Of a stretch of DNA of 49,160 nucleotides, positions 1 through 49,160 are shown in pieces (position 1 is the stretch's first letter; each line of letters begins with the position of its first letter). The position numbers were made by a program, and so were the translations under genes. Below the pieces are notes generated by a model, which had not been told where the DNA came from, did not search any database, and saw nothing but the letters and a program-made list of their open reading frames with translations. The DNA is taken from the NCBI GenBank assembly GCA_011174795.1, contig DUEY01000005.1:4885-54044 (forward strand), given 5' to 3'. The DNA comes from Dehalococcoidia bacterium (lineage in GTDB: Bacteria > Chloroflexota > Dehalococcoidia > SZUA-161).

Positions 1-735
1 GAGCCTGACCGGGAGCCCCTGGCGCCGGCGCTTTCACAGAGCAATTACCAGAGTGGTGCCATGGGTGCCGCAGCGACGATGGGCGCTGTATTTGCTCGTA
101 TGTCGACCGGAAAGGGGCAACTCGTTGATATATCCGAGTCCGAGGTCTGGGCCACCATCCATCTCGGGCATGGGGTGCATCTGGGCATTTTCGAAGGTCG
201 GAAGAGCATCAGGGCGGGGCATCGTACGATAAGTGTCTACCCCTGGTGCATACTGCCCTGCAGGGACGGCTACATGTGCATGATCGCTATTCAGGGCTAC
301 CAGTGGAAGCGGTTCCTCGAGGCTATGGGAAGTCCGGAGTGGATGAAGGACGAAAGGTTCAGGGACAGGATTATGATGGCCTGGCAGTATGCCGACGAGG
401 TCGATTCCCTGGTTGAAACGTGGCTCCTCGATCATACCAAGGAAGAGATATTCGATATTTGCCGGCAGAATCAGATTACCTTTGCACCGGTGAGAGACGT
501 AGCCGAGGTTGCCCACGACCCCCATTTCGAGGAACGGGGCTATTTTGTGGAGATGGACCGTCCTTCAGCAGGTGTGCTGAAGTATCCAGGGGCGCCTTAC
601 AAGCTTTCCGAGACGCCGTGGCGGTTGTACCGCCCTGCGCCGCTTCTGGGTGAGCATAACGAGGAGATTTACTGCAGCCGCCTGGGATATTCCAAGGACG
701 AACTGGAAAAATTGCGGGCAGACGGGGTTATCTAA
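1..735 (+). CDS. Class III (CaiB/BaiF) CoA-transferase, 5'-truncated, catalytic Asp replaced by Asn
   Basis: Class III CoA-transferases move CoA from an acyl-CoA to a free acid through an enzyme-bound aspartyl-CoA. The frame is open from base 1 and the 20 codons before the ATG at 61 fit the family, so that ATG is internal and the true start lies outside the window. About 244 of the usual ~400 residues are present. The stretch G-K-G-Q-L-V-D-I and the C-terminal L-L-G-E-H-N-E-E motif are family hallmarks. At the position of the nucleophilic Asp (formyl-CoA transferase D-S-N-T-G) this protein reads N-Y-Q-S-G, with Asn at bases 43-45. The next gene downstream on the same strand is a paralogue that keeps Asp. 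I infer that this may be the non-catalytic half of a heteromer; an independent enzyme of altered chemistry is the alternative. Confidence 0.9.
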   Translation, partial: EPDREPLAPALSQSNYQSGAMGAAATMGAVFARMSTGKGQLVDISESEVWATIHLGHGVHLGIFEGRKSIRAGHRTISVYPWCILPCRDGYMCMIAIQGYQWKRFLEAMGSPEWMKDERFRDRIMMAWQYADEVDSLVETWLLDHTKEEIFDICRQNQITFAPVRDVAEVAHDPHFEERGYFVEMDRPSAGVLKYPGAPYKLSETPWRLYRPAPLLGEHNEEIYCSRLGYSKDELEKLRADGVI

Positions 736-766
736 CGCAATAAGCACGTTATTACTATACTAAAAA

Positions 767-825
767 CCGTTCGTGGTGAGCTTGTCGAACCATGAACAGC
801 CCTTCGACAGGCTCAGGGCGAACGG
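767..825. repeat. REP/BIME-like pair of inverted hairpins
   Basis: Two related palindromic units lie head to head between the two CoA-transferase genes. Unit one pairs 769-777 with 789-797 (one mismatch) around an 11-nt loop. Unit two pairs GCCCT at 799-803 with AGGGC at 815-819, also around an 11-nt loop. The outer CCGTTCG/CGAACGG ends and the inner TGAGC-TGTCGAA core are shared in inverted orientation, while the stems differ by compensating changes. This is the usual look of REP sequences that occur in many copies per genome. Only one copy was seen here. Confidence 0.7.
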
Positions 826-838
826 CAAAGATAGGTAA

Positions 839-858
839 GCTGGCCGACGTCGGCCAGC
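839..858. repeat. Perfect 20-bp palindrome upstream of a CoA-transferase gene
   Basis: GCTGGCCGAC followed directly by its exact reverse complement, 33 bp before the ATG at 892. There is no loop and no T-run, so it is not an intrinsic terminator. It could be an operator for a dimeric regulator or an mRNA hairpin in the leader of the next gene. Confidence 0.55.
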
Positions 859-891
859 CAACACTGAAGCAAAGCAAAGGGAGTAGCAAAC

Positions 892-2100
892 ATGGCGAAC
901 TATCCTCTGGAAGCTTATCGCGTCGTTGATTTCTCATGGGTATGGGCCGGCCCTTTGCTGGGCATGATACTGGCCGATATGGGCGCTGAGGTCATCAAGG
1001 TGGAAACGAATAAGCGGCTGGATAGCGCCAGATTAACGCCGGGGCGCTCCACTGTAGGGCCGGAGACAGACTTCGTTTTCCACAGCATGAACCGGAATAA
1101 GCTGGGCATCACTGTGGATATGTCTCACCCTAGAGGTGCGGAGGTGATAAAGGAGCTTATAAAGATAAGCGATATAGCTGTGGAGAACTTCTCGCCGAAG
1201 GGACTGAAGAATCTCAATCTTGATTATGCGGTGCTGAGCGAGGTCAATCCACGGCTTATCATGATTTCACTGCCGGCTGCTGGCCAGTACGGGTCGCTGT
1301 CGGATATCGTCACCTATGCTCCGTCTCTGGGTGCTCTCTGCGGCTATTCGAGTTTAATCGGTTATCCCGGTGAGCGGGTGCTGGGGGAGCAGACGCCCTA
1401 TCTCGATATTAACTCGGCTATACACGGGGCGTTTGCTGTCATGGCTGCTCTCTATTATCGTGAGAGGATAGGGAAGGGGCAGTATATCGACATGGCGCAG
1501 ATAGAGGTAGGAGCGTCTACTATTGGGGAGGCGTTCATGGAATATTTTATGAACGGCAGGGTGATGGGAACTGCGGGGAACCGCAACCGGGCGATGGCTC
1601 CGAACAACAACTACCCGTGTAAAGGTGAGGATAAGTGGGTATCCATAGCGGTAAAGACCGACGATGAGTGGCGCGGCTTGTGTGATGCTATCGGGAACCC
1701 GCCATGGACAGGGGAGGAGCGGTTCAGCGACAGGGCCAATCGGATGAGCAACCAGGACGAACTTGACAAGCTGGTATCTGCCTGGACGATCGAATTGAAT
1801 TATTACGAGGCGATGGATATTTTACAGAAGGCGGGTGTGGCGGCGGCTCCCTGCCTGGATTTGACGGAGCGGTTCTCCGACCCGCACTTCGAGAGCAGGG
1901 AGACTCATTTCCAGGTTGAACACCCTGCGACGGGTGTGGATATTATCGCGGGGATACCCTTTAAGCTGAGCGAAACGCCGTGTGAAGTGCGAAGACCCGC
2001 ACCGATGCTGGGCGAGCACAACGAGTATGTCCTCGGGAAGCTTCTGGGCAAGAGCAAAGATGAGATTGCGCAGCTTATAGAAGAAAAAGTCATCTATTAA
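892..2100 (+). CDS. Class III (CaiB/BaiF) CoA-transferase
   Basis: Full-length 402-residue family member. The N-terminal V-V-D-F-S and G-A-E-V-I-K-V-E motifs and the C-terminal M-L-G-E-H-N-E motif are intact. Asp172, in D-I-N-S-A thirteen residues before A-A-L, aligns with the nucleophilic Asp of formyl-CoA transferase, so the protein should be catalytically competent. The ATG follows a GGGAG ribosome site. Its upstream neighbour is a paralogue with Asn in place of that Asp. The gene ends 25 bp from a convergent acyl-CoA dehydrogenase gene. The acid that receives CoA is unknown. With no acyl-CoA ligase in the window, transfer is the only visible way of activating a substrate. Confidence 0.93.
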   Translation: MANYPLEAYRVVDFSWVWAGPLLGMILADMGAEVIKVETNKRLDSARLTPGRSTVGPETDFVFHSMNRNKLGITVDMSHPRGAEVIKELIKISDIAVENFSPKGLKNLNLDYAVLSEVNPRLIMISLPAAGQYGSLSDIVTYAPSLGALCGYSSLIGYPGERVLGEQTPYLDINSAIHGAFAVMAALYYRERIGKGQYIDMAQIEVGASTIGEAFMEYFMNGRVMGTAGNRNRAMAPNNNYPCKGEDKWVSIAVKTDDEWRGLCDAIGNPPWTGEERFSDRANRMSNQDELDKLVSAWTIELNYYEAMDILQKAGVAAAPCLDLTERFSDPHFESRETHFQVEHPATGVDIIAGIPFKLSETPCEVRRPAPMLGEHNEYVLGKLLGKSKDEIAQLIEEKVIY

Positions 2101-2125
2101 TTAGTCTTAGTTTATCTCGCAGTTC

Positions 2126-3313
2126 TTAGCCGCGAGGCAGTCCCAAGCCCCTCATGGCGACGACGATGCGGTTAATCTCGGATGTGCCGCCGGCAATGGT
2201 GTCGCCTCGGGTGTAGAGATAGGCCTGTTCTATGGCTCCACCGACCGGCGCCCTGGTTCCGCCTTCCAACTGACCGTAAAGCCCCATGAGCCCCACGCCT
2301 ATATTAGAGGACTCCTGAAGCAACTCGGCGCAGAAGGTCTTGCTCATTGATGCCTGGTAGCTGGGCACGAGCCCTTTATCTTCCATCCAGGCGATATTAT
2401 AAGCCATCAGTCGCCCTATTTCGCTCTTAATGGCTATTTCAGCCAGCTTCTGCCGTACTATCGGGTTTTCTATCAAGGGTTTTCCGTTCCGCTTTGCCTC
2501 TTTGGAGAATTCCAGAATATCGGAAAGCATACGCCGGTTGCGGGCTATGTACTCAATGGCGGCGGTGCGCTCGAAGTCGAGGGCTCTCATCATGCAGCGC
2601 CAGCCGTCATTCTCCTCACCCACCAGGCAGTCCTTCGGGATGCGGACGTCATCGAAGAAGACCTCGGAGTTGCAGTATTCACCGGCGATGTTGACCAGGG
2701 GGTTAACGGTTACCCCCGGTGTTTTCATATCCAAGAGGAATAGACTGATGCCTTTGTGTTTGGGAACTTCGGGGTCGGTCCTGGTCGCCAGCCAGCACCA
2801 GGATGCGCGGTGTGCAGCGCTGCACCAGATCTTCTGACCGTTGACTATATAGTCATCGCCCTTTTTCACCGCCCTGCATTTCAGGGAGGCCATATCGGAG
2901 CCAGCCTCGGGTTCACTGTAGCCGGTACACCAATAGGTTTGCCCTGAGGATATCCCGGGAAGGTGCCTTTTCTTCTGCTCGTCAGTGCCGAATATTATCA
3001 GCGACGGCCCGATCCACATGACGCCGCCCACACCCATATCGCAGCCGGGCACCATGTTGTAGGACATCGTTTCCCTGTAGATAAGGTGCTCCATGCGGGT
3101 GGCATCACGACCGCCATACTCCTTGGGCCAGGACATGGTGAGCAGGCCTCTGGCTGCAAGTTTCTTGGACATACGCTGGGCTGCTTCCCAGCCTTCGTCT
3201 GTGCCGTACTCCTCGTTCACCGCTCCTTTCCAATCGGAGTCCATTTCGGTAGCGATAAAATCGTTCAATTCTTTACGCAGGGCTTCCTCTTTCTCGGTGA
3301 AACCGAATCTCAT
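2126..3313 (-). CDS. Acyl-CoA dehydrogenase with isovaleryl-CoA-dehydrogenase-type Glu
   Basis: A 395-residue FAD-dependent dehydrogenase that introduces a 2,3 double bond into an acyl-CoA and passes electrons to electron-transfer flavoprotein. The G-Y-S-E-P-E-A-G-S-D flavin motif and the C-terminal G-G-T-S-E-I-N-R segment are present. The Glu of the medium-chain enzymes (Y-E-G-T) is Gly here. Instead Glu248 in A-L-D-F-E-R sits where isovaleryl-CoA dehydrogenase and the steroid side-chain ChsE enzymes carry the catalytic base, which suggests a branched or bulky substrate. The start is preceded by AAAGGAG, and a good promoter lies upstream. Confidence 0.92.
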   Translation of the reverse strand: MRFGFTEKEEALRKELNDFIATEMDSDWKGAVNEEYGTDEGWEAAQRMSKKLAARGLLTMSWPKEYGGRDATRMEHLIYRETMSYNMVPGCDMGVGGVMWIGPSLIIFGTDEQKKRHLPGISSGQTYWCTGYSEPEAGSDMASLKCRAVKKGDDYIVNGQKIWCSAAHRASWCWLATRTDPEVPKHKGISLFLLDMKTPGVTVNPLVNIAGEYCNSEVFFDDVRIPKDCLVGEENDGWRCMMRALDFERTAAIEYIARNRRMLSDILEFSKEAKRNGKPLIENPIVRQKLAEIAIKSEIGRLMAYNIAWMEDKGLVPSYQASMSKTFCAELLQESSNIGVGLMGLYGQLEGGTRAPVGGAIEQAYLYTRGDTIAGGTSEINRIVVAMRGLGLPRG

Positions 3314-3361
3314 GTATGCTGGCTCCTTTCCCGACCGGGGAGTTTAAAAAAGTGCATTGAT

Positions 3362-3390
3362 ATGATAAAATACGCTCGTGGTTTAGTCAA
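3362..3390 (-). promoter_or_regulatory. Sigma70-type promoter for the acyl-CoA dehydrogenase at 2126-3313
   Basis: Reading the minus strand: TTGACT (3390-3385), 17 nt, TATCAT (3367-3362), about 50 bp before the ATG. The -35 box lies inside the inverted repeat GGTTT-AGTC-AAACC (3380-3393), which could be an operator. Confidence 0.6.
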
Positions 3391-3408
3391 ACCTAAAAGG
3401 GGGCTAAG

Positions 3409-3723
3409 ATGCCGCAGAGTATGCTTGATGTACAATTAGGGACAACGGTAAGGAGTGCCGGGCGGGCACCGACGAATGGCACGTATGAGTTCGTTGAGCA
3501 TGTCGAGCCTACCGATTGTACTCCACCTGAGGACCAACGCACTGTTTATCTTTTACGGGGAGAGGTTCTGCCCAAGTCTCCTGTGTGCGATAAGCGGTGC
3601 CTGTGGAAGCTCGTGGATATTAGCTACGAGATAAGACCGGAGAGGGACAGCACTGAGTACGCGCTCAAGGTTGTGAGAGGCGATAACCCCGATGTACCCT
3701 ATCCCGCGGGGCAGAAGAAGTAG
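3409..3723 (+). CDS. Small hypothetical protein, 104 residues, four cysteines
   Basis: Not confidently recognised. The ATG is preceded by AAAAGGGGG, a good ribosome site, and the gene is divergent from the neighbouring dehydrogenase gene. The middle carries A-P-T-N-G-T-Y-E-F-V-E-H, then L-L-R-G-E-V-L-P-K-S-P-V-C-D and W-K-L-V. This is faintly like the short YjzC-type proteins, which have an A-P-N-N-G-x-Y motif. There is no signal peptide or membrane segment. The four cysteines (C-T-P-P and C-D-K-R-C-L-W) could bind a metal, but no known finger is evident. Function unknown. Confidence 0.7.
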   Translation: MPQSMLDVQLGTTVRSAGRAPTNGTYEFVEHVEPTDCTPPEDQRTVYLLRGEVLPKSPVCDKRCLWKLVDISYEIRPERDSTEYALKVVRGDNPDVPYPAGQKK

Positions 3724-3735
3724 GGGTCGTAAAGC

Positions 3736-5088
3736 CTACATGCATTGCAAGATGCCCCTGGCCCAGGGACAATCACCGCACGGCAGGGCGTAATCGTAGC
3801 AGTCTTTTCTGAATACGGGCGCTACTATTGAGTAGCAGCCGTCCGCGTGGGGACAGTCACCGCAGGGCGCAAAATCGAACCTGTCGACATACCTGCGAAA
3901 GCTGCGGTATTCCCTCGAGTTCCATATCTCTTTAAAGTCCTGCTGTAGAACGTTTCCGAAGCTTACACTGGTGATACTCTTCTCCCTGTGATTGACATAA
4001 CATGTATAGGAATGGTAGAGATTATGGCAGGGTCGTACGAATCCGTCCCAGCTAACGAAGGCAATCCTGTCCCGTATAAAGCCGCATTCCCTTCGAGTTC
4101 TCGGTATCAATGGTGGAAGGTCTAAGGCGATACTCAGTTCCTGGGCTTTGGCGCTGGCCTGGTCGAATATCTGGGAAACCTGAGCGATAGAGGTACCGTC
4201 TCTCGACACAAGGCTTTTCAAATTCAGCAGGACGTTCTGCTCCCGGGCGCTCGTTACAATTTTCTCGAGTAGCCTGAACTGCTTCTCCATGTATTCGTTG
4301 AATCCGGGGACGCTTGTCCATACGGGCTTAGTCGAGCGCATTTTATCCTTCAGTGGCGGGATGCCGAAGAGGGCATTAGAGTAGGCTTCTACCTCGATGT
4401 CGTCGAGGGAAAGGTCCCAGCCGAAGGTTTGCGATTCGGCCTTAGCCTCGTTGAAAAGCTCTATAGCAAGGTCGGAGTCGGAGTCGTAGAGAATCTGCTG
4501 GTTCATCTCCTCAGTGTGAGGCAGCAGGTTGGTAACGATAATGAAGCTTATGCCGTGCTGAGCCGCGAGGTCTACCAGTTGGGGCAACTCGGCGACGTTT
4601 CTCTTCATGGCAACGAACTCGAAGCCGAGCCTGGGGGTCTGACTTTCGAGCTTTTTCTTAGCCTCGTTCAGCAACTGGATACCCCGGAGCACCTCATCCA
4701 GGGTAGCCCCTTTCCTGATTGCGTTGAAGGTCTCGGCGGTTGCGCCGTCGATCGAGATGACAACGTCATCGATTCCTGAGGACACAAGCTGTTCCGCAAT
4801 ATGCCTGTTGATAAGCGTGGCGTTGGTGGTGAGGCTTAGAGTACCGTTTGGGGGGAGGTGTGCCTTGCCGAGCCGGATCATCTCGATGAGGTTTTCGTTC
4901 ATTAGCGGCTCGCCGATGCCGATGAGATTGACTGTTTCGATTTCGGGGAAGACCGGCAGCAGGGCCTTGTAGGTCTCGAGGGTCATATCCCCTGTCTCTT
5001 CCTTGACTACCTCTCTAATGCACATGATGCAGTTAAGGTTACATCTCGATGAGACCTCGATATTCAGCTTCTTCGGAATGTCATCCAT
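3736..5088 (-). CDS. Radical SAM protein with SPASM-like C-terminus, tungsten-oxidoreductase maturase type
   Basis: The radical SAM cluster motif is R-C-N-L-N-C-I-M-C (Cys16, Cys20, Cys23), followed by the G-I-G-E-P-L SAM-binding segment. The middle contains V-T-N-L-L-P-H, and the C-terminal half has a SPASM-like set of cysteines ending in C-G-D-C-P-W-A-R-G-I-L-Q-C. The V-T-N-L-L-P and C-G-D-C-x-W-A-R-G-I features are ones I associate with radical SAM maturases encoded beside tungsten-dependent aldehyde ferredoxin oxidoreductases (TIGR04317-like). At 450 residues it is about 100 longer than I expect; the extra part lies between the two cluster regions. An oxidoreductase of the right family lies about 26 kb away in this window. 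It does not look like a glycyl-radical activase, which is shorter and has a different motif spacing. Confidence 0.8.
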   Translation of the reverse strand: MDDIPKKLNIEVSSRCNLNCIMCIREVVKEETGDMTLETYKALLPVFPEIETVNLIGIGEPLMNENLIEMIRLGKAHLPPNGTLSLTTNATLINRHIAEQLVSSGIDDVVISIDGATAETFNAIRKGATLDEVLRGIQLLNEAKKKLESQTPRLGFEFVAMKRNVAELPQLVDLAAQHGISFIIVTNLLPHTEEMNQQILYDSDSDLAIELFNEAKAESQTFGWDLSLDDIEVEAYSNALFGIPPLKDKMRSTKPVWTSVPGFNEYMEKQFRLLEKIVTSAREQNVLLNLKSLVSRDGTSIAQVSQIFDQASAKAQELSIALDLPPLIPRTRRECGFIRDRIAFVSWDGFVRPCHNLYHSYTCYVNHREKSITSVSFGNVLQQDFKEIWNSREYRSFRRYVDRFDFAPCGDCPHADGCYSIVAPVFRKDCYDYALPCGDCPWARGILQCM

Positions 5089-5119
5089 TACCGAGTTGCT
5101 CCACTAGTGCCGGTGGCAG

Positions 5120-5146
5120 AAAAAGACCGGAGTAAAATCCCTCCGG
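5120..5146 (-). terminator. Putative intrinsic terminator between dehydrogenase and radical SAM genes
   Basis: On the minus strand CCGGAG (5146-5141), an 8-nt loop and CTCCGG (5132-5127) are followed by TCTTTTT. The stem is short (6 bp) but the T-run is in the right place, between the end of the dehydrogenase gene at 5275 and the start of the radical SAM gene at 5088. Confidence 0.45.
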
Positions 5147-5171
5147 ATTTCATTGTATCACCATTCCACCT

Positions 5172-5239
5172 CAGCCTCAACGAGGCTGGCGCTTGGCAAT
5201 GGTGACGTGAGAAGCTCGCTTGCAGCGCAAGCGAGCTTC
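5172..5239. repeat. Two adjacent perfect hairpins downstream of an acyl-CoA dehydrogenase gene
   Basis: Hairpin A: CAGCCTC (5172-5178), 3-nt loop, GAGGCTG (5182-5188). Hairpin B: a 13-bp perfect stem, 5211-5223 with 5227-5239, around a 3-nt loop. Neither is followed by a T-run on either strand. They may protect the 3' end of the dehydrogenase mRNA or act together with the small terminator at 5120-5146. Confidence 0.5.
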
Positions 5240-5274
5240 CTCCTTGCTTGACGCCTGTAGTAGCTTAAGTTCGT

Positions 5275-6519
5275 TTAGAGCCTTCTGCGCACGAGATACG
5301 AAGCAAGGAATTTCCTGTCAACGTTGGGGGTGCGGTACAACTGGAATATCATAGAATCTCGGTACATAAGCTCCAGGGGCCAGCCTTCCTCCCGTTCGAT
5401 ACCGCGTGAGCCGAGGAACTCGATAGCCTTCTGGCATGCCTCGATGGCGGCAGGGAAACAGTGGCGTGCAGCGAGGACGCCCCATTTGCCATGGCTTGCC
5501 TCCATATCGCCGGCATCCCAGAGCTTACAGGCCTTGGTGCAGATAGCACGCCCGGCCTCCGCGGCAACCCACATATCCGCTATGGGGAAGTGGATTCCCT
5601 GGTACTCGATGAGGGGGCGCTCCCAGCGTATGTTGGTCTGGGTGTACTCTACAGCGATTTTTATGGCTGCCTCGGTGACGCCGACAGCCTGGAAAGCCTG
5701 GTTCGCCATATGTTTGTTCATACCGTCAACCAGGGCGTGAATGCCTTTACCTTCGGGAGCTGCAAGGTACTTCTTGTGAACCTTGCAGTCTTTGAATATT
5801 ACCTCATAGCGGGCACAGCCCCACCGCGCGCCCATGAGGTCGCCTTCACGTCCGCGGACGATACCTTCGGCATCGTCATTGACGATGAACAGGGAAAGGC
5901 CGCTGGTGCGCTTGGTAGGGTCGGTTTTCATCAGTGCCATATGCCACTGGAGGCCGAAAGGACCGGGGGTGGTCATTGTCATGAACCATTTGGGACCGTT
6001 AAGGACATAGTAGTCGCCGTCAAGGACAGCGTTGCCGCGCATCCCGCCCATGTCCACGCCGGACTCGGGGTCGGTAGCCATCACGGTGCAAAACCCCCCG
6101 TCCATCGTTCGCTTGAAATACTCACGCTTGGCGTCCTCATCCGGTGTCCATTTCTCAAGGATATGGACCCAGGGCTCGCCGTAGGCGAAGGCGTCATCGA
6201 GCCTGGGGGTGTAGCCTATCTTGGCTATCTCAGCCGAGAGCAGGCTGCAATCGAGAAGGTTCCACCCTGGCCCGCCGTATTCCTTGGGAATAGTCCTGCC
6301 GTAGAAGCCGGCGTTTATGATAGATTTCATCAGACCGTAGTAGACCTCCGACATCTCGGTCATCGCCAGTGAGCCGCCGAGGCGGTCCAATCCCCTGCGG
6401 TTGGGCAGCCACCATTCCTCGATAATATCCCTGGCCTTCTCCAGGTACTCGTACATCGTGGGGGTCCACTCTTCGGGGTGGTCATACGGGTCATAGATAT
6501 TGAGCTTCATCAGGTCCAT
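5275..6519 (-). CDS. Divergent acyl-CoA dehydrogenase-like protein lacking the usual catalytic Glu
   Basis: A 414-residue member of the acyl-CoA dehydrogenase superfamily. It keeps P-K-E-Y-G-G-P-G and a G-P-K-W-F flavin/substrate segment, but the usual E-P-x-A-G-S-D motif is altered to D-P-E-S-G-V-D. Neither catalytic Glu position is filled: the L-D-x-E-R site of the isovaleryl type aligns with D-G-M-N-K-H-M, and the C-terminal loop lacks Y-E-G-T. It may be the non-catalytic partner of another dehydrogenase subunit, or act on an unusual substrate. The ATG follows AAGGAGGCG. It is divergently transcribed from the glycyl radical enzyme gene across a 321-bp control region, so the two may be co-regulated. 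Confidence 0.82.
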   Translation of the reverse strand: MDLMKLNIYDPYDHPEEWTPTMYEYLEKARDIIEEWWLPNRRGLDRLGGSLAMTEMSEVYYGLMKSIINAGFYGRTIPKEYGGPGWNLLDCSLLSAEIAKIGYTPRLDDAFAYGEPWVHILEKWTPDEDAKREYFKRTMDGGFCTVMATDPESGVDMGGMRGNAVLDGDYYVLNGPKWFMTMTTPGPFGLQWHMALMKTDPTKRTSGLSLFIVNDDAEGIVRGREGDLMGARWGCARYEVIFKDCKVHKKYLAAPEGKGIHALVDGMNKHMANQAFQAVGVTEAAIKIAVEYTQTNIRWERPLIEYQGIHFPIADMWVAAEAGRAICTKACKLWDAGDMEASHGKWGVLAARHCFPAAIEACQKAIEFLGSRGIEREEGWPLELMYRDSMIFQLYRTPNVDRKFLASYLVRRRL

Positions 6520-6585
6520 TTCGTATCGCCTCCTTAAGGTGTCTTGACCGTTGCCGACTCGGTATGCAGGTAAGACAACAGAACT

Positions 6586-6615
6586 AGTTTACTTGTTTTG
6601 CCTTGTTTGTGTCAA
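6586..6615 (-). promoter_or_regulatory. Candidate promoter of the dehydrogenase at 5275-6519
   Basis: On the minus strand TTGACA (6615-6610), 18 nt, TAAACT (6591-6586), about 65 bp before the start codon. The -35 box is perfect, the -10 box matches four of six bases. Confidence 0.45.
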
Positions 6616-6683
6616 GGCAGGGCAATTGACATAATAATAACATTTTTTATCGATGATGTTGCTGCATTGCAAGAGTGCGAGAA

Positions 6684-6712
6684 TTGACTTGCAAGGTATT
6701 AGTTGGTACAAT
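6684..6712 (+). promoter_or_regulatory. Sigma70-type promoter of the glycyl radical enzyme gene
   Basis: TTGACT (6684-6689), 17 nt, TACAAT (6707-6712). This is a near-consensus promoter giving a leader of about 120 nt before the ATG at 6841. Confidence 0.65.
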
Positions 6713-6840
6713 TTTAGTTTGGGGTTAGTGCGCCCCGATTCCATTATGTCATGGTGAGACTAAAGTCACATACAGGCCATCGGTAATAGCTTAGAATGAA
6801 TCACAACCGAAGATGCTTGGACAGTGAAAGGAGGCCCTAG

Positions 6841-9294
6841 ATGGCTAAAACAGCGGAGAGAAAGACGGAGACACAGCGGATAGCGGACAAGGTGCGGTAC
6901 AGGACGATGATGGGCCAGCGTACGGGCAGGGTCGAGGAGCAGGAGAAGCTGGGTAAAATAAGCGATATCCGACCGACGCTGAGGCTTGATGTCGAGCGTG
7001 CCAGGCACGTTACGCAGGCATATAAGGAGACAGAGGGCGAGCCGATTGTCCTCAGGCGGGCGAAGGCGATGGCCAAGCATCTGGACAATATGACGATATA
7101 CATCAATGATTATGACCGCATTGCCGGTAATTCTTCACGTTCTCCCGACCACGTAATAAGCTATCCTGAGCTCTACTCCCGCTGGACAGATAAGGCCATC
7201 GAGATGGGCTACAAGGATATGGTGAGTGACGAAGAGCGGGAGGAGATGCACGAGATACTCAAGTACTGGTTCAATAAGTCGGTGCAGGGGGCGGAACGTT
7301 CTTATCTTGCCGAAGAGGATAAGCCCTACTGGTCCTACATGAACCAGGGTGTCTTTGTCTGGGTGCATGGCGCCCACTCTGGCCAGGTTCCGAACTACGA
7401 GAAGGTGTTTAAGGTTGGACTGAAAGGGATACTTAAAGAGGCGCAGGACAAGCTGGAGGAGGTTAAAGCCGACAGGGAGCTTGTACGTGACGACCCTAAG
7501 GAATTTCTGAAGCAAAAAGCGTTCCTGGAGGCAGTAATCATAAGCATTGAGGCTGCTATCAGGTGGGCACACCGGTATGCCGACCTGGCGAAGGCGATGG
7601 TCAAGGAGGAGAAGAGACCCGAGAGAAAGAAACAGCTGGAGAAGATTGCGAAGAGCTGTTCATGGGTTCCCGAGAACCCTCCGCGGTCATTCCACGAAGT
7701 CCTGCAGGCATGGTTCCTGCTCTTCCTGCTCGTGAGGGTGCTCGACATCCAGACCAGCGGTATCGGTGACAGGGTAGACTACCTGTGGTATCCGTTCTAC
7801 AAGAAGGACAAGGAAGAAGGGAGGATAACACCGGAGGAAGCCAAGGAGTTAATGGAGTTCATCTGGCTCAAGTTCACCGAGTTGGCTGACTTCAATGCCC
7901 CCATTATGGGCAGCGGCGCCCATACCACGCCCCGCTATATAACGATAGGCGGCCAGGACCGTCTGGGGCGGGATGCTACCAACGAGTTGACCTACCTGAT
8001 TATGGAAAGCGTCAAGTCGCTCGGTCTGGTAGAGCCGATGATGGTGGTCAGGGTTCACCGCAACACGCCGGATGAGTTCCTCTATCGCTTCACCGACATT
8101 ATGAGGGAGGATGCCGGGCATTACGGCATCTTCAACGATGAGTTCATGGTACGGTGGCTGATAAGCAAGGGAATGCCGATTGAGGATGCCCGCAATTACG
8201 GTATCGAGGGTTGCATGAGGTGGGCTGTTATCGGCAAGCCCATGGGACACCGCGGCATCGCCGGCGTAGGATTTGCCCTGCCAAAGTGCCTGGAATATGC
8301 GTTAAATCAGGGCAGGGATGACAAGTTCTTCGGCGGCAAACAGGTAGGGCCAAAGACGAAGGACCCGCTGAAATTCAAGTCAATCGAGGACGTGATACAG
8401 GCGTATCTGGAGCAGGTGAAGTTCTTCACCGAGAAGATAGTGATTTACAGCAATATCACGGATGCTCTCGAGGAGGAGTGGCTGCCGCAGCCTTTCAACT
8501 CGGCATTGCTGGACGGCTGCATTGAGAATGCCAAGGATGTCAGGGATATCCATTACTGGCACAAGACCAATATGCAGCCTGTTGGGCAGACAACGGTCGT
8601 TAACGCCCTGGCGGCGATGAAGAAGCTGATCTTCGAGGATAAAAAGGTAACCATGGCCCAGCTATTGCAGGCACTCAAGGATAACTGGGTTGGCCATGAA
8701 GAGCTGAGGCAGATGTTCCTCGATGCTCCCAAGTTCGGCAATGACGATGACTACGTAGACCTCTTTGCCCGGGATGTACACATCAGGACATGCGAGACGA
8801 TACACCAGTTTAAGACCATCTATGGATTCAACGTTCAGTCCGACGGCAGCGGCAGCGCCAGCTATTTCTCATTCAGCGGTCTTACCGGAGCCACACCCGA
8901 CGGCAGGAAAGACCGCGACGTTTTCACCGATGGCACTGTCTCCCCGGCGCCAGGCACCGATAAGAAGGGGCCGACCGCAGTCCTGAGGTCGGTTGCCAAG
9001 ATAGACCCGCTGCTGACCTTCAATCACCTGTTCAACCAGCGGTGGATGCCGGAGTTCCTCGAGGGTGATAACAGGTCGAAGTTCGTGGCTTATTTGAAAA
9101 CGTTCATAGACCTCGGCATTCACCATATCCAGGGCAACGTGATTGACGATAAGGTTCTGCGCGATGCCCAGAAGCACCCTGAGAACTACGAGAGGCTGGT
9201 GGTGAGGGTCGCTGGCTTCAGCGCCTATTTCACCGATATGCACAAAGAGGTGCAGGACCAGATTATCGAGCGCACGAAGCAGCGGTTCAACTAA
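6841..9294 (+). CDS. Glycyl radical enzyme (pyruvate formate-lyase superfamily) of unassigned reaction
   Basis: Glycyl radical enzymes carry a stable radical on a C-terminal Gly and start chemistry through an active-site Cys. Both are visible: Cys458 in Y-G-I-E-G-C-M-R-W and Gly792 in V-R-V-A-G-F-S-A-Y-F. The 817-residue length and the N-terminal P-F-L-type domain (E-T-E-G-E-P-I-V, R-A-K-A-M-A) fit the dehydratase, decarboxylase and X-succinate synthase branch rather than pyruvate formate-lyase, which has a Cys-Cys pair. The Glu two residues after the Cys, used by diol dehydratases, choline lyase and hydroxyphenylacetate decarboxylase, is Arg here, so those reactions are unlikely. Fumarate-adding synthases also need no such Glu, but no small subunits are nearby. 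No activase gene lies in the window. AAAGGAGG precedes the ATG. The gene is monocistronic between a promoter and a terminator. Confidence 0.9.
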   Translation: MAKTAERKTETQRIADKVRYRTMMGQRTGRVEEQEKLGKISDIRPTLRLDVERARHVTQAYKETEGEPIVLRRAKAMAKHLDNMTIYINDYDRIAGNSSRSPDHVISYPELYSRWTDKAIEMGYKDMVSDEEREEMHEILKYWFNKSVQGAERSYLAEEDKPYWSYMNQGVFVWVHGAHSGQVPNYEKVFKVGLKGILKEAQDKLEEVKADRELVRDDPKEFLKQKAFLEAVIISIEAAIRWAHRYADLAKAMVKEEKRPERKKQLEKIAKSCSWVPENPPRSFHEVLQAWFLLFLLVRVLDIQTSGIGDRVDYLWYPFYKKDKEEGRITPEEAKELMEFIWLKFTELADFNAPIMGSGAHTTPRYITIGGQDRLGRDATNELTYLIMESVKSLGLVEPMMVVRVHRNTPDEFLYRFTDIMREDAGHYGIFNDEFMVRWLISKGMPIEDARNYGIEGCMRWAVIGKPMGHRGIAGVGFALPKCLEYALNQGRDDKFFGGKQVGPKTKDPLKFKSIEDVIQAYLEQVKFFTEKIVIYSNITDALEEEWLPQPFNSALLDGCIENAKDVRDIHYWHKTNMQPVGQTTVVNALAAMKKLIFEDKKVTMAQLLQALKDNWVGHEELRQMFLDAPKFGNDDDYVDLFARDVHIRTCETIHQFKTIYGFNVQSDGSGSASYFSFSGLTGATPDGRKDRDVFTDGTVSPAPGTDKKGPTAVLRSVAKIDPLLTFNHLFNQRWMPEFLEGDNRSKFVAYLKTFIDLGIHHIQGNVIDDKVLRDAQKHPENYERLVVRVAGFSAYFTDMHKEVQDQIIERTKQRFN

Positions 9295-9322
9295 GACAGG
9301 CTACAGGCGTGGCTTGTATTTT

Positions 9323-9366
9323 GGGGAAGGGCGGCCGAAGGCGTAAGGCCGCCCTTCCCCGTTTTT
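9323..9366 (+). terminator. Strong intrinsic terminator after the glycyl radical enzyme gene
   Basis: A perfect 14-bp GC-rich stem (9323-9336 with 9347-9360) around a 10-nt loop is followed by GTTTTT. The T-run is only on the plus strand. Confidence 0.9.
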
Positions 9367-9385
9367 GTAGCATTATGAGCGGTGC

Positions 9386-9778
9386 CTATGACTCGGCCTT
9401 CTTGAAGGCGTGCAGGGTGGTATTGTCGTCTATCTTCTCGAAGTCTACCTCGACGGGCATGCCGATGTAGACCTCCTCAGGTTCCATGAGACCGTGGGTT
9501 ATCAGCCGTGGTCCTTCCTCGAGCTCTACGAGCAGCACCGGCCAGGGATAGGGCATGGTTGCATGCTGTATGGTATAGCTGTGCACGGTTCCTTTGCCGC
9601 TGCACTTGGTCCATTCATACTCGAATGAGTTGCAGTAGGGGCACATCTCTATCGGCCAGAAACGGAACTTGCCGCAGTCTTTACATTTCTGCAGCAGCAA
9701 CTCGTGGCGCTTCAGGCCGTCGTAGTATTCCTGGTTTATAGGTCCCGGCCACGGGGCCAGTCTCGGTACCTCAGACAT
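9386..9778 (-). CDS. DUF35 zinc-ribbon/OB-fold protein, partner of the Ltp2-like aldolase
   Basis: A 130-residue acyl-CoA-associated OB-fold protein with an N-terminal zinc ribbon, C-K-D-C-G followed by C-P-Y-C. The later E-L-E-E-G-P-R-L segment is typical of the OB domain. DUF35 proteins form complexes with thiolase-like enzymes: in steroid side-chain breakdown the DUF35 domain of ChsH2 binds the aldolase Ltp2, and BbsA binds thiolase BbsB in anaerobic toluene breakdown. The gene is last in a minus-strand block and starts 12 bp after the Ltp2-like gene, with AGAGGAG before the ATG. The zinc ribbon lies between a helical start (Y-Y-D-G-L-K) and the OB fold. It is likely needed for folding or activity of its neighbour. 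Confidence 0.9.
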   Translation of the reverse strand: MSEVPRLAPWPGPINQEYYDGLKRHELLLQKCKDCGKFRFWPIEMCPYCNSFEYEWTKCSGKGTVHSYTIQHATMPYPWPVLLVELEEGPRLITHGLMEPEEVYIGMPVEVDFEKIDDNTTLHAFKKAES

Positions 9779-9790
9779 AGGACTTCTCCT

Positions 9791-10951
9791 CTAGGGTGAA
9801 CGTAGAATCAATGCGCCGGTAGGGATGCCGCTGCCGGCGGTAACGAGCACATGTTTGCAGTCGGGCACCTGTACCGGCGAGGTGCCCCTTATCTGGCGCA
9901 CGCCCTCGACTATCTGGTTCACGCCGTGGATGTAGGCCTCGGAGAGGCAACCGCCGCTGGTATTGCAGGGAAGCCTGCCGTCTATCTGCAGGGCGCCGTC
10001 TCTGACAAATGGACCGCCCTCCCCGAACTTGCAGAAGCCGAAGCTCTCCAACTGCATTATCACCAGCGGGGTGAAGGCGTCGTAGAACTGGGCGCAGTCG
10101 ATATCCTCAGGCCCTATTCCCGCCTCCTTCCACAGGTGCGGGGCAAGGCGGGTGTATTCCTCCAGGTCGGCGATATTCTCGCGCTGATAGCTGGTCATCA
10201 TCTCAATCCAGCTGCCCGTCCCCTGCTCCGCAGCCATGATATAGACCGGCTTCTGCTTCAGGTCTTTCGCCCTCTCCGGTGAGGTCACGATGAGGGCAGC
10301 TGCGCCGTCCGTCTCCTGGCAGTAATCGAACAGGCGCAGCGGGTAGGCGATCATTCGGGCGTTGGCGTGGTCCTCGAGCGTCAGGGGCCTGTCGTGCATC
10401 ATAGCCTTCGGGTTCATGTTGGCGTGCCTCCTGAAGGCAACGGCAACCTCGCCTAAATCGGTGGTCTTGGTGCCGTAGAGGTGTATGTGTCTGATAGCCA
10501 TGACCGCGACCATAGAGCCCGGTGCCATCAGGCCGAAGGGTATAGAGTACTGGAAGTGTCCTGCCATAGGCATCGCCGACGCCATTTGTCCGTAGCGGAA
10601 CCCTGAGCGTTCATTCAGCGCCCGGAAGCATGCCACATACTTAGCCTTGCCCAGTGCCACCGCCATAGCCGCCATTTGCACGATACCACAGCCAGCGCCG
10701 CCGCCGAAGAAGACCTCGGGGAAGAACCTCAGGTTCTCGATGCCGAAGTTCCTGGCTATCTCGTCGACCTGGTTGCTGTCTACCGAAAACCTGACGATAC
10801 CGTCGAGTTCCTTGGGACTTATCCCGGCGTCCTCACAGGCTGCCTTTATCGCCTCTAGCGCCAGGCGCATCTCGCTGCGGCCGGAGTTCTTGGAGTACTC
10901 CGTCTCACCGATGCCGACGATACAGGCCTTGTCTTTCAAAGAATCCGCCAT
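9791..10951 (-). CDS. Ltp2-like thiolase-fold aldolase (retro-aldol side-chain cleavage)
   Basis: A 386-residue thiolase-fold protein that, from remembered sequence, closely resembles Mycobacterium Ltp2. That enzyme splits the beta-hydroxyacyl-CoA of the steroid side chain by retro-aldol cleavage. Shared stretches include K-N-S-G-R-S-E-M-R-L-A, R-A-L-N-E-R-S-G-F-R-Y-G-Q and S-E-A-Y-I-H-G. The nucleophilic Cys of true thiolases is absent: the aligned position in G-G-G-A-G-C-G-I-V-Q is Gly and the Cys is shifted by four. Tyr290 (F-Y-D-A-F-T-P) and Tyr340 (A-Y-I-H-G) have the same 50-residue spacing as the two tyrosines I recall as catalytic in Ltp2. Upstream are two hot-dog hydratase genes and downstream a DUF35 gene, the expected partners. 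The natural substrate is inferred only as far as a branched beta-hydroxyacyl-CoA. Confidence 0.88.
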   Translation of the reverse strand: MADSLKDKACIVGIGETEYSKNSGRSEMRLALEAIKAACEDAGISPKELDGIVRFSVDSNQVDEIARNFGIENLRFFPEVFFGGGAGCGIVQMAAMAVALGKAKYVACFRALNERSGFRYGQMASAMPMAGHFQYSIPFGLMAPGSMVAVMAIRHIHLYGTKTTDLGEVAVAFRRHANMNPKAMMHDRPLTLEDHANARMIAYPLRLFDYCQETDGAAALIVTSPERAKDLKQKPVYIMAAEQGTGSWIEMMTSYQRENIADLEEYTRLAPHLWKEAGIGPEDIDCAQFYDAFTPLVIMQLESFGFCKFGEGGPFVRDGALQIDGRLPCNTSGGCLSEAYIHGVNQIVEGVRQIRGTSPVQVPDCKHVLVTAGSGIPTGALILRSP

Positions 10952-11005
10952 TTTTCAACCTTCTAATGTCTTAGTATACAGCCGCATGTGACCCAGCAAT
11001 AGCCA

Positions 11006-11473
11006 CTAGCTGCCGGAACCCCGGGTAGGCAAGGCCATGGTGATCTGGGCATTACAGAAGGGGCCTTCCTGGGTCACGGAGTTGACCTGTAGTTCAACCA
11101 GGTGCAGGCCTGACAGATACCCTTCGTCCTCGCCCCCGATCCATTTCCTGATCACACTACCTGATACTGTCATCGTATCGCCAACACAGCAATTACCTTC
11201 GATGTTGAAACGGGTCTTCTTTAGTTCTCCTTCGGGACCGCTCCAGTCGGTCGCCAGCCTGGACAATATACCTTCGGAGTGCATAATATTAACGATCATA
11301 TCCCTCTGCTGTGCCTTTAGAGCGAAATCTTTGTCATGGTGCATCGGGTTGGTGTCTCTCGTAGCCCAGGCACCGCCACTGATCTTGACCGCTGTCATTT
11401 GCATCGAGTAGGAGCCAATATCCTGCCCCTCCGTTACATCCTCCCAATAAACCGTATGATGAGACATCTTCAA
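11006..11473 (-). CDS. MaoC-like hot-dog enoyl-CoA hydratase, catalytic subunit (ChsH1-like)
   Basis: A 155-residue hot-dog protein that adds water to an enoyl-CoA. The hydratase motif is visible as A-T-R-D-T-N-P-M-H-H-D, which supplies the catalytic Asp and His of the R-specific hydratase family. The gene overlaps its upstream neighbour by 4 bp (ATGA), so the two products are probably made together. That neighbour is a second hot-dog protein without the motif, as in the ChsH1-ChsH2 heteromer of cholesterol side-chain degradation. The product would be the substrate of the aldolase encoded 54 bp downstream. Confidence 0.88.
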   Translation of the reverse strand: MKMSHHTVYWEDVTEGQDIGSYSMQMTAVKISGGAWATRDTNPMHHDKDFALKAQQRDMIVNIMHSEGILSRLATDWSGPEGELKKTRFNIEGNCCVGDTMTVSGSVIRKWIGGEDEGYLSGLHLVELQVNSVTQEGPFCNAQITMALPTRGSGS

Positions 11474-11979
11474 CTCCCTTCGCCTTGTTCTTTCGGTTTA
11501 TACTTCAGCACAGTCCTGACCTCTCGTCCAACCATCTCACCCTTCTGGTTATAGTATGTTTGGGTCGTGGTGATGAAGTGCCCGTCCCCGATGCGTGTCC
11601 TCTTCATGTCGGATACGCTGTCGAGCTTCATGATGTAGTATAGCTGGTCACCGGGGCGCACCGGCTTGTGGAACTCATGTATCATGTCTGTGGCAATCCA
11701 GGTGTCGACGCCGGGGAGTTCGAGTTCCGCCATGGGCATCCAGGGAAACTCAGGGAATGGCCACATCCGGGGCATGCACCACACCATTAGCATCTGGGGA
11801 GGCGCAATGATGCCGCCATACTTGCTCTTCTTTGCGTACTCCTCATCGGTGTACAGGGGATTTGCGTCCTCCATCATTTCACAATAGTGCCTGATCATCG
11901 ACTTATCAACTTCGTCAGGGGCATAGAAGGGCTCGGATTCCTTGCCTATCAACGCCAAATCCTTTTCACTTAGTGCCAT
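11470..11979 (-). CDS. MaoC/FAS1-type dehydratase N-terminal-like hot-dog subunit (ChsH2 N-domain-like)
   Basis: A 169-residue hot-dog fold protein. At the position where the catalytic subunit has D-T-N-P-M-H-H this one reads D-A-N-P-L-Y-T-D, so the His is lost and the protein is probably structural, lining the acyl-CoA tunnel of a heteromer. Y-G-G-I-I-A-P-P follows, as in FAS1-like dehydratase domains. In Mycobacterium ChsH2 this domain is fused to a DUF35 domain; here the DUF35 part is a separate gene two places downstream. It overlaps the catalytic subunit gene by 4 bp. Confidence 0.85.
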   Translation of the reverse strand: MALSEKDLALIGKESEPFYAPDEVDKSMIRHYCEMMEDANPLYTDEEYAKKSKYGGIIAPPQMLMVWCMPRMWPFPEFPWMPMAELELPGVDTWIATDMIHEFHKPVRPGDQLYYIMKLDSVSDMKRTRIGDGHFITTTQTYYNQKGEMVGREVRTVLKYKPKEQGEGS

Positions 11980-12059
11980 TTAAGTTCACCTCCATGGGTA
12001 TGGTTAATATAGTACTTCTCCGCCTTCTTCCTATGCATACCGAGACCGGCGGATTGATA

Positions 12060-12854
12060 TTATTTCCCCTTCCAGACCGGTGGCCGCTTCTCCATGAATG
12101 CTTTTGGTCCCTCTTTGGCATCCTCTGTATCGAAGATAATCCAGGACTGCAGTCTCTCGATGGAGTATGCTGCATCGAGGGCAAGGCCTCGGAGCACGGA
12201 TTCCTTTATCGCCTGCACCGCAAGCGGGCCATTGGAGCAGATTTTCTCGGCATACTGCATTGCTGTCGGCATGAGTTCCTCGCGGGGCACGACCTTGTTA
12301 ATCAGACCTATCTCGTAGGCTTCCTGGGCGGTGAACTGGTTGGCGGTGAGCAGCATCTCCATGGCGCGGCAGTAGGGTATCTGGCGGGGGAGCCTCACCG
12401 TCGTGCCGCCACCGGGGAAAAGCGCCCAGGTGGGCTCCATAACGGCGAAAACTGCGTTCTCAGAGGCGACCCTGATATCCGTGCCGAGGAGCATCTCCAA
12501 CCCGCCACCAAGACAGTAGCCGTTAACTGCTGCGATTACCGGCTTCCAGAGGTCGAACCCGCGGAGCACGGCGTTGAGGGGTCTGGTATCCGACTGGAGG
12601 TCCCTGAGGTCGGCCTCGGTGATTCTGGGGAGGAACGTCTGGAGGTCGCCGCCGACGGAGAAGGCAGTCTTGCCGGCGCCGGTGATGATGGCTACCCAGA
12701 TATTGCGGTCGTCCCGGATATCCATCCAGGCGTCGGAAAGACGCTCCATCATTTCGTCGTCCATGGCGTTCATAGCCTGGCGGCGGTTCATGGTGACGAT
12801 TGCGATATGGTCCTTCTTCTCATAGATTACTGCTGGTTGCTTCTCCTCTGCCAT
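12060..12854 (-). CDS. Enoyl-CoA hydratase/crotonase family protein
   Basis: A 264-residue crotonase. The oxyanion-hole segments A-F-S-V-G-G-D-L and G-Y-C-L-G-G-G are present, with acidic residues in G-G-G-L-E-M and M-E-P-T-W where hydratases carry their catalytic Glu pair. The ATG at 12854 is chosen over an upstream in-frame start at 12938 because AGGAGGC stands just before it and the longer version would run into the preceding gene. It probably hydrates an unsaturated acyl-CoA in the same pathway as its neighbours. The exact member of the crotonase family cannot be told. Confidence 0.88.
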   Translation of the reverse strand: MAEEKQPAVIYEKKDHIAIVTMNRRQAMNAMDDEMMERLSDAWMDIRDDRNIWVAIITGAGKTAFSVGGDLQTFLPRITEADLRDLQSDTRPLNAVLRGFDLWKPVIAAVNGYCLGGGLEMLLGTDIRVASENAVFAVMEPTWALFPGGGTTVRLPRQIPYCRAMEMLLTANQFTAQEAYEIGLINKVVPREELMPTAMQYAEKICSNGPLAVQAIKESVLRGLALDAAYSIERLQSWIIFDTEDAKEGPKAFMEKRPPVWKGK

Positions 12855-12901
12855 GTTTGCCTCCTGTATTTTTATAGTGAGACTTTTAGTAATTCCTGTG
12901 C

Positions 12902-13318
12902 CTAGCTCTCTACCGGCTTGAACTTGGGCAGGTACCAATCCTGGTCTTCGACCTTCTCGAAGAACAACTCGACAGGCATATCAACATATAAATCCTCGTT
13001 TTTGCAGCCTACTATATTGGTATGCATCCGGGGCCCTTCCTCCAGCTCCACGATGGCGACATGGAAGGGTGTATCAAAGGCTGGATAGAGCGCCTGGTGT
13101 GTGACTTCCCAGGTGAAGATTTTAGCCTTTCCGCTCGCCTTGACACGCTGGAAATTCGTGCTCATGCACCTGGGACAAAGGATACTGGGGGGAAGCCAAT
13201 AGTAACCGCAGTCATCGCACCTCTGGATGAGCAACTCCTGTCTCTGGCAGCTATCCCAGTAGGGCTTTGAGTCTTCACTGGGCAACGGAAGCGGTTTAGG
13301 TATCTTGAATTCCGCCAT
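12902..13318 (-). CDS. DUF35 zinc-ribbon/OB-fold protein, second copy
   Basis: A 138-residue protein with the zinc ribbon C-D-D-C-G-Y-Y and C-P-R-C and an OB fold containing E-L-E-E-G-P-R-M. The ATG at 13318 is preferred over an in-frame start at 13348 inside the upstream gene because AAGGAGGT lies seven bases before it. That ribosome site is formed by the last codons of the thiolase-like gene, 2 bp away, so the two are coupled. As with the first DUF35/thiolase-like pair, the product should bind its neighbour and present acyl-CoA. Confidence 0.9.
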   Translation of the reverse strand: MAEFKIPKPLPLPSEDSKPYWDSCQRQELLIQRCDDCGYYWLPPSILCPRCMSTNFQRVKASGKAKIFTWEVTHQALYPAFDTPFHVAIVELEEGPRMHTNIVGCKNEDLYVDMPVELFFEKVEDQDWYLPKFKPVES

Positions 13319-13320
13319 GA

Positions 13321-14490
13321 TTACCTCCTTAAGATCATGGTAGAGCAACTGAAGGTTGGAGGATACTCGTTGACCACGCCGCCGAAGCCGGTAACGTAAG
13401 CGGTCTCCGCATCCTTCACCTGCCTCTCACCACAATCTCCCCTAAGCTGTTGTACTGCCTCTATGATGTGGCCGAAACCGAACGTGTGGCCTTCTGAGAG
13501 CAGGCCACCGGCAGTGTTGCAGGGGAGCTCTCCACCGAGCTCTATCCTGCCGTCCTCGACGAATGGGCCACTTTCTCCTACTTTACAGAAGCCCCCCGAC
13601 TCCAGTTGGACTATAAAGACGATAGTGTAGGCGTCGTAAAGCTGACAGATATCTATATCCTTGGGGGAGAGCTTTGCCATTTTATAAGCTGTATCGCCGG
13701 CCTTTGCCCATACAGCCCAATCGGATACATCAGGACGGCGCCAGGGACGCAGCAGCGGTGCTCCGTGGGCCTGGCCAAATCCGCTGATATAAACGGGCTT
13801 GTGCTTGAGGTTCTTAGCCCTCTCCGCTGAGGTAACTACTACGGCTGCACCGCCATCGGTCCAGGCGCAGCAATCGAACAAGCGCAGGGGCTCCACCACC
13901 CAGCGAGAATTCTGATGGTCCTCCAGCGTCATGGGCCTGCCATACATCTGGGCGTTTGGGTTCATGTTGGCGTGTTTTCTGCAGGCGACAGCGATTGCGC
14001 CGAACTGCTGGCTGGTGGTCCCGAAGTCGTGCATATGCCTGCGGGCTATCTGGGCAAGGAACGGTGTCGCCCCGATTTCTCCATAGGGCAGGGTAAACTC
14101 AAAGCCGGGAGGTAAACCGAGAGGGACGTCGATGGGATTGTTCTGCCAGCCATAGCAGCAGACAACGTTATTGCATATGCCTGCGTTGATTGCCATGGCA
14201 GCCATTTGTACTAGGATGATGGGTGTAGCGCCACCGGCATCTACCGTTGAGGTGAAGCCGGAGTGGATTCCCAGCAGGTCAGCCGCTCTTCCTGCAAAGC
14301 CATGACGCTCGCCCTGCTGTGACGGGTGCACAAGAAGAAGCCCGTCGATGTCATCCTTGGTGAGTCCGGCATCCTCTATAGCTCTCTTGCAGCCCTCGAG
14401 GGCGAAGCCCATGGTACTGCTTTCGGGGTTCTTCCGGGCGAGCTTGGTTATGCCAACTCCAGCTATGGCATATTTATCCTTCAAGCTCAA
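13321..14490 (-). CDS. Thiolase-fold lipid-transfer/aldolase-like protein (SCP-x/Ltp type)
   Basis: A 389-residue paralogue of the Ltp2-like protein. The nucleophilic Cys position is Gly/Ala in V-D-A-G-G-A-T-P-I-I, so classic thiolysis is unlikely. One of the aldolase tyrosines is kept in Q-L-Y-D-A-Y-T, but the second site reads S-E-G-H-T-F-G, with His in place of Tyr. It may therefore be an aldolase variant or have another C-C cleaving role. The start is TTG at 14490, seven bases after a full AAAGGAGGT ribosome site; no better ATG is available. The DUF35 gene follows at once. Confidence 0.86.
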   Translation of the reverse strand: MSLKDKYAIAGVGITKLARKNPESSTMGFALEGCKRAIEDAGLTKDDIDGLLLVHPSQQGERHGFAGRAADLLGIHSGFTSTVDAGGATPIILVQMAAMAINAGICNNVVCCYGWQNNPIDVPLGLPPGFEFTLPYGEIGATPFLAQIARRHMHDFGTTSQQFGAIAVACRKHANMNPNAQMYGRPMTLEDHQNSRWVVEPLRLFDCCAWTDGGAAVVVTSAERAKNLKHKPVYISGFGQAHGAPLLRPWRRPDVSDWAVWAKAGDTAYKMAKLSPKDIDICQLYDAYTIVFIVQLESGGFCKVGESGPFVEDGRIELGGELPCNTAGGLLSEGHTFGFGHIIEAVQQLRGDCGERQVKDAETAYVTGFGGVVNEYPPTFSCSTMILRR

Positions 14491-14539
14491 TCTTTCACCT
14501 CCTTTACTGCGTCAGCGGGAAGTTCAGACTGCCAGCCCT

Positions 14540-15475
14540 TTAGCTTAGAGACAGAATCCTGGCGGCGTTCTCCCCCAGGATGGCGTTAACTTCTGCCTCG
14601 GTGAAGGTTATCCCCTCCGGGGCTTTCTGTGGCAAGTCCCTGATAATATCTGCGTAGGCTCTCGTGGACATGAGTGCGGAGACATAAGGATTGTCGGTTC
14701 CGAACAGGACCCTATGAGGTCCAAGACGGTCCAGGGCATGCCTCAGAACCTTGCAGAACTTGAGGTAATTGGCATGGGCTACATCCTGCCAGGCGGAGAT
14801 GTCGGTCATAATGTTGTATCTCAACCCGGCGGTATAGAAGAGCTGCTCATGCCAGCCGAACGCCATGTGTCCAGCGGTTATTATCATATTGGGGAATTCT
14901 TGTGTCACATCGTCGAGGTGTATCGGGTCACCGTACTTGGCGCGCAGGGGGACAGCGCCAAACTGTCCTGTATGACATGTCACCGGGAGACCCAGTTCGT
15001 AAGCCTTTTCCAGAACCTTGTAGGTAACTGCATCGTTCATGAAAAAGCCTGTCTGTGGATAGAGGTTCAGGCCCTTGAGCCCCCATTCCTTGATAGCATG
15101 CACCAAGAAATCCGCTGCGTTTGGTCTACGGGCATCGACGGTGGCGTAGGCTATTATTTTATCCGGGTGCTTGCTTTGAAGGTCTGAGAAGGCCTTGAGT
15201 TGACCTTCGAGAGATACCTCAGGCTCGCCATACATGAGCCAGAAATCCATGGGCAACAGTACGGTCTTATCGATTCCATTGGTCTCCATGTCGTTGATTA
15301 ATGCTTCTCCCTCGGGATCCCAAAGGGCGGGAATCATGGTCTCCATTACCATTTCTGGCGGCATTTCTATTCCCAGGTTCCTCATGCCGTTGATATACAT
15401 ACCGTTTACCGTTTGCCACCATCCCTCGGAGTACCATTCCCGTGCTGCTAAGTGATAATGGGCATCGATAATCAT
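14540..15475 (-). CDS. Amidohydrolase-family metal-dependent hydrolase or decarboxylase
   Basis: A 311-residue TIM-barrel protein of the amidohydrolase-2 group, which includes ACMSD-like decarboxylases and lactone hydrolases. The metal ligands are visible: D-A-H-Y-H at the N-terminus, C-H-T-G and A-G-H in the middle, and F-G-T-D near the end. The ATG at 15475 follows AAAGGAG; a TTG eight codons earlier is less likely. Its position between two beta-oxidation gene groups suggests it hydrolyses a cyclic or lactone intermediate or decarboxylates a by-product. The substrate is not predictable. Confidence 0.85.
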   Translation of the reverse strand: MIIDAHYHLAAREWYSEGWWQTVNGMYINGMRNLGIEMPPEMVMETMIPALWDPEGEALINDMETNGIDKTVLLPMDFWLMYGEPEVSLEGQLKAFSDLQSKHPDKIIAYATVDARRPNAADFLVHAIKEWGLKGLNLYPQTGFFMNDAVTYKVLEKAYELGLPVTCHTGQFGAVPLRAKYGDPIHLDDVTQEFPNMIITAGHMAFGWHEQLFYTAGLRYNIMTDISAWQDVAHANYLKFCKVLRHALDRLGPHRVLFGTDNPYVSALMSTRAYADIIRDLPQKAPEGITFTEAEVNAILGENAARILSLS

Positions 15476-15513
15476 TTCTACTCCTTTCTCCTCAGGCAAC
15501 CACCTATAGCAGG

Positions 15514-16677
15514 TCAGGGCCTGGGCAGACCCAGTCCTGCGATTGCGATGATTATCCTCTCTATCTCGTTGCTGCCGCCGCCGACAGCCATCATCAGGGA
15601 GAATTTATACTCCCACGCCATGTATCCGTCGTATGGAGCCCGTTTACCTTCCAGTAGAGTGCCGCAGGGGCCCATGATATGCACTGCCGTATTGGCCAAG
15701 CGCCGCTCCAGTTCGCTGGTGAAGGTCTTGGTGATAGATGCCTCCGAGAAGGGAACGATACCATTACTGAGAAGCCAGGCTACCCGATAGGCGAACAGGC
15801 GCCCGACCTCGAGGTCTATCGCCAACTGGGCTAGTTTCTGCCGGATGATCGGGTCCTTGCTGAGGGGTTTACCATTGCGCTCGGTCTTTTTGGCATACTC
15901 AACCACTTCTTCGAAGAAGCGCTGGTGCTGGGCTACCGTGCCTCCCATAAAGACCCTCTCATGGTCCAGAGCAGTGGTGAGATAGTCCCAGCCCTTATTG
16001 AGCTCTCCAACCACCGCAGTTTTGGGAACGCGCACGTCATCGAAGAAGACCTCATACTGCAGATAGTCCCACATGGTATCCATCTCTCTTACTGTGATAC
16101 CGGGGGTCTTCATATCGACAATGAACATGCTGAGTCCCCTGTGCCTCTTGGGGGCGTTGGGGTCGGTTCTGACTGTCATCCAGGCGTAGTGGGCTTGGCC
16201 GGCAAAGCTGGTAAATATTTTAGAACCGTTGATGACCCACTCATCGCCATCGAGAACGGCTGTAGTCTGGCACGCCGCAAGGTCGGTGCCGGCGTTGGGT
16301 TCAGTGTAACCAAGGCAAAACGTTATCTCACCACTGAGAATCTTGGGCAGGTACTCCTTCTTCTGTTCCTCGCTACCGATGCGGATGAGGGTAGGCCCGA
16401 CCATATTCTGGGCAAGAATATGAGCGCCGGCGGGCGCCCTGTGCCTCATCATCTCCTCGCCATAGACCAGTTGCTCCATGTAGGGGCGTCCACCCCCACC
16501 ATACTCTTTCGGCCATCCTACGCCCAGCCATCCTTTTTTCGCCAGCTTTCGGCTGAATTCTCGGCTGAAAAGGTCATGGGGGGTGCGTCCCTTGTGCTCC
16601 GGCCCTAGCTCCTGGCGAAGGAATTCGCGAAGCTCCTCTCTGAAGGCTTGTTCCTCTGCAGTGAAACCGAAGTCCAT
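15514..16677 (-). CDS. Acyl-CoA dehydrogenase, catalytic-type subunit of a probable pair
   Basis: A 387-residue FAD enzyme with the T-E-P-N-A-G-T-D flavin motif and the ending G-G-G-S-N-E-I-E-R-I. Glu240 in A-L-D-H-E-R lies at the isovaleryl-CoA dehydrogenase/ChsE catalytic position, while the medium-chain position is Gly. The gene directly follows another dehydrogenase gene (32 bp) that lacks this Glu, the pattern of alpha2-beta2 dehydrogenases such as FadE28-FadE29 of steroid degraders. Those enzymes act on short, branched steroid side-chain CoA esters. GAAAGGAAG precedes the ATG. Confidence 0.9.
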   Translation of the reverse strand: MDFGFTAEEQAFREELREFLRQELGPEHKGRTPHDLFSREFSRKLAKKGWLGVGWPKEYGGGGRPYMEQLVYGEEMMRHRAPAGAHILAQNMVGPTLIRIGSEEQKKEYLPKILSGEITFCLGYTEPNAGTDLAACQTTAVLDGDEWVINGSKIFTSFAGQAHYAWMTVRTDPNAPKRHRGLSMFIVDMKTPGITVREMDTMWDYLQYEVFFDDVRVPKTAVVGELNKGWDYLTTALDHERVFMGGTVAQHQRFFEEVVEYAKKTERNGKPLSKDPIIRQKLAQLAIDLEVGRLFAYRVAWLLSNGIVPFSEASITKTFTSELERRLANTAVHIMGPCGTLLEGKRAPYDGYMAWEYKFSLMMAVGGGSNEIERIIIAIAGLGLPRP

Positions 16678-16709
16678 AGCATCTTCCTTTCACGCCTTCG
16701 TTCTGCGGC

Positions 16710-17843
16710 TTAGAGGCCTATTTGCTGGGCAACGATTTCCTTCTGGAAATCGGTGTTTCCGAAGGCGACCTCTGTCGATTTCGCCCTGCGATAGTAGAGC
16801 CCGATGTCGTGGTCTCTGGTGGTACCTATAGCGCCGTGGCACTGCACTGCCCTCTCTGTAACGAAGAGGTAGGAATCGTTTATCCAGCCCTTTGCCACAG
16901 CGATGTCCATGGTAGCGGGAAGACCTTCCGCAAGCTTCCACGCAGCAAGGTAGAGGATGCTTCTGCTGGTGTCAACCTTGGTCCACATATTGGCGCAGTA
17001 GTGCTGGATTACCTGGAAGCTGCCTATCGGCTTGCCGTACTGCTCCCTTTCCTTGACATAGCTCAGGGTCATATCGAGGGATGCTTCGGCGCCTCCGACC
17101 ATCTCGGCACATTTGGCTATCGTGGCATGTTCCAGGACTTTCTCAATGACGGGCCAGCTATTATGGAGTTCTCCGAGCATATTCTTCTGAGGCACGCTGA
17201 CGTTCTCAAAGACAACCTCGCAGAGCTTGTCAGCACCGATGGTGGGCATTACCTCGCACTTAATGCCGGGGCTCTTGGCATCTACCAGGAACAGGGTGAT
17301 ACCCTCTTCAGGTGAGGAGCCTTCCTTTGTTCTAGCGACGCATATTATGCAGTCGGCGATATGGGCATTTTCCACGAAAAGCTTGGTGCCGTTGATGACG
17401 AAGCTGTCGCCCTGAGCCACGGCTTTCGTCTCCACTCCGACTGCACCATACAGTGCATTGGGCTCGCTGAGTGCCAAGGTGAGGATAAGTTCACCGCTTG
17501 CTACCTTGGGGAGGAACTCTTTTTTCTGTTCATCGGTGCCTGCAAAGAGAATTGGCAGGCTGCCCGTAACCACGGTACAGAAGAAAGGCCCGGGCAGGAT
17601 GTTACGCCCCATCTCCTGTAGTAGAATGACGAGGTCCATAAAGCCCATCCCCATGCCGTCGTACTCTTCAGGAAGCACCAGCCCCATCCAACCCAGTTCA
17701 GCCATCTTGCGCCATAATTCAGGCGAATAACCCTTCTCGTCTTCCTCGAGCTCTCGAACCAGTGTTTTCGGGCATTCCTTGCTTAGAAAATCACGTGCCG
17801 ATGTCCGGAGCATTTCCTGCTCTTCGGTTAAGTCGAGGTTCAT
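16710..17843 (-). CDS. Acyl-CoA dehydrogenase-like subunit without catalytic Glu
   Basis: A 377-residue dehydrogenase fold with intact N-terminal domain, a diverged L-S-E-P-N-A-L-Y-G flavin motif and the C-terminal Q-C-H-G-A-I-G-T-T-R-D-H-D segment that binds FAD across the subunit interface. The L-D-x-E-R catalytic site reads L-E-H-A-T here, and the C-terminal loop is A-F-G-N, so neither Glu position is filled. The protein probably supplies half of the FAD sites to the dehydrogenase encoded 32 bp downstream. AGGGGGCT precedes the ATG. It starts just after the thiolase gene. Confidence 0.88.
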   Translation of the reverse strand: MNLDLTEEQEMLRTSARDFLSKECPKTLVRELEEDEKGYSPELWRKMAELGWMGLVLPEEYDGMGMGFMDLVILLQEMGRNILPGPFFCTVVTGSLPILFAGTDEQKKEFLPKVASGELILTLALSEPNALYGAVGVETKAVAQGDSFVINGTKLFVENAHIADCIICVARTKEGSSPEEGITLFLVDAKSPGIKCEVMPTIGADKLCEVVFENVSVPQKNMLGELHNSWPVIEKVLEHATIAKCAEMVGGAEASLDMTLSYVKEREQYGKPIGSFQVIQHYCANMWTKVDTSRSILYLAAWKLAEGLPATMDIAVAKGWINDSYLFVTERAVQCHGAIGTTRDHDIGLYYRRAKSTEVAFGNTDFQKEIVAQQIGL

Positions 17844-17858
17844 AGCAGCCCCCTTATT

Positions 17859-19124
17859 CTAATCGTGGTTGAGCCAGGAGCGGTGACCGTCCCAGTAATC
17901 CTCTACTTCCACAACAGTTGCTGTGCCCTGGCCGAACCCGCCGCATATAGAGGCACAGCCGTATCTGACACCACGGCGGTTCATCTCATGGACAAGTGTG
18001 CCTAATACTCGAATACCGCTCGCTCCTATGGCATGACCGATGCAGAGTGCATCTCCGTTAACGTTCATTTTATCGTAATCTACACCTAGTTCTTTGCATA
18101 ATACAATAGGCACAACCGCGAAAGCCTCGTTTGTCTCCCACAGGTTGATATCGCTTGGTTTTAAACCTGAGCGCCCAATAGCTTCCTTGGTCGCCAGAGT
18201 AGCGCTATAGCCCATAATGCTGGGGTCGCACGCAGCCCACCCTATGGATCTTATGGTGCACATGGGCACTAATCCCAGCTCCCTGGCTTTCTCCTTGGGC
18301 ATAAACACGCCGGCACCGGCTCCGTCGCTTTGCTTGGACGAGCTGGCGGCAGTAACTTTCCCGTTTTCCTTGTAAAGTGTCGGGAGTTCACGCAGCTTTT
18401 CTATGGTTGTATCGGGTCTGACGTCCTCATCGTAGTCAACGATTTTCACCGTCCCATCGCTAAGCTTGCCTTCACATGGAATTATTTCATCTTTAAACCA
18501 GCCGTTCTTATAGGCTGCCGCCGCCCTCAGATTGCTACGCAGTGCCCACTGGTCCATCTCTTCTCTCTCGATATTGAACTTATCTGCAAGGTTTTCGGCG
18601 GTTATACCCATGCCTATCATGGCGCCTGTATCCACAATATCCCACAGCTTTGGATTGGGCAATCCGCGCGAGGTCGCGCCCGTGGCTATGGCTTCCTCCA
18701 TCATCTTTTCCATATCCGTATCGAATGTCCAGAGGGGGATAGGGAAGTGAGAGCAGCTCTCGTAGCCACCCGAGATAACGATATCCTCTATACCCAGCTG
18801 GATAGCCATGATTCCGAAGTGAGCACCGGCCATGCTCGAGGTACATGCCCGGTCAACACTCAACCCCCGGGTCTCGAAGGGGCAGGTCAGCAGAGCGACG
18901 CTTCTTCCGGGGTTTGCCTGCTCTCCGGACTGGTTTGGCGAGCCCATAGTTACCTCGTCGATCATGGATTTATCCAGCTTTGTGCGCTTAAATAACTCCT
19001 CGATCACGATAATCGTCAGGTCATCTCCCCGCATGTGCGAGAAGAATCCCGGTCTCTTCTGACTCCCTCTCCCCCAGGGCGTTCGTGCGAAGTCCACCAT
19101 TACTACTTCTCTTACTTGGGCCAT
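17859..19124 (-). CDS. Acetyl-CoA acyltransferase (degradative thiolase)
   Basis: A 421-residue true thiolase that cleaves 3-ketoacyl-CoA with free CoA. All signature regions are present: the nucleophilic Cys in R-A-C-T-S-S-M-A-G, W-E-T-N-E-A-F-A, the His in C-I-G-H-A-I-G-A-S-G, and the second Cys in S-I-C-G-G-F-G-Q-G. This sets it apart from the two Cys-less thiolase-like proteins in the same gene run. The ATG follows AAAGGGGA. It lies between two dehydrogenase genes in the same transcript. Confidence 0.93.
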   Translation of the reverse strand: MAQVREVVMVDFARTPWGRGSQKRPGFFSHMRGDDLTIIVIEELFKRTKLDKSMIDEVTMGSPNQSGEQANPGRSVALLTCPFETRGLSVDRACTSSMAGAHFGIMAIQLGIEDIVISGGYESCSHFPIPLWTFDTDMEKMMEEAIATGATSRGLPNPKLWDIVDTGAMIGMGITAENLADKFNIEREEMDQWALRSNLRAAAAYKNGWFKDEIIPCEGKLSDGTVKIVDYDEDVRPDTTIEKLRELPTLYKENGKVTAASSSKQSDGAGAGVFMPKEKARELGLVPMCTIRSIGWAACDPSIMGYSATLATKEAIGRSGLKPSDINLWETNEAFAVVPIVLCKELGVDYDKMNVNGDALCIGHAIGASGIRVLGTLVHEMNRRGVRYGCASICGGFGQGTATVVEVEDYWDGHRSWLNHD

Positions 19125-19156
19125 TTAGATTTTCCCCTTTCGGTGATATTTTTAAT

Positions 19157-20353
19157 CTACCAGCTTCTTGGCAACCCCAGTGCCAGTGAACAGACGAGGT
19201 TCCTCATAACCTCCGAGGTACCGCCGCCCATGTTCAGGCTGATTGATTGCAGGTATTCCTTCTCGTATTTACCGTTTAAAGGTGCCCATTTAGAGTACTC
19301 TACCTGTCCGTAGAGCCCCAGTATCTCGCAACCAATATAGCTGAAGCGCTGGTTTAGCTCAGTGGCGAGGACTTTGGCTGCTGCGGCATAGGATCCGGCG
19401 GCTATCAGGCCGTGTTTTTCCTGGTTCCAGACAATGAAGTAAGCAAAAGCACGACCCGTTTCGATATCAATGGCTAGCTGTGCAAGTTTATGCCTGATAT
19501 GAGGATTCTCTGCTAGGGGCTTCCCCCCTCGTTTGGTCTCTTTACAGAACTCGACCAGTTCCTCCAGTTCCCGTCTCAGGAATGAAAACAATATGATCAT
19601 CGAGCGCTCGAAGTTCGACATCATCTGTGAGGCGAGCCAGCCTTCGTTCTCTTTGCCTACCATGTTGCGTGCAGGAACGCGGACATCATCGAAAAATACC
19701 TCGTTGAACAGGTGAGAGCCCTCCAGGCTCAAGACTGGATTTATAGTAATGCCGGGGGACTTCATGTCGACAAGAAAGAAGGAAATTCCCCGGCTTCTCT
19801 TCTCCTCGGGATTCGTCCTGGCGATCATGAAACCCCAGTCGGCACGGTGGGCGCCGCTGGTCCATATCTTTTGACCGTTGACGACGTAATCATCGCCATC
19901 TCTGGTGGCGCGTGTGGTCAGGGATGCCAGGTCGGAGCCGGCACCGGGCTCGCTCCACAATTGGGTCCAGAATAGCTCTGCCCGCGCAATGGGAGGCAGG
20001 TGTTCCTTCTTTTGCTCGTCGCTTCCGCCATAGAGAAGCGTGGGAGCCAGCATACCTACGCCCCAGGGATCAACGCCTGCTCCTCTGTAGTACCCCTGTA
20101 CCTCGCTGAAGATGAACTGCTCTATGAGTGGAGCATCCTGACCACCGTATTCCCTGGGCCATGCTCGGGAAAGCCAGCCCTTTGCCGCCAGCTTCTTGGC
20201 CATCTTTTTATGGAACTCCCAGCATACATCCAAGCCGAACATGGCCTCCATGGATGTTCCCCATTCTGGCGGCGCTTTTGCCATCTCTTCCCTGAAGAAG
20301 TCGTCGAATTCCTTTCGCAGCGCTTCTTGTTCAGGGTTGAATCGAAAATCCAT
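19157..20353 (-). CDS. Acyl-CoA dehydrogenase
   Basis: A 398-residue FAD enzyme with the S-E-P-G-A-G-S-D motif, V-N-G-Q-K-I-W-T-S-G substrate segment and C-terminal G-G-G-T-S-E-V-M-R. Glu249 in S-N-F-E-R occupies the isovaleryl-type catalytic position; the Y-E-G-T Glu is Gly. It is therefore a third competent dehydrogenase in the window and is not obviously paired with an adjacent inactive copy. GGAAAGAGG precedes the ATG. The thiolase gene follows 32 bp downstream. Confidence 0.92.
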   Translation of the reverse strand: MDFRFNPEQEALRKEFDDFFREEMAKAPPEWGTSMEAMFGLDVCWEFHKKMAKKLAAKGWLSRAWPREYGGQDAPLIEQFIFSEVQGYYRGAGVDPWGVGMLAPTLLYGGSDEQKKEHLPPIARAELFWTQLWSEPGAGSDLASLTTRATRDGDDYVVNGQKIWTSGAHRADWGFMIARTNPEEKRSRGISFFLVDMKSPGITINPVLSLEGSHLFNEVFFDDVRVPARNMVGKENEGWLASQMMSNFERSMIILFSFLRRELEELVEFCKETKRGGKPLAENPHIRHKLAQLAIDIETGRAFAYFIVWNQEKHGLIAAGSYAAAAKVLATELNQRFSYIGCEILGLYGQVEYSKWAPLNGKYEKEYLQSISLNMGGGTSEVMRNLVCSLALGLPRSW

Positions 20354-20411
20354 AGTTACCTCTTTCCGGCTACCGGTTGCTTACGGATGTTTTTCATACG
20401 CTGTACGGCTA

Positions 20412-21218
20412 TTATTTACCCTTGAATATCGGCTCGCGTTTCTCCAAAAAAGCCTTGGCAGCTTCCATGAAGTCCTCGGTCTTCAGCAGCTTGCTTTGAA
20501 GGCTGACCTCGTACTTCAGCTGCTCCTTAATGTCTGTCTCCGTCAACGCTCTGTTCATGGCTTCCTTAGCTATGCCCACTGCCAACGGTGGATTCTTGGC
20601 TATCTTCTCCACCAGCTCCATGGCAGTCTTCATCAGGTCGTCGTGGGGAACAACCCGGTTCACGAGTCCTATTCGGTCAGCCTCTTCAGCGTCGATAATG
20701 TCCCCCGTGAACATAAACTCACAAGCCCTGGGTAGCCCGATGACTCGGGGAAGTGTAAAGGAACAGCCGCTATCGGGAGCGACCGCTCTTTTAACGAATA
20801 TTGAGGCGAATCTGGACTTATCGGAGGCGATTCTTATGTCGCAGGCCAGGGCAAGACCGAGACCAGCGCCAATCGCTGCACCGTTGATGGCAGCGATTAC
20901 CGGCTTGCTCATACTCCTGATCCTGATTACCGTGGCTGCGAGGGTTCCCTCTGCGTACGTCTCGCCCTCGGAATCCTCAACTGCTGCCGCTGCATCTCCC
21001 AAACTGGAAAAAAGGCTGAGGTCTATGCCGGAGGAAAAATGCTTGCCGGCTCCTGTCAGGAGCACTGCCCAGATATTTTCGTCCTGGCTAATCTCTTTGA
21101 ACGCAGCATCAAGCTCGTTCATGAGTTCTTTGTTAAAAGCATTACCAACATCGGGACGGTTAAGGGTTATGGTCGCTATGGCACCTTTCCTCTCCATGAT
21201 AAGCGACTGATAAGCCAT
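20412..21218 (-). CDS. Crotonase-family enoyl-CoA isomerase-like protein (PaaG/ECI type)
   Basis: A 268-residue crotonase with oxyanion-hole segments H-F-S-S-G-I-D-L and G-A-A-I-G-A-G. The first hydratase Glu is replaced by Leu in A-G-L-G-L-A, and the second site reads A-P-D-S-G-C-S-F, the Asp-containing motif of PaaG-like isomerases. A double-bond shift or ring-isomerising role is thus more likely than hydration. It is one of two similar adjacent genes, 30 bp apart. GGAGACGG precedes the ATG. Confidence 0.87.
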   Translation of the reverse strand: MAYQSLIMERKGAIATITLNRPDVGNAFNKELMNELDAAFKEISQDENIWAVLLTGAGKHFSSGIDLSLFSSLGDAAAAVEDSEGETYAEGTLAATVIRIRSMSKPVIAAINGAAIGAGLGLALACDIRIASDKSRFASIFVKRAVAPDSGCSFTLPRVIGLPRACEFMFTGDIIDAEEADRIGLVNRVVPHDDLMKTAMELVEKIAKNPPLAVGIAKEAMNRALTETDIKEQLKYEVSLQSKLLKTEDFMEAAKAFLEKREPIFKGK

Positions 21219-21248
21219 CTACCGTCTCCTATGTCTTTTTAATAAAGT

Positions 21249-22049
21249 CTATCTTCCTTTGAATACAGGGGGCCTCTTTTCCATGAAGGATTTGATGCCC
21301 TCCTGAAAGTCCTCAGTTTCAAGACAGATCCTCTGGGCAAAGGTCTCTAATTGTATGAGTTCCTCAATATCGCTGGTCAGCGCCTTGTTCGTAGCCCACT
21401 TGGTCAGTTCAATAGCCATCGGAGCTGCCTCGGCTATCTTCTTGGCCATATCCTTTGCTTCTTTTATGAGTTCATCATGTGGCACAACCTTGTTTACCAG
21501 ACCTAGTCGCTCTGCTTCTTTAGCGTCTATTCTGGCGCCGGTATACATGAATTCAAGCGCCTTAGCCAATCCTACCAGACGTGGCAGGAAGTAGGTCAAC
21601 CCATTGTCAGGGATGAGCCCCATACGGACAAAAACATTAGTAAACCTGGCCTTCTCCGAAGCTATGCGTATGTCACAGGCTAAAGCGAGAGAAAAGCCCA
21701 TGCCGGCAGCAACACCGTTAACCGCAGCTATTGTCGGTTTCTCCAGCTTAGCCACTCTTAAGCCTGCCATGCCCATAGGTTCCTTCAGTTGCTGTTTGGT
21801 CCTTGGTGGAGCCTCTGCTCCGGGGACGGCCAGTGTCAGGGTCTCCTCGACATCAGCACCTGCACAAAAACCAGGGTCGGCTCCTGTGAGGATGAGTACC
21901 CTTATGTCGTCATCGCTTCGTATTTCCTCAAAAGCGCTGCTTAACTCGAACCACATTGTGGGGCTGACAGCGTTTAGCTTTTCAGGGCGGTTCAGTATCA
22001 TGGAGGCAATGCCGTCTTCCTTTTTGATAATTATAGTTTCGTAACTCAT
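21249..22049 (-). CDS. Crotonase-family enoyl-CoA isomerase-like protein, second copy
   Basis: A 266-residue paralogue of the downstream crotonase. It shows G-F-C-A-G-A-D-V and G-V-A-A-G-M-G-F-S-L, with the Asp motif I-P-D-N-G-L-T-Y in place of a hydratase Glu. GGGAGGGG lies about 11 bases before the ATG. A 231-bp gap separates it from the SDR gene upstream; that gap has only a weak AT-rich stem at 22242-22260. Two tandem isomerase-like crotonases suggest a substrate whose double bonds must be moved before oxidation, or a heteromeric enzyme. Confidence 0.87.
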   Translation of the reverse strand: MSYETIIIKKEDGIASMILNRPEKLNAVSPTMWFELSSAFEEIRSDDDIRVLILTGADPGFCAGADVEETLTLAVPGAEAPPRTKQQLKEPMGMAGLRVAKLEKPTIAAVNGVAAGMGFSLALACDIRIASEKARFTNVFVRMGLIPDNGLTYFLPRLVGLAKALEFMYTGARIDAKEAERLGLVNKVVPHDELIKEAKDMAKKIAEAAPMAIELTKWATNKALTSDIEELIQLETFAQRICLETEDFQEGIKSFMEKRPPVFKGR

Positions 22050-22280
22050 TTGGCAACAACCCCTCCCTTCAACTTGCTCAGGGGTGGTAAACTCCTCATG
22101 TAAGGAGGAGGCAATATCTCATAGCACGGGCAAACTTGAGTGAGTCAGCCTGCAAATCGGGTGGCCGCGGCGGTCCACAGCCAACATAGCAATGGATGTT
22201 AGCCGTAACGCTATTGCAGAACCACTGACGCTGATTATTGCTAGAAAGAAACCCTTTCTATTTTATTAGCTATACGCTGC

Positions 22281-23177
22281 TTAAAAAGCCATTTCCGGCA
22301 GGGAGAGGGTCCCCAGCTCACGAATCTTTGCTTGCAGTTCTGGAATAGTCCATCTTTTTTGGATGTCGATAGAGTTCGCAAGATACCAGCCGTTGAACAG
22401 CTCCAGTTTACCTCCCCTGATGGATATAACCCGTCCAGTTATGTCCTGTGCTGCGTCGCTGGCCAGGTATACGACCAGTGGGGATACGTTCTCGGGGGCA
22501 AACTCATCGAACTGGCCCTCACCCGGTATTTCCGTAAAATATCCGGAAAGTGTAGTCATCCTGGTCCTGGCCATAGGGGTGACCGAATTCACCGTAACGT
22601 TGAATCGTTGAAGCTCCCTGGCCCAGATAAGGGTCAGGCATGCGATGCCTGCCTTGGCTGCGCCATAATTACTCTGTCCAGGATTGCCTATGAGGCCGGC
22701 GTGTGAAACGGTGTTAATTATGCGCCCGCCGCTTTCCAGCTTACCTGCTTTGCTCTGCTCTCTGAAATAGGCAGCGGCCCATCTGCCGCAGTTGAAAGTG
22801 CCTGTTAGGTGGACATCGAGTACGGCATCCCACTCCTCTTTTGACATATTGAAAATCATCTTGTCTCTCAGGAAGCCGGCGTTGTTGACGAGGATGTCGA
22901 GCTTGCCGAAGCTATTAACAGCGGTGTCTATAATCCTTTGTGCTCCCTCGAAATCGGTCACGCTATCGAAGCAAGCTACTGCATCCCCACCGGCATCCTT
23001 GATCTCCTTGACCACATCATCAGCGGGACCTTTAGCCTGTCCCGTGCCGTCCCATTCCACGCCGATGTCATTGACTACTATTTTGGCGCCTTCCTCAGCC
23101 ATGGCTAAGGCATGGCTTCTTCCAAGTCCTCTTCCTGCGCCTGTCACGATTGCGACCTTGCCATCCAGAACACCCAT
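22281..23177 (-). CDS. SDR-family 3-hydroxyacyl-CoA dehydrogenase (17-beta-HSD4/Hsd4A-like)
   Basis: A 298-residue short-chain dehydrogenase. The nucleotide motif T-G-A-G-R-G-L-G, N-N-A-G and the catalytic set Ser (T-V-S-H-A-G) with Y-G-A-A-K are intact. The Asp in V-V-N-D-I-G at the end of the second strand favours NAD. The long insert with W-D-G-T-G-Q-A-K-G-P-A-D is typical of multifunctional-enzyme-2/17-beta-HSD4-type dehydrogenases, which oxidise 3-hydroxyacyl-CoA including steroid side chains. AAAGGAGGT precedes the ATG. It has its own upstream promoter and probably heads the catabolic run to its left. Confidence 0.9.
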   Translation of the reverse strand: MGVLDGKVAIVTGAGRGLGRSHALAMAEEGAKIVVNDIGVEWDGTGQAKGPADDVVKEIKDAGGDAVACFDSVTDFEGAQRIIDTAVNSFGKLDILVNNAGFLRDKMIFNMSKEEWDAVLDVHLTGTFNCGRWAAAYFREQSKAGKLESGGRIINTVSHAGLIGNPGQSNYGAAKAGIACLTLIWARELQRFNVTVNSVTPMARTRMTTLSGYFTEIPGEGQFDEFAPENVSPLVVYLASDAAQDITGRVISIRGGKLELFNGWYLANSIDIQKRWTIPELQAKIRELGTLSLPEMAF

Positions 23178-23358
23178 ATTTGTACCTCCTTTTTTATTGG
23201 GCTAGTAAGCTATTCCTGTTAGGGGGAGATGTTGTCCTTATTCGTGTTCGAGGGTAAAAAGAAGTTCTTCTTCGGATGTTGCTCATCCTTGAAGAACAGG
23301 TTTATTCTGCTCACTGATTCTCTTCTTTGATAAGGCATGCGCAGAAATCGCGTTTGTT

Positions 23359-23388
23359 ATTCTATACTGTTTTCGCACGCAGTGTCAA
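23359..23388 (-). promoter_or_regulatory. Sigma70-type promoter upstream of the SDR gene
   Basis: On the minus strand TTGACA (23388-23383), 18 nt, TAGAAT (23364-23359). It gives a leader of about 170 nt. Its position after the CoA-transferase gene suggests a separate transcript for the SDR and downstream genes. Confidence 0.6.
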
Positions 23389-23421
23389 GGTAAACACTAG
23401 GAGTGAGGAACTTCAGTTCTC

Positions 23422-24750
23422 TTAGAAAATGGATTCGATGAGGTACTCATCACCCCCTATTATATTTTCCTTCTCTAGTTCGGCGACCTCTTCGTCGGAC
23501 ATCCCCAGTATGTCTTTGAATACGTAGTCGTTATGCTCGCCGAGGCACGGCGGCGGCTTGCGTATGCTAAGCGGGGTTTTAGGCATCTTCCAAAGCATTC
23601 CCGGATAGAGATGGGTTCCCGCTTCGCGGTGACTTACTGCCTCGAAGAAACCGCGGCTCACCAACTGAGCATCGCGAAAAGCATCGCGCTGGCTTATCAC
23701 CGGTCCCGCCGCTATGCCCTCTTTCTGCAGAATGTGCATCACCTCGTAGTTGTCATGGTGACATGTCCATTCCTCGACGAGCTTGTCGAGCTCATCCTGG
23801 TTCTCGAGGCGTCCTAAGGCCGTGGAGAACCTCTCCTCGCTGCACCAGTCGGGATTACCAAGGGCGCGGCAAAACCCTTCCCATTCCTCATCTGAGGATA
23901 CGGCGATCGCTACCCAGTCATCATCGCCGCGGCAACGATAAACGCCATGGGGTGCCATATAGGGGTGACGATTGCCCATGGCGGTCTGAATCCTGCCGTT
24001 CATAGTATAGTCCATAACGGCATCGGCCAGATGCGGGACCACGGTTTCGATCTGGGCAAGGTCGATAAACTGTCCTTTCCCGGTGCGTTTACGGTAGTGC
24101 AGGGCGCAGAGGATGGCAAAGGCGGCTGTGGCGCCGGAGGAAGCATCACAGTGGAATAGCAGCGATTGGGTGGTTGTCAGGTCAAGGTCGGTATAGCCCG
24201 TCAGCCAGGTATGACCGGCTAAGGCTTGAAGCTGTGCCCCGAAGAGGGAGCAATACTTGTGAGGGCCGGTGCAGCCCAGCCCGGGCATCCTGAGATAGAT
24301 TAAGTCCTCTTTAACCTCCTTGAGTGTATCGTAGGTTAAGCCCAACTTCTCCATGGTGGCAGGGGCGTTGCTTTCGAAGAAAACATCGCTTACATTAATC
24401 AATCTCTTGAAGACATCCTGTCCTTCGGGCCTGGTGAGATCCATACAGCAGCTTATCTTATTGCGACCCAGTGCGTGGAACATGGCGAAACGGTCCCAGG
24501 GTCTGTCTCCCGCCCAGTGGTCGAAGTAGGTTTGGATTCCACCTGTGCCGCCAAATGTTGCCCCTGTAGTGGGAACGAGGCCCTGAGGTGGTCTGGGCAT
24601 ATAGCCTCTCGTTATAGGGGGGAAGTGATGGACGGATTCCACCAGAATGAGCTCAGCTCCCAGGTCTGCCAGGAGCATGGTTCCGAAAGGCCCGGCGAAT
24701 ACCACCGGAATAGCAACGATTCTAACGCCTTCTAACGGAAGCTTAGCCAT
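23422..24750 (-). CDS. Class III (CaiB/BaiF) CoA-transferase, catalytic type
   Basis: A 442-residue family member. It carries G-K-G-Q-F-I-D-L and C-L-G-E-H-N-D, and the nucleophile Asp202 in C-D-A-S-S-G, thirteen residues before C-A-L. There is an extra ~30-residue insert in the N-terminal third (Gly/Thr-rich, around T-G-A-T-F-G-G-T-G-G) compared with the other copies. GAGGAGG precedes the ATG. It follows a paralogue whose Asp is replaced by Gln, 38 bp upstream, and both follow ferredoxin-linked 2-oxoacid oxidoreductase genes. The acid that accepts CoA is unknown. Confidence 0.92.
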   Translation of the reverse strand: MAKLPLEGVRIVAIPVVFAGPFGTMLLADLGAELILVESVHHFPPITRGYMPRPPQGLVPTTGATFGGTGGIQTYFDHWAGDRPWDRFAMFHALGRNKISCCMDLTRPEGQDVFKRLINVSDVFFESNAPATMEKLGLTYDTLKEVKEDLIYLRMPGLGCTGPHKYCSLFGAQLQALAGHTWLTGYTDLDLTTTQSLLFHCDASSGATAAFAILCALHYRKRTGKGQFIDLAQIETVVPHLADAVMDYTMNGRIQTAMGNRHPYMAPHGVYRCRGDDDWVAIAVSSDEEWEGFCRALGNPDWCSEERFSTALGRLENQDELDKLVEEWTCHHDNYEVMHILQKEGIAAGPVISQRDAFRDAQLVSRGFFEAVSHREAGTHLYPGMLWKMPKTPLSIRKPPPCLGEHNDYVFKDILGMSDEEVAELEKENIIGGDEYLIESIF

Positions 24751-24788
24751 TTTCTTAACCTCCTCGATGGATACTGAGGGCTACGGGC

Positions 24789-26009
24789 TCAGATAACTCC
24801 GCTCTCACGGAGCTTCACCAGGTCATCTCTGGTATATCCCAGAATATTGCAGTATATCTCTTCGTTATGTTGCCCTAAGAGCGGAGCTGGGCTCCTGATT
24901 TGCCAGGGTGTATCGGACATCTTGAAGGGTGCCCCGGGATAGGTGACCTTGCCTGTCTCTGGATGGTCGATCTCGGTGAAATATTCCCTTTCCTTAAGAT
25001 GTGGGTTCTTGAGTAGATCTTCGGGGCTGTTCACAGGAGCGCTCGCGATTTTGGCATTGATGAATTTCTCGAAGAGTTCCTCCTTATTGTGGTCGGCTAG
25101 CCAGGAGTACCAGATGGCATCGAACTCCATCCCTGCCTCCATACTGAAGATATTCTGAAACCTGGGATCTTCTAATAGCTCCGGCATCTCCATTGCCTGC
25201 AGGTATCTAGGCCACCACTGGGGCAGGCTGAGTGTGTTAATGAATCCGTTTTTACACGGGTAGACTCCTTGGGGCATGATGAGCATGCGCACTGCTTCTC
25301 GAGGCGGCGGCCAGCGGGTGGTAAGCACACCCGCACAGATATAACCCATAAGGTATATAATCCTTCTGTCGGCACTTCCAGCTTGGGTTTCCATAATAGA
25401 GATGTCTACATGCTGACCAGCTTCCTGGAGCTCTGCGGCGTACAGAGCACCCATCGCTGCTACAGCGCCGACAGTTCCCGCTTGATACTGGACGACATTG
25501 CCGCCGAGTTTCAGGGGTTCTCTCCCTGCAATTCCCGTAGAGTACATTTCACCGCCCATAGCATATTCGACTATCTCAGCTGCCTTGAAGTCGCGGTAAG
25601 GACCGGTCTGTCCGAAGCTGGAGATGGAGACCATCACTAGCTTGGGATTTATCTTCTCCATGGTTTCATAGTCAAGCCCCAGACCGGGCATAACGCGAGG
25701 TCTGAAGCTCTCTACGAGGATGTCCGCGTCCTTAACCAGCTCTTTGAGTATTTTTTTACCTTTCTCGCTCTTTAAATTGAGCGTGATGCTTTTTTTGTTG
25801 GTGTTGAGATGAAGAAAAGGCCCGCTCTTCTCTAGATGCGGGTCGTCTTTAAAGAAGGGCCCTATCCTCCTCGCCGGGTCTCCCTCTCCTGGCTTTTCTA
25901 TCTTTATAACATTAGCGCCATAATCAGCTAGAAGCTTGGTGCAGTAGGGGCCTGCCATATACCAGGACAGGTCTATTACTTTGACGTCCGATAAGGCTTG
26001 CTCAGGCAT
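24789..26009 (-). CDS. Class III CoA-transferase-like protein with Gln in place of catalytic Asp
   Basis: A 406-residue CaiB-family protein with V-I-D-L-S-W-Y, G-A-N-V-I-K-I-E and L-L-G-Q-H-N-E-E motifs. Gln174 in Q-Y-Q-A-G aligns with the nucleophilic Asp, so aspartyl-CoA catalysis is not possible in the usual way. The ATG at 26009 is chosen over a GTG nine bases upstream because the GGGGGG ribosome site is then at normal distance. The next gene is a paralogue with Asp, giving an inactive/active pair like the pair at the left edge of the window. Confidence 0.88.
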   Translation of the reverse strand: MPEQALSDVKVIDLSWYMAGPYCTKLLADYGANVIKIEKPGEGDPARRIGPFFKDDPHLEKSGPFLHLNTNKKSITLNLKSEKGKKILKELVKDADILVESFRPRVMPGLGLDYETMEKINPKLVMVSISSFGQTGPYRDFKAAEIVEYAMGGEMYSTGIAGREPLKLGGNVVQYQAGTVGAVAAMGALYAAELQEAGQHVDISIMETQAGSADRRIIYLMGYICAGVLTTRWPPPREAVRMLIMPQGVYPCKNGFINTLSLPQWWPRYLQAMEMPELLEDPRFQNIFSMEAGMEFDAIWYSWLADHNKEELFEKFINAKIASAPVNSPEDLLKNPHLKEREYFTEIDHPETGKVTYPGAPFKMSDTPWQIRSPAPLLGQHNEEIYCNILGYTRDDLVKLRESGVI

Positions 26010-26067
26010 TACATTCACCCCCCTTGAAACTCTTGATAAAAAGCTGAAACAAGGTCATTCGCACTAT

Positions 26068-26670
26068 TCATGTAGCGGTTGCTTCCAAACCCTTCTTGAA
26101 AGCCTCGAGGTTTAACTCCAAACTCTTTGGAGCTATTATCTCTTTCAGGGCCTCTTCAAAAGAGCTGAGTGAAATAGGCAACATCCCGGAGCCAGCCAGT
26201 GCTCCCACCATCAGTACATTGGTCGGTAGAGGCGTTCCACCGTCTACAGATGGTTCGATAACCCTGACTTCGCCAGTCAGCTCTCTCAGCCCCCCCAGCA
26301 CATCTTCAATAGGGGGATATGTGGCCTGCCCGGAGAGAACCCAGATAGGGTATATAGGCCTTGGGCTGACGATAACCCTGGTCTCGGGGTTGCCGAAATC
26401 GGCGATAACCCGCAATGCTTCCATGGGCTCCATTCCAATAACGATATCCGCTTGCCCCTCCGGTGTGAGCGGACCGCACTGTGTCTGTAGGGAGAAACGA
26501 ACGTGGCTCAGCACGCCACCACCTCTTTGAGAGGCGCCATAGGTTTCACCGACGGTTACATAGAAGCCATCCTTGATCCCAGCTGTAGCTACGATTTGCG
26601 AAGCCAGGACATTTCCCTGACCGCCGACGCCTGTTATGATAAGATTCAGTGGATCCTTTTCCAGGGTCAT
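26068..26670 (-). CDS. iorB: Indolepyruvate ferredoxin oxidoreductase beta subunit-like
   Basis: A 200-residue gamma-domain protein of the 2-oxoacid:ferredoxin oxidoreductase family, with the N-terminal I-T-G-V-G-G-Q-G-N-V-L-A motif. It pairs with the large subunit encoded directly upstream. The GAAGGGA ribosome site lies in the last codons of that gene, 3 bp away. The complex oxidatively decarboxylates aryl or branched 2-oxoacids to acyl-CoA with reduction of ferredoxin. The adjacent CoA-transferase genes could move that CoA to a related acid. Confidence 0.9.
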   Translation of the reverse strand: MTLEKDPLNLIITGVGGQGNVLASQIVATAGIKDGFYVTVGETYGASQRGGGVLSHVRFSLQTQCGPLTPEGQADIVIGMEPMEALRVIADFGNPETRVIVSPRPIYPIWVLSGQATYPPIEDVLGGLRELTGEVRVIEPSVDGGTPLPTNVLMVGALAGSGMLPISLSSFEEALKEIIAPKSLELNLEAFKKGLEATAT

Positions 26671-26673
26671 ATT

Positions 26674-28575
26674 TCAGTTCCCTTCAATTACGATTGCTCC
26701 CTGCGGGCATAGGTAGGCACAAACCCCACAGCCGGTACATACGATTTCATCGATCCTTGCCTTTTTAGTAGTGGGATCCCAGATTATGCCGGGACAGTTG
26801 AAGACTCTGCTGCAGAAGCGGGCACACCCGCACTCATCACCGATGCACTTATCCGGGTCGACGAAGACCTTTTTCTGCGGCCTTTCTTTAGTCTCCGCCA
26901 GGTGGCATCTCCGGCGGAAGACCATCACCTTGGGGCCGTCTTCCTGTAGAAGGTCACAAAGCTCCTCTATGGCTTCGTCGAGTTCAAACGGGTCTCTTAC
27001 CTTAACCGGTACGCCGATAGCTCGGCAAATTCCCTCGATATCAACAACAGGTGCTGGTTCTCCCAGGGCGTCTATTCCGGAACCGGGATGGGGCTGAAAG
27101 CCTGTCATGGCTGTTCCGGCGTTATCAAGCACGACCATGAGAACATTGCTGTTGTTGAACCGTGCGTTGATAAGCCCTGGAATTGCGGCATGATAAAAGG
27201 TTGAGTCACCGCATACGGCGACAACGGGCCTGTTGAAATCGAACTGCCCCAGCTTGCCAAAACCGGTGGCCAGCCCTATTCCGCTCCCCATACAGTGGAT
27301 TGTCTTGAGTTGAAAGTAGCCGGCTGGACCAGCTCCCATAGAATAGCAACCGATATCACCAGTAACGAACCCATCACGCCCATCCAGCTTCAGGGCGGAT
27401 TTTATAGCCCACATAGAAGCCCGATGGGGACAACCGGCGCAGAAGGTAGGTATCCTGGGGGATAGGTAGGGTTGCACTAACTCCCGTGCCCGCTGGGCGT
27501 ATGCCTCATCTCTGCCGCTGTATTCCACGCCCTTTATGGTTGCTAATGCCTTGGCTACTTTATCCTGGTTCATCTCACCGCATGCCGGTAGATGACCTGA
27601 CTTGGCACCATAGACCTCAATCGGGCCCAGTGTCTTTGCCTGCTCTGCCAGGAGAACCTTTATGTTTTGCTCGAGGAAATCGTCCACCTCCTCAACGATG
27701 AGCAGTTCATTCGCTGGCTTCAAATGGTCGATGATGAATTTTTCCGGTAGAGGCCATGTGGTGCCTATCTTAAGAATCCCCACCTCGCTATCGAGGCCGA
27801 GCGCTGCCACGGCTTCTCGAGAATAGAACCAGCCAGTGCCGCTGGTGACGATGATGAATTTTGCACCTTCGGGACCAACATACCAGTTGAATTTTGAGTT
27901 CTCAAAGTCCTCCCGTGCCTGTTCCAATTTCTGATGCAGTGCGGCGTGCTGCAGGGCAACGAAGGCCCCGGCGATACTTACGCCCTCAAAGCTGGGTGAC
28001 CTCTTCCTCTCTGGGAGTTCACCGAGCTCAACATTACCTCTGCTGTGGGATATTCTTGTTACGCTTCTAATTATGCAGGGTAGCCCGAGCCTTTCGGAAA
28101 GCTCAAAGGCGTACTTGGTCATTTCTCTTGCTTCATTGAATGTTGCGGGCTCTAGTAAAGGCAGGTCGGCGAACTTGGCGAAATTACGGCTGTCCTGTTC
28201 ATTGGGGCTGGATATAGCTGAGGGGTCATCGCAGGCCACGATGACAAGGCCGCCCTTGGTACCGCTCAGATTGACAGTCATCAGGAAATCAGAGCATACG
28301 TTGACGCCGTTTTGTTTCATGGCCACTATGGCCCTTAGCCCGGTGAGGGAAGCAGCGGCTGCTGCCTCCAGTGATACCATCTCGTTGACTGACCACTCGG
28401 CGTAGAGGCCGAAGTGCTCCGCTACACGTGCTAGGGATTCTAGAATTTCGGAGGAAGGGGTTCCCGGATAGGCGGAACTGAAGTCAACTCCAGCTTCGAT
28501 TGCCCCTCGAGCAATGGCTTCATTGCCCATCATGAGCACGCTCTGTCCGGGCCGGTCTATCTTTATTACCGACAT
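26674..28575 (-). CDS. iorA: Indolepyruvate ferredoxin oxidoreductase alpha subunit
   Basis: A 633-residue thiamine-diphosphate enzyme subunit. The N-terminal pyrimidine-binding domain shows G-N-E-A-I-A-R-G and Y-P-G-T-P-S-S-E. The TPP-binding half has G-D-I-G-C-Y-S-M-G and C-G-D-S-T-F-Y-H. The C-terminus holds two ferredoxin-type cysteine sets, the second being C-T-G-C-G-V-C-A-Y-L-C-P. The length and domain order match IorA. It converts arylpyruvates or similar 2-oxoacids to acyl-CoA. It lies 8 bp after an FrhB-like gene and is followed by iorB and two CoA-transferase genes, a compact five-gene operon. Confidence 0.94.
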   Translation of the reverse strand: MSVIKIDRPGQSVLMMGNEAIARGAIEAGVDFSSAYPGTPSSEILESLARVAEHFGLYAEWSVNEMVSLEAAAAASLTGLRAIVAMKQNGVNVCSDFLMTVNLSGTKGGLVIVACDDPSAISSPNEQDSRNFAKFADLPLLEPATFNEAREMTKYAFELSERLGLPCIIRSVTRISHSRGNVELGELPERKRSPSFEGVSIAGAFVALQHAALHQKLEQAREDFENSKFNWYVGPEGAKFIIVTSGTGWFYSREAVAALGLDSEVGILKIGTTWPLPEKFIIDHLKPANELLIVEEVDDFLEQNIKVLLAEQAKTLGPIEVYGAKSGHLPACGEMNQDKVAKALATIKGVEYSGRDEAYAQRARELVQPYLSPRIPTFCAGCPHRASMWAIKSALKLDGRDGFVTGDIGCYSMGAGPAGYFQLKTIHCMGSGIGLATGFGKLGQFDFNRPVVAVCGDSTFYHAAIPGLINARFNNSNVLMVVLDNAGTAMTGFQPHPGSGIDALGEPAPVVDIEGICRAIGVPVKVRDPFELDEAIEELCDLLQEDGPKVMVFRRRCHLAETKERPQKKVFVDPDKCIGDECGCARFCSRVFNCPGIIWDPTTKKARIDEIVCTGCGVCAYLCPQGAIVIEGN

Positions 28576-28583
28576 GTGGTCTC

Positions 28584-29687
28584 CTAGCGGAGCTTTCTCA
28601 GCTCTGCATCGCTCAAACGCAGATACAGGAGATTATTCTTATCGCCTGTGCGTTTGACTATCTCGTCCAGTGCTCTCTTTTTCTTTAGCAGCGATGCTTC
28701 CCGTAGATGGCTCAGGTTTGCTTCAGGCAAAGGCTTGGTCTCTATTATGCCGTCCTCCTTTGCCTTATCGATAATCATCTTTCCCTCCGGCGTTCTGACT
28801 ATCAGGGTATTCCAGTCGTCAACTCCCTCGACCATGCCTACCGAGAGGTCTGCGAACTCGGAGGTCATATCGAAGCAAATACCGCAGGTCGGCTTGACGA
28901 ACTCCCTGATTTCGTCCAGAGGGAATTCCAGGGTGCCTGCTTCGGTAACAACCACCAGTTTGTTGGCTGGTGGGGGAGGGATGTCCAGCCGTTTGATTTG
29001 TGAAGGGTTGATCTTTCCCTTCAGGAATTCGTGGAAGCTTTTGTAGGATAAGGCCCAGGTGCAGAAAAGACCGATGGCGAGCTTGACTTCTTTTGAGCCG
29101 TTTTCGTGCTTGGATGCCTGCATCTTGCGCAGAGCTAGAATCTGGCATGGCATACCTACGATACCGAGTGAAACCGTTTGCTGTTTCATCGCCTCATTAA
29201 GCCGGGCAAGAGTTGCTGAGGCAATATAATTAGAGCCGGCGCAGCTTAGCACCTGGGAACTATCCTCCACCAACACCGACGTGGGCATAAGGCTTTCGTT
29301 AAAGGGTTTGGTGAGCACTGTAGCCCCTATCTCACCCTTGCTCATGGCATAAGCGGTCAAGGCGGAGACCACCCCGCCGTACTGGCCGCGGTTGCGGGTC
29401 TTGCTGTCCTTTGCCTGCGCCATCTCAATGGAGATATAAGGGCCAAGTGAGGAATCGGAGCGCTCCTGACCGAATATCCTTCGATCGAGTTCGGAGATAT
29501 CGGTGAGGGTTCGAGGGCAAAAATCGTAGCATTTCCCGTCGGTGATGCCGCAGGGCTCGATGACCGCTACCCTGTCCTTGACTACCTTAATATAGGGACA
29601 GATGCCGACACATGCTCCGCAACTGGTACAGAGCCCTGCATTAAGAACCTCTTTTTCAAGGTCTGTAGAGCCTTTACCTGCTTCCAT
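28584..29687 (-). CDS. FrhB/FdhB-family iron-sulfur flavoprotein
   Basis: A 367-residue protein of the coenzyme F420 hydrogenase/dehydrogenase beta-subunit family. The N-terminus carries a ferredoxin-like set C-T-S-C-G-A-C-V-G-I-C-P, with two more Cys in G-K-C-Y-D-F-C-P. The central part has the family's R-G-Q-Y-G-G-V-V-S-A-L segment, and G-M-P-C-Q and T-C-G-I-C-F-D follow. Members bind FAD and pass electrons between ferredoxin and F420 or other carriers. As first gene of the iorA-iorB-CoA-transferase operon it is probably the electron outlet of the oxidoreductase. Whether this organism uses F420 is not known. Confidence 0.87.
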   Translation of the reverse strand: MEAGKGSTDLEKEVLNAGLCTSCGACVGICPYIKVVKDRVAVIEPCGITDGKCYDFCPRTLTDISELDRRIFGQERSDSSLGPYISIEMAQAKDSKTRNRGQYGGVVSALTAYAMSKGEIGATVLTKPFNESLMPTSVLVEDSSQVLSCAGSNYIASATLARLNEAMKQQTVSLGIVGMPCQILALRKMQASKHENGSKEVKLAIGLFCTWALSYKSFHEFLKGKINPSQIKRLDIPPPPANKLVVVTEAGTLEFPLDEIREFVKPTCGICFDMTSEFADLSVGMVEGVDDWNTLIVRTPEGKMIIDKAKEDGIIETKPLPEANLSHLREASLLKKKRALDEIVKRTGDKNNLLYLRLSDAELRKLR

Positions 29688-29783
29688 ATAAAGTAATTCT
29701 GTCCTCTTCCAGCATAATCATGTTAAACATATAAGCGTCAGCTATCAAGTACCACTTTAGTACTACATTCAACAATGAATGAT

Positions 29784-30995
29784 TTAAGAGTCCTTCCCGT
29801 ATCTTTTTATTACTGCTTCGTTTACCTCTACACCGAGGCCAGGCTTCTGGGGAATGGTGACATATCCATCGTTTCCTATCTTTATAGACTCGGTTAGTAT
29901 TGCGTCTCTTATATCAGTGGTGAATGGCGGGTCGCAGGGATATTCAAGATAGGGACAATTACTTAGCGAACCAATAAGTTGAAGATTAGCGGCGAGCGAC
30001 AACCCGCTTCCCCAGCAGTGAGGTATGAGCATCTTACCTTTCTGTGCGGCCATTTCGCCTATCCTCTTCACTTGCCCGATGCCCCCTGAGAAGTGGACGT
30101 CAGGTTGAATAATATCGTAGCAGTCGAGGAGTTGCCCGAATCGCTCCTCTCCCTGTTCAAGCTCTCCTCCTGCGATTAAGATCTCCGCTTTTTCCTGGAG
30201 TTCTCTGATGCCATAAAGGTCGTGCATGGGAAGCGGTTCTTCAAGCCAAAGGCATTTCAATCTTTCCAGCTCCCGGGCAAAATTGAGGGCCTTCTTTCGT
30301 GACCAGAAAGGAGGCAGTGGATTCGGTGCTTGATTGGCATCCACCATAATCTCCATATCAGCGCCGACGGTCTCCCTAACCTTCTCGATTGCTTTTAAGT
30401 CGTTTTTAATGTTTCTATGATGCGCTCTCAGCTTGATAGCTTTGATTCCCTGCTCTTTGTATCTCCTGGCATCTTCGACATGTTTCTCAATTGATATTTT
30501 CTCACCGGTGCTTATATAGGCCTTGACTCGCTCCTGCGTTCTGCCCAGCAACTCACAGACAGGTTTATTCTTCGCCTTTCCCAGCAGGTCCCAGAGAGCA
30601 ACCTCCACGCACCATAGCCTCGGCTCGAAGTGCCTGAGCATATAGAGCCCTTTGGTTATGTGGGGAAAGAGCAGTCGTTTCTTATAGGGAGTCGTGCCGG
30701 CACTCTTTTTGGGAATATTCATGCTTCTCATATTCTGAACGAATCTTTCGATATCGGCGATATCCTCTACCTGTTCCGGGATCAAAGGTTTTACTTTCTT
30801 ATCAATGAATTTTTTCGTTCTCAGAATGCTGAAGGAAAGCACGGAGGAGTATCCTTTTATGCCTTCATCGGAGAGGATCTCTATCAGGGTGAAGGTGAAG
30901 TGTTTCTCGGTAAAGCCCGGTATCCATGCCGGATGGAAATAGGGCTTGGGAATGGGGATGCTTATCGAGTAGGTTTTAACATCGGTGATTTTCAT
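29784..30995 (-). CDS. Enolase-superfamily enzyme (mandelate racemase/muconate lactonizing group)
   Basis: A 403-residue barrel enzyme. The acid-base and metal residues are visible: D-A-N-Q-A for the first metal ligand, E-E-P-L-P for the second, G-G-E for the third, and an Asp (Q-P-D-V) and His (P-H-C-W-G-S-G) pair as in mandelate racemase. The K-x-K motif on the second strand reads K188-L-R190, with Arg in place of the second Lys. Most acid-sugar dehydratases and racemases keep Lys there, so the reaction may differ. It is followed by the FrhB/ior operon and preceded by the aldehyde oxidoreductase gene. The ribosome site is weak. Confidence 0.87.
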   Translation of the reverse strand: MKITDVKTYSISIPIPKPYFHPAWIPGFTEKHFTFTLIEILSDEGIKGYSSVLSFSILRTKKFIDKKVKPLIPEQVEDIADIERFVQNMRSMNIPKKSAGTTPYKKRLLFPHITKGLYMLRHFEPRLWCVEVALWDLLGKAKNKPVCELLGRTQERVKAYISTGEKISIEKHVEDARRYKEQGIKAIKLRAHHRNIKNDLKAIEKVRETVGADMEIMVDANQAPNPLPPFWSRKKALNFARELERLKCLWLEEPLPMHDLYGIRELQEKAEILIAGGELEQGEERFGQLLDCYDIIQPDVHFSGGIGQVKRIGEMAAQKGKMLIPHCWGSGLSLAANLQLIGSLSNCPYLEYPCDPPFTTDIRDAILTESIKIGNDGYVTIPQKPGLGVEVNEAVIKRYGKDS

Positions 30996-31065
30996 TTAGG
31001 GTCTCTGAAAACGGCGGCTGGACATGCCGCGTTTGACCTTCATTTAAACTGGTAGTACTGCGTTA

Positions 31066-32934
31066 TTACTGGGGGCGTTCAACGTTTTCTATTTCCAACT
31101 CCCGAATCTTCGCCGCTGTGGGTATACCGTCTTTGGTCCAGCCCCTCAGCTCGTAGTACTCGTCAATCGCCTTCTCCAGTTCTTCACCTTTGGGAACGTA
31201 GTTACCGGTTACGGGAACTGGCACCATCTCTGGTATGATATCATCTTTCCTGATCATACCGAATCTGCAGTTAAACAGCCGCTTCAAGTTGAACATTCTT
31301 TCCCCTGCCATTAGCAGTTCTTCTACGTCGAATTCTTGGCCGGTTATGGCGGATAGCATTGCGGCCTGTGTTTTAGGTGTTATAAAAGCCATCACGGTGA
31401 ACTTACACTGAACCAGGGAATCGGAGACATCTGCGAGGTCTTGGGATACTTTCGTGTTGAGCGGCTGCCCTTCTAGGGAGTATTTTTTAACCCCTTTTCC
31501 ACCTATATGAAATGAGGTGAATCCAAAGCCAACTGGCTCCGCCCATCCAATCCCATGCATGTGGCACGCTCCTCTTTCCGAAGTACCATATGCTATGGCT
31601 AAGCCGGGGAATGCCCTCGGATCATGCATGGGGAATGCCTGCCCCTTGCTGTGCATAACTATGTTTATCGAATCATGTCCTATTTTCTGCGCTGCAGGTA
31701 TCAATCCATCTGCCAGCACATCACCCAAGCCTTCTCTCTTACCTATCTTGTCAACCATCGCGATTACGGCATCTGCATTACCCCATTCGAGGTCAATGCC
31801 ATCTGTATCGCTATCTGCAATCCATCCCTTTTCATAACAACTCATTGCGAACGCAATTATGCTGCCGGTCTCGATTGTATCGATACCATATCTGTTGCAC
31901 ATATCATTAGCTTTAGCAATAGCGGCCATGTTATCTACCATACATAGTGTGCCGAGGGCGGCGCTGGATTGATATTCGGCCCCGTGCCCTTCGACAGCGT
32001 ATTTAGCTGGTGATGTTACCTTCACTAGTCTGCCGCAACCGAGGGGGCAGCCGTAGCAATGGTAGCTCTTGGTCAGGATCTCGCGTTGCATCTTGGCGCC
32101 GCCGATATTGGCCGCTATTCTGGCGCATTCGCCTCTCTTAGCGTCGCCTCTGGCCCAGTATTTAAAAGGTACATCACCTATCGATTCCCATATATCCAGG
32201 AGTATCGCAGTGCCGTATTTGTTGTACATGACGGAGACCGGACCATCCTTGGCGAGTTTGGCAGTACCTCTAATAAGTTTTGACAGTCGTCCCTTATCCG
32301 CGATTGACACGGTCTTTTTACCCTTTACAGCAAGGGCCTTCAAGTTCTTGGAGCCCATTACTGCGCCGACACCACTCCTGCCAGCCGTTCTACCCATATC
32401 GTTCATAACACCGGCGAATTTAACCAGATTCTCGCCGCCTTGACCGATACAGGCTACTCTGACATCCCGGTCTTCCAGTTCATTCCTTATCTTTTCCTCT
32501 GTTTCATATGCATCTTTGCCCCATAAACTGGAAGCGTCTTTGATTTCGACGCCAGCATCTGTAACAAGCAAGTAGACGGGTTTTTGGGCTTTACCCTTGA
32601 TGACAATGGCGTCGTAGCCCGCCCGTTTTAGAAATGGTCCAACCCAGCCTCCAGAACTGGCCTCAGCCCAAATACCGGTTAACGGTGATCTGGTAGCAAC
32701 CTCATATCTGCTGGATAAAGGGATTCCGGTGCCTTGATATGGGCCGACAGCGAAAACCAATGAATTATCCGGCGAAAAAGGCTCAACGCCGGGTCCAACT
32801 TCATCATAGATAATCCTTGCCGCTAGGCCGCTTCCACCGATGTACTTCTGCGCCATTTTCTCGTCGAGCGCCTGTTCCTCTATCTTCCCGCTGGTCAAAT
32901 CTACTCGCAATATCTTTCCCATATACCCGAACAT
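31066..32934 (-). CDS. Tungsten-type aldehyde ferredoxin oxidoreductase
   Basis: A 622-residue enzyme of the AOR family, which oxidises aldehydes to acids (or reduces acids) with ferredoxin and a tungsto-bispterin cofactor. The N-terminal G-G-S-G-L-A-A-R, the S-R-Y-E-V-A-T-R-S-P-L-T-G pterin-binding segment and the cluster ligands C293-Y-G-C296-P-L-G-C300 are clear, with a further Cys near residue 500 (V-Q-C-K). A GGAGG in the last codons of the upstream small gene serves as ribosome site, so the two are coupled. The substrate could be an aldehyde arising in the same catabolism. Distant homologues include benzoyl-CoA reductase BamB, but length and motifs fit AOR. Confidence 0.92.
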   Translation of the reverse strand: MFGYMGKILRVDLTSGKIEEQALDEKMAQKYIGGSGLAARIIYDEVGPGVEPFSPDNSLVFAVGPYQGTGIPLSSRYEVATRSPLTGIWAEASSGGWVGPFLKRAGYDAIVIKGKAQKPVYLLVTDAGVEIKDASSLWGKDAYETEEKIRNELEDRDVRVACIGQGGENLVKFAGVMNDMGRTAGRSGVGAVMGSKNLKALAVKGKKTVSIADKGRLSKLIRGTAKLAKDGPVSVMYNKYGTAILLDIWESIGDVPFKYWARGDAKRGECARIAANIGGAKMQREILTKSYHCYGCPLGCGRLVKVTSPAKYAVEGHGAEYQSSAALGTLCMVDNMAAIAKANDMCNRYGIDTIETGSIIAFAMSCYEKGWIADSDTDGIDLEWGNADAVIAMVDKIGKREGLGDVLADGLIPAAQKIGHDSINIVMHSKGQAFPMHDPRAFPGLAIAYGTSERGACHMHGIGWAEPVGFGFTSFHIGGKGVKKYSLEGQPLNTKVSQDLADVSDSLVQCKFTVMAFITPKTQAAMLSAITGQEFDVEELLMAGERMFNLKRLFNCRFGMIRKDDIIPEMVPVPVTGNYVPKGEELEKAIDEYYELRGWTKDGIPTAAKIRELEIENVERPQ

Positions 32935-32936
32935 CT

Positions 32937-33356
32937 CTATTCCTCCACCTCTTTTTTACCCAGTTCATTTACGACCTCAGGCTCGGCGAGAGTTTCGAGT
33001 AACACCCCTGTACTCATTACCACGGGCATGATTACATCTTTGACACCTCTGACTCTCATAACCTCCCTAAACAACCATAATCCCTCTGGTTCGATGCCCT
33101 TCATTATCGGTTTTAGCATTGTCATGACCTTGAGGGTGGTCACTCTTATAAGGGGCAGTTTCATGAGAAGGACGGTAATATCTTCGAGGGTCATCCTGAA
33201 AACGACTCTCATAATGACCAGTACAGCGCTCAGAACCCGACCCGTTATCCTTATGATTACTGTTAGCAATATCTCTGTTATGGGATTGCTTACGAGGTGT
33301 TCCAGCAGCAGGAGCAGGTAACGCCTGCTGGTAATCCACCGTGTCATTCTCTCCAT
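32937..33356 (-). CDS. Small hydrophobic-basic protein translationally coupled to the aldehyde oxidoreductase
   Basis: A 139-residue protein, not recognised. TTGGAGGA stands five bases before the ATG, and the stop codon is 2 bp from the oxidoreductase start, whose ribosome site it encodes. Both points argue for a real gene although ORFs also exist on the other strand. The N-terminal half is rich in Leu, Val, Ile and Met with regularly spaced Arg, which suggests amphipathic helices rather than a clean membrane segment. The C-terminus is acidic (K-K-E-V-E-E). It may be an accessory or membrane-anchoring partner of the oxidoreductase; this is inference from position only. Confidence 0.65.
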   Translation of the reverse strand: MERMTRWITSRRYLLLLLEHLVSNPITEILLTVIIRITGRVLSAVLVIMRVVFRMTLEDITVLLMKLPLIRVTTLKVMTMLKPIMKGIEPEGLWLFREVMRVRGVKDVIMPVVMSTGVLLETLAEPEVVNELGKKEVEE

Positions 33357-33375
33357 CGTTGTCCTCCAAAAGATA

Positions 33376-34593
33376 TTAGGTATCTTTCTCGGCAGGAGAC
33401 CTCTGTGCTCGAGAGAGCAGAACCACTACCTTATCCAGGATCAGGTGGGCAACTTCATATTTAGGCATCAGGGAGAGTTGCTCAACCTTTCCCTTGCGGT
33501 CGATCAGGATCACACGGTTTGTATCTGTGGCAAAACCACTGTCCTCAGCGGTAATATCATTGACTGCGATAAGGTCAAGCTTTTTTTTCTTAAGCTTCTC
33601 GGTTCCCCGTACTATCAGGTCTTTGCTTTCGGCGGCGAAGCCGACCTTGATGATATTTCCTCTTACTTCACCGATAATATCCGGGGTCTTGACCAGCTCG
33701 AGAGTCAGCGTTTCCGACTCCCGCTTTATCTTATCCTTAGCAACCTTTGCCGGGTGATAATCAGCGACTGCGGCAGCCATTATCAGTACGTCGGCTGCGG
33801 CTGTAGCCTTGAGCACAGCTTCTCTCATCTCAAGTGCGGACTCCACGGGAATCACCTCAACACCTGCAGGAGGCGGCAGTTCCGTAACGCTGGTTACCAG
33901 GGTTACTGTTGCCCCTCGGTCGCGGGCTGCCTCAGCTAACGCATAGCCCATCTTTCCTGAGGAGCGGTTGCCGATGTAGCGTACCAGGTCAATGGGTTCT
34001 CGGGTCCCTCCGGCGCTGACCACGATATGCTTGTCAACTAGGTCGCCTTTTTTTCCCAGGGCCTGGAAGATGGTACCCAGTATTTCATTTGGGTCGACCA
34101 GGCGTCCCATGCCGACCAGGCCGGAAGCTAGCCAGCCATATCCCGGGCCAGCGATGATGAATCCACGGGAGCGCAGCTTGGCAAGATTCTCCTGAGTTAT
34201 CGGGTTGCTGTACATCCCGGCATCCATCGCTGGCGCTAATATAATTGGTGCCCTTGTGGCAAGCACGGTGCAGGTCAAGATTTCATCGGCAATGCCTGCT
34301 GCAAGTTTGGCAATGGTGTTGGCGGTAGCAGGTGCGATAACTACGACATCAGCCCGTTCTGCAAGAGAGACATGCTCGATGTTGAACTCAGCAGGGGTCT
34401 CCCACATGTCGGTGATAACAGGTCTATGGGTAACGCTGCGGAAGGATAATGCAGAGACAAACTTTGTTGCTGCCTTGGTCATTACCACGTCAACAGCTAA
34501 CCCTTTCTGGGTTAGCTTGGCGGCGATATCCACTGCTTTATAAGCAGCGATACTGCCGGTGATCCCCAAGACTACGTTTTTACCCTCAACCAT
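33376..34593 (-). CDS. coaBC: Bifunctional phosphopantothenoylcysteine decarboxylase/phosphopantothenate-cysteine ligase
   Basis: A 405-residue two-domain enzyme of CoA synthesis. The N-terminal flavoprotein decarboxylase domain shows G-I-T-G-S-I-A-A-Y-K, the catalytic His in I-E-H-V-S-L-A, and A-P-A-T-A-N-T-I-A. The substrate loop reads P-A-M-D-A-G-M-Y, where many CoaC proteins have P-x-M-N-x-x-M-W. The C-terminal ligase domain begins near residue 190 with S-A-G-G-T-R-E-P-I-D and contains A-A-A-V-A-D-Y. GGAGAAAG precedes the ATG. It follows coaX, another CoA gene, by 19 bp. Confidence 0.95.
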   Translation of the reverse strand: MVEGKNVVLGITGSIAAYKAVDIAAKLTQKGLAVDVVMTKAATKFVSALSFRSVTHRPVITDMWETPAEFNIEHVSLAERADVVVIAPATANTIAKLAAGIADEILTCTVLATRAPIILAPAMDAGMYSNPITQENLAKLRSRGFIIAGPGYGWLASGLVGMGRLVDPNEILGTIFQALGKKGDLVDKHIVVSAGGTREPIDLVRYIGNRSSGKMGYALAEAARDRGATVTLVTSVTELPPPAGVEVIPVESALEMREAVLKATAAADVLIMAAAVADYHPAKVAKDKIKRESETLTLELVKTPDIIGEVRGNIIKVGFAAESKDLIVRGTEKLKKKKLDLIAVNDITAEDSGFATDTNRVILIDRKGKVEQLSLMPKYEVAHLILDKVVVLLSRAQRSPAEKDT

Positions 34594-34612
34594 GCTTTCT
34601 CCGTGAAATTGA

Positions 34613-35383
34613 CTACCGTCGCAGATTAAGCTCGTATATCAGACTGAGTCCGATAAGCGTTAAATCGGGCTCCAGCGCATCTATAATCGTGGTCTCTTTG
34701 GCTATGATGTTCGCCAAGCCCCCTGTGGCAATCACCTTCGCCTTCCCTCCCAGCTCCTTTCGCATCCGTGCAACGAGTCCCTCTACTAATCCTACATAGC
34801 CGAATATGATACCGGATTGCATTGCAGCTACACTGTTTCCACCTATAGCCTTCTGCGGTCGAACCATTTCCACACGTGGTAACTTGGCAGCATGCTCGAA
34901 AAGCGCCTCTGCGGAGATTTCTATGCCGGGAGCAATGGCTCCACCCAGATAGTCTCCCTCTGCTGAGACAGCATCCAGGGTGGTAGCGGTGCCGAAATCT
35001 ATGACTATCAACGGGCCGCCGTACAGCCTGTGTGCCGCAGCTGCATTGACCACCCGGTCAGCTCCTACCTCACGCGGATTATCGATTGAGATACGGACCC
35101 CGGTCTTGGTACCAGGGCCTACAACGGTAGGTGTGACCTCGAAGTAACGCTGGCACAGCTCCTCGAAAACCGCCACCAGGGGAGGGACCGAGCTTGATAT
35201 GATGGCACTTTCGATATCTGAAAAGGCAAGACCCTTGAGGGGCAGCAGGTTGGCCAATACAGCGGCGTATTCGTCGGCAAGCTTGTGGACATCGGTACTG
35301 AACCTCCAGGTAGCCTTAAGCCTCTCGCCCTCGAAGACACCTAGTACTAGATTGGTGTTTCCTATGTCGGTTGCCAGCAGCAT
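34613..35383 (-). CDS. coaX: Type III pantothenate kinase
   Basis: A 256-residue kinase for the first step of CoA synthesis. The family motifs are intact: D-I-G-N-T-N near the start (phosphate binding), G-A-D-R-V-V-N-A and D-F-G-T-A-T-T-L-D. The ATG at 35383 is chosen because it puts D-I-G-N-T-N at residue 5 and gives the normal length; an in-frame start 150 bases upstream would add an unrelated 50-residue tail across the promoter. It heads a minus-strand group with coaBC and the aldehyde oxidoreductase. The ribosome site is weak. Confidence 0.95.
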   Translation of the reverse strand: MLLATDIGNTNLVLGVFEGERLKATWRFSTDVHKLADEYAAVLANLLPLKGLAFSDIESAIISSSVPPLVAVFEELCQRYFEVTPTVVGPGTKTGVRISIDNPREVGADRVVNAAAAHRLYGGPLIVIDFGTATTLDAVSAEGDYLGGAIAPGIEISAEALFEHAAKLPRVEMVRPQKAIGGNSVAAMQSGIIFGYVGLVEGLVARMRKELGGKAKVIATGGLANIIAKETTIIDALEPDLTLIGLSLIYELNLRR

Positions 35384-35467
35384 GATATCATCGCCTAAAA
35401 CCGGTTCCCGGGAATGAAAAAGAGAAATCTTACAGCCAACTGAAAGGCGCAACCCAGCGTGGGGGCT

Positions 35468-35496
35468 ATTATAGCGGAGTTTACCTAAAGTTACAA
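35468..35496 (-). promoter_or_regulatory. Near-consensus promoter of coaX
   Basis: On the minus strand TTGTAA (35496-35491), exactly 17 nt, TATAAT (35473-35468). The predicted leader is about 80 nt. It may also drive coaBC, the small gene and the aldehyde oxidoreductase, which follow without obvious terminators. Confidence 0.7.
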
Positions 35497-35535
35497 TATG
35501 AGACCGGTTTACGCGCCGCTTTTTGAGTTTCAAGC

Positions 35536-35585
35536 TTGACAGGGGAATTCATGTACTATACACTACGCCATGACTACCTCGTAGT
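35536..35585 (+). promoter_or_regulatory. Promoter and possible operator of the PadR-type regulator gene
   Basis: TTGACA (35536-35541) is followed by TACACT (35559-35564, 17-nt spacing) or TATACA (35557-35562, 15-nt). Just downstream, ACTAC-CTC-GTAGT (35573-35585) is a perfect short inverted repeat at the expected transcript start, a natural site for autoregulation by the PadR protein. Confidence 0.5.
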
Positions 35586-35606
35586 ACTAGGTAAAGAGGT
35601 GAGAAA

Positions 35607-35951
35607 GTGAGATACGGACGTGAGCTCCTGAAGGGGAGCACCGAGCATTTAATACTTTCCTTGATTGGACAGGAGCCGATGTATGGCTATCGTTTGATTA
35701 AGGAGATGGAGAAAAGGAGCGGGGGATATTTCCGGTTCAAGCAGGGCACCCTCTATCCTGCTCTGCATAGACTGGAGAAAGATAAGCTTATACAGGGCAA
35801 GTGGGAGAGGCTTCCCAACGGGCAGGAAAGGAGATATTACTACCTTACCGAGTTGGGACAGCGGGCTTTAGATGAGAAGAGAGCCGAATGGGAGGGATTC
35901 TCGGCTGCGGTGAATCTGGTTATCGAACCGGCCAATTTAGCGGAGGTTTAG
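35607..35951 (+). CDS. PadR-family transcriptional regulator
   Basis: A 114-residue winged-helix regulator. The family signature is clear: L-I-L-S-L-I-G-Q-E-P-M-Y-G-Y-R-L, then F-K-Q-G-T-L-Y-P-A-L-H-R-L-E and R-R-Y-Y-Y-L-T-E-L-G. The start is GTG at 35607 after AAAGAGG. The gene is 10 bp from a membrane protein with an N-terminal helical domain of the kind often paired with PadR repressors, so the two form a regulator/target module. The inducing signal is unknown. Confidence 0.93.
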   Translation: MRYGRELLKGSTEHLILSLIGQEPMYGYRLIKEMEKRSGGYFRFKQGTLYPALHRLEKDKLIQGKWERLPNGQERRYYYLTELGQRALDEKRAEWEGFSAAVNLVIEPANLAEV

Positions 35952-35961
35952 ACTCAGTCCT

Positions 35962-36945
35962 ATGCTACCTGAGCTTAGACGGTATCTAATAAACATCAGC
36001 TTGAACTCCAGACTGGACCCACGAGAGGATGGCGACGTTGTTCGGGAGTTACAAACTCATTTTGAGGATGAGATTGAAGAGTTGTGCGAGGCCGGTTTCT
36101 CCGATAGAGAGGCTGTAGATATGGCGACCAGGAGGTTCGGCAGTGCCAGGGATATCGGTCGTGAACTCTATGAGGTTTATAGCGGTGGAACATGGCTCCA
36201 GGCACTATTGGCGGGAGTACCCCATCTGCTCATCGCTCTTACGTTCGCTCTTCATCTCTGGCGAACCAGCTACTGGCTGATTTTTGTGTCACTGGTGATA
36301 GGTGGAGTGACTCTCTATGCCTGGCGTCGCGGACGACCGGGATGGTTCTATTCCTGGCTGGGCTATTTCTCCATGGTTTCGCTTGCTGTTGCTTTCCTGG
36401 TTATATTTGTTGCTGAGCGTGTCCTGCCGCCGCTGGTTCTGGGGAATAACGCACTCTGGGTAGTGATCGTGGTTTACGTTGGCGTTGCGCTTTGCTTAAT
36501 GGGATATATTGTCATACGTGTGGTACGTCGTGACTGGCTTTTCGCTTCATTGATGCTACTGCCGTTCCCCGTGCTTTTTGTGTGGTTCGTCGCCCTGGAG
36601 CGAGATATGGGGCTCATGGACTACCCCAGGCATGGTTTCCAGGGAGGTGATTTGGAGGTAGCATTTACCTTCCTCGCCCTGGGTGGGGTTTCTGCTGCTT
36701 TCATTCGTCTCAAACAGCGGCACCTCAAGGTCGGTATACTGTCAATAGGGACACTGTTCATTCTAGCTATGATCTGGCGTTTTACCGAGAACGGCTTCCA
36801 TCCCGTTATCTGCTTCTTGTTGGCGCTTTTCCTTACTATCCTCGTGATGAGTCCGGCGGTATTGCAGTGCAGAGTAAGGCGTTGGAGGGAGGAAGTCGAA
36901 GCTTCGGACCGTGCATTGCCTGAAAAAGTTTGGGAAAGACAATGA
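35962..36945 (+). CDS. Membrane protein with DUF1700/permease-prefix-like N-terminal domain
   Basis: A 327-residue protein. The first ~80 residues form a soluble helical domain (V-V-R-E-L-Q-T-H-F-E-D-E-I and A-T-R-R-F-G-S-A-R-D-I-G) like the HAAS/DUF1700 domain commonly encoded next to PadR regulators. At least seven hydrophobic segments follow, from about residue 80 to 310. No enzyme motif is visible. The start ATG lies 10 bp after the padR-like gene, which shows co-transcription. A role in sensing or envelope stress is the usual guess for this arrangement but is not shown by the sequence. Confidence 0.85.
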   Translation: MLPELRRYLINISLNSRLDPREDGDVVRELQTHFEDEIEELCEAGFSDREAVDMATRRFGSARDIGRELYEVYSGGTWLQALLAGVPHLLIALTFALHLWRTSYWLIFVSLVIGGVTLYAWRRGRPGWFYSWLGYFSMVSLAVAFLVIFVAERVLPPLVLGNNALWVVIVVYVGVALCLMGYIVIRVVRRDWLFASLMLLPFPVLFVWFVALERDMGLMDYPRHGFQGGDLEVAFTFLALGGVSAAFIRLKQRHLKVGILSIGTLFILAMIWRFTENGFHPVICFLLALFLTILVMSPAVLQCRVRRWREEVEASDRALPEKVWERQ

Positions 36946-36955
36946 AGTGTTCTCT

Positions 36956-37819
36956 ATGAACAAGGTGGCAGTCATTACTGAAAGCAGTTCCTGTGTTCCC
37001 CGGGAGGTAGCCGAACAATATGGCATACGTATACTACCGCTGCACCTTATTTTCGAAGATCGCGCCTATCTTGATGGAGTCGATATAACTCCTCAGCAGT
37101 TCTACAGGCTTCTACGAAAGGCGAAAAAACTGCCTACCAGTTCCTCTCCATCACCAGGTGAGTATTTCGAAGCATTCAGTGAGCTAGGGAAGAGCAGCAG
37201 CAGCATATTGTGTGTCACCCTTCCCCAGAATCTCGGCATGTCATTTGACGCTGCTGTGGAGGCTAAGGGTATGGCTGAGGAGAAGATGCAACAGGTTCGT
37301 ATTGAAGTCTTCCCCGCTCGTTGCCCCTCCCTGGCACAGGGCTTTGTCGCTCAAGCAGCGGCTCGGGCAGCAGCCTCGGGTCATGACCTTGATGAGGTTG
37401 CACAGGCAGCCCGGGATATGATGTACCGGGTGAACGCGATCGCTATGCTGGACACCCTGTACTACCTGGCTAAAGGGGGGAGGATACCGAAAGCTGCTGC
37501 ATGGGCAGGCTCTCTGTTCAAGATCAAGCCTATACTGGACGCAACCGAGGATATACATCTATTGGAGAGATGCCGTACCCGGAAGCGGGCGTTGAAGCGG
37601 TTGCTTGAGATTATGGGTGAGCGGACTGACGGTAAGCCGGTATGTGTAACGTTAATGCATGCCGATGCTCCTGAGGAGGCGGAACTGGTTCAGGCTGATC
37701 TCATGTCTCGGTTCGATTGCCGCGAGTTCTATGTCACAGATTTCACCCCGGTGATGGGCACACATACAGGGCCGGGGGCGATTGGCATAAGCTTCTATAC
37801 TGATAACGCAGCAATGTAG
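36956..37819 (+). CDS. DegV-family fatty-acid-binding protein, first copy
   Basis: A 287-residue DegV/FakB-type protein, which binds a fatty acid and presents it to a DhaK-like fatty acid kinase. T-E-S-S-S-C-V-P at the N-terminus, D-G-V-D-I-T-P-Q-Q-F-Y, T-S-S-P-S-P-G-E and the I-K-P-I-L segment are family features. The ATG at 36956 places the first strand V-A-V-I-T-E-S at the proper N-terminus; a GTG 15 codons upstream would overlap the previous gene. It is followed by a second DegV gene and a PlsY-like gene, an arrangement that fits acyl-phosphate-dependent phospholipid synthesis. Confidence 0.92.
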   Translation: MNKVAVITESSSCVPREVAEQYGIRILPLHLIFEDRAYLDGVDITPQQFYRLLRKAKKLPTSSSPSPGEYFEAFSELGKSSSSILCVTLPQNLGMSFDAAVEAKGMAEEKMQQVRIEVFPARCPSLAQGFVAQAAARAAASGHDLDEVAQAARDMMYRVNAIAMLDTLYYLAKGGRIPKAAAWAGSLFKIKPILDATEDIHLLERCRTRKRALKRLLEIMGERTDGKPVCVTLMHADAPEEAELVQADLMSRFDCREFYVTDFTPVMGTHTGPGAIGISFYTDNAAM

Positions 37820-37856
37820 TCGATGTCGCGATTCTAGATTATGAAAGGGGCTGGTT

Positions 37857-38729
37857 ATCGACAGGGTTGTTGTTGTCACCGATAGCGTTGCCTGTCTCCC
37901 CAGGGAACTGGTGCAACGATACGACATCAGGATTGTGCCGATAAGTATTATTATCGAAGGTCGGCCATACCGGGACGGTGTTGACATAACGCCCCAGGAG
38001 GTCTACGAGCTGATAGCGAGCAGCAAGGAGCTTCCTACTACCACATCGCCATCCCCAGGGGACTTTCTTGAGGCGTATCGCGAGCTTGCCGATAGAGCCA
38101 GTGGTATTGTGTGTATCACCATTTGCTCGGAGATTAGCATGATGTATGATTCAGCAGTGCAGGCGAAGCAGATGGCTGAGGAGGAAATGCATGGTATCGC
38201 TATAAACGTCGTTGACTCCCGCACTGCCGGGGGAGCAGAAGGTTTTGTGTCGTTGGCGGCTGCCGTAGCAGCGGCTTCGGGAAAGAACCTGACGCAGGTT
38301 ACTGAGGTAGCTGAGCAAATGATACCGCGGGTGAACATGGTGGCTGTGTTGGATACTCTCGAATATCTGGCACGGGCTGGTCGTATCCCCAGGGCAGCTT
38401 CATGGATTACCTCTATGTTGAAGATAAAGCCTATCCTGACGTTTTCCCAGGGCGAGATAAGGCCGCTGGAGAGGGCTCGAACAAAGCCGCGAGCGGTAAA
38501 GCGTCTGGTAGAGATTATGAGGGAACGGACAGGCAGCAGGCCGGTCCATGTCAATGTGATGCATGCCAATGTGCTGGAGGAAGCGGAAGCGCTGAAGAAG
38601 CAGGTGGAATCTGAATTTGAATGCGCCGAAATTTTTATAGCTGACTTCGCGCCGACTATGGGCGTGCAGGCTGGTCCCGGAGTGCTCGCTCTTGCTTTCT
38701 ACAGCGAGGAGGACAACGATGTGGGATGA
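37857..38729 (+). CDS. DegV-family fatty-acid-binding protein, second copy, with non-canonical start
   Basis: About 291 residues. D-G-V-D-I-T-P-Q-E-V-Y, T-T-S-P-S-P-G-D and M-L-K-I-K-P-I-L align with the first copy throughout. The frame has an in-frame stop at 37842-37844 and no ATG, GTG or TTG until 37911, which would cut away the first strand and the T-D-S motif. The codon aligned with the start Met of the first copy is ATC at 37857, six bases after AAAGGGG. I place the start there. Other options are CTG at 37851, or a one-base frameshift in the GGGG tract at 37847-37850 that would join ATG 37841. The protein overlaps the next gene by 11 bp. Confidence 0.85.
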   Translation: MDRVVVVTDSVACLPRELVQRYDIRIVPISIIIEGRPYRDGVDITPQEVYELIASSKELPTTTSPSPGDFLEAYRELADRASGIVCITICSEISMMYDSAVQAKQMAEEEMHGIAINVVDSRTAGGAEGFVSLAAAVAAASGKNLTQVTEVAEQMIPRVNMVAVLDTLEYLARAGRIPRAASWITSMLKIKPILTFSQGEIRPLERARTKPRAVKRLVEIMRERTGSRPVHVNVMHANVLEEAEALKKQVESEFECAEIFIADFAPTMGVQAGPGVLALAFYSEEDNDVG

Positions 38730-39405
38730 GTTCGGGGTGATTCTGGGCAGCTATATTCTGGGGTCTATACCATTCATATATATCATGGGCAGGCTTCAGG
38801 GCATTGACCTCAGAGAGTATGAAGATATGCATATCGCGCTCTGGCAAAAATTTGGGCGCACTCAGGCGTTTATCGGCACTTTCTCCGATTTTTTCAAAGG
38901 TATCATAGCTGTTCTTGTTGCACGGGAGGCGTTTGATTTATCTCCTGGCTGGGTTGCCTTCGCCGGGGTAGCTGCTGTGGCAGGGCAGATGTGGCCTGTA
39001 TTTATGAAGTTCGATGGTGAAAAGGGTAACAGTATAGGGCTGGCTATGTCTGGCACTCTCGCTACGAAAACGATGCTTTTCGGTTTAATACCGATAGTCA
39101 TTGGATTCGGGGTTAGAACGCTCCCCCGGTTCTTCGCACGTCATCAGACAATAGATGATCGGTTAAAATTCGGTGGTCCTCCGAGCCTGAGTCTGCCGCT
39201 GGGGATGCTGGGGGGTTTTACCGTAATGCCTCTCGCGGCATGGGGTTTGGGGCAGCCTTCTGAGGTCGTCATTGCCTTTGTCGGCCTTGTCGTGCTCATC
39301 ATCGTGAGAAGGTTAACCGCCGGTTTGCGTGAGGACTTGCGGAAGCCTTTGGATAAAAGAAGCGTACTGTTAAACCGCTTCCTCTTCGATAGAAGCGAGG
39401 TTTAG
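38719..39405 (+). CDS. Divergent PlsY-like glycerol-3-phosphate acyltransferase family membrane protein
   Basis: A 228-residue membrane protein resembling PlsY, which transfers an acyl group from acyl-phosphate to glycerol-3-phosphate. It keeps Y-I-L-G-S-I-P-F, G-R-L-Q-G-I-D-L-R, D-F-F-K-G and P-V-F-M-K-F-D-G-E-K-G-N. The usual G-S-G-N-x-G-x-T-N motif is missing, replaced by a stretch with E-D-M-H-I-A-L-W-Q-K, and a cytoplasmic insert with H-Q-T-I-D-D-R follows later. It is therefore either a relative with changed substrate or a non-catalytic copy. The ATG at 38719 follows GGAGG and overlaps the end of the DegV gene. Confidence 0.75.
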   Translation: MWDEFGVILGSYILGSIPFIYIMGRLQGIDLREYEDMHIALWQKFGRTQAFIGTFSDFFKGIIAVLVAREAFDLSPGWVAFAGVAAVAGQMWPVFMKFDGEKGNSIGLAMSGTLATKTMLFGLIPIVIGFGVRTLPRFFARHQTIDDRLKFGGPPSLSLPLGMLGGFTVMPLAAWGLGQPSEVVIAFVGLVVLIIVRRLTAGLREDLRKPLDKRSVLLNRFLFDRSEV

Positions 39406-39462
39406 CTAATTAACACCTTGCTTGCTATCCCACTTTGATATTCTTCCAATCACCATTTCTCC

Positions 39463-39492
39463 TTGTTTGGCTAAGCACCGTCGGGTTATAAT
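39463..39492 (+). promoter_or_regulatory. Promoter directly abutting the P-loop kinase gene (probable leaderless transcript)
   Basis: TTGTTT (39463-39468), 18 nt, TATAAT (39487-39492). The ATG at 39499 is only seven bases from the -10 box, at the expected transcription start. No Shine-Dalgarno sequence is present. Confidence 0.6.
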
Positions 39493-39498
39493 GGGTTG

Positions 39499-40086
39499 AT
39501 GGTTGCCGGGAAAGTAATCTCAGATGTGCAGAAGCTGAAGCAGGGATTGAAGGTATTGCCGGAGCCTGTGGCCAACCCCGTGTTTGTTGCTGTCAGCGGT
39601 CTGCCGGGTACGGGCAAGTCTTACTTCAGCCGCAGGCTGGCGGAGCTTCTCCCCAGTGTTATCGTGGAAAGCGATGCACTACGCAGGATACTGTTCCCCT
39701 CTCCAACCTACAGCGCACAGGAGAGCCAGCGCCTTTTTACGGCTTGCCATTCGCTCATCGAGGAACTCCTCAGCGGCGGGATTACGGTTGTCCTCGATGC
39801 CACCAACCTGATGGAACAGCATCGGGAGCGTCTTTACCGTATCGCGCAGCGCCTTAAGGTGAAGCTTATCATGATCCAGGTAGAAGCGCCCCGGGAACTG
39901 GTGCAGCAACGCCTTCAAGGCAGGTCTCGGGGGGTTGATGCTGAGGATAACTCCGATGCTGACTGGGGTGTCTATCGGAAGATGAAGGCGAGTGCGCAGA
40001 GGATTCGACGCAACTACTTCGCGGTCGATACATCGAGGGATATTGCCCCCGTTATCGACAGGATAGTGCGGGAAGCGAAGCGGTAA
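39499..40086 (+). CDS. P-loop ATP-binding kinase-like protein (AAA_33/zeta-type fold)
   Basis: A 195-residue nucleotide-binding protein. The Walker A motif is G-L-P-G-T-G-K-S near residue 36, followed by I-V-E-S-D-A-L-R-R and a Walker-B-like V-V-L-D-A-T-N-L. The R-L-Q-G-R-S-R-G segment resembles the lid of small kinases. It belongs with the stand-alone AAA_33 kinases that phosphorylate small molecules or nucleic-acid ends. No antitoxin gene is beside it, so a toxin role has no support. A promoter -10 box stands seven bases before the ATG, pointing to a leaderless mRNA. TTG at 39496 is an alternative start. Confidence 0.85.
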   Translation: MVAGKVISDVQKLKQGLKVLPEPVANPVFVAVSGLPGTGKSYFSRRLAELLPSVIVESDALRRILFPSPTYSAQESQRLFTACHSLIEELLSGGITVVLDATNLMEQHRERLYRIAQRLKVKLIMIQVEAPRELVQQRLQGRSRGVDAEDNSDADWGVYRKMKASAQRIRRNYFAVDTSRDIAPVIDRIVREAKR

Positions 40087-40139
40087 ATGCTGTATGCTGC
40101 CTCCAAGCACAGCATTTCGCAGGGCAGCATTTTCCCTGC
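40085..40139 (+). terminator. Alternative hairpins after the kinase gene
   Basis: AAATGCTGT (40085-40093) can pair with ACAGCATTT (40109-40117), and GCAGGG (40119-40124) with CCCTGC (40134-40139). ATGCTGCC (40094-40101) can instead pair with GGCAGCAT (40123-40130), which excludes both. There is no long T-run, so termination would be weak or factor-assisted. Confidence 0.4.
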
Positions 40140-40152
40140 CGGTTGAATTCGA

Positions 40153-40181
40153 TTGCCCCTCCGTTTCTTCTGTGCTATATT
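40153..40181 (+). promoter_or_regulatory. Promoter of the ribose-phosphate pyrophosphokinase gene
   Basis: TTGCCC (40153-40158), 17 nt, TATATT (40176-40181), about 40 bp before the TTG start codon. It may also serve the downstream genes including secA. Confidence 0.5.
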
Positions 40182-40220
40182 TAGGGAAAAGGCCATTATC
40201 ATTTACGAGGGGGGATTGAA

Positions 40221-41162
40221 TTGTTTGACGAGTTAAAGGTTTTCAGCGGAAATGCACATCCTGACCTGGCTCGAAGGGTCTGCGACTATCTTGGCATACC
40301 CCTGGGCCAGATGGAGGTATTCGAGTTCAGTAACGAGAATATCTTTGTCAGGGTCCTAGAGAATGTGAGGGAGCGGGATGTCTTCGTTATTCAGCCCATC
40401 AGCTCTCCAGTCAATAAGAACCTCGTCGAGCTGTTGATAATAATCGATGCCATGAAGCGTGCCTCAGCGGGCAGGATTACCGCGGTGATGCCCTACTATG
40501 GCTATAGCCGTACTGATAAGAAAGACCAGCCTCGCGTGCCGATCACAGCGAGGCTGGTGGCCGATTTAATTACGGTATCTGGAGCTGACCGTGTGCTGAC
40601 GATTGACCTCCACGCCGGGCAGATTCAGGGATTCTTCAACATCCCCGTAGATGAACTGACTGCCCTCTATACCCTGAGCGACTACTTCCTGGAGAAAGCT
40701 CTAAAGAACCTGGTGGTGGTGGCTACCGATGTCGGAATAGCCAAGCGTGCGCGCGACCTTGCCGCACGGCTTAATGTGCCTCTGGCAATTGTCGAAAAGC
40801 GCAGGGTGGGCAATGTCGATAAGTCGGAGACCCTGACCGTCATCGGTGATGTCAAGGGCAAGCGCGCCCTGCTGGTGGACGACGAAGTTGATACCGGGGG
40901 CTCGATTGCCAACGCAGCTGTGACGCTGAAGAAGCACGGTGCCATTGAGATTTATGCCTGCTGCACGCATCCCATCCTCTCCGGGTCGGGGGTGAAGCGT
41001 ATAGCCGAGAGCATAATCAAGGAGTTGGTGGTCACCGATACAGTCCCTGTACCGGAAGAGAAGAGGATCGATAAAATAACCGTTCTTCCACTGGAATCGC
41101 TGATTGGCGAGGCGATTCACCGCATTCACGCCGGGCTCTCAGTGGGTGCGATGTTCCAGTAG
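40221..41162 (+). CDS. prs: Ribose-phosphate pyrophosphokinase
   Basis: A 313-residue enzyme making PRPP from ribose-5-phosphate and ATP for nucleotide, His and Trp synthesis. Family motifs: F-S-N-E-N-I-F-V-R near residue 35, the ATP/metal segment D-L-H-A-G-Q-I-Q-G-F-F, and the PRPP-binding loop V-D-D-E-V-D-T-G-G-S-I. The start is TTG at 40221 after GAGGGGGGA; no in-frame ATG would keep the conserved N-terminus. It opens a plus-strand housekeeping run with secA. Confidence 0.96.
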   Translation: MFDELKVFSGNAHPDLARRVCDYLGIPLGQMEVFEFSNENIFVRVLENVRERDVFVIQPISSPVNKNLVELLIIIDAMKRASAGRITAVMPYYGYSRTDKKDQPRVPITARLVADLITVSGADRVLTIDLHAGQIQGFFNIPVDELTALYTLSDYFLEKALKNLVVVATDVGIAKRARDLAARLNVPLAIVEKRRVGNVDKSETLTVIGDVKGKRALLVDDEVDTGGSIANAAVTLKKHGAIEIYACCTHPILSGSGVKRIAESIIKELVVTDTVPVPEEKRIDKITVLPLESLIGEAIHRIHAGLSVGAMFQ

Positions 41163-41176
41163 AGGCTGGAGGTGTT

Positions 41177-41446
41177 GTGGTGTCCCCCCAGGAAGACCAA
41201 TACCTTTCCCCTGAAGACAAAAAAAGCTATGAAGAAGTGGTTGACTCGTGGAAAGACGAGGATATCGAGGCGTACCGGGATGTCATCGAGGCCAATGAGG
41301 ATGAGCAGCTTCTCGGTGGATACGTTATGGTGGAACTGGACCCGCTGACAGCTAAAGATCTGGTAGATATGGCCCAGAGTCGGGGTATTGACCCGGGCCG
41401 GCTGGCGGCCGAGCTTCTACGGAATGCCCTCATGGGCGGCAAGTGA
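41177..41446 (+). CDS. Small acidic hypothetical protein, 89 residues
   Basis: Not recognised. GGAGG precedes tandem GTG codons at 41177 and 41180; the second gives better spacing. The protein is strongly acidic in its first half (K-K-S-Y-E-E-V-V-D-S-W-K-D-E-D) and ends with a helical part (A-K-D-L-V-D-M-A-Q and L-A-A-E-L-L-R-N-A-L) somewhat like the C-terminus of ribbon-helix-helix proteins. It sits 14 bp after prs and 55 bp before secA, so it is probably co-transcribed with them. Confidence 0.72.
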   Translation: MVSPQEDQYLSPEDKKSYEEVVDSWKDEDIEAYRDVIEANEDEQLLGGYVMVELDPLTAKDLVDMAQSRGIDPGRLAAELLRNALMGGK

Positions 41447-41501
41447 CAATGATGTATGAAATTGATTATCTGGTGAGAAAGGGCTAAGGGCGGAATAAGG
41501 C

Positions 41502-44069
<2,568 letters not shown>

Positions 44070-44096
44070 GTTAGATGCTGGGGAGGGTGAAGAGAA

Positions 44097-44366
44097 GTGG
44101 AAAACGCGGCGGTTGCGCAGGTGTTTCGGGACTTGGCCGATGTGCTGGAGCGGAAGAAGGAGAACCCTTTCAAGATAAGGTCGTACCGGCGCGCTGCCGA
44201 GACTATAGAGGTCCTGCCTGTCCAGTTAGAGCAGGTGGTGAGTGAGGGCAGGCTGCGGGAGCTGCCGGGCGTCGGTGAGGCGATCGCCAGAAAGATTACT
44301 GAGATTCTGACCACCGGGCGTCTACAGAAGCTGGAGGAGCTTCGCGCCGAGATGTCTGGAAAATAA
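44097..44366 (+). CDS. Stand-alone helix-hairpin-helix domain protein (PolX N-terminal-like)
   Basis: An 89-residue protein matching the N-terminal 8-kDa domain of family X DNA polymerases: F-R-D-L-A-D-V-L-E, N-P-F-K-I-R-S-Y-R-R-A-A and the helix-hairpin-helix L-P-G-V-G-E-A-I-A-R-K-I. Bacterial PolX is normally near 570 residues and has polymerase and PHP domains; nothing of these follows, and the next gene is unrelated. It could be a small DNA-binding repair factor or a relic. The start is GTG at 44097 after GGGGAGGG. It stands between secA and the 245-residue hypothetical gene. Confidence 0.82.
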   Translation: MENAAVAQVFRDLADVLERKKENPFKIRSYRRAAETIEVLPVQLEQVVSEGRLRELPGVGEAIARKITEILTTGRLQKLEELRAEMSGK

Positions 44367-44369
44367 GAG

Positions 44370-45107
44370 ATGGCAAAGCGTGAGTCCCAGCTTAAGAATG
44401 TAGCCTCCGCTGGGGATAGCGAGGCAATCAGGCATCTAAAGCAGGCTATCGCCGCCGGTAAGCCCTGGCATTTAGCGCTGCTGGAGGCCATCGGGCTCTG
44501 GACCTGTACCGAGGAAAGCCATAACGGGCACAGCTACTGCTACCTGCTCGATGGGGAGGCTTTCGACTGGCTGCTGCTCGCGGAGCGCCTCTGCCAGGAG
44601 ATAGCGGATGTTGTCCCCGAGGAGGAGATGCTCGACCTCCTCTTCTACGGCAGGCTGCCCGGGGAGCTCTCCGACGACGAGTTCAGGGCGCTCATCGGTA
44701 GCGGTAAGTACCATGCCCATCTCAACTATCTCTACGGCGTCACCGTCGAGAGGTTTGTGCGTCTCGCCATAGAGGAGGAGATTCACAAGGAGTGCCACGG
44801 ATACGTCTTCTCCGGCAGGGACGGAGGCTTCTGGGACAGCTACCAGCGACTCTATGGCGCCAGCCAGGAGACGCTCTTACAGCGGTTCAGAGAGGAGAGG
44901 GGCTATCCACTGTTAGATGGCCTCAACCTCGACCAGTTGGAGGAGTTCACCTACTGGTTGTTCAAGTACCGGCTGAAGAACTGCGATAAGGAGAAGGTGG
45001 CCAGCGACACCAGGAAGGGCGTGGAGCGCCTCAGGCGTCACAGCCCGGGCAGGAGCCTCACTGTCATCAGTGAGAACCCCTCGCACGTTATCGACCACGG
45101 CACCTAG
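44370..45107 (+). CDS. Hypothetical protein, 245 residues
   Basis: Not recognised as a named family. The ATG at 44370 lies 3 bp after the stop of the helix-hairpin-helix gene, so the two are probably translated together. The protein is soluble and mostly helical. Visible features are an early W-H-L-A-L-L-E-A-I-G-L-W segment, an acidic E-E-E-M-L-D-L-L-F-Y-G-R-L-P-G stretch, a central H-K-E-C-H-G-Y, and a basic C-terminus (R-R-H-S-P-G-R). No catalytic motif is apparent. A role with its DNA-binding neighbour is possible but unproven. Confidence 0.8.
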   Translation: MAKRESQLKNVASAGDSEAIRHLKQAIAAGKPWHLALLEAIGLWTCTEESHNGHSYCYLLDGEAFDWLLLAERLCQEIADVVPEEEMLDLLFYGRLPGELSDDEFRALIGSGKYHAHLNYLYGVTVERFVRLAIEEEIHKECHGYVFSGRDGGFWDSYQRLYGASQETLLQRFREERGYPLLDGLNLDQLEEFTYWLFKYRLKNCDKEKVASDTRKGVERLRRHSPGRSLTVISENPSHVIDHGT

Positions 45108-45149
45108 GTGCTGCCAGGTCGGTCTGAAGCTGCAAACACTCATCTGGAC

Positions 45150-45178
45150 TTGGCACGGCTGTAACTATGTGCTAAAAT
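45150..45178 (+). promoter_or_regulatory. Promoter of the HdrD-like iron-sulfur oxidoreductase gene
   Basis: TTGGCA (45150-45155), 17 nt, TAAAAT (45173-45178), followed by AAAAAGGAGG and the ATG at 45204. The leader would be about 20 nt. Confidence 0.65.
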
Positions 45179-45203
45179 TCCTCTGGCTGAAAAAGGAGGA
45201 ATC

Positions 45204-47261
45204 ATGCCTGAGACCATGCTTGACGCGCACCGCGAGATATTCTTCGATATCGATTTCGGCTGGATCATTTACATACTGGCCTTTGTCTCGGTGGTGTATC
45301 TTATCTACGCCTTCTACCGCCGCTTCAAGCTGTGGAGAATGGGGCAGAAGGATGACACCTTCGCCAACATCCTTGAAAAAATAAAGAACTTCGTCTACAC
45401 AGCTACCGTCGACGGCATCGTCCACAGGCGAATCCTGCGGGACCCTTACCCCGGGATAATGCACGCCCTTATTTTCTGGGGCGCCGCTCTTCTCCTGCTG
45501 GGGACCGCGATGGACGTCATCAGCCATTATATCGTCGAATTCCTCCACGGTAACACCTATTTAGCCATCTCCTTCCTCGCAGACCTCGGCGGCGTGATGA
45601 TCCTGATAGGCTTGATTTTAGCTGCCTACAGGAGGTATATCCAGAAGCCGGACAGGCTGGATAACATCCCGGGCGATGCTATCGGCCTGCTGCTCGTGTT
45701 TATCATTGTGCTGACCGGGTTCATCCTGGAAGGGCTGCGCATGGTCGTCACCGCCGCCCATTTTACCGATTTACCGATAATGAGCGAATGGGCTCCGTGG
45801 TCCTTCCTTGGCTATGGCTTCGCCAAGGCCTTCGAAGGCAGCAGCCACCCGGTTGGCTGGTATCAGGGCTTGTGGTGGTTCCATTCGCTGCTTATCATCG
45901 GCGCGATTTTCTACATGGGGCTCCTCTTCCCCAAGCTGTCGCACCTCTTTGTCTCCCCGATAAACGCCTTTTTCCGGAGGACAGGGCCCAGGGGTGCGCT
46001 CAGGCATGTCGAGCTTGAGGAAGCCGAGACGTTCGGCGCCGCTAAAATCCAGGACTTCACCGTCAAGGACCTGATGGACCTCGATGCCTGCACACGCTGC
46101 GGGCGCTGCCAGGATAACTGTCCCGCTTATCTCAGCGGGAAGCCTCTATCCCCGAAGAAGCTGATACAGGACTTGAGGACGCTGCTGAACGAGCGGGCTC
46201 CCGCTCTGCTCAGCGGCAACCCCGGGGATAACGGGCGCCAGATGCTGGGCGAGGTCATAACCGAGGACGAGATATGGTCGTGCACCACCTGCCGTGCCTG
46301 CCAGGAGCAGTGTCCCGTTTTCATCGAGCCAATCAACAAGATAATTGAGATGCGGCGCAACCTGGTTCTGGAACTGACCCAGTTCCCCGAAACCGCTATG
46401 CAGGCGCTGAGGAGCATGGAGCAGCGGGGACATCCGTGGCGGGGCACCATGTCAACGAGAACGGACTGGGCGGAGGGCCTTGATATTAAGCTGCTTTCGG
46501 ATGATAGCAATGTGGACGTTCTCTTCTGGGTTGGCTGCACCGGTGCGCTGGAGGAGCGGAATATTAAAGTTGCCAAGGCGGTGGGGAAGGTGCTGAAGGC
46601 AGCGGGGGTGAACTTCGGCATACTGGGTCCCGAGGAGAGTTGCTGTGGCGAGCCCGCCCGCAGAATAGGAAACGAGTACCTTTTCCAGTTGCTCGCGCAG
46701 CAGAACATCGAGATTCTCAAGAACTACGGGGTGAAGAAGATAGTTACCGCCTGTCCCCATGGCTACAATACGATAAGGAACGAGTACCCCCAGTACGGCG
46801 GCGAGTTCGAGGTCTGGCACCATACCGAGTTTATCCTCGAGCTGCTGAAGCAGGGCAAGTTGAAGCTTGCCCGGAGCGTGGACAAGAAGCTCACCTACCA
46901 CGATTCCTGCTACCTGGGCAGGTACAACGACATATATCAGGCGCCGAGAGAGCTCCTGCACAGTGTAACCGGGGCAGCGCCCGCGGATATGGAGCACCGT
47001 ATGAGCAAGGGTTTCTGCTGTGGCGCTGGCGGCGGCAGGATGTGGATGGAGGAGCAGATCGGCACGAGGATGAACCAGATTCGCACTGAAGAGGCTGTAA
47101 AGACCGGCGCCGAGGTGATAGCGTCAGCCTGTCCCTTCTGCATCCAGATGTTCGAGGACGCCATCAAGGCGCTGGAGAAGGAGGGCTCGCTCAGGGCGAT
47201 GGACATAGCGGAGATAGTCGCCGAGGCGCTCGAGTATGGTGCGTACGAGGAGAATTCATAA
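45204..47261 (+). CDS. Membrane-bound HdrD/DsrK-like iron-sulfur oxidoreductase
   Basis: A 685-residue fusion. The N-terminal ~260 residues have about six hydrophobic segments of the NarI/DsrM-like cytochrome type, with His residues that could bind heme b. Two 4Fe-4S motifs follow: C296-T-R-C-G-R-C-Q-D-N-C-P and C360-T-T-C-R-A-C-Q-E-Q-C-P. The C-terminal part has two CCG domains (C-C-G-E-P from Cys480 and C-C-G-A-G-G-G from Cys605), the cysteine-rich modules that hold the special cluster of heterodisulfide reductase. It probably exchanges electrons between the quinone pool and a soluble thiol or acyl-CoA-linked partner. It is monocistronic between its own promoter and a terminator. Confidence 0.92.
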   Translation: MPETMLDAHREIFFDIDFGWIIYILAFVSVVYLIYAFYRRFKLWRMGQKDDTFANILEKIKNFVYTATVDGIVHRRILRDPYPGIMHALIFWGAALLLLGTAMDVISHYIVEFLHGNTYLAISFLADLGGVMILIGLILAAYRRYIQKPDRLDNIPGDAIGLLLVFIIVLTGFILEGLRMVVTAAHFTDLPIMSEWAPWSFLGYGFAKAFEGSSHPVGWYQGLWWFHSLLIIGAIFYMGLLFPKLSHLFVSPINAFFRRTGPRGALRHVELEEAETFGAAKIQDFTVKDLMDLDACTRCGRCQDNCPAYLSGKPLSPKKLIQDLRTLLNERAPALLSGNPGDNGRQMLGEVITEDEIWSCTTCRACQEQCPVFIEPINKIIEMRRNLVLELTQFPETAMQALRSMEQRGHPWRGTMSTRTDWAEGLDIKLLSDDSNVDVLFWVGCTGALEERNIKVAKAVGKVLKAAGVNFGILGPEESCCGEPARRIGNEYLFQLLAQQNIEILKNYGVKKIVTACPHGYNTIRNEYPQYGGEFEVWHHTEFILELLKQGKLKLARSVDKKLTYHDSCYLGRYNDIYQAPRELLHSVTGAAPADMEHRMSKGFCCGAGGGRMWMEEQIGTRMNQIRTEEAVKTGAEVIASACPFCIQMFEDAIKALEKEGSLRAMDIAEIVAEALEYGAYEENS

Positions 47262-47271
47262 CCGTTCAGGT

Positions 47272-47304
47272 AAAGGACGAGGCTGTCAGGGCCTCGTCCT
47301 TTTT
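47272..47304 (+). terminator. Intrinsic terminator shared with the end of the convergent glycosyltransferase gene
   Basis: A 12-bp stem (47272-47283 with 47291-47302), 7-nt loop and TTTTT run. The distal arm is made of the last codons (K-R-T-R-P-stop) of the glycosyltransferase gene on the other strand. Confidence 0.85.
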
Positions 47305-48203
47305 CCATACTTCATCCTTAAAAAATCGAGGATTGCCCGCAGGATGTAGTAAGAACCCCTCCATTGCCCTGTTATGCGCGAGTAGTCCCATATGACTTTG
47401 GGAAGCGTGATGAGGAAGTACAGGGCAGCCAGAGCGAACCGGGGCCTGGTGAGGTGCTTGTCCAGGAAGATAAAGTGGCCCCTGGTAGCGTAATACAGCG
47501 GCTGTCCCTTGAGCCTTTCCCTCTTCGCCTCGCCCCATCCCTTGTGCCAGATTCTGGACTCCGGCACATAGAGCACCTTATAGCCGCTGCGGGCCGCCCG
47601 CACACAGAAGTCTGCATCCTCCCAGCCGAAGAAGAACCGCTCGTCGAGCAGGCCCACGGTTTCCAGCACCTCGCGTGATATAAACATGAAGCACGAGCAA
47701 ATCCAGTCTACCTCGGCCTGTTCGTCCAGCTGTCCCCGGTCAGCCTCACCGCTGCCCCTGATGGGGGTTTTCCCGGTGCGGTAGTCGATGATGCCGCCGG
47801 CGAACCATATCTGCTCGGGAGCCTCATAACAGTATATCTTGCCCCCGGCAATCCCTATCCTCCCGTCATTCCGGGCGACCTCAACCATCTTATCGAGAAA
47901 GTCGGGAGTAACCACAGTGTCGTTGTTCAGTAAGACGACGTAGTCCGCTCCCCTGTCCAGGGCGTCCTGTATCCCGATATTGCATCCCCCAGCAAAGCCC
48001 TGGTTTCGCTCGTTCTCAATCAGCCGTATGCTGTCGCCGAACCGCTCCCGCAGGAGACGGGCGTCATCACCGTCCGAGCCGTTATCAATGACTATAGTCT
48101 CGTGATTGGGATAGGTGGTATGCTTGAGGGACTCCAGGCATTCCGCGCTGTCGTTGAAGTTGTTCCAGTTGACCAGGACGATCGATACTCTGGGCGGCGG
48201 CAT
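47286..48203 (-). CDS. Family 2 glycosyltransferase (rhamnosyltransferase-like)
   Basis: A 305-residue GT-A fold enzyme. The N-terminus has V-L-V-N-W-N-N, V-I-D-N-G-S-D-G, the N-Q-G-F-A-G-G-C-N motif of the rhamnosyltransferase-like branch, and the nucleotide-sugar/metal motif L-N-N-D-T-V. F-F-G-W-E-D-A-D-F-C follows as the acceptor/base region. Near the C-terminus is a hydrophobic segment (F-A-L-A-A-L-Y-F-L-I-T-L). The ATG overlaps the stop of the methyltransferase gene by one base (TGATG), so the two are coupled, probably for modifying a cell-surface glycan or glycolipid. Confidence 0.92.
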   Translation of the reverse strand: MPPPRVSIVLVNWNNFNDSAECLESLKHTTYPNHETIVIDNGSDGDDARLLRERFGDSIRLIENERNQGFAGGCNIGIQDALDRGADYVVLLNNDTVVTPDFLDKMVEVARNDGRIGIAGGKIYCYEAPEQIWFAGGIIDYRTGKTPIRGSGEADRGQLDEQAEVDWICSCFMFISREVLETVGLLDERFFFGWEDADFCVRAARSGYKVLYVPESRIWHKGWGEAKRERLKGQPLYYATRGHFIFLDKHLTRPRFALAALYFLITLPKVIWDYSRITGQWRGSYYILRAILDFLRMKYGKRTRP

Positions 48204-48871
48204 CAGCGGCTCCTGCCCTTTTTTATAGCCACGGCGATTATATATCCCGACGAGATATGCTCGTCGTTCCTGAACTCACGCACTCCGTATCTGCGCTCCA
48301 CGGAGTTATCCGCAAGGGTGACGTCGCACTGTCCGTAGAGGCTGATGCTGCTGAAATACCTGCTGAGCAAACGTTGGAACTCCTCTGGCCAGAACTCCTT
48401 GACGTGGTAGGGATTCAAGGGCTTCGCCAGGTTGGGGGAGAAGACCCTCCTGTTCGGGGTGGAGCAAATCAGCAGGCCGTTCTGCTTCAGCACCCTATGG
48501 CACTCAGCAAGGAATTTCCGGTAGGTTCTTAGATGCTCCAGCGTCTCAAAGGATACGACTGCGTCGAAGGAATAGTCGGCGAAGGGCAGCGTCGCAGCGT
48601 TGCCGCATATGAAGCTTGCGCCCTCTCCAAACCGGTCCCGGGCATAGTTCACCGCCTCGAGGGATATATCAACGCCGACCGCTCTTCGTGCTCCCCCTTC
48701 CGCCAGGTAAGCTGCCCCGTAACCGGTACCGCAAGCCACGTCTAAAACGTCCTTGTTACCGGTCAGGTTGGCGGCGAAGATATACCGGTCTATATGCTCC
48801 TTGTAGATATCCGGCGGCGTCTTACCTGGCACAACACGTTCGCCGGTGAATTCCATATCAGTCCCGGTCAT
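48203..48871 (-). CDS. Class I SAM-dependent methyltransferase
   Basis: A 222-residue methyltransferase of the UbiE/Methyltransf_11 type. Motif I is V-L-D-V-A-C-G-T-G-Y-G, followed by G-V-D-I-S and A-T-L-P-F-A-D-Y-S-F-D-A-V. The start M-E-F-T-G-E-R-V is common in methyltransferases of polysaccharide clusters; it lies five codons inside the ATG used here, and either ATG may be the start. Together with the glycosyltransferase it probably methylates a surface sugar or lipid-linked sugar. Confidence 0.9.
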   Translation of the reverse strand: MTGTDMEFTGERVVPGKTPPDIYKEHIDRYIFAANLTGNKDVLDVACGTGYGAAYLAEGGARRAVGVDISLEAVNYARDRFGEGASFICGNAATLPFADYSFDAVVSFETLEHLRTYRKFLAECHRVLKQNGLLICSTPNRRVFSPNLAKPLNPYHVKEFWPEEFQRLLSRYFSSISLYGQCDVTLADNSVERRYGVREFRNDEHISSGYIIAVAIKKGRSR

Positions 48872-49033
48872 TTATACGACTCCGTCTTTCGGCTTGTCTT
48901 GCTGCAAGCATCTTATGAGATTTAACAACTGGCGGTATATCATAGTATTCGTGCTACCCGGCCCCGCACTATTGTATCACACAAGGAACAGGCGCGATTA
49001 CCCCCGAGTTTGCAGAAGAAATGGGTATCGTAG

Positions 49034-49062
49034 TGGACAAAGTTGACAAAACAGTTTATACT
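49034..49062 (+). promoter_or_regulatory. Promoter of the gene entering at the right edge
   Basis: TGGACA (49034-49039), exactly 17 nt, TATACT (49057-49062). A second TTGACA at 49043-49048 lacks a matching -10 box. The leader to the ATG at 49141 is about 70 nt. The rest of 48872-49140 shows no gene I can support. Confidence 0.55.
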
Positions 49063-49140
49063 TCAAAGCTAAGGGAATTCGGGACGTACTCGGTTAAGTT
49101 GAAATTATTAGATTGCATAGGGATTTGAAGGGGGTTCTCT

Positions 49141-49160
49141 ATGGCAGATAAGAGGGTTAA
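49141..49160 (+). CDS. First codons of a gene cut by the right window edge
   Basis: ATG at 49141 follows GAAGGGGG with normal spacing and a promoter lies upstream. Only M-A-D-K-R-V is visible before the window ends, so nothing can be said about the product. Confidence 0.6.

Follow-up and report, generated by a model that had tools for sequence, protein, structure and literature searches.

What would a block of genes closely related, by sequence, to the enzymes that remove the final side-chain piece of steroids do in a deep-sediment Dehalococcoidia bacterium that probably lives without oxygen? The question arises from four genes in the window, by which we mean the whole stretch of DNA that was analysed (49,160 nucleotides; Table 1). 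Retro-aldol cleavage past a branched carbon lets beta-oxidation proceed where thiolysis is impossible. To our knowledge, the characterised cases come from aerobic or denitrifying steroid degraders and, as aldolytic side-chain cleavage has already been proposed for the denitrifiers, what is new here is a variant in a new, anaerobic-looking host.

Table 1. Genes of the block and of its surroundings in the window.
Feature	Position	Strand	Length	Basis or remark
ChsH2-like MaoC hot-dog subunit, non-catalytic, Tyr for catalytic His	11470..11979	-	169 aa	4w78_A match, NPLY motif, Foldseek
ChsH1-like catalytic MaoC hot-dog subunit	11006..11473	-	155 aa	4w78_B match, D-x4-H dyad
Ltp2-like putative retro-aldolase	9791..10951	-	386 aa	Y290 and Y340, YDAF, Gly at thiolase Cys column
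Standalone DUF35 protein	9386..9778	-	130 aa	PF12172 and PF01796, 6ok1_B match
Crotonase	12060..12938	-		Best NCBIfam model EchA19 at 290 bits, below the cut-off of 400
Second DUF35 protein, candidate partner of second Ltp2-like protein	12902..13348	-		Profile matches
Second Ltp2-like protein, YDAY, His at second Tyr position	13321..14490	-		Profile match, alignment, tree
Two adjacent acyl-CoA dehydrogenases	15514..17843	-		First best matches steroid heteromeric ACAD chains 6wy8_B, 4x28_A
Thiolase, acyl-CoA dehydrogenase, two crotonases, SDR, two class III CoA-transferases	17859..26018	-		Beta-oxidation genes
Aldehyde:ferredoxin oxidoreductase (AFOR)	31066..32934	-		Likewise near the block in relatives L044 and L045

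The block runs on the minus strand from position 11979 to 9386 as four co-directional open reading frames. In order of transcription, the first encodes a hot-dog protein without the catalytic His, the second a hot-dog protein with D-x-N-P-x-H, the third an Ltp2-like protein and the fourth a DUF35 protein that stands alone; the first two genes overlap by 4 bp, and spacings of 54 bp and then 12 bp follow. The solved structures that matched best were Mycobacterium ChsH2 and ChsH1 and both chains of the Ltp2–DUF35 aldolase from Thermomonospora. The order and identities proposed in an earlier, sequence-only reading are thus borne out by the reading frames and by the matches that each of the four proteins gave in PDB and profile searches, which support a ChsH2-ChsH1-Ltp2-type block with DUF35 as its own protein in a probable anaerobe. 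The likeness drawn in that reading to Rv3542c-Rv3541c-Rv3540c of Mycobacterium tuberculosis also holds, and it extends to Nocardia and Nonomuraea (L085, L086): gene order, one dead hot-dog subunit and the Ltp2-type Tyr pair are shared, whereas those organisms are aerobic steroid degraders in which DUF35 is fused to ChsH2.

The ChsH2-like protein matched the hot-dog domain of ChsH2 (4w78_A; E=9e-17) and the ChsH1-like protein matched ChsH1 (4w78_B; E=4e-11). Similarly, a Foldseek search with a ChsH2-like model, of pLDDT only 64, gave the ChsH2 chains of 4W78 and 4WNB as top matches. The hot-dog motif of the ChsH1-like protein, GAWATRDTNPMHHD, aligns with ATRDFQDVHHD of Mtb ChsH1 (the reading frame was called from a TTG start, with an ATG two codons further in), and EDANPLYTD of the ChsH2-like protein aligns with GDRNPIYVD of Mtb ChsH2, with the same His-to-Tyr replacement. 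As had been suggested, therefore, the Asp/His dyad is found in one subunit and the catalytic His is lost from the other, as in ChsH1-ChsH2. In alignments the D-x4-H dyad is kept across relatives and the NPLY motif in close relatives, a pattern that fits the hydratase roles described for the pair (PMC11321319).

The Ltp2-like protein matched Ltp2 of Thermomonospora curvata (TcLtp2; PDB 6OK1, 6ok1_A, E=4.5e-123), to which it is approximately 52% identical, and exceeded the cut-off of the NCBIfam model PRK07855 ‘lipid-transfer protein’ (532.8 vs 469 bits). Its Y290 and Y340 align with Y294 and Y344, the catalytic tyrosines of TcLtp2 (PMC12329534), Gly stands in the column where SCP2-thiolase has its nucleophilic Cys, and the position of the thiolase GHxxG His is Tyr340. 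The absence of the thiolase Cys and the retention of both tyrosines, as first read from the sequence, are thereby confirmed. However, it had been overlooked that H296 of TcLtp2, in the oxyanion hole, corresponds to A292 here: the protein and its orthologs share YDAF, in place of the YDHF seen in TcLtp2, L085 and L086. The active site is therefore not identical to that of TcLtp2, which counts against our preferred explanation; replacement of His296 in TcLtp2 caused an approximately 14-fold loss, and this His is not essential (PMC12329534). An AlphaFold model of the Ltp2-like protein from four sequences had a pLDDT of 33 and was not used.

The DUF35 protein combines a zinc ribbon and an OB fold (PF12172 and PF01796, both over cut-off), matched the ChsH2 DUF35 domain (6ok1_B; E=3e-20) and is, by these matches, a homologue of the domain at the C-terminus of ChsH2. 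That domain is fused in the Thermomonospora partner and is a separate gene here; the ChsH2-like protein ends without it. The split appears workable because, in Comamonas, ChsH2 whose MaoC and DUF35 portions are expressed separately still gives hydratase and aldolase activity (PMC12502768). It is not distinctive, since plasmid pGD02.2.1 of the aerobe Rhodococcus rhodochrous (L072/L076) carries the four split genes and several Dehalococcoidia lineages do so too; it is thus neither unique nor tied to anaerobic life. In the plasmid cluster the four proteins are also side by side, but the order is ChsH2-ChsH1-DUF35-Ltp2, the aldolase has YDHF, and the neighbours include P450, BVMO-like, MhpA-like and 4-oxocyclohexanecarboxylate-dehydrogenase-like genes.

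Seven more genomes from the host's own family keep the order ChsH2-ChsH1-Ltp2-DUF35, with all four genes seen in six (in the seventh, L118, the available stretch ends at Ltp2), and the adjacency of the DUF35 gene is kept in the relatives read across that stretch. At least two other lineages of Dehalococcoidia show the same order with a split DUF35, and in one of them acyl-CoA dehydrogenases flank the block. In our tree the Ltp2-like protein falls in its own Dehalococcoidia clade (support 100/100), outside a steroid-type, fused-DUF35 group that includes TcLtp2 (99/92). A split ancestor with later fusion would fit this topology, although the tree does not show such a history.

The supposition that the host is an anaerobe is supported by the genome, approximately 90% complete, in which neither a P450 nor a terminal oxidase (COX1) was found. 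Nor did the genome yield a homolog of a ketosteroid-dehydrogenase-like gene; the query, a Rhodococcus protein, is itself most similar to 4-oxocyclohexanecarboxylate dehydrogenase, and the best match was a 47-residue stretch. Type-II Mo enzymes are the class of steroid C25 dehydrogenase, and nothing in the genome exceeded the TIGR03479 cut-off. Near its block, L044 has a gene of the DMSO-reductase family, the start of which is present in L009 too; its best scores were for DmsA/YnfE and not for a type-II enzyme, and it was therefore not counted as a steroid hydroxylase. In further searches for steroid ring genes, IpdE2 gave generic acyl-CoA dehydrogenase matches below cut-off, and PF01144 and PF03060 returned CoA-transferases and NMO-like flavoproteins, which do not discriminate. 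In the open-access literature, the one proposal found of steroid or sterol breakdown in Dehalococcoidia concerned SAR202 and invoked oxygenases (PMC5395668); no assay for any member was found there.

We consider it likely that the block encodes a hydratase and an Ltp2-type retro-aldolase with a separate DUF35 chain, acting on a beta,beta-disubstituted enoyl-CoA. Such a substrate would be supplied by an acyl-CoA dehydrogenase. Held by the ChsH2-like subunit, it would be hydrated by the Asp/His dyad of its ChsH1-like partner; the product, a tertiary beta-hydroxyacyl-CoA, does not allow oxidation to a beta-keto thioester. Y290 would then take the hydroxyl proton and Y340 would reprotonate the departing acyl-CoA enolate, giving a ketone and a short acyl-CoA. 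We infer that the two enzymes form a complex and are coupled, so that product removal would pull the unfavourable hydration forward; oxygen would not be required. Of the earlier proposal of oxygen-independent retro-aldol cleavage, the preference for aldol over thiolytic chemistry is supported, though not proved, by the missing Cys and the two tyrosines. A comparable system is Sal-Shy, the bile-acid aldolase-hydratase of Comamonas testosteroni, which shares the thiolase-fold retro-aldolase, DUF35 partner and MaoC hydratase but has a YDCY active site (Tyr302/Cys304), a homomeric hydratase and a C5 side chain as substrate (PMC12329534, PMC11321319).

What, then, might be cleaved? Two specific forms of this explanation were weighed. 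A steroid could shed the last C3 unit of its side chain as propionyl-CoA, leaving a 17-ketosteroid; Mycobacterium and Comamonas do this, but the host here would be an obligate anaerobe. Every one of the nearest solved structures and characterised relatives is a steroid enzyme, one of the two neighbouring acyl-CoA dehydrogenases, a candidate ChsE1/ChsE2-like pair, best matches steroid heteromeric ACADs, and the crotonase best matches EchA19. Furthermore, the two-aldolase bile-acid route of Sal, Sad, ligase and ChsE/ChsH/Ltp2 (PMC8399759) may have its parallel in the second Ltp2-like/DUF35 pair, AFOR and CoA-transferases. However, the position of the Ltp2-like protein outside the steroid clade, the lack of hits for a 3-ketosteroid-dehydrogenase-like gene or a type-II Mo enzyme in the genome, and the setting of the split Rhodococcus block, with no obvious steroid cluster, make a steroid a rather unlikely substrate. 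The distinct clade, the altered YDAF motif, the lack of a 3-ketosteroid-dehydrogenase-like hit and the cyclohexanone-type enzymes of that Rhodococcus cluster speak instead for an alicyclic or terpenoid acyl-CoA that is not a steroid, such as a cycloalkylidene-acetyl-CoA or a 3-methyl-branched isoprenoid enoyl-CoA. We give this an even chance. Against it, nothing links the block directly to such substrates, and the pocket-forming specialisation of ChsH2 has been described for bulky steroid rings (PMC11321319).

Two readings depart from retro-aldol chemistry altogether. DUF35-thiolase pairs are common, and BbsAB of Geobacter metallireducens (7PXP), from an anaerobe, also has a separate DUF35 and a thiolase-fold subunit, so that thiolysis of a beta-keto thioester by a complex of this or the archaeal acetoacetyl-CoA thiolase type had to be considered. 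The gene run also resembles the bbs operon in its pair of class III CoA-transferases, its dehydrogenase, its crotonase and its SDR. However, BbsA and BbsB were matched at only 34.5 and 111.5 bits (NF053627/NF053628; cut-offs 250 and 750), the Ltp2 match is much stronger (414 vs 107 bits), the neighbouring genes tested gave no Bbs-named NCBIfam match, and BbsAB is annotated as a thiolase whereas the Cys and His positions here are Gly and Tyr. This reading is highly improbable and was rejected. Slighter still is the chance of a biosynthetic unit in which a HadAB-like 3-hydroxyacyl dehydratase serves a condensing or acyl-transfer enzyme: HadA/HadB models matched the ChsH2-like protein at 47.8 bits and the ChsH1-like protein at 21 bits, but ChsH1/ChsH2 match better in sequence and fold, for which reason it was rejected, and the adjoining acyl-CoA dehydrogenases, thiolase and CoA-transferases are typical of breakdown.

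Returning to the retro-aldolase, several of the surrounding beta-oxidation genes recur beside the block in relatives. Within this gene run the second Ltp2-like protein is probably another aldolase or lyase, with the nearby crotonase as its possible hydratase. We regard as doubtful, yet worth stating, a strictly anaerobic breakdown of polycyclic terpenoids (sterols, hopanoids or related alicyclic acids) by two successive retro-aldol cleavages, in which the second Ltp2-like/DUF35 pair would release an aldehyde, AFOR would oxidise it, CoA-transferases would re-activate the acid, and ChsH1/ChsH2/Ltp2 would yield a ketone.

The presence of the split in several lineages offers a natural system for studying the role of the DUF35 tether. 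The complete block, conserved as it is in Dehalococcoidia that lack COX1 and P450, suggests a testable route by which anaerobes may open branched or alicyclic carbon.

The four genes described by the sequence-only reading, for two hot-dog subunits, an Ltp2-like protein and a separate DUF35 protein, were recovered as ORFs at the positions it had given. The window covers positions 4885-54044 of its contig, in an assembly whose closest named relatives are Dehalococcoidia/Chloroflexi MAGs. In transcription order, the first two genes overlap by 4 bp and the later gaps measure 54 bp and 12 bp; from this spacing, the four look like a co-transcribed unit. Each protein found its best solved structure in the expected ChsH1-ChsH2 or Ltp2-DUF35 complex (see table), which bears out the proposed ChsH2-ChsH1-Ltp2-type identity, and all four matches are far above chance at the sequence level. 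Furthermore, the Ltp2-like protein exceeds the curated PRK07855 cut-off. The AlphaFold model of the ChsH2-like protein is moderate (pLDDT 64), and its best fold matches are ChsH2 chains (TM about 0.5).

Features of the window, with best solved-structure matches
Feature	Position	Strand	Length (aa)	Best solved-structure match	E
ChsH2-like hot-dog protein	11470-11979	-	169	M. tuberculosis ChsH1-ChsH2 hydratase chain	9e-17
ChsH1-like hot-dog protein	11006-11473	-	155	Other M. tuberculosis ChsH1-ChsH2 chain	4e-11
Ltp2-like protein	9791-10951	-	386	T. curvata Ltp2	4.5e-123
Standalone DUF35 protein	9386-9778	-	130	DUF35 domain co-crystallised with T. curvata Ltp2	3e-20
Second Ltp2-like/DUF35 pair and crotonase, upstream	12060-14490	-
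Glycyl radical enzyme, PFL2/dehydratase group	6841-9294	+
Two DegV-family genes in tandem	36911-38729	+

The residue assignments made earlier also hold. In T. curvata Ltp2 (TcLtp2), Tyr294 is the catalytic base and Tyr344 the acid, and His296 of the YDHF motif sits in the oxyanion hole, where its replacement causes a modest, 14-fold loss (PMC12329534). Tyr290 and Tyr340 of the window protein align with the two tyrosines, and Gly occupies the SCP2-thiolase nucleophile column. Its motif is YDAF, with Ala in place of His296, a feature absent from the earlier reading. The ChsH1-like protein retains the Asp/His dyad (TRDTNPMHHD); in the ChsH2-like protein Tyr replaces the catalytic His (DANPLY), just as it does in ChsH2 (PMC11321319). 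Both patterns are constant in all closer rows of the alignment, and a few distant rows (e.g. loci L060 and L066) fall outside them.

In the Ltp2 tree, the window protein and its orthologs form their own clade (support 100/100), outside the clade (99/92) that unites TcLtp2 with the fused steroid-type enzymes; both are nested in a group of 34 sequences with support of 96/88. Thus, on this tree the protein is a relative of Ltp2, but not necessarily a steroid Ltp2.

Seven further genomes from the same family (G164, G079, G244, G208, G094, G175 and G197) carry ChsH1 orthologs at 65-91% identity, although such counts may include one assembly twice, as some named MAGs are probably among these genomes (L010 and L044 look alike). 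The order ChsH2-ChsH1-Ltp2 is kept in 7/7 and DUF35 follows in six; in G164 the stretch read (L118) ends at Ltp2. The MAGs L009, L010 and L011 agree. Two further Dehalococcoidia lineages show the full four-gene order at lower identity. One (L047, L048) has YDAF, is flanked on either side by acyl-CoA dehydrogenases and carries a second Ltp2-like/DUF35 pair; the other (L052) has YDHF. The separation of DUF35 is therefore real, but it is neither new nor an anaerobic trait, because a Rhodococcus rhodochrous plasmid also carries all four as separate genes. Records from Nocardia, Nonomuraea, Novosphingobium ES2-1 and Vibrio alfacsensis have DUF35 in the same chain as the ChsH2 homolog. A split DUF35 first, with later fusion in the steroid-type clade, is compatible with the tree, the rooting of which is not established.

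Several related arrangements were seen elsewhere. Five loci (L046-L049 and L057, from G079, G063, G175, G131 and G164) carry Ltp2-like genes in tandem pairs, one gene with YDxF/YDxY and the other with LDDSY, LDDAY or LDDTF instead, each mostly with an adjoining DUF35 gene; in L049, six Ltp2-like genes and DUF35 genes take turns along the locus. By sequence, these look like catalytic/non-catalytic thiolase-fold subunit pairs. In some Dehalococcoidia (L129-L131, L134-L137 and L140), an ORF at least about 350 aa long has a ChsH2-like match where the ChsH1-like query matches, apparently a fused double hot-dog hydratase. A 174-kb Vibrio alfacsensis plasmid (L071) holds an igr-like set of a fused MaoC-DUF35 protein, acyl-CoA dehydrogenases, MaoC and Ltp2.

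Beyond the upstream Ltp2-like/DUF35 pair and crotonase, and in the same orientation as the block, lie an amidohydrolase, two adjacent acyl-CoA dehydrogenases, a thiolase, another acyl-CoA dehydrogenase, two crotonases, an SDR (above the PRK07791 cut-off), two class III CoA-transferases, an oxoacid:ferredoxin oxidoreductase, an MR/MLE enzyme and an AFOR. The first paired acyl-CoA dehydrogenase best matches heteromeric steroid ACAD chains (6wy8_B, 4x28_A) and the second generic ACADs. Beside the block in relatives, homologs of one crotonase and the thiolase recur, the third acyl-CoA dehydrogenase is often present, and CoA-transferases, SDR, NMO-like flavoproteins and AFOR are found in some only. 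On the opposite strand, the glycyl radical enzyme reads GCMR at its GCxE motif (C458, R460), with Arg replacing the catalytic Glu of glycerol-dehydratase-type enzymes; no such enzyme lies beside the block in the relatives examined. Neither COX1 nor P450 was found in the source genome (about 90% complete, with about 10% of the sequence missing), a result consistent with an anaerobe.

From homology, residues and synteny we infer the reaction, the complex and the coupling: acyl-CoA dehydrogenation would come first, a beta,beta-disubstituted enoyl-CoA would then be hydrated, and a retro-aldol step would free a ketone and an acyl-CoA. A standalone DUF35 protein is plausible here, since the TA441 work found hydratase and aldolase activity even when the MaoC and DUF35 parts were expressed separately (PMC12502768). 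In a two-aldolase scheme, we infer that the AFOR might stand in for the aldehyde dehydrogenase Sad. The case for a steroid substrate is one of association only; steroid-marker searches, made in the source genome, were negative or uninformative.

That denitrifiers, Azoarcus Aa7 among them, cleave side chains aldolytically under anoxia is an existing proposal (PMC8399759). What is new lies in the host group, in the separate clade, in the YDAF active site and in the conservation of the split form in Dehalococcoidia. In the open-access literature, we found no description of this.
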